Shown: piece by piece, positions 1-20,159 of the stretch
Layout of the letters: every line of letters starts with the position of its first letter
How positions within the stretch are numbered: position 1 is the stretch's first letter
IMG/VR virus record: IMGVR_UViG_3300034062_000533
Coordinates: 1-20,159 of that record
Direction: 5' to 3' (one strand)
Length of the DNA: 20,159 nucleotides
Source of the DNA: a virus
The notes under the pieces: generated by a model
What the model was told of the DNA's origin: nothing
Databases searched by the model: none
Seen by the model: only the letters and a program-made list of their open reading frames with translations
Made by a program: the position numbers and the translations under genes

Positions 1-23
1 AGGCGATGGTGCGCTGGTTAAGA

Positions 24-221
24 CTAGGCAAGATCCTCAGGACTAATCCTGCCCTCAGATGCCACAATAATCGCCTTATGGTGCTTTTTAGGGATGCTGT
101 TCCGCATTGACCAGGCATAGATGGTTACATACTTCATACCCAGTTTCTCGGCTATATCCTTGTAGCTGCCGAATACTTCTAGCAGTTTGTCAAAGTGTTG
201 TTTTTGTGCAACAGTATCCAT
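24..221 (-). CDS. Cro/YdaS-like transcriptional repressor
   Basis: A 65-residue DNA-binding protein. Residues 19-44 form a helix-turn-helix (SYKDIAEKLGMKYVTIYAW, then a basic turn ending in IP). The tail EGRISPEDL resembles the short C-terminus of Cro/YdaS-type phage regulators, in which the recognition helix is followed by IPxxH and a GGRxTxEDL-like segment. The ATG at 219-221 is preceded by a good AGGAG ribosome site at 227-231. It is divergent from the early operon and reads away from a repeat-rich control region, which it presumably binds as an autoregulating lytic/lysogenic switch protein. It is too short to be a CI-type repressor with a cleavage domain, so a Cro-like role is more likely. 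The family assignment comes from motif reading only. Confidence 0.8.
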   Translation of the reverse strand: MDTVAQKQHFDKLLEVFGSYKDIAEKLGMKYVTIYAWSMRNSIPKKHHKAIIVASEGRISPEDLA

Positions 222-370
222 AGATTCTCCTTTTGTAGATCTTTGATTCTACACCTAAACAATATAAATCTACATATTAGGGAAAGTCCTTAGTAAATAT
301 TCTACATTTATTCTACATTTCTGGTATTCTACATCTAAGCAATATTGCTTATTTTGAAAGGGAAATCAAA
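222..370. promoter_or_regulatory. Divergent early control region with operator-like repeats
   Basis: This gap separates the leftward repressor from the rightward early operon. The hexamer TCTACA occurs at 248-253, 269-274, 301-306, 312-317 and 328-333, and inverted (TGTAGA) at 234-239. The inverted copy and the first direct copy form a dyad with an 8-base spacer (234-253). A 20-base segment at 246-265 is repeated at 326-345 with two mismatches. A perfect 16-base palindrome, TAAGCAATATTGCTTA, lies at 336-351. I infer repressor operators overlapping divergent promoters. No consensus -35/-10 pair is convincing; TGGTATTCT at 322-330 is a possible extended -10 for the rightward operon and TATATT (complement of 263-268) a weak leftward -10. 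Confidence 0.65.
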
Positions 371-571
371 ATGGAAAGAGTAGTTAAAAAACAAGTTGTT
401 GGCTCAGTAACAATAGGTCGTAGCGGCACAAAAAATCATAGAGCAACAATGACTTATTATGAAGATGGTTCAAAATATCTCATGATTCATTGTAGTTGTC
501 GTGGCACAGCAAGTGGATATGCTCAACATACTGCACGATTTTCTTTAATTGAAGGTAATTGCAAAAATTAA
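371..571 (+). CDS. Hypothetical protein, first early gene
   Basis: A 66-residue basic protein of unknown function and the first gene of the rightward early operon. The ATG follows an AAGGGA ribosome site. The N-terminus is Lys/Arg-rich (ERVVKKQ), the middle looks like short beta strands, and there is one HCSC pair, which could bind a metal only if it dimerises. I recognise no family. Its place directly behind the operator region suggests it is expressed first after infection or induction. It is followed by a GC-rich hairpin. Confidence 0.7.
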   Translation: MERVVKKQVVGSVTIGRSGTKNHRATMTYYEDGSKYLMIHCSCRGTASGYAQHTARFSLIEGNCKN

Positions 572-577
572 TTTTAT

Positions 578-593
578 AGCCCCCTCGGGGGCT
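578..593. terminator. GC-rich hairpin between early genes
   Basis: A perfect inverted repeat: AGCCCC pairs with GGGGCT around a CTCG loop. There is no T-tract on the plus side (GTTAAGG follows), so it is at best a weak or rho-assisted attenuator. On the minus side it is followed by ATAAAATT. It could also stabilise the 3' end of the first early transcript. Confidence 0.4.
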
Positions 594-607
594 GTTAAGG
601 GGAAATT

Positions 608-721
608 ATGAAAGACTACAAAGGTGAATTAAAAGATATATTGGTAGGTGCAGTTGCAGCTCTACTGATGTTTGGTATTCCAATGGCAGTATATGTTTAT
701 AGAACTGGGGGGATTTCATGA
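608..721 (+). CDS. 37-residue single-span membrane peptide
   Basis: A short ORF with a good ribosome site (AAGGGGAAATT before the ATG). The protein has a charged N-terminus (MKDYKGELKD), then one hydrophobic span of about 20 residues (ILVGAVAALLMFGIPMAVYV), then a short YRTGGIS tail. It is predicted to be an inner-membrane peptide. The stop overlaps the next start as ATGA (718-721), which argues that it is translated and coupled to the next gene. Function unknown; similar micropeptides in early phage operons are rarely characterised. Confidence 0.65.
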   Translation: MKDYKGELKDILVGAVAALLMFGIPMAVYVYRTGGIS

Positions 722-1005
722 ATAAGTATGATTATTGGCTAGAGAGTGGTGCGGATCAGGGATGCCTGACAGATCAACAAGACTATATTTGGACTACGCA
801 TATGCAGCCAGGCAAGCCTTGCGATCCGATGGACTTGGATAACTTTCAAGAGTATCTCGCAGAAGCTACAGCATCTTATGCTGGATTTGAAAAATGGGAG
901 AATTTCAGGCAATATGCTGATAGAGGTGAATGGGAAAAGTTTGGTCGGGCTGTGTATTACCTAGTCCATGACCATATTGAAAACAAACTATTGGGAGAAG
1001 AATGA
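718..1005 (+). CDS. Hypothetical early protein, 95 aa
   Basis: An acidic, aromatic-rich soluble protein of 95 residues (many Y, W, F, D and E) with no recognised domain. The start overlaps the stop of the membrane peptide upstream, and its own stop overlaps the start of the annealing-protein gene, so it sits in a coupled run of early genes. The C-terminal half looks helical. The position just before a recombination gene suggests an accessory role in DNA metabolism, but nothing in the sequence shows this. Confidence 0.75.
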   Translation: MNKYDYWLESGADQGCLTDQQDYIWTTHMQPGKPCDPMDLDNFQEYLAEATASYAGFEKWENFRQYADRGEWEKFGRAVYYLVHDHIENKLLGEE

Positions 1006-1541
1006 TGTCGAACTATATGGAACTTAGAGCTGTAGATGTATCGGATAAGGTAGAAAAGAAGAATGGTTTGTCTTATCTGTCTTGGGCATGGGCTGTAGAT
1101 ACATTGCTACAAAAAGACCCGACTGCTACTTGGTCTTATGGTCAGCCTGTCATGTTCGGTGAGACTGTGATGGTGTTTTGCACAGTCAATGCCTTTGGTA
1201 AGTCGATGACCGCACAGTTGCCTGTAATGGATTATCGGAATAAGGCGATTCCAAACCCAGATGCATTTGCAGTCAATACAGCGATGCAACGATGCCTAGC
1301 CAAGGCGATTGCTCTGCATGGGCTTGGATTGTCTCTCTATGTCGGTGAGGATCTATGGGATGACATTGACCCGATCAATGCCGATGATTTAGTAGCCAAG
1401 ATCCTGGCTGCCAAAGACCTACCAGAACTAAAGGTTAGTTTTGCTCAAGCCTACAAAGAAGTTGCCAAAGACAAAGAGGCGATGAAGAAGGTCAATGATG
1501 CTAAAGAGACCAGAAAGGCACAGTTAAGTGAAACTAGCTGA
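1002..1541 (+). CDS. Single-strand annealing protein (DUF1071/Sak-like recombinase)
   Basis: A 179-residue protein whose N-terminus carries the hallmark NGLSYLSWAWAVD (residues 21-33) followed by a beta-rich core (WSYGQPVMFGETVMVFCTVNAF) and the conserved stretch ending in CLAKAIALHGLGLSLYVGEDLW. These features match the DUF1071/Sak family of the RAD52/ERF superfamily. Such proteins coat single strands and anneal complementary DNA during phage recombination and concatemer formation. The basic, helical C-terminal tail (from about residue 130) is less conserved and may bind partners. A YqaJ-type exonuclease lies about 1.2 kb downstream in the same operon, completing a Red-like pair. A GGAGAAG ribosome site precedes ATG 1002; ATG 1005 is an equally possible start. 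Confidence 0.85.
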   Translation: MMSNYMELRAVDVSDKVEKKNGLSYLSWAWAVDTLLQKDPTATWSYGQPVMFGETVMVFCTVNAFGKSMTAQLPVMDYRNKAIPNPDAFAVNTAMQRCLAKAIALHGLGLSLYVGEDLWDDIDPINADDLVAKILAAKDLPELKVSFAQAYKEVAKDKEAMKKVNDAKETRKAQLSETS

Positions 1542-1725
1542 TGAGCAGCCAGATAATGTTTGTTTTGATTGTGGGGAACAATGGGGTCTTAAACCCCTCA
1601 AGAATGGGGAGAGTCATAGGATATGGATAGACCAATGCGATGTTTGTTCAAGGCTCACAGCCGTAGCCGACAGTTCGGAATATGGATATATGAAGGAAGG
1701 ATGGGATGGAAAGAAAGTGGTGTAG
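1528..1725 (+). CDS. Small CxxC zinc-ribbon-like protein (GTG start)
   Basis: A 65-residue protein with two Cys pairs, C12/C15 and C37/C40, spaced as in a zinc ribbon. It begins with GTG and overlaps the end of the annealing-protein gene by 14 bases; no in-frame ATG exists before residue 55, so GTG is the likely start, with AGAAAGG some 10 bases upstream. It is the first of several small Cys-pair proteins in this operon. Possible roles are nucleic-acid binding or protein bridging. Function is not recognised. Confidence 0.65.
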   Translation: MKLADEQPDNVCFDCGEQWGLKPLKNGESHRIWIDQCDVCSRLTAVADSSEYGYMKEGWDGKKVV

Positions 1726-1846
1726 TTCTTGTCAGGTTGATCGACCAAAGGCTGGTTTTAAGTTGGTAACTACTGGGTCTAAGGTTAAAAGATGGAAATG
1801 TGAATTTTGTCTAAAAAGAGAAGCGGAGAGAAAGTATGGAAAATAA
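1706..1846 (+). CDS. 46-residue CxxC zinc-ribbon-like micropeptide
   Basis: A short ORF, ATG 1706 to TAA 1844-1846, preceded by GAAGGAAGG. It encodes a very basic peptide with C6/C9 (WCSSC) and C32/C35 (KCEFC), a spacing suited to one zinc ion, and a Lys/Arg-rich C-terminus. It overlaps the previous gene by 20 bases and the next by 11 bases, in different frames. The paired cysteines and ribosome site make it a convincing gene despite its size. It is likely to bind nucleic acid, by inference. Confidence 0.65.
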   Translation: MERKWCSSCQVDRPKAGFKLVTTGSKVKRWKCEFCLKREAERKYGK

Positions 1847-2090
1847 ATTTTTTGATAAGGCTAGAAAAATAGCCAAGCAGCTTGATGAAGGAGTTTATGT
1901 ATATACACCATCATCAACCGATATTACGATTCGGTGGCGCAAGATGTATGGTTATGTTCCTGCAAGTGAACAAAAGAAGTATCAGAAGAAATGGGCAGAG
2001 TTTCGGGCTTTAGTTAGCCGAACTTTAGATGATGTAGAGCAGCCAGAAATGCCAGGAGTTGTAGCATGGAAAAAGTGGCAAAAGTCCTAG
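1836..2090 (+). CDS. Hypothetical early protein, 84 aa
   Basis: A basic protein of 84 residues. The N-terminal helix (FFDKARKIAKQLDEG) is followed by a probable beta segment (VYVYTPSSTDITIRWRK) and a Lys/Gln-rich helix (SEQKKYQKKWAEF). It looks like a small phage protein of the early region, with no domain I can name. The start lies inside the end of the zinc-ribbon gene, with a GGAGAG ribosome site. The end overlaps the start of the next membrane peptide. Confidence 0.75.
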   Translation: MENKFFDKARKIAKQLDEGVYVYTPSSTDITIRWRKMYGYVPASEQKKYQKKWAEFRALVSRTLDDVEQPEMPGVVAWKKWQKS

Positions 2091-2182
2091 TAGAGATCGG
2101 CATTTACTTTTTCTTGCCTTTTGCGATAATAAAGGTATCTTGGGACTTATCGAAGTCCTGGGTAGAGGAGTTGATTAAATGA
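2066..2182 (+). CDS. 38-residue single-span membrane peptide
   Basis: A short ORF starting at ATG 2066 with CAGGAG upstream. The product has a short N-terminus, one hydrophobic span (VLVEIGIYFFLPFAIIKV) and an amphipathic tail (SWDLSKSWVEELIK). Its stop overlaps the next ATG as ATGA (2179-2182). It is the second membrane micropeptide of this operon after the one at 608-721. They do not look homologous. Function unknown. Confidence 0.6.
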   Translation: MEKVAKVLVEIGIYFFLPFAIIKVSWDLSKSWVEELIK

Positions 2183-2403
2183 GAAATAAGCATTGCATGG
2201 AGGCATTCTACAAGACCCTAAAGGAAGTCGATATTCCTACAGGTCAGTCCATGGTCTGTGAGCATTTTTTTGCTTGTGGATGGGATGCAGCCATTGATGC
2301 TTTGTCGCAAGCATACCAGAGGCAGTTTGAAGAAGATGGAGTCAATACTCAGCTTATTAGGCGAGAACCACAAGAGCCACCACCAGACGATGACCAAGAA
2401 TGA
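2179..2403 (+). CDS. Hypothetical early protein with acidic Pro-rich tail
   Basis: A 74-residue protein: the N-terminal two thirds are probably helical (FYKTLKEVD; CGWDAAIDALSQAYQRQFEE), and the tail is proline-rich and acidic (EPQEPPPDDDQE). The segment CEHFFACGWDAAIDA resembles small phage proteins whose ACGWDAA-like motif recurs in early regions, but no function is assigned. It is coupled to the upstream gene by ATGA and overlaps the next gene by 14 bases. Confidence 0.7.
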   Translation: MRNKHCMEAFYKTLKEVDIPTGQSMVCEHFFACGWDAAIDALSQAYQRQFEEDGVNTQLIRREPQEPPPDDDQE

Positions 2404-2596
2404 ATGGTATCCAGTTTGTTTCCATAACCGATATGAATACAAAAAATGGCAATACTATCAAAAATGGGGAGACGAGGTGGTGTCGGTTTGTGATGATTGC
2501 ACCGATGAATATCAACAAAAGATGAAAAGAGAGGATAGATGCTTTATGGCAGAAGCCATGAAGAAATCTAGCAACAGCAAACGATATGCAGAATGA
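2390..2596 (+). CDS. Small Cys-rich hypothetical protein, 68 aa
   Basis: I choose ATG 2390 because upstream in-frame codons (from 2258) lie inside the previous gene and read as low-quality sequence. The 68-residue product is rich in Tyr, Trp and Lys and has C10, a C34/C37 pair (VCDDC) and C51, so it may bind zinc in the manner of its neighbours. The ribosome site is weak, so translation probably depends on coupling to the previous gene. Confidence 0.6.
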   Translation: MTKNEWYPVCFHNRYEYKKWQYYQKWGDEVVSVCDDCTDEYQQKMKREDRCFMAEAMKKSSNSKRYAE

Positions 2597-2756
2597 ACCA
2601 GTATCTCAGGCAGTTATGATTATTACTGAGACCGAACCTTGTCGGTTTTCGGTTGAAATCGAGGGTAGCGAAACTTCTTTAGAAGTAGCGCAGATTATGG
2701 TAAAGTTTCTAAGTGATTGCTTAGAGCAGATCCACAGGGAAACAAAAGTGCATTAG
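2586..2756 (+). CDS. Hypothetical early protein, 56 aa
   Basis: A short ORF from ATG 2586 to TAG 2754-2756, overlapping the previous gene by 11 bases. It encodes an acidic alpha/beta-looking peptide: a beta-like segment (CRFSVEIEGSETSLEV) followed by a helix (AQIMVKFLSDCLEQIHRE). It fills the gap before the exonuclease gene. No family is recognised. The ribosome site is poor (GCAAACGAT), so coupling is likely. Confidence 0.55.
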   Translation: MQNEPVSQAVMIITETEPCRFSVEIEGSETSLEVAQIMVKFLSDCLEQIHRETKVH

Positions 2757-2775
2757 TTTTTAGGGGAATGGGGAA

Positions 2776-3384
2776 ATGGAACAAAGAACAGAAGAATGGC
2801 ATAAGGCTAGGCTTGGCAAAGTAACCGCTAGTCGGGTTGCTGATGTATTGGCTAAGATTAAGACAGGCGAGGCAGCAGCTCGTAAGAACTACAAGATGGA
2901 GTTAGTAGTTCAGAGATTAACTGGTCAGCCAGGCGAGTCTTTTACCAATGCTGCTATGGAATGGGGAACTGCCACAGAACCACAGGCTAGGATGGCATAC
3001 GAGGCTCATACAGGCACTTTTGTCGAGGAGGTGGGGTTTATAGACCACCCGACAATAGAAGGCTTTGGATGCTCTCCTGATGGGGTTGTGGGCGATGGGT
3101 TGATTGAGATCAAATGCCCGAATACAGCCACCCATATTGAGACAGTCTTGGAGAATAAAGCTCCAAGTAAATACATCCCACAAATGCAATGCCAGATGGC
3201 AGTTACAGGTGCGAAATGGTGCGACTTTGTATCATTCGATCCGAGAGTGCCAGAGGACTTGCAGTTGGTAGTAGTAAGGGTTGATAGGGATCAGGAGTAT
3301 ATCGACTCAATGGAAGTAGAAGTAAAGCAGTTTTTAGATGAGGTCAAAGAGTTATTTATTTTGTTAAAGGAGAGAAAGAAATGA
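2776..3384 (+). CDS. YqaJ/lambda-type viral exonuclease
   Basis: A 202-residue nuclease of the PD-(D/E)XK superfamily. Visible motifs are the N-terminal RTEEWHKARLGKVTASR (4-20), with WxxxRxGxxTAS typical of YqaJ; GTATEPQAR with E68; the catalytic SPDG with D102; EIK with E111 and K113; and the conserved Gln helix PQMQCQMAVTG (135-145). It would chew 5' strands from double-stranded ends, giving 3' overhangs for the annealing protein encoded at 1002-1541. The length matches the family. A GGGGAA ribosome site precedes the ATG. The stop overlaps the next start as ATGA. Confidence 0.92.
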   Translation: MEQRTEEWHKARLGKVTASRVADVLAKIKTGEAAARKNYKMELVVQRLTGQPGESFTNAAMEWGTATEPQARMAYEAHTGTFVEEVGFIDHPTIEGFGCSPDGVVGDGLIEIKCPNTATHIETVLENKAPSKYIPQMQCQMAVTGAKWCDFVSFDPRVPEDLQLVVVRVDRDQEYIDSMEVEVKQFLDEVKELFILLKERKK

Positions 3385-3638
3385 CCTATGAAATGAAAGA
3401 TGGTAATTTTGTATTGTTTAAGAATGATCGGAAGAAAACCGATAAGCACCCAGACCTTAGTGGCTCGATTATGATAAATGGGGTAGAGCATTGGTTTAAT
3501 GCTTGGACTAAAGAGGGAAAGAAAGGGAAGTTTATTTCTGGGCAGATTGGCGATCCCAAGAAGGCTGGATTTACTCCGAGAGGTAATGATGAGATGCCAA
3601 AGAGTAGTGGCATTCAAGATGACGATATTCCATTCTAA
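3381..3638 (+). CDS. Small conserved phage protein downstream of exonuclease
   Basis: An 85-residue protein with a beta-rich N-terminal two thirds (DGNFVLFKNDRKKTDKHPD, then SGSIMINGVEHWFNAW, then KGKFISGQIG). The tail is disordered and acidic, ending in DDDIPF. Small proteins of this style (FKNDKK...HPDxxGSIMxNGxExWxxAW) recur beside phage recombination genes. The fold and the acidic DDDIPF tip recall single-stranded-DNA-binding proteins, whose C-terminus recruits partners. That SSB-like role is inference. It is translationally coupled to the exonuclease. Confidence 0.75.
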   Translation: MTYEMKDGNFVLFKNDRKKTDKHPDLSGSIMINGVEHWFNAWTKEGKKGKFISGQIGDPKKAGFTPRGNDEMPKSSGIQDDDIPF

Positions 3639-3649
3639 GGAGAATGAAA

Positions 3650-3787
3650 ATGAAAAAAGCGATTCTAGTAGTAGTAACAAATATGTTACTAATTGGTAGT
3701 GCCTTTGCCTGTCAGACACAGACTCTAGTAGTCGGTGGTAAATTACAGGTATGCACTATCTGCGGTTCAGTAGTTAGCTGTATGTAA
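3650..3787 (+). CDS. Exported 45-residue Cys-rich peptide
   Basis: A short ORF with AAGGAG seven bases before ATG 3650; the in-frame ATG at 3644 is too close to it. MKK is followed by a hydrophobic core (AILVVVTNMLLIGSAFA) that ends in AFA-C21, a signal peptidase I site or an imperfect lipobox. The mature part would be 25 residues with C21, C35, C38 and C44, including a CTIC pair. It is presumably exported to the periplasm, where two disulphides could form. Function unknown; superinfection exclusion or an envelope effect is conceivable but not shown. Confidence 0.7.
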   Translation: MKKAILVVVTNMLLIGSAFACQTQTLVVGGKLQVCTICGSVVSCM

Positions 3788-3793
3788 ACCCCC

Positions 3794-3827
3794 AATGAGA
3801 TCGGCATACGAGGTGCAATGCCTCATT
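3794..3827 (+). other. Imperfect hairpin in the leader of the nuclease-like gene
   Basis: AATGA (3794-3798) pairs with TCATT (3823-3827) and GGCAT (3803-3807) with ATGCC (3818-3822), with a 4-base bulge and a 10-base loop. It lies in the 81-base gap before the gene at 3869. It could be an RNA structure that controls that gene, or processing of the upstream message. Confidence 0.4.
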
Positions 3828-3872
3828 TCCCTAAGGAGTGCCACCCCCCTTCCGATCAGGGTGGCATTATGA
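3795..3872 (+). CDS. Possible 25-codon leader peptide
   Basis: A mini-ORF from ATG 3795 to TGA 3870-3872. It starts 8 bases after the stop of the exported peptide and its stop overlaps the next ATG as ATGA, exactly like the real junctions in this operon. There is no clear ribosome site, so it would depend on re-initiation. It spans both hairpins of this gap. It may be a leader peptide, or only a structured untranslated leader. The sequence alone cannot decide. Confidence 0.3.
   Translation: MRSAYEVQCLISLRSATPLPIRVAL
3839..3866 (+). other. Perfect 8-bp hairpin just before a start codon
   Basis: TGCCACCC (3839-3846) is followed, after a 12-base loop, by GGGTGGCA (3859-3866). It ends two bases before ATG 3869 and its right arm contains the only ribosome-site-like bases (AGGGTGG). 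Folding would therefore hide the start of the next gene. No T-tract follows, so it is not a normal terminator. Confidence 0.5.
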
Positions 3873-4300
3873 ATGGCTCGATGTCTTACTCAGAGCGACA
3901 AAAAGTAAAGAATAGGGCTGAGTTCTTATTTGAGTATTACTGCGCTGAAAAAGATTACCAGGTTACTAGGGTGGGGTTTGATGAGAAGAATGGAAATGTA
4001 GATAACTTTTACTATCTAAATCCGATATTAAGAAACTTACCCGATTATGTAGTCAATACCGCTAATGGCACTTGGGTAGTGATGGTGAAAGGCACAGCGA
4101 ATATCAAGCAGAAAGAGATTGATCTTTTGCCAAAGTTGATTGAGTGCTTTCATAGTGATAGAGCAAAACTTATTTATGCGTTTTGTTTCTTGGGAAAAGA
4201 ACCAATACTAATTTTTCCACAGAAATTAGAAAGTCTGTATAGAAATGCCAAAGATAAGCAATGGCAAGATGGAGTTGTTTATCGGTCATTGGAGATATAA
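3869..4300 (+). CDS. PD-(D/E)XK-like protein, possibly degenerate
   Basis: A 143-residue protein from ATG 3869; an upstream ATG at 3818 would add 17 Pro/His-rich residues of poor quality. Its layout matches small endonuclease-like folds: an N-terminal helix with a conserved-looking Glu (NRAEFLFEYYCAEKDYQVTRVGFD), then LPDYVV (a PD), then about ten residues on WVVMVKG, where the D/E of the (D/E)xK is replaced by Met. The rest is alpha/beta (AKLIYAFCFLGKEPILIFP). It may be an inactive nuclease relative or have moved its acidic residue. It is the last early gene and its 3' end overlaps the lysozyme gene by 15 bases. The family call is inference. Confidence 0.7.
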   Translation: MNGSMSYSERQKVKNRAEFLFEYYCAEKDYQVTRVGFDEKNGNVDNFYYLNPILRNLPDYVVNTANGTWVVMVKGTANIKQKEIDLLPKLIECFHSDRAKLIYAFCFLGKEPILIFPQKLESLYRNAKDKQWQDGVVYRSLEI

Positions 4301-4729
4301 GTTTGATTCGTCTTGTCTGCGAATTGTTAGTCCTCGGAACACTTTGCCACCAGCTTTATTCCATCGCAGGAACTCTTTAGCTGCACCAAACACATCATTT
4401 CTGTTGTGTTTTTGTCGTAAGGTAGATGATTGTAGGTTGCCTAGCCCAACATTAAACGCAAAGCTGACGAGTGCATCAAAGCGAGACTGAGTAAGATTAT
4501 TAGGGCATAGTCGTAATACCCCTCTTTCAAAGCGTTGCAGATCTTTTTTAAGAAGCTCATCTACCTCATCCATCGTAAAGGTTCTAAACCACTCTATAGG
4601 CAGAGTTTTACCATCGCCTATCAAATGCCCTACACCCACAGTCCAAAGCCCTATAGGGTCTTGGTATGGCTTTAGACGCACCCCTTCGTGGTGCTTAATC
4701 ATCTTAATGCAGTCTTTTGATACTTTCAC
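4286..4729 (-). CDS. T4-type lysozyme (endolysin)
   Basis: A 147-residue glycoside hydrolase family 24 muramidase. The catalytic triad of T4 lysozyme is present with correct spacing: E15 (HHEG), D24 (YQD) and T30 (LWTVGVGH). Later segments (QSRFDALVSFAFNVG; FLRWNKAGGKVFRGLTIRRQDE) match the substrate-cleft C-lobe. It cuts the glycan chains of peptidoglycan to release progeny. It has no signal or anchor sequence, so it needs the holin encoded just upstream. The start is GTG at 4727-4729, overlapping the holin stop as GTGA; the next ATG would leave too few residues before E15. It is the last gene of the late operon. Confidence 0.93.
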   Translation of the reverse strand: MKVSKDCIKMIKHHEGVRLKPYQDPIGLWTVGVGHLIGDGKTLPIEWFRTFTMDEVDELLKKDLQRFERGVLRLCPNNLTQSRFDALVSFAFNVGLGNLQSSTLRQKHNRNDVFGAAKEFLRWNKAGGKVFRGLTIRRQDESNLYLQ

Positions 4730-5211
4730 CGCTTGGCAAATGCTTGAGATCCGAACCAGAAAGCAACAATACTAGACCAAATGGTGATGGTTTCTTCTGA
4801 CCAGAGAATGTCTAGGGCTTGGTCAAATGGCACAGAATGATGCCAAGCATACCAGAATCCTGCTACTTCTACAAATAGGAAAATAGCGAACATCCCATAA
4901 GTAACAGTAGGGCGAACCATGGCTCTAGCATTAATCACCCATTTGTCTGCACCTTTGGCTAAGTCTGTGTCATGCTGATACAGAGCAATCTTTTCATCCT
5001 TAAATGCTTGGATTTCGATTTGATCTGTGCGAATCTCCTCGACCCTAGCTTGGGCTAAATAACCTTCTCTGGCTAGTTCTAATTCTCTCTCAGTCTGTAA
5101 TCGAGCCATTTCTAGCTCATGCTTTTTGTCAGATCTGTCTTGGAAGAAGTCTAAGAACTTAGGCAGACCACCAGCAAGAAAAGAAAGGAGTGTAGAGACT
5201 AGAGTAATCAT
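4726..5211 (-). CDS. Holin of the GTA 3-TM type
   Basis: A 161-residue membrane protein: an N-terminal hydrophobic segment (3-20), a charged helical stretch likely to form a coiled coil (28-66, rich in E/R/L), then two further hydrophobic spans (103-123 and 141-157). It ends in WFGSQAFAKR. The VRPTVTYG motif before the second span and the WFGSxAF end are typical of the holin family first named from gene transfer agents. It would open the inner membrane to let the lysozyme out. It is coupled to the lysozyme (GTGA) and to the gene upstream (ATGA). Confidence 0.8.
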   Translation of the reverse strand: MITLVSTLLSFLAGGLPKFLDFFQDRSDKKHELEMARLQTERELELAREGYLAQARVEEIRTDQIEIQAFKDEKIALYQHDTDLAKGADKWVINARAMVRPTVTYGMFAIFLFVEVAGFWYAWHHSVPFDQALDILWSEETITIWSSIVAFWFGSQAFAKR

Positions 5212-5417
5212 TTCTTAAATACCAACTCAGCTAACCAAGTCATAAATCCACCGAATACAGAAGCTGCCCCCATAATAGCCCAGAGACTACCTTTAGATCT
5301 TTCAGCCATAGCGACCAATTTCTTAATATCGGACTCCATTTGATTGACTTTGGTCTCTAAGTTTTCTACTGCATTAACGAGTTTTCCATACTCAACTGGA
5401 TTAATATCTGCCATCAT
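5208..5417 (-). CDS. Coiled-coil plus TM lysis-accessory protein
   Basis: A 69-residue protein: residues 10-38 form a heptad-like helix (KLVNAVENLETKVNQMESDIKKLV), followed by one membrane span (44-66) and a KK tail. The architecture resembles XhlA-type haemolysin/holin partners. With the 3-TM holin directly downstream, a role in the lysis complex is likely, for example as a second holin or holin regulator. Two tandem ATGs exist at the start (5417 and 5414); both overlap the upstream stop. Confidence 0.7.
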   Translation of the reverse strand: MMADINPVEYGKLVNAVENLETKVNQMESDIKKLVAMAERSKGSLWAIMGAASVFGGFMTWLAELVFKK

Positions 5418-5602
5418 TTGCCTCTGAACACTTGTAAAGATTTGGCTGGATCGTCAAAATCAGAATTGCACTCATTGCAATGTTTAGAATTAACTTCTTG
5501 GTCGCTAATGTCAAAATTACAATATGGGCAAGATAAATGCACTATTGTTTCCTTTTGAACAATAATGTCATTTTCGACAATTGATGGTATAACGATCTTC
5601 AT
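5414..5602 (-). CDS. Small zinc-ribbon protein
   Basis: A 62-residue protein. I choose the ATG at 5602 because it forms a TAATG junction with the upstream stop and has AAAGGA eight bases before it; an ATG 21 bases earlier lies inside the upstream gene. C25/C28 (CPYC) and C42/C45 (CNEC) form a classical zinc ribbon. The N-terminus is a hydrophobic beta segment (KIVIPSIVE). Function is unknown. It sits between the tail adhesin genes and the lysis genes. Confidence 0.65.
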   Translation of the reverse strand: MKIVIPSIVENDIIVQKETIVHLSCPYCNFDISDQEVNSKHCNECNSDFDDPAKSLQVFRGK

Positions 5603-5784
5603 TACCACTTTCCTTTTGGGCAATTTAGTTGTTTAATTTTGACCTTTAATGGCATATGACATCCACAAAGCTCACACAATTTTCTTTCTTTGACATAGTG
5701 CTCACAAAGATTACAAACATTCAATCTTTCAATCTGAACTTTTCTTGATGTAAATATTGGGATTTCTCTATTAGTAAGCACCAT
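5602..5784 (-). CDS. Cys-rich metal-binding protein ending in CPKGKW
   Basis: A 60-residue protein with C24, C27, C37, C40, C42 and C55 in the order CxxC, CxxCxC, then CPKGKW at the end. Small phage proteins with this exact layout, including MxxK between the last cysteines, recur next to tail or lysis genes and are thought to bind zinc or iron; their role is unknown. It overlaps the adhesin gene by 14 bases and is followed by a TAATG junction. Confidence 0.75.
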   Translation of the reverse strand: MVLTNREIPIFTSRKVQIERLNVCNLCEHYVKERKLCELCGCHMPLKVKIKQLNCPKGKW

Positions 5785-6829
5785 AAATCGTGCCTACAAC
5801 AGATAATGTCAAAGATCCTGCATTAATAGTTACTGCTCTGCCACCTGCGCCACCAGCACCGCCTGTTGTGCTTCTTGTCTCACCTGATGCTCCAGCAGAG
5901 CCAAAATCACCACCACTACCGCCTACACCGCCTACTTGTCCGTTTTGAACTCCTGCTGATCCACCTCCGCCAGCTCCACCAGAAGATCCTGCTCCCCCTC
6001 CTGTTGGAGTTGAGTAACTATAGCTAGAACAAAATCTTATACATCCTCCAAGACCGCCAGCACCACCACCCCAAGATCTTCCTCCTCCTCCGCCACCACC
6101 GCCAGAAGATACTGTAGTTCCACAGCCACCTAAAAGAATTAATGCTCCACCGCCACCACCGCCACCACCACCAGCAATAGTTCCATTGTTTGTAATGGTC
6201 ATATTGGCATTTATCGTAATAGCAGAACCTCCTGCTCCACCAGAACCTCCACCAGTATCAATACATAAACTTCCTAAATTATCTGCTCCCATTCCACCAG
6301 AGCCACCGCCACCAGATATTGTTCCGTTGTTGGTAAGATTTACCTGTGCTGATGTTTGAATTGCAACTCCACCTGGTTTACCATTTGCATTTCTAAATGT
6401 TCCTGCTGTGCCGCCAAGACCTGTAATTAATCCATTGTTTGTAACATTGACAATAGAGCCAGTAGGCATTGTGCCAACAACAAATGCTGCTGTAGCTGTT
6501 GATGTAGAAGATACTGTTATACCACCATTGATAGTAATATTTGCTAACAATGGTGTAGTGCCATTCCATCCAGCACTTGTAGCCCTAGTGTTTACATTGT
6601 AATTACTAGTATTGGTAGAAATGGTTGCATTAAATACATATGGCTTTAGTGCGCCATAAAACTGATTAATACTGATTTGTCCTGATGTGGGAATATTATC
6701 GTTAGCTGGAATGCCATCTGCCACAAATGAACCAGCTCGATAGTATTCACTAATGCTAATAGGATTAGTGCCACCAAATTCTGTTTGAATGGCAGAAAAT
6801 GATATTGAGCCTGAGCTTGGTAAAGCCAT
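5771..6829 (-). CDS. Polyglycine-rich tail adhesin
   Basis: A 352-residue protein. The N-terminal segment (residues 4-31, SSGSISFSAIQTEFGG then NPISISEYY) and its echo (48-59, TSGQISINQFYG) are attachment motifs common to the start of phage tail-tip adhesins. A beta region follows with repeats of VNVTNNGxIxGxGG (127-140, 163-176, 210-223). From about 172 to 331 it is dominated by runs of glycine, the pattern of the polyglycine-II sandwich in T-even-like gp38 adhesins. It ends GTIYGAY. It is likely the receptor-binding tip. It joins the upstream fibre gene by a TAATG overlap. Cysteines C189, C235, C263 and C267 lie in variable loops. Confidence 0.8.
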   Translation of the reverse strand: MALPSSGSISFSAIQTEFGGTNPISISEYYRAGSFVADGIPANDNIPTSGQISINQFYGALKPYVFNATISTNTSNYNVNTRATSAGWNGTTPLLANITINGGITVSSTSTATAAFVVGTMPTGSIVNVTNNGLITGLGGTAGTFRNANGKPGGVAIQTSAQVNLTNNGTISGGGGSGGMGADNLGSLCIDTGGGSGGAGGSAITINANMTITNNGTIAGGGGGGGGGALILLGGCGTTVSSGGGGGGGGRSWGGGAGGLGGCIRFCSSYSYSTPTGGGAGSSGGAGGGGSAGVQNGQVGGVGGSGGDFGSAGASGETRSTTGGAGGAGGRAVTINAGSLTLSVVGTIYGAY

Positions 6830-7338
6830 TATGGAGTTCCGTAAGCTGTAATGTTTCCAGAAACAATCAAGTTACCAGAGGAGTCTAAAGAAGCCTTAGT
6901 AACACCTGAATACTTGAACTTGAGGACATTGCTTTCAACAACATAAGTCCAATTGCCGACATTTAACGATGTGCCAGTAATAGATGTTGCGCTAAGAGTA
7001 GATGGTGTTGTGTTACCAATCTGAGTAGAGTTGATTGATCCACCAGTAATTGTTGCAGCAGAACTAGAAAAAGTAACACCGCTAATCGTGCCACCTGTTA
7101 TAGCACCGCTTGTCATTGTATTAGCAGACATACTTGTGCCAGTAATTGTGCCACCTGTAATCTTGGCAGCAGTCATGGTATATGTGCCATCTCTTAAACC
7201 ATCGCCACAATCTCTAATCTGAGCCATCATGTCTCGGAGAGTATCGTTTACTGCTGATGGGAGCATCCCCTCTGGCGCACCATCTGGAGGTGTCGCATTG
7301 TTATTAGCAGGGGTTAGAGAATATTTTGTATATGCCAT
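6829..7338 (-). CDS. Short tail fibre protein
   Basis: A 169-residue protein. The N-terminus (NNNATPPDGAPEGMLPSAVN then LRDMMAQIRD, about residues 12-44) is a conserved virion-attachment segment of phage tail fibres. Next comes a stretch of imperfect ITGGTITG-type repeats (about 60-125), as in trimeric fibre shafts. It ends in a small beta-rich domain (NVGNWTYVVESNVLKFKYSG). The shortness suggests an adaptor fibre that carries another protein; the adhesin encoded directly downstream, with a TAATG junction, is the natural partner. Confidence 0.8.
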   Translation of the reverse strand: MAYTKYSLTPANNNATPPDGAPEGMLPSAVNDTLRDMMAQIRDCGDGLRDGTYTMTAAKITGGTITGTSMSANTMTSGAITGGTISGVTFSSSAATITGGSINSTQIGNTTPSTLSATSITGTSLNVGNWTYVVESNVLKFKYSGVTKASLDSSGNLIVSGNITAYGTP

Positions 7339-7346
7339 GATTTTCC

Positions 7347-8897
7347 TTACTGTTGTTCTGTCTGAAATTCACCAGATAAAAGACCTCTTAGTCCTGTAAT
7401 AGGAACATTATAAGTTCTTGGTTGGAGCTCTGGTGCTCTACCCAAGCGCATCATATCTGCTAGGTTCTCAATTGCTGATCTTCGCATAGCGGTTGCACCC
7501 ATTCTTGATGCTGCTGCACCTGCTGCTAATGGAGCACCTAAAGTCGGCTCATAAGCAATAGCACCACCTGAGAATATGCCTGATACAACTCCTGTTGGAG
7601 CAAAGCGACCATAGAACTTTAAGAGGTTCTGAACTGTGCCACCTTTTGCTGCTTCTTCAATTGCTGTTTGCTCTTGCTTAGTAAACAGGCGCATTTTTTT
7701 CTCATTCTTAGCTAACTGTCTTAACTGTTGAGCCATTGAGTTTTCTTCGCCTGATGCAGTAAATTTAGACCGATCTAACTGAGCATTGTTGAGCATATCC
7801 TCAAATACTTCTGCTTTCTTGAGTCTGCCATAAGAGGTTCGAGCATCTTTCCACAGATTGATCGCCTCCTTGCTTCCACCGACTACTGCGGAATCAGGAG
7901 CATTTAGAATGGCTGAGTCGAACTCATCGACCAAGATAGAGGCTAGTCTGCGCTCTTGTGGATCTGTGCTTGCTTGTGCGCCTTTGATGATCTTTCTAAG
8001 AGCTTGTAGTTCGGTAAAGTCTTTAGGAGTTGCAGGATTGGTTAGTTCCTCTAGAGCCGATGCAATCTTAGGATATGCCTTGGGTGTATAACCCTCTGAT
8101 CTGAGATCCTTGCCAATCCGATCCATATTAGCAATAAAGCGATCCGAGTCTAGTAATACACCAGATTTTTGAGCCTTGGTGAACAGATTTGTAGATTCTT
8201 GGGCTAATTGCTCTTGTGTCGGTGCGCCTTTAGCCTTGCGAGAGACTGTTGCGCCAAATGGTGCAGCAGTTGTAACTCCAGCGATCATACCTGCTAATGG
8301 ACTGCCTGTCGCTTCTGTAACATACTGTGCTGTTGCTGCCGATGGAGCTGCTGCTGCGACCTGTGCTTTAGGAGCTTCTGCCAACCGCTTAGACACTTCT
8401 CTAGTAACAGGACTGACTGCTTGCTGTCCTAAACGCATTAAGGCTGGCAATTGGGCTAGTGTAGAAGTAATACCACCTGCACCTGCCTCAATCATTCTTT
8501 CGCCTCGGCTTTGTGGCTCTGCCATACCCATTTCTGTCATGGCTCGGCTTGCGACTTGGCTAGGCATCTGTAATTGTGGAATCTCTGTGCCTGCGACCCG
8601 ATTAACACCACCAGAAATCATATTTACTAGAGTGTTAAGAGCATCACCGATTGGCAAAGCCATAGAGCCTACTAGAGCACCAGGAGCACCAGCTACCGCA
8701 CCACCAAGAGCTGCACCAGGAACAGTCTGAGCCATGCCTCTAGCAGCAATCTCTGCTGTGCGAGCCATTGTGCCTTTTTCTTTCTTTGGCTCGACATTGG
8801 CTTCGTCATACAGTTTCTTAGCAGCTTTATTGATTTCTGCTTCCGACATTGAGTCAGGAAACTCGACCTGCCCTACTTTTGGGATGTCAATAATCAT
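7347..8897 (-). CDS. Putative internal virion (ejection) protein, 516 aa
   Basis: A large protein. The N-terminal 33 residues hold a motif found at the start of many phage virion proteins (GQVEFPDSMSEAEINKAAKKLYDE). Next comes a long Gly/Ala-rich hydrophobic region (about 55-95), a helical middle (SRGERMIEAG; ALEELTNPATPKDFTELQALRKI) and another Gly/Ala hydrophobic segment near the end (GVVSGIFSGGAIAY onward). Alternating hydrophobic and helical parts in the gene block between tail hub and fibre suggest a protein stored in the head and ejected with DNA, but no enzyme motif is visible. The start overlaps the upstream stop as ATGA. Confidence 0.7.
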   Translation of the reverse strand: MIIDIPKVGQVEFPDSMSEAEINKAAKKLYDEANVEPKKEKGTMARTAEIAARGMAQTVPGAALGGAVAGAPGALVGSMALPIGDALNTLVNMISGGVNRVAGTEIPQLQMPSQVASRAMTEMGMAEPQSRGERMIEAGAGGITSTLAQLPALMRLGQQAVSPVTREVSKRLAEAPKAQVAAAAPSAATAQYVTEATGSPLAGMIAGVTTAAPFGATVSRKAKGAPTQEQLAQESTNLFTKAQKSGVLLDSDRFIANMDRIGKDLRSEGYTPKAYPKIASALEELTNPATPKDFTELQALRKIIKGAQASTDPQERRLASILVDEFDSAILNAPDSAVVGGSKEAINLWKDARTSYGRLKKAEVFEDMLNNAQLDRSKFTASGEENSMAQQLRQLAKNEKKMRLFTKQEQTAIEEAAKGGTVQNLLKFYGRFAPTGVVSGIFSGGAIAYEPTLGAPLAAGAAASRMGATAMRRSAIENLADMMRLGRAPELQPRTYNVPITGLRGLLSGEFQTEQQ

Positions 8898-10096
8898 TCT
8901 ACTTTTCCTGTAGCTGGATTAAATCGCTTAACTCCACCTGCCTTTGGCATAGGAGCAATTGGGCTAATTCTGTAGAAATCCACAATGCTAGACATTTCAG
9001 GGTTTTTACCTAATATATCTAGTCGTCTATTGTATTCGCCTACAGTATATTGAGCTACTCTTTTGGAGGCATTGGCGATCTGTTTGATTTCAGCAGGTGT
9101 TAGGCTGTCAATGTCGCCTGAGAATGCTCTCTCAGCCAATTTGCCTTCTGCTTCTGTAATCTGACCTTCGCCTCGCATTGACTTACGACCTTGTAGTGTA
9201 AGTTCTGCAAAGCCTCGGATGGCTTGACGAGTATTAGCAATAGTTTCTTCTGTATCTCGACCAGTAACACCTAAAGTAGATCCTAACTGAGCCAATCGCA
9301 TTCTCGGTGTAGCCATTGTGCCAGCGATAACCTTATTGGTATCTACTGCGCTAATGACTCGATCCGCAGCATCAATTTGTAATACAGAACCTTGAGCTTG
9401 TGCTTGAGCATCCTTAAGAACAGGCGCAATCTGTGCGAGTCCTTTGCCTGTGTCCACAGAAATATTTGTGGAGGGAGTTTTTCGTGCAAGGAAGTCAGTA
9501 TAAGTTCCTTTGAATCCATCTCTGACTGCAAATTCATACTCCTTTACCGAGGATGGTGCTTTATCTTCTTTAGAAACTAGCTTTAGTGCCTCAATTGGGC
9601 TTTCTAATGCTGCTGCTTCTACTAATTTGTTTTCATCAATTGTCAATTTTGTTGGTAAATTAGCTCGGAGTGCTGCAACAGTTTCAGGAGCAGCCATATC
9701 GCCACCAAACTCAGGGCGAGACAACATCTCTAACTGTGAGCCTTGACTTGTAGCCATAGGAATTTGTTGTGGAGTTCTTGTAAATGCTTGACTTGCTAGT
9801 TCTCTAGCCCGTTGTTTGCGCTTAAAATCCTCCAACTGCATACCAGTTACCATCTGCTTGAGAGTGCGGTCAAATGCTTGGTTATAGCCTTCTGATCCTG
9901 CTCCCAATGCACCAGCCAATACTTGACCTGTGCTGATAGGCTGTCTTGTTTGACCTGTCATAGACAGAGCTGCAATAGCTGCATTTAATAGAGCTTGTTG
10001 CCCTGCATTAGACTGCATTCTTTGTTGCTCGGCAGGACTAATAAACTGAGAGTAGTCTGGTTGCTGTCCGAATAAAGCTGATAGATCAATTGCCAT
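8894..10096 (-). CDS. Putative internal virion protein, 400 aa
   Basis: A mostly helical, Gln/Ala-rich protein. The N-terminal DLSALFGQQPDYSQFISPAEQQRM leads into an Ala/Gly helix (LLNAAIAALSMTG) and coiled-coil-like parts (QAFDRTLKQMVTGMQLEDFKRKQRARELA). The C-terminal half (SMRGEGQITEAEGKLAERAF; YNRRLDILGKNPEM) resembles the end of ejection proteins found in other short-tailed phages: a pattern of GxGxxTxxE followed by a YNRRLDxL helix. I infer a structural or ejection role from this and from the neighbours. No enzyme motif. Confidence 0.7.
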   Translation of the reverse strand: MAIDLSALFGQQPDYSQFISPAEQQRMQSNAGQQALLNAAIAALSMTGQTRQPISTGQVLAGALGAGSEGYNQAFDRTLKQMVTGMQLEDFKRKQRARELASQAFTRTPQQIPMATSQGSQLEMLSRPEFGGDMAAPETVAALRANLPTKLTIDENKLVEAAALESPIEALKLVSKEDKAPSSVKEYEFAVRDGFKGTYTDFLARKTPSTNISVDTGKGLAQIAPVLKDAQAQAQGSVLQIDAADRVISAVDTNKVIAGTMATPRMRLAQLGSTLGVTGRDTEETIANTRQAIRGFAELTLQGRKSMRGEGQITEAEGKLAERAFSGDIDSLTPAEIKQIANASKRVAQYTVGEYNRRLDILGKNPEMSSIVDFYRISPIAPMPKAGGVKRFNPATGKVE

Positions 10097-10099
10097 AAT

Positions 10100-11008
10100 T
10101 TATCCTAATAAAGAATTTGGATTTCTTGCTCTTTGTAAAGCTAATAAATTGTATAGACCTGAGTAATCTACTGCGCCAGCAGGTTTATATGTTGAGCCAC
10201 CCATTTGTGGCATCTGCGGCATTTGTTGTTGTGGTCTTTGTCCAGCACCTAATAAGCCCATTCCTAATCTTGCTCCCATTAAGGCTTGGCTAGGTGTTAA
10301 AAATGGTTTAGATAGTGATGGTAATGTAGATGTTAAACCTGTGCCACCTAGTTCTGCTGCCGTATATCCTTGAGCAATATTTTGTGCAATTGCTGCCTCA
10401 GACAATCCAGATGTTGCCAAATTAGCTACATCGGCTGCAACAAAAGAATCTACACCTGTTGCTGTAAGGTTCTGAGCAATTGTTGCTGCATCAAATCCAT
10501 TGGCTGCTAGATTGGCTGCATCTGCTGCTACTGTATATGGTAGGGCTTGAGTTACTGCTTCTGCTGCTGCTGTTTCTGCTGCTCCAGACAATAATGCTGC
10601 TCCAATTGTGTCTGCTGCTGCTGCTTCACTAGCAAGAGTTGCAAGACCAGTTTCTGTTGCGCCAGTAAATGCTGCTGCGCCAGCACCTTCTGCTAACGCT
10701 GGTGCTAAGTATGGCGCTGCTACTGCTGCTGTTATAAGAGCAGGAGAAATCCATCCACCAGGTAGGTTTTGATTAACAAATTCATCTACATCTGCTAAAC
10801 CACCACCAATGGCTTGACCAACATCTTCTATACCGCCAAGAATACCACCGCCACCACCAGATGTTCCTAAGACATCAGAAACTGCATCTAATGGATTTCC
10901 ACCGCCACCGCCTTGTGGCTTAATCTTGCGATCACCAATATGCTCAAAAGCACCTTGTGGCAAGTCTGGAATGTCCATCAATGCACAGGATCGGTTATTA
11001 AATCTCAT
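10100..11008 (-). CDS. Ala/Gly-rich putative virion protein with tandem repeat
   Basis: A 302-residue protein. Two polyglycine patches lie near the start (33-37 and 51-55), followed by a strongly alanine-rich helical region (88-160) that could insert in a membrane. Residues 160-185 and 190-215 are a tandem repeat (VAADxANLAxxG then AIAQN-type cores) with a 30-residue period. The C-terminus has Pro/Gln/Met-rich repeats (PQQQMPQMPQMGG). It lies between the GNAT-like gene and the 400-aa protein, so a virion or ejection role is likely. Start ATG 11008 overlaps the upstream stop (ATGA); ATG 10978 is an alternative. Confidence 0.65.
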   Translation of the reverse strand: MRFNNRSCALMDIPDLPQGAFEHIGDRKIKPQGGGGGNPLDAVSDVLGTSGGGGGILGGIEDVGQAIGGGLADVDEFVNQNLPGGWISPALITAAVAAPYLAPALAEGAGAAAFTGATETGLATLASEAAAADTIGAALLSGAAETAAAEAVTQALPYTVAADAANLAANGFDAATIAQNLTATGVDSFVAADVANLATSGLSEAAIAQNIAQGYTAAELGGTGLTSTLPSLSKPFLTPSQALMGARLGMGLLGAGQRPQQQMPQMPQMGGSTYKPAGAVDYSGLYNLLALQRARNPNSLLG

Positions 11009-11412
11009 AATTTATGCTCTATCAATATTTGTTTATCTACAAATCCAAGCCTGTAAGTTAGTCTTGCTAGAGACTGCCTGACATAACCCTGAACCTTGGT
11101 TGCTCCAAAAGCCTTAAAAAGTAAACATAACTGTTTATATGCTTCTTTGTTTGTTACAAACTTACCGCCATATGCACAAATAAAAGCTACTTTTTGTTTA
11201 GGATACTGAACAAAAGATATAACTATGACACCTTGTATTTTATCTTTATCTATACCTACAAACAAATCTAGCAGCCCACTTTCTAAGGATTTTTTAAGAT
11301 CCTGAGAATCATACTCATCACACCCACTTTGCTCTATTGCTTGGTCAATATAACCCTCTATTACAGACCATTCAGCCTGTATTTGTTGAGGGCTATATCG
11401 TCTTACTAGCAA
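11005..11412 (-). CDS. GNAT-like fold protein (TTG start)
   Basis: A 135-residue protein with an acetyltransferase-like layout: an N-terminal helix (EWSVIEGYIDQAIEQ), the strand pair FVGIDKDKIQGVIVISFVQY, a central KVAFICAYGG strand, a helix (NKEAYKQLCLLFKAFGATKVQGYV), and the closing RLTYRLGF, which matches the end of GNAT domains. The acetyl-CoA loop (Q/RxxGxG/A) is not clear, so catalysis is doubtful. Phage virion clusters often hold such a protein near the internal proteins. The first codon is TTG, directly after the TAA of the upstream gene and in the same frame; no in-frame ATG exists nearby. Confidence 0.7.
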   Translation of the reverse strand: MLVRRYSPQQIQAEWSVIEGYIDQAIEQSGCDEYDSQDLKKSLESGLLDLFVGIDKDKIQGVIVISFVQYPKQKVAFICAYGGKFVTNKEAYKQLCLLFKAFGATKVQGYVRQSLARLTYRLGFVDKQILIEHKL

Positions 11413-12327
11413 TTAGAAGAATCCACCACCTAATAATCCACCCAAGGCAGCTCCACCTAGACCACCATAAAGACCGCCTATTTGTGGAAATGCTTGACCT
11501 AAAGCATATCCACCTAAACCACCAGCTAATGCGCCACCAAGAACACCTGCGCCTGTATTTTGATAGGTTGGGTATGATTGGGTTGTAGTGCCATAACTTC
11601 CAAGTGGAGTTCCATAGACAGATGACAAGAAACCTTGCAATTGCTGATATGGTAATTGTTGATTGAACTGATATTCTGCTAACTGTTGCTGTAGTGGCTG
11701 TGATGCAATTTGTTCTTGAGCAGCACCAACTTGAGCCAATGTCTGAGATGGCAAGAATTGCTGACTGTAGAACTGAGGTGCTAAACCAGCTAACTGAGCC
11801 TGTTGCATTTGTGCCTGTTGTTGCAATGCTCTTTCTTGTTGGTATTGAGTTCCAGCAATGTTAGAAGTAATATCCCCTAGAGACCGACCATAAGCCTCTG
11901 TAGCCGTTCCCAATGCTCTTTCCATAGAACCACTACCCAATCGACCAGACTTGCTGTAAAGGCTCGAAATGCCTGGCAATACGGATTGGCTAAATTGTTG
12001 GGTAAGTGGGCGAGTTGCAGCCTCTATCATCTGTTGTTGATAGGGGTTTGCGTTTAAAAAACCGCCTGCTGCTGTCTGACCGACCTGACCTAATGATGTT
12101 TGATAAGCCTGTTGAGCTTGTTGCAACATAGAATTTGGCTGTGTTGCCAATGCCTCTTGTTGTTGCAATGCAGTCAATGTTTGCTGTGATGGGCTTACAT
12201 AAGTTTGACCAGGGAAAAATTGTGGCTGATTAGTTCCAAAAAATAGATTTTGAGCTTGCTCAAGTCCTGTTTCTAAATATGGTGCTAATAGTGGATCTAT
12301 CTTCGAGGTTGTGGTGGTAGTTGCCAT
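11413..12327 (-). CDS. Gln-rich putative internal virion protein, 304 aa
   Basis: A protein very rich in glutamine. The N-terminus (KIDPLLAPYLETGLEQAQNLFFG) has the PxxxPYLxxxxxxA pattern seen at the start of phage internal or ejection proteins. A long Gln/Ala helical region follows (about 55-235). A Gly/Ala-rich hydrophobic C-terminus (GAGVLGGALAGGLGGYALGQA, then GGLGGAALGGLLGGG) looks membrane-active. It is probably ejected with DNA or lines the internal channel, by inference from composition and place. It ends in TAA immediately followed, in frame, by the TTG of the next gene. Confidence 0.65.
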   Translation of the reverse strand: MATTTTTSKIDPLLAPYLETGLEQAQNLFFGTNQPQFFPGQTYVSPSQQTLTALQQQEALATQPNSMLQQAQQAYQTSLGQVGQTAAGGFLNANPYQQQMIEAATRPLTQQFSQSVLPGISSLYSKSGRLGSGSMERALGTATEAYGRSLGDITSNIAGTQYQQERALQQQAQMQQAQLAGLAPQFYSQQFLPSQTLAQVGAAQEQIASQPLQQQLAEYQFNQQLPYQQLQGFLSSVYGTPLGSYGTTTQSYPTYQNTGAGVLGGALAGGLGGYALGQAFPQIGGLYGGLGGAALGGLLGGGFF

Positions 12328-12335
12328 AGTTTTCC

Positions 12336-13130
12336 TTATCCTACGATAATATATTTATAAGTCATACCTGATACTGAATTAGCAGGATGACTAATGGTTG
12401 CGCTTCCTGCTGTTGTTGCCGATATATAAGGCATTGTAAAAAGATTACTTGTGTATCCATTCGATGACAGATAAGACAATGTTGCTATCATTGATGGAAT
12501 TGCTGGTCTTGTTGGGCTTGTTCCTGCTGGTAAACTTTGCAATGAAACATCTGTGCTGTCTGTAGACCACATGATTTGCACATAATCATTTTTTTCTAAT
12601 GCAATAAAAAAGTTTAAGGCTGCAATTAAATGCCCATCTACAGATCCATGCCTATTTGGAACAGAATATCGACTGTTGCTATTTGCTATATCTGTGCCAT
12701 TTTTTCTAAACCAAATGTCAATGTCATGAATAGAGCTATCTATATTTACAAACTGTGCAGAAAACTGAACATTGTATAAACCAGAATAGCTGACATTTAG
12801 CCTAGAACTATTTGATAACGATGCACCAAGACTGTAATCTGTGGTGTCATATGTAATTGCATATGCAGTAGTAGTGTTTGCTGCTGTTTGATCTGTAGAA
12901 TCTTGAACAGCTAAATATGGGTAAAAACTACTAGCAGAAACATCGTCTGCTGGAACTAAGATAATTACAGAATCTGCACCAATCCGAGCATCGGTAATGG
13001 TTGTTGTAGATGCACCACCTGTCGCTAAAGTAACAGAACCAGTATTGTTGGTCTTGCCATTCATAATCCCATTGACTACTTCGGCAATTCCTCGTTGGTC
13101 TGCTCCAAAAGGAGGCAATACTCTATACAT
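12336..13130 (-). CDS. C1q/TNF-like fibre protein
   Basis: A 264-residue protein. The N-terminal PPFGADQRGIAEVVNGIMNG is a conserved start of phage fibre-like structural proteins, followed by a beta segment (TGSVTLATGG then TTITDARIGADSVIILVPAD). The middle (about 80-210) resembles a trimeric C1q/TNF jelly roll: LNVSYSGLYNVQFSAQF, then DIDIWFRKNGTDIANS, then FFIALEKNDYVQIMWS, in the usual order of strands. It ends MTYKYIIVG, a beta strand typical of this class. It is likely a capsid decoration or tail fibre. The start joins the upstream gene by TAATG, with AGGAA upstream. Confidence 0.75.
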   Translation of the reverse strand: MYRVLPPFGADQRGIAEVVNGIMNGKTNNTGSVTLATGGASTTTITDARIGADSVIILVPADDVSASSFYPYLAVQDSTDQTAANTTTAYAITYDTTDYSLGASLSNSSRLNVSYSGLYNVQFSAQFVNIDSSIHDIDIWFRKNGTDIANSNSRYSVPNRHGSVDGHLIAALNFFIALEKNDYVQIMWSTDSTDVSLQSLPAGTSPTRPAIPSMIATLSYLSSNGYTSNLFTMPYISATTAGSATISHPANSVSGMTYKYIIVG

Positions 13131-14797
13131 TACCTAGTTCCTAGTTGATTTAGTTCTACATCTAATCCGACAACAGTAGTCCAACTACCACTAGGACTTA
13201 ATTGTAGACGATGATAGCGACCAATTCCTCTAATTGAGACCCTATTTTCTGCATCAGCAGGAACTAAAGAACCAAAAGTAACATTTTCATTTAAGAGTCT
13301 ACGAGAGGCTACTGCTACAGATGCAGATCCATTATCTACAATCGGTTTTGCCATCACAATTGCTGATGTATAGCCAGGAATCTCAATGTCGCCTGTTTCT
13401 ATAAATGCAGTTGATGTTGCTCCAGAAAATGTAACTAGTTTTGCATCTTTAACACCAGCTAGTTGAGCCTTACCATTGAGCCATACTCGGTCATCAAAGC
13501 TAGATAAAATAGTTTCTAAGTTTCCAAATGTATCTGTGCCTTCCAAAGTTACTGATGGGGTTGCAGATGTAGCGATTCGGCTTACATTTGCTTTGCCACT
13601 AGTCCATCTTTGGGTCTGAAAATTGTAGATTAGTAGACTATCAGGTGTTGCCGAACTGTTTGATGCGTAAGACCAAATAATTAGCTTTCTAAATGGATCT
13701 ACAGCAGATGACATTAAGCCTAATAAGCCTTCGTCTGCATCCTCAAAAAAATGCCGATTAACCTTTTCGTTGCCGATTGGGATGATGTTTTGACCATCGC
13801 AAGCATAAAAACCATCATCAGCTAGGAAAAATGTTGTTCCTGCATACTGCACAATCGAATTAGCCTCATAGCACCCAAGATTACGACTAATGTTGTCGAA
13901 CTGGAATACTAATGGGCTGCCAATGTAGCTCATGCGATGGATTGACCGATCCATTAGGACTAATCCAAACTCTCCACCTGTAATTCCTACTACAGCACCG
14001 CCATCAGGAATATCTTGAAAGTCTGCTTGGGTGGTTGCTGATGCTGCCCAACTGGACTCATCGCCTAAAGCTGACCATTGAACTCGATTTGGATAAATGG
14101 TTGATGAATTAATATATCCGCTAACAACAAAGTCTCGCACAACTGTTACATATCGAGCCTGTGGAGCATCGGCAGCCAGGTCTTGGAATGTTGTAGAACT
14201 TGTAAGGTTATAACCTTGTAATCTGTTACCGCCATTAGCTGCAATCACAACATTGCCAAACTGAGTGAACCTCCAGCGTTGATCTGTAGGAGTTACATAA
14301 GCGAATGTTACTGTTCCAGTATCTGCTGTGCTTGGAATGTCAGATCCGCTATTTGAGTAGGAAAATGTTGTAGAAGTAACAACAGTAATAGTAAATGTTC
14401 CGTTTAAAGAAGTATTTGATGTTGCTGCTACTGTTACAGAATCTCCTACAGAAAATCCATGAGCAACAGATGTTGTAATCGTTGCGACATTGGATGTTCT
14501 TGCCACATTAGTAATTGTCCTACTAGCTTTAGATACATTGTCTAGCGATAGATCAGATGAATCTAGCTTAAATAGCTTGGTAGCACCACCAGCAAAGACT
14601 GTTGTTCCACCTGTGGTCGTTTTAGCTGCGACAATGCTATTTAGATTCTCTGATGCGTTTTCAGAGTAATCTACAACAGACTGTAACCTACCATAACCAT
14701 TGAGCTTAGAAAATACATTTTCTGCCCTTTGTAATCCATTGGTTGTGCCTGGTTGGTCTGGAGTCCATTCTCCAAAAGTTATTCTGCTTAATGGCAT
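13130..14797 (-). CDS. P22 gp10-like tail hub / DNA stabilisation protein
   Basis: A 555-residue protein. ATG 14797 is chosen: it makes a TAATG junction with the upstream stop and has GGAGAG eight bases before; a TTG 15 bases upstream merely extends the frame. The N-terminus (GEWTPDQPG, LQRAENVFSKLNGYGRLQSV) and the repeated beta blades (VQWSALGDESSW; GAVVGITGGEFGLVLMDRSI; IVQYAGTTFFLADDGFYACDG; RKLIIWSYASNS; LLIYNFQTQRWTS) match beta-propeller hub proteins of short-tailed phages, such as P22 gp10, which plug the portal and retain DNA. A separate beta domain (about 94-163) is inserted between the first blades. The exact homology is by architecture, not search. Confidence 0.75.
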   Translation of the reverse strand: MPLSRITFGEWTPDQPGTTNGLQRAENVFSKLNGYGRLQSVVDYSENASENLNSIVAAKTTTGGTTVFAGGATKLFKLDSSDLSLDNVSKASRTITNVARTSNVATITTSVAHGFSVGDSVTVAATSNTSLNGTFTITVVTSTTFSYSNSGSDIPSTADTGTVTFAYVTPTDQRWRFTQFGNVVIAANGGNRLQGYNLTSSTTFQDLAADAPQARYVTVVRDFVVSGYINSSTIYPNRVQWSALGDESSWAASATTQADFQDIPDGGAVVGITGGEFGLVLMDRSIHRMSYIGSPLVFQFDNISRNLGCYEANSIVQYAGTTFFLADDGFYACDGQNIIPIGNEKVNRHFFEDADEGLLGLMSSAVDPFRKLIIWSYASNSSATPDSLLIYNFQTQRWTSGKANVSRIATSATPSVTLEGTDTFGNLETILSSFDDRVWLNGKAQLAGVKDAKLVTFSGATSTAFIETGDIEIPGYTSAIVMAKPIVDNGSASVAVASRRLLNENVTFGSLVPADAENRVSIRGIGRYHRLQLSPSGSWTTVVGLDVELNQLGTR

Positions 14798-15348
14798 TAG
14801 GTTTCTCTCCAAACTTCTGAGCCTTTAGGAACATCAGACCATTCTTCACCCAAAATCTTACCTAGAGCATCTACAGATCCGTTGCCTGTGATTGCTGCGT
14901 CTCCATTCGTTTGTCTGCCAGCCTGTGCGACTACTTCTGCACTACCTGTAACAGATGCGCTTCTGCTGTAAATAGCAACACCACTTGCACTAGCATCCAC
15001 AAGACCGACAATAGAATCAAAAATAGACCTAAATCGAACTCCATTAGCTACCATTGATCCAGAACCATAGATCTGCACATCTACTACAGGCGATGTGTAG
15101 AAATAAATATTTATATTGTTTCCTGAGTCTGTCGATGTAGAGTTTACATACCAAGTATCTACAGGACTTCCTTCGCAATCTCTTACATCTAGATAATTGA
15201 CATCGAATGGAATTGCAACAGGCGCAGCTCCACCATAGACTAAAAAGTTTAAGTTGTTGCCTATGCTTTGGGAGTAACTAGCTTCCCAATAGTCTGATGG
15301 GCTTCCTTCGCAGTCTTGGACTACTAAGTAACTGGCTATTGCTGTCAT
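14797..15348 (-). CDS. Hypothetical structural protein with internal duplication
   Basis: A 183-residue protein. Residues 7-38 and 52-84 are a clear duplication with a 45-residue period: YLxVxDCEGSPxDxW followed by a GNN-containing strand (C13 and C58 conserved). The remainder is small-residue beta sequence with alternating Val (DVQIYGSGSMVANGVRF; ASVTGSAEVVAQAG), typical of fibres. It lies between the beta-solenoid and the hub gene and overlaps both (ATGA and TAATG), so it is probably a virion surface or fibre component. No named domain. Confidence 0.65.
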   Translation of the reverse strand: MTAIASYLVVQDCEGSPSDYWEASYSQSIGNNLNFLVYGGAAPVAIPFDVNYLDVRDCEGSPVDTWYVNSTSTDSGNNINIYFYTSPVVDVQIYGSGSMVANGVRFRSIFDSIVGLVDASASGVAIYSRSASVTGSAEVVAQAGRQTNGDAAITGNGSVDALGKILGEEWSDVPKGSEVWRET

Positions 15349-17858
15349 ACTTTAGCCAATACACAGCGAGTTCCAGGGGTGCTAGACCGCAAAGATACCA
15401 AGTTTCCTGCTGTTCCGTTAATATTGAAATTAGAGAAACTTGTGGTTGTCGATGCAGGGAAAATAATTGTGCAAGGCTGAACAGTATTTGTCATATTTGT
15501 AAAAGTATTTGCACCAGTTAAAGTTAGATCTCCTAAACCGCTTTGCACTAATGTTAGAGGATATGTAAATCCACCACCAGCAAATGTCTTAGCTGTAGCA
15601 CCACTCATATTAATCTTGGCATTTGTTCCTGTAATGGTTAAGTTTGTAGAAGTTCCTGCATTAAATGCAGTTGTTCCCACTCCTAATACAGTTAGTTCTC
15701 CATTTGTGCCAAATGCAATAGTTCTAGCGTTACTATTGCTTGTAGAGAAGTTGCCAACAGACAATACTTTTCCATTGATATTTAATGTGCCATTGGTCAA
15801 TGTAAATGTCTTGCCAATAGGAACAGTTAAATTATCTTCTAACCGAACAGTTCCACCGACACCATCTATTGTGATTGGGAAGTCTAAAGTTACTCCATTA
15901 GTGGTAATTTGCTGAGTGCCAGAAGTTGCCGAAAAAATGTTTGCAAATGTTGTTGCAGAAAAAGTTACTGTGTTTGGAATTGTTAAATTTCCATATATTA
16001 TTCTATTTGTTGTTTGAGCTAAAACAGTTCCAGAAAACCCAGTTAAGTTTATGTTTTTGAAACAATTTTGAATGGATATTATATCTGAACCTGCTGTTAC
16101 ATTCAAATTAAGAACATTAGACTCTGTTGCTCCTGATATACCATTAAAATTAATTACTCTAGTTCCAGTTGAACCTGAATAAGTAGCGTTTACTGTTGGA
16201 GTTCCAGCATAAGTAAAGTTTGTAGATGTAGCAGTTGTCCAAACAGTCCCATTATTACCAGTAATATTTATCTCGCCTGTTCCAAAATCAATACTGCGAG
16301 TATTGGAGTTGTTTGAGCTAAATGAAAAACAAGTTAAATCAAAATCATTAAGGTCTAGTGTGCCAGCAGTTAAAGTAACTGCTCCTGTAGTTGTAGTGTT
16401 ATCTAATAACTGAACTGTTCCGCTTGGTGATTCAATAATAATTGATTGTGGAATACTAACCCCAGCAGATGTAATGGTCTGTGTAGTGCCTTGACCTTGA
16501 AATAGTAAGTTTGCTGTTCCAGTTAAAGTAACATCAGAATCAAGAATTAAATTTTTGAAAAATGTTGGGCTAAGATTTGAAGTTGCAAAAGTTACCGCCA
16601 CATTAAGAGCGGAGCAATCTAATGTGCCCACAAGCCAAGCTTGGTCAAATGTATGCGTTCCAGTAACCGTTCCAGTATCAAATATTGCGGTATCTTGTGC
16701 TAATGGAAAATTGTTAGCATTTACTGAGCCGCCACTAGATAAAGACCATTGAGTAGCTGACCAGTTGCCCGTTCCGACCCTGTAAACATTTTTTGGCGCA
16801 TCAAAAGTAATGCCGCTATTATTTAATCCATTCCCAATGCGTGTTCCTGTCCATGTTCCTACAGTTCCAGCAGTTGCAATATCTCTAAAATCTACATCAG
16901 CAAGAGTGGCTAGTGTGCCATTTAATGTAATGGTTCTCTGAGTTCCAATAACATTAGAAACCACAAAAATTCTTCTGATAGATGTATTAGATGCCCCTAA
17001 AGTGAGAGTTCCGCTAATTGTTTGATTGTCATTCAATTGAACAATCCTTCTGCCAGTAGCACTTCTACTTGTTTGGCTTAAATCATTAAATGTATTAGCG
17101 CCAGTAATGGTTGTTTGTCCATTACCACCACTAGCAAAAATAACATTGTAGAAAGTGAGTCCACCGCCAGCGAATGTTGGTGATGTGCCAGTGCAGTTAA
17201 TTGTAGATGTGCCAGCGTCAAATGTTAAATTTGAGCCTGTATATGAAAAAGGTCCTGTTCCACTACAGCTAACCGTAGAACTTCCAAGAGTTAATGTTGA
17301 TACGGTTGAAACCGATTTTTGAATACTGTTAATTGTTAAATTATAATTTCCTGTGTCAAGAGTTCCGGCATTTGGAAATATTTGATTTGCCGTTAATGCG
17401 CTTCCTAATGTCCATCCTCCGCCAACACCAGAAAATCGTATGTTGCAGGATGTTCCAAATGAAACTCCATTTGTAGTAATTGTTTTTCCTGTTGTTGTAG
17501 CTTGAAATTGAATTAATGCACCAGCAGTTGTAGAAAAAGACAAATTGGTTGCTGGCAAAGTCATTGAGCCATAAACATCTAAGTAACCAGAGGCTCCTAT
17601 AGTTAGCGTCATTGCACCATCTAATGCACCACCAGCACCACCAGTAGAGAAGTCATTGCATACTGCTGGAGCAGATGAAGTTCCAGTAACAGTTACAGTA
17701 AATGGGTTTGTGCCAGTATTCGATGCGGCATCAAAGATGACATTGTCAGCAGAAGTAGGAGCAGAAGCACCAGCAGCACCACCAGATGATGTAGACCAAT
17801 TTGCTGTGCTAGTAGCATCCCAATTGCCTGAACCGCCTACCCAATATCTATCAGCCAT
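15345..17858 (-). CDS. Large beta-solenoid surface/fibre protein, 837 aa
   Basis: The N-terminus (RYWVGGSGNWDATSTANWST, 4-23, then SADNVIFDA, 36-44) is a recognisable start of phage and bacterial beta-helix surface proteins. The same block recurs at 358-395 (VYRVGTGNWSATQWS... then AQDTAIFDT), showing that the protein is two tandem repeat units. Between them are many short strands rich in Thr/Asn/Gly (TITTNGVSF, LTFDAGTSTINCTGT, TTITGANTF) that read as parallel beta-helix rungs. No signal peptide or enzyme motif is seen. It likely forms an elongated fibre or capsid-bound adhesin. It overlaps both neighbours (TAATG and ATGA). Confidence 0.75.
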   Translation of the reverse strand: MADRYWVGGSGNWDATSTANWSTSSGGAAGASAPTSADNVIFDAASNTGTNPFTVTVTGTSSAPAVCNDFSTGGAGGALDGAMTLTIGASGYLDVYGSMTLPATNLSFSTTAGALIQFQATTTGKTITTNGVSFGTSCNIRFSGVGGGWTLGSALTANQIFPNAGTLDTGNYNLTINSIQKSVSTVSTLTLGSSTVSCSGTGPFSYTGSNLTFDAGTSTINCTGTSPTFAGGGLTFYNVIFASGGNGQTTITGANTFNDLSQTSRSATGRRIVQLNDNQTISGTLTLGASNTSIRRIFVVSNVIGTQRTITLNGTLATLADVDFRDIATAGTVGTWTGTRIGNGLNNSGITFDAPKNVYRVGTGNWSATQWSLSSGGSVNANNFPLAQDTAIFDTGTVTGTHTFDQAWLVGTLDCSALNVAVTFATSNLSPTFFKNLILDSDVTLTGTANLLFQGQGTTQTITSAGVSIPQSIIIESPSGTVQLLDNTTTTGAVTLTAGTLDLNDFDLTCFSFSSNNSNTRSIDFGTGEINITGNNGTVWTTATSTNFTYAGTPTVNATYSGSTGTRVINFNGISGATESNVLNLNVTAGSDIISIQNCFKNINLTGFSGTVLAQTTNRIIYGNLTIPNTVTFSATTFANIFSATSGTQQITTNGVTLDFPITIDGVGGTVRLEDNLTVPIGKTFTLTNGTLNINGKVLSVGNFSTSNSNARTIAFGTNGELTVLGVGTTAFNAGTSTNLTITGTNAKINMSGATAKTFAGGGFTYPLTLVQSGLGDLTLTGANTFTNMTNTVQPCTIIFPASTTTSFSNFNINGTAGNLVSLRSSTPGTRCVLAKV

Positions 17859-18046
17859 TATTCTTCCTCAGATTGTTCTACAGTTTCTTCTTCTTGCGGA
17901 GCAGTAACAATGGCATACCAATCGTCAAAACGCTTTTGCTTGATTGCCTCAATCTGCTCGTCAGACATCCCATGATTTTCAGGCAATACAATGGCATCCT
18001 TTAAGGTATAACCATCTTGCGAGATTTCAAAGTCTATTTTAATCAT
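17858..18046 (-). CDS. Small acidic hypothetical protein, 62 aa
   Basis: An acidic protein of 62 residues: an N-terminal beta hairpin (KIDFEISQDGYTLKDAIVLPENHGMS), then a helix (DEQIEAIKQKRFDDWYAIV), then a disordered Glu-rich tail. Small proteins like this, with DGYxxxDAIVLP followed by a helix containing R(F/W)DxW, commonly lie beside fibre genes and may chaperone or link them. That role is inference. It joins the beta-solenoid gene by TAATG. Confidence 0.7.
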   Translation of the reverse strand: MIKIDFEISQDGYTLKDAIVLPENHGMSDEQIEAIKQKRFDDWYAIVTAPQEEETVEQSEEE

Positions 18047-18047
18047 C

Positions 18048-18434
18048 TTAGGAAATAGTAACTGTTAGAGCACCAGAATTGATCTTAAAAATGTCGTTTG
18101 TATCAATAACCTTAGGAATGTCTAAGGCTGTGTGATACAAAAGATTACCTGTTGTCAGCGCATCCCATAGACCAATATGGGTGATTGTTCCCCAGTTGGC
18201 TGTCGCTGTGTCAAATGTAACATCGGCATTACTACTGGTTACTCCGTTAGAAGGCGCACCAAATGTAATAGATTTGCGAGCATACGATCCACCGCTTACT
18301 TCTGTGCCTGTTCCAGCATCTGTTGGATCTGCGGTATGCAAACTAACATAAATAGTAGATGGTGATGTAAATGTGGTTGCTCTTAAAGTTGCATTGATAA
18401 TTGCGTTCTCTAAGTAGTTGCTAATTTCTGCCAT
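18048..18434 (-). CDS. Tail-fibre-type beta protein, 128 aa
   Basis: A 128-residue beta-rich protein. It has the recurring phage signature YVSLHTADPTDAGTGTEVSGGSYARK (about 29-54) and the later block WGTITHIGLWDALTTGNLLYH. These mark a family found next to adaptor or tail genes and usually annotated as a tail fibre or minor tail protein. The N-terminal helix SNYLENAIINATLR probably binds the virion. It stands between the head-tail adaptor and the fibre genes. Confidence 0.75.
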   Translation of the reverse strand: MAEISNYLENAIINATLRATTFTSPSTIYVSLHTADPTDAGTGTEVSGGSYARKSITFGAPSNGVTSSNADVTFDTATANWGTITHIGLWDALTTGNLLYHTALDIPKVIDTNDIFKINSGALTVTIS

Positions 18435-18443
18435 GATATTTCC

Positions 18444-19064
18444 TTATCTTGAGGTTACTTTCATTTGTAGAGGAATGCCTGAATACTCTCCATTTTCATC
18501 AGCATCAGATATATTCTTAATTGCTCTGTCGTAGAGGGCAGACCATGTTTGAGTTCGAGCATCATTGATTAAATAAGGCTCGGCTTCTAACAAAGTTCCA
18601 TATAACAGCGCATCAGGATAATTCGCTAAAAATACATTTGATGGTTGAGTGGATGAGAGAAAAGGCGGTTTTGCATAGTATAAAAGCTCTAGCTCATAGT
18701 CGCCATCTGGAATGGGTGCGAACTGGAACTCTGACTGCAAAATTGTGTAGAACACAGGCAAGCCAGTTTCATCGGCTCTAGCATCCCTTGTGAATGCTGA
18801 TGGAGACATATAGGTAATTGGTGATCTTGGGTTGCCTCTTGTAAATAGATCTCGCATCTGCAAGAAGTCGCCTGGCAAAGCAATCTTGGCATCTCCGCTT
18901 AATAGATCTGCCACTACAGACTTGAGCATTTGCCGAGTTCTTAACTCCCTCGCCATCCTTGTTTCTGCCAAGGCAATAAAGTCTGGAATAGCAGAGGTAA
19001 GATCGCTACGACCCAAGTAGTTTGCTACTGTGGTCTTTAGATCGTTGTAATTGGTAAATGCCAT
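18444..19064 (-). CDS. Head-to-tail adaptor protein (SU10-type)
   Basis: A 206-residue protein. The order of motifs (TNYNDLKTTVANYLGR, IPDFIALAETRMARELRTR, IALPGDFLQMRDL, ITYMSPSAF) followed by a helical C-terminus (YPDALLYGTLLEAEPYL; WSALYDRAIKNI) matches the adaptor family named from phage SU10. These proteins form a ring beneath the portal and join it to the tail. It lies downstream of the capsid gene, the expected position. The start is ATG at 19062-19064, preceded by AAGAGAGA. The match comes from recalled motifs. Confidence 0.8.
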   Translation of the reverse strand: MAFTNYNDLKTTVANYLGRSDLTSAIPDFIALAETRMARELRTRQMLKSVVADLLSGDAKIALPGDFLQMRDLFTRGNPRSPITYMSPSAFTRDARADETGLPVFYTILQSEFQFAPIPDGDYELELLYYAKPPFLSSTQPSNVFLANYPDALLYGTLLEAEPYLINDARTQTWSALYDRAIKNISDADENGEYSGIPLQMKVTSR

Positions 19065-19073
19065 ATCTCTCTC

Positions 19074-19709
19074 TTAATCTTTTGGTAGTTCGATGTTATG
19101 CCATCCATAAACATACTGTCCAATATGTTTAATTTGCTTGGATAGATCATGGTCTACCCATGTCTCAAATCCAGCATCCTTTGCTTTGATGCAAAAGTAA
19201 ATATCCTCGCCTAGCATCTTATTGCCAGGTAACTGCTCAAAGAAAAAGTATGGTTCTTCCATTCCTTCGATTACTTTGCGCTTAATCAGCATAATTCCAC
19301 ATCCAATGCCATCGACCATCTCGATGCCTGACTTTGCATTGGAATAGATCGGCAGCCAATCCACTCCTCCATTTTCATGGATTAAAAGGTTCTTTGCTGT
19401 CGGTTTGACAGGCTCAGACCTAGTAGTTGCATTGACTCCAATAATATCTTTATTGTGAGCCATTAAGATCTTGAGGGTATCTTTTGGAAACCTCATATCC
19501 GCATCTACAAAGAGTAGATAGTCTGCCTTTATTTCTAAGGCTGTTTTTACTAAGTTATTGCGCTGGTCAAATATTAGAGTGCCTGCGCTTGTAAAAAGGT
19601 CTATATCATGATCTGTGGTCTTGATGGTATAGGCACACATCGCCACCAAATCAAAGGCTGTAGCGACCTCCATTTGCCCTCTAGCGGGTATTAAAATGGC
19701 GATCCTCAT
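19074..19709 (-). CDS. Family 2 (GT-A) glycosyltransferase
   Basis: A 211-residue GT-A fold enzyme. Residues 2-10 give the first strand with IAILIPARG. DADMRF (69-74) supplies the DxD metal/sugar-nucleotide site (D69, D71) after the strand YLLFVD. MVDGIGCGIMLIKR (131-144) is the acceptor-side strand, and GEDIYFCIKAKDAGF (167-181) holds the ED of the catalytic helix. A late HIG (195-197) is usual for the family. It would transfer a sugar from a nucleotide donor in the cytoplasm. The acceptor is unknown; the location inside the structural block suggests a virion protein, while modified DNA or host surface sugar is also possible. It overlaps the upstream gene by 4 bases. Confidence 0.85.
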   Translation of the reverse strand: MRIAILIPARGQMEVATAFDLVAMCAYTIKTTDHDIDLFTSAGTLIFDQRNNLVKTALEIKADYLLFVDADMRFPKDTLKILMAHNKDIIGVNATTRSEPVKPTAKNLLIHENGGVDWLPIYSNAKSGIEMVDGIGCGIMLIKRKVIEGMEEPYFFFEQLPGNKMLGEDIYFCIKAKDAGFETWVDHDLSKQIKHIGQYVYGWHNIELPKD

Positions 19710-20035
19710 ACTTCACCGCCTCTAGTGCGGAAAACCCTGTTATCAGGGTCATTTAGCCATACTTTTAGGGCTTTTTGGTCAAGGATATGAAATCCTCGCA
19801 TAATCCCCTTTGCATTTAGCTCATTGATAATTGCTAAAGGTAAAGAGGCTATCTTGTTCTTTTTGTCTAGCAGCTCGCCAGACCATCCAGTTTTTCCTGG
19901 ATTCTCATTATATTGCGCTTTTGTATGCTCAATAAAATCGGTTAAGTCGGTCTGAGAATGGACTATAATACCGCCCTCTCCATCAGAATGGACTGTTCTT
20001 ACTTCACCATCTACTACACCTAAGAGTTTTTTCAT
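19706..20035 (-). CDS. Conserved phage protein downstream of capsid gene
   Basis: A 109-residue protein. Its C-terminal part (LPLAIINELNAKGIMRGFHILDQKALKVWLNDPDNRVFRTRGG) is typical of a small conserved protein found immediately after the capsid gene in short-tailed phages, with LNDPDNRxFRT as the key signature. The N-terminus is a beta hairpin (GVVDGEVRTVHSDGEGGIIVHSQ). The function is not known; a head-completion role fits its place. The ribosome site AGGTGG precedes ATG 20033-20035. Confidence 0.7.
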   Translation of the reverse strand: MKKLLGVVDGEVRTVHSDGEGGIIVHSQTDLTDFIEHTKAQYNENPGKTGWSGELLDKKNKIASLPLAIINELNAKGIMRGFHILDQKALKVWLNDPDNRVFRTRGGEV

Positions 20036-20052
20036 TTACCACCTATATAGAA

Positions 20053-20077
20053 AGGGGATGAGTTTTGCCCATCCCCT
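20053..20077 (-). terminator. Intrinsic terminator or attenuator after the capsid gene
   Basis: Read leftward: AGGGGATG, a 9-base loop, then CATCCCCT, followed by TTCTATAT. The 8-bp GC-rich stem with a T-rich tail 25 bases after the capsid stop fits a rho-independent terminator. Since no new promoter is obvious before 20035, it probably lets some transcription through and lowers the level of downstream genes relative to capsid. Confidence 0.6.
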
Positions 20078-20101
20078 ATTCTACAGACTATCTAGATTTT
20101 A

Positions 20102-20159
20102 TCAAGATAAGTCAAATACACCGCCATGAGCAGCTTCATTGCGAACTTCTAATGTGAGT
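20102..20159 (-). CDS. C-terminus of probable major capsid protein (partial)
   Basis: The last 18 codons of a leftward gene continue beyond the window: LTLEVRNEAAHGGVFDLS then TGA (complement of 20102-20104). Its position just before the terminator and upstream of the adaptor module, and the VRNEAAHGG-like ending, suggest the coat protein. Only the tail is visible, so the call rests mainly on gene order. Confidence 0.55.
   Translation of the reverse strand, partial: LTLEVRNEAAHGGVFDLS

Follow-up and report, generated by a model that had tools for sequence, protein, structure and literature searches.

The hexamer TCTACA is probably the half-operator of a small autoregulating repressor of the Cro kind, and it forms an array at candidate divergent promoters of a freshwater, uncultured phage. 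The DNA analysed, called the window here, is a stretch of 20,159 nt from IMG/VR record IMGVR_UViG_3300034062_000533. The presumed reader of the boxes is a single-domain HTH protein of 65 amino acids encoded on the minus strand at 24-221, identified from its open reading frame, PHROG matches, an AlphaFold2 model and Foldseek. Since the hexamer is kept throughout the genome, within genes too, at about 2.4 copies per kb, the protein probably visits all of it. From comparisons of sequence, we infer promoter activity, binding of the boxes by the 65-amino-acid protein, repression, and titration or braking of transcription.

Six boxes lie beside the HTH gene. Box 1 reads TGTAGA on the plus strand and is thus a minus-strand copy (234-239); it directly adjoins the Shine-Dalgarno-like element AAAGGAGAA of the HTH gene (225-233, minus strand). 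The five plus-strand copies are box 2 (248-253), box 3 (269-274), box 4 (301-306), box 5 (312-317, 11 bp from box 4) and box 6 (328-333). An earlier note on this DNA had listed all six, with correct coordinates, and had described their clustering as far above chance. Shuffling bears this out: six boxes fall within 134 bp (219-352), where the shuffle mean is 0.14 and the maximum across 5000 dinucleotide shuffles is 3. The background is not ordinary, because the window holds 51 copies where shuffles predict 12.1, and TCTACA is therefore not limited to the control region. The 45 further copies of TCTACA or TGTAGA outside the array (1031-20085) lie nearly all within genes; their rate corresponds to about 0.25 per 112 bp, so the cluster is still exceptional.

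The positions of the boxes match those of two candidate promoters. Boxes 1 and 2 form a 20-bp inverted pair, TGTAGA-N8-TCTACA (234-253). Box 2 overlaps the candidate −10 element TAGAAT (246-251, minus strand) of a leftward promoter, P_L, which we propose to be autoregulated and which was recognized from the box-to-TAGAAT spacing in relatives; box 3 sits at its −35 position. Box 4 occupies the −35 position of a candidate rightward promoter, P_R, and box 6 overlaps its candidate −10 element, TATTCT (325-330, plus strand), which is preceded by TGG and was assigned from the sequence and from the spacing in relatives. Over 56 distinct control regions, a box followed after 16 or 17 bases by TAGAAT was counted 50 times on the leftward strand, and TCTACA followed after 17 or 18 bases by TATAGT or TATTCT was counted 44 times on the rightward strand. 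This recurrent spacing suggests that boxes lie over both the −35 and the −10 position of a pair of candidate divergent promoters. A generic promoter search over 180-700 picked up neither P_L nor P_R; its three hits lay elsewhere, with 3.0 expected by chance. P_R would serve a divergent early operon, whose first gene (371-571, plus strand) is an open reading frame that varies among relatives and is followed by the gene for the Sak annealing protein (1002-1541). Family searches with the product of the 371-571 gene gave no HTH or repressor match, and an Rfam search of the window gave no match.

Conservation of the boxes together with the repressor was one of the tests proposed in the earlier note, and its outcome did not refute the operator reading. 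All 60 distinct control regions upstream of homologues of the 65-amino-acid protein keep at least three exact boxes (six in 27 regions, five in 20, four in 11 and three in 2). In the set of 56 distinct regions, which was drawn from 81 of 85 control regions, at least four boxes are present in 55, compared with 0.11 boxes expected; the four regions shorter than 150 nt were omitted here, and likewise from the 60-region counts and the palindrome and repeat counts given below. Box spacings recur across the 56 regions, at 14 for inverted boxes, 10/11 and 20/21 for direct copies, and 21 for boxes of opposite orientation, and an inverted box pair with a gap of 7-9 bp is found in 38 of the 60 regions. 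In some relatives box 3 reads TCTACA, and in many others it reads TGTAGA at that position. Although box 3 flips in this way, the one-change intermediates TGTACA and TCTAGA occur in none of the 56 regions.

These features can be accommodated by a simple scheme. The boxes would cover the −35, −10 and start regions both of P_L, for the repressor's own gene, and of P_R, for the early genes. They would consist of an inverted pair next to the repressor's own start codon and direct copies spaced 10/11 and 20/21 bp apart, and the protein would fill the array in adjoining positions, repressing both its own gene and the early genes. The orientation of a box would be free, such that a box could flip without loss.

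The proposed reader resembles known Cro repressors. The earlier note had labelled it Cro/YdaS-like; the YdaS family PF15943 scores 24.8, below its gathering cut-off of 30 bits, and the Cro label fits better. Matches to PHROG repressor families are weak (best E 1.1e-5). The AlphaFold2 model (pLDDT 84.6) predicts an all-helical Cro fold, for which the best Foldseek match is Xfaso 1 Cro (3bd1; TM 0.79-0.80, rmsd 1.2, E 0.012). N15 and P22 Cro are within the first eight rows of the same search, this group having TM values of 0.65-0.80 to the query, and no Foldseek match reached E<=0.001. A search of PDB sequences gave E values of 0.2-0.28 at best. Homologues were found at 70 IMG/VR loci in a first search, and a search for distant homologues, covering the best 80 of 95 loci, added 14. 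The protein was not found in named phages at E<=0.001, and none of 49 pattern matches in genome contigs was confirmed as an HTH homologue by a method of limited distance reach. In the structural relatives Venkman, MW202462 and MW202710, there are at most two boxes within 120 bp, and TCTACA is not among the listed top hexamers. The likeness to the Cro repressors of N15, P22 and Xfaso 1 extends to the length of the protein, the predicted HTH fold, the position divergent to early genes, and a candidate operator over the gene's own candidate promoter. Unlike in those phages, no opposing CI-type gene lies across the control region within the window, and where they have one to three palindromes, this phage has many hexamers in either orientation, with further copies genome-wide.

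Three other elements lie in the control region. A 20-base direct repeat (246-265 and 326-345) noted earlier is present, with 18 of 20 positions matching, but is not part of the conserved design. Outside the box, the flanks of the first and last TCTACA match at 12 of 14 positions in the window, and none of the 55 other distinct regions exceeds 8 matches out of 14. The flank match is specific to the window sequence, and the repeat was rejected as a conserved unit. A perfect 16-bp palindrome, TAAGCAATATTGCTTA (336-351, plus strand), precedes the first early gene, in what is presumed to be the leader of the early transcript. Comparable stems are found in 38 of 56 distinct regions; the sixth pair is A-T in 25, G-C in 9 and G-T in four, and this paired change suggests an RNA hairpin in the early leader.

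The third element is a central dyad, TTAGGG-AAAGT-CCTTAG (277-293), which lies between the candidate promoters and is a possible second operator; its AGGG/CCT core is present in 54 of 60 distinct regions. At 17 bp, this dyad, located centrally in the array, is closer to a conventional Cro-sized site than the boxes are. PY54 Cro, which is related to N15 Cro, binds a single 16-bp palindrome according to the available text of PMC4488713, and the central dyad resembles that palindrome in kind and approximate size. The Cro-like protein might thus bind the dyad as a dimer, leaving the boxes to a second DNA-binding protein of phage or host, a reading that we consider unlikely, yet the strongest of the alternatives. 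A possible second protein of this sort exists, a protein of 84-86 amino acids (window 1836-2090) that co-occurs as strictly as the HTH protein. It was found in 11 of 11 sequences from phages with the HTH gene (HTH+) and in none of nine from relatives without it (HTH−), six of the nine being partial. In the BLAST clustering used for this comparison, the HTH protein joined 7 of the 11, and a profile finds it in all 11. Because it shares the distribution of the HTH protein, the 84-86-amino-acid protein is also a candidate TCTACA reader. The dyad itself is the less constant element, however. In L096 and L097 a different dyad has been substituted with the presumed recognition helix unchanged, half of the dyad is gone in L106, and G010, L447 and L489 are without it, but three to five boxes persist in all six. 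Moreover, it is the inverted box pair, not the dyad, that adjoins the ribosome site of the HTH gene.

The boxes had been presented as a feature of the control region. They do cluster there, but the same hexamer is enriched throughout the genome. No hexamer is more common than TCTACA in the window or in six of seven complete relatives, and in the remaining one, G007, it ranks third; these seven genomes carry 76-104 copies per 35-36.5 kb. Counting TCTACA elsewhere in the genome, a check suggested at the outset for intergenic regions, gave 71-92 coding and 4-10 intergenic copies per genome outside the array in eight genomes, at similar density. In the window, 43 boxes lie in predicted coding sequence, compared with about 17-19 expected from synonymous shuffles, and in the coding part of G001-G007 the observed counts are 51-94 and the expected counts, from synonymous codon shuffles, 24-31. 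Pooled over eight genomes, 626 copies were observed and 229.2 expected. Sense and antisense copies are equally in excess (305 observed vs 110.0 expected and 321 vs 116.6; ratios 2.77 and 2.75), as are copies in early, late and other genes (ratios 2.65, 2.96 and 2.74); these pooled, orientation and gene-class counts omit G007, G010 and G011. Several reading frames contribute. The excess in coding sequence amounts to about 37-63 boxes per genome in eight complete relatives and to 21-25 in three with diverged repressors.

The enrichment is centred on the exact hexamer, which occurs at 2.66 times expectation, whereas its 18 one-mismatch neighbours occur at 0.41-1.49 times. The ratio alone is not extreme, since GGCGCA is also enriched, at 2.45 times expectation, and within the window TCTACA ranks second or third by z among hexamers. 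Spacing between dispersed boxes is near random, with 142 neighbours within 80 bp vs 141 expected (CV 1.08, KS p 0.06). Both the one-mismatch comparison and the neighbour-spacing count omit G010 and G011, as does the nine-genome conservation test described next. A stoperator-like orientation, a preferred spacing and a concentration in early or late genes were each sought for the dispersed boxes, and none was detected.

Dispersed copies are also unusually well kept between relatives. At orthologous codon sites with identical amino acids, TCTACA or TGTAGA was kept at 904 of 1297 sites across nine genomes, compared with 478.6 expected from codon-specific conservation, the genome pairs being directed and non-independent. 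The resulting ratio is 1.89, as against 1.16 for all hexamers; its z of 19.4 is the highest of 1659 hexamers (the next is 10.9), and by ratio TCTACA ranks ninth of 1262. Among 11 genomes, 50 of the 51 pairs with at least eight sites lie above the all-hexamer ratio. When ten genomes were paired in listed order, with G013 left over, 86 of 109 boxes were kept vs 56.3 expected (binomial p 4e-9, or 1e-5 if the expectation is raised by 1.15). This supersedes a count on five disjoint pairs chosen after viewing the pairwise results (103 of 125 vs 57.2). Among HTH− phages, 78 of 180 boxes were kept vs 69.5 expected; few pairs had enough sites and two of the three that did lie above their all-hexamer ratio (G024/G026, 6 of 9 vs 2.6), so the HTH− side is thinly sampled. 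Judged against codon-matched expectation, the dispersed in-gene boxes are conserved more than codon constraint predicts. That the candidate operator word is both the commonest hexamer and an unusually conserved one suggests that the same protein visits the genome at large. The operator array proposed in the earlier note is thus partly supported: the boxes are conserved with the protein and a Cro fold is predicted for it, but the repeat is not conserved, Cro is a better label than YdaS, and the boxes extend beyond the control region.

Further evidence comes from relatives that lack the repressor. In the 11 loci examined among the sisters L263-L276, Sak is 72-75% identical, and ten of the 11 carry in the place of the HTH gene a gene for a 91-amino-acid nuclease (for example, L264:7104-7379), which we take to be VRR_NUC-like; L270 has another gene there. 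None of the 11 has more than two boxes within 115 bp upstream of Sak. The HTH protein was not found at E<=1 in any of six whole HTH− contigs, whereas the same query matched 4 of 14 others. The ratio of observed to expected TCTACA is 1.68-3.32 in 15 HTH+ sequences and 1.82-3.30 in the 12 HTH+ loci of at least 9 kb. Among 35 HTH− loci of at least 10 kb it is 0.00-2.33 (median 1.03), 30 of them being below 1.68 and none having a cluster of more than two; the 14 closest HTH− loci have ratios of 0.57-1.62, and the five loci at 1.68-2.33 have small counts (largest 15 vs 8.8). These 35 are the loci without the HTH protein among the 37 nuclease-query loci that reach 10 kb, every one of which was counted, and this figure is preferred to an earlier one from 25 of 80 loci hand-picked for length before counting. 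Across 13 HTH− sequences, there are 209 copies vs 169.5 expected, and of 1649 hexamers TCTACA has the largest z for the difference from the eight pooled genomes. In the Sak and structural-protein trees alike, presence of the HTH gene forms one split, and the difference between HTH+ and HTH− phages therefore represents one evolutionary contrast. Fragments with structural genes (35 of 80 loci, at least 8.5 kb) were omitted from the contrast because the HTH gene status of their phages is not established; TCTACA ranks first in 14 of these, and three show little excess (L146, 10 vs 8.3; L173, 9 vs 7.5; L167, 14 vs 8.8).

The other two of the 37 loci, L351 and L357, encode a distant Cro-like protein (E 1e-8 and 6e-11) with a different recognition helix, its gene following the nuclease gene. 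Neither has a TCTACA array or an enrichment of boxes (11 observed vs 8.3 expected and 6 vs 5.0), and no operator word of their own was found for these proteins. Another helix without the array fits a link between the helix of the 65-amino-acid protein and TCTACA.

The genome-wide excess might instead reflect sequence habits of the host, such as codon context, mutation or a host motif, and be unrelated to the array. Other hexamers are enriched too, and HTH− relatives may infect other hosts, since they differ in hexamer avoidance. This explanation is doubtful because the excess peaks at the operator hexamer itself, spans several frames and both strands, and is conserved at given positions. It also finds no counterpart in bacterial genomes, which were obtained for this composition control with a fucosyltransferase query (matches of 30-37% across many phyla). 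Relative to its reversed spelling, TCTACA is about 2.4-3.5 times as frequent in the window and in nine phage contigs, and, by reading of the tables, at most about 1.3 times as frequent in 398 genomes from the family of a Cupriavidus, 119 from the phylum of an Acidimicrobiaceae genome (the actinobacterial-phylum sample) and 11 others. Of these 528 sampled genomes, 526 are distinct (G030 and G039 each appear in two sets), and none of the 526 shows a comparable TCTACA excess.

A replication origin offers another way to read the array, with TCTACA iterons recognized by an initiator and the dispersed copies serving as secondary binding or priming sites. We regard this as improbable. Among the matches listed, TCTACA arrays are found in unrelated viral contigs without the HTH protein (the first search pattern was too loose), which suggests that arrays have been built from TCTACA on more than one occasion and sustains the iteron reading. 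Arrays phased at 9-11 bp are seen in L567, L573, L574, L576, L582, L583, L607 and others, several of them, by reading, near primase-like genes, and in the window the array adjoins a recombination operon. Against an origin, no initiator was found among the window proteins scanned, a subset of the genes; the boxes fit divergent promoters; and Sak-carrying relatives without the HTH gene have no box cluster. That TCTACA acts chiefly as a −35 element, the cluster being several overlapping promoters, is very improbable: boxes do lie 16-18 bp before −10-like hexamers in most regions, and TCTACA shares four of six bases with TTGACA, but the inverted pair, the 10-bp tandem copies, the flips and the intragenic copies on both strands are left unexplained.

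If TCTACA is a half-operator of the Cro-like repressor, the dispersed copies call for a use of their own. Their lack of a preferred orientation or spacing is more in line with counting or coating than with halting polymerase at particular places. Most likely, they would serve as a sink, tying repression to how many phage genomes the cell contains, or would exert a weak brake on transcription genome-wide. Our suggestion, a tentative one, is that the excess sites titrate the protein, so that repression is lifted as copies of the genome build up and copy number is sensed, or that they let it cover and silence the entire phage genome much as a miniature nucleoid protein would; of the possible uses, we favour titration. 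If true, these uncultured freshwater phages, in which one tiny protein may act on the whole phage genome rather than on one switch, would offer a simple system in which to study copy-number sensing by titration, or the silencing of an entire genome by a phage product. Regulatory sites could then limit which codons are used in many phage genes, with consequences for the reading of synonymous conservation in phages.

The closest kind of known system is that of dispersed operators or stoperators, compared with which the sites described here are orientation-free, mostly intragenic and denser. To our knowledge, a minimal single-domain repressor with a six-base site genome-wide would be the densest dispersed-operator system known. 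The C1 operators of P1 are scattered and asymmetric, and the Cox and Apl boxes of P2- and 186-type phages form arrays phased at 10-11 bp; the likeness to both is one of description. In cluster A mycobacteriophages such as L5 and TipsytheTRex, asymmetric stoperators occur at the promoter and scattered over the genome. As described in the available text of PMC9283540, there are more than 20 sites of 13 bp, which lie in promoters and in short gaps between genes, follow the direction of transcription and are read by a two-domain protein of 183 residues. The phages studied here share with them asymmetric candidate sites scattered over the genome, but the sites are of 6 bp, lie mostly in genes and have no orientation, and the protein has 65 residues. 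In SPbeta, the SPBRE repeats were later shown to be sites for MrpR/YopR; the text available from PMC10516654 describes a 15-bp element at the promoter regions of ten named genes and a recombinase-like repressor. In a restricted literature collection, no paper was found on the hexamer as a phage motif, and none of those listed for overrepresented hexamers and repressor sites was relevant.

Some minor observations concern the wider set of contigs. HTH− phages avoid hexamers containing GATC or ATCG, while CTGAAG and GTCCCA are avoided by HTH+ phages, which suggests that the two groups differ in restriction pressure or in hosts. A tRNA-Thr (TGT) gene is present in two of seven complete relatives (L083:5780-5853 and L084:13314-13387). 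In an unrelated contig, at L515:2840-3000, TGTAGA-N8-TCTACA and similar inverted pairs lie between two divergent genes that look HTH-like by eye.
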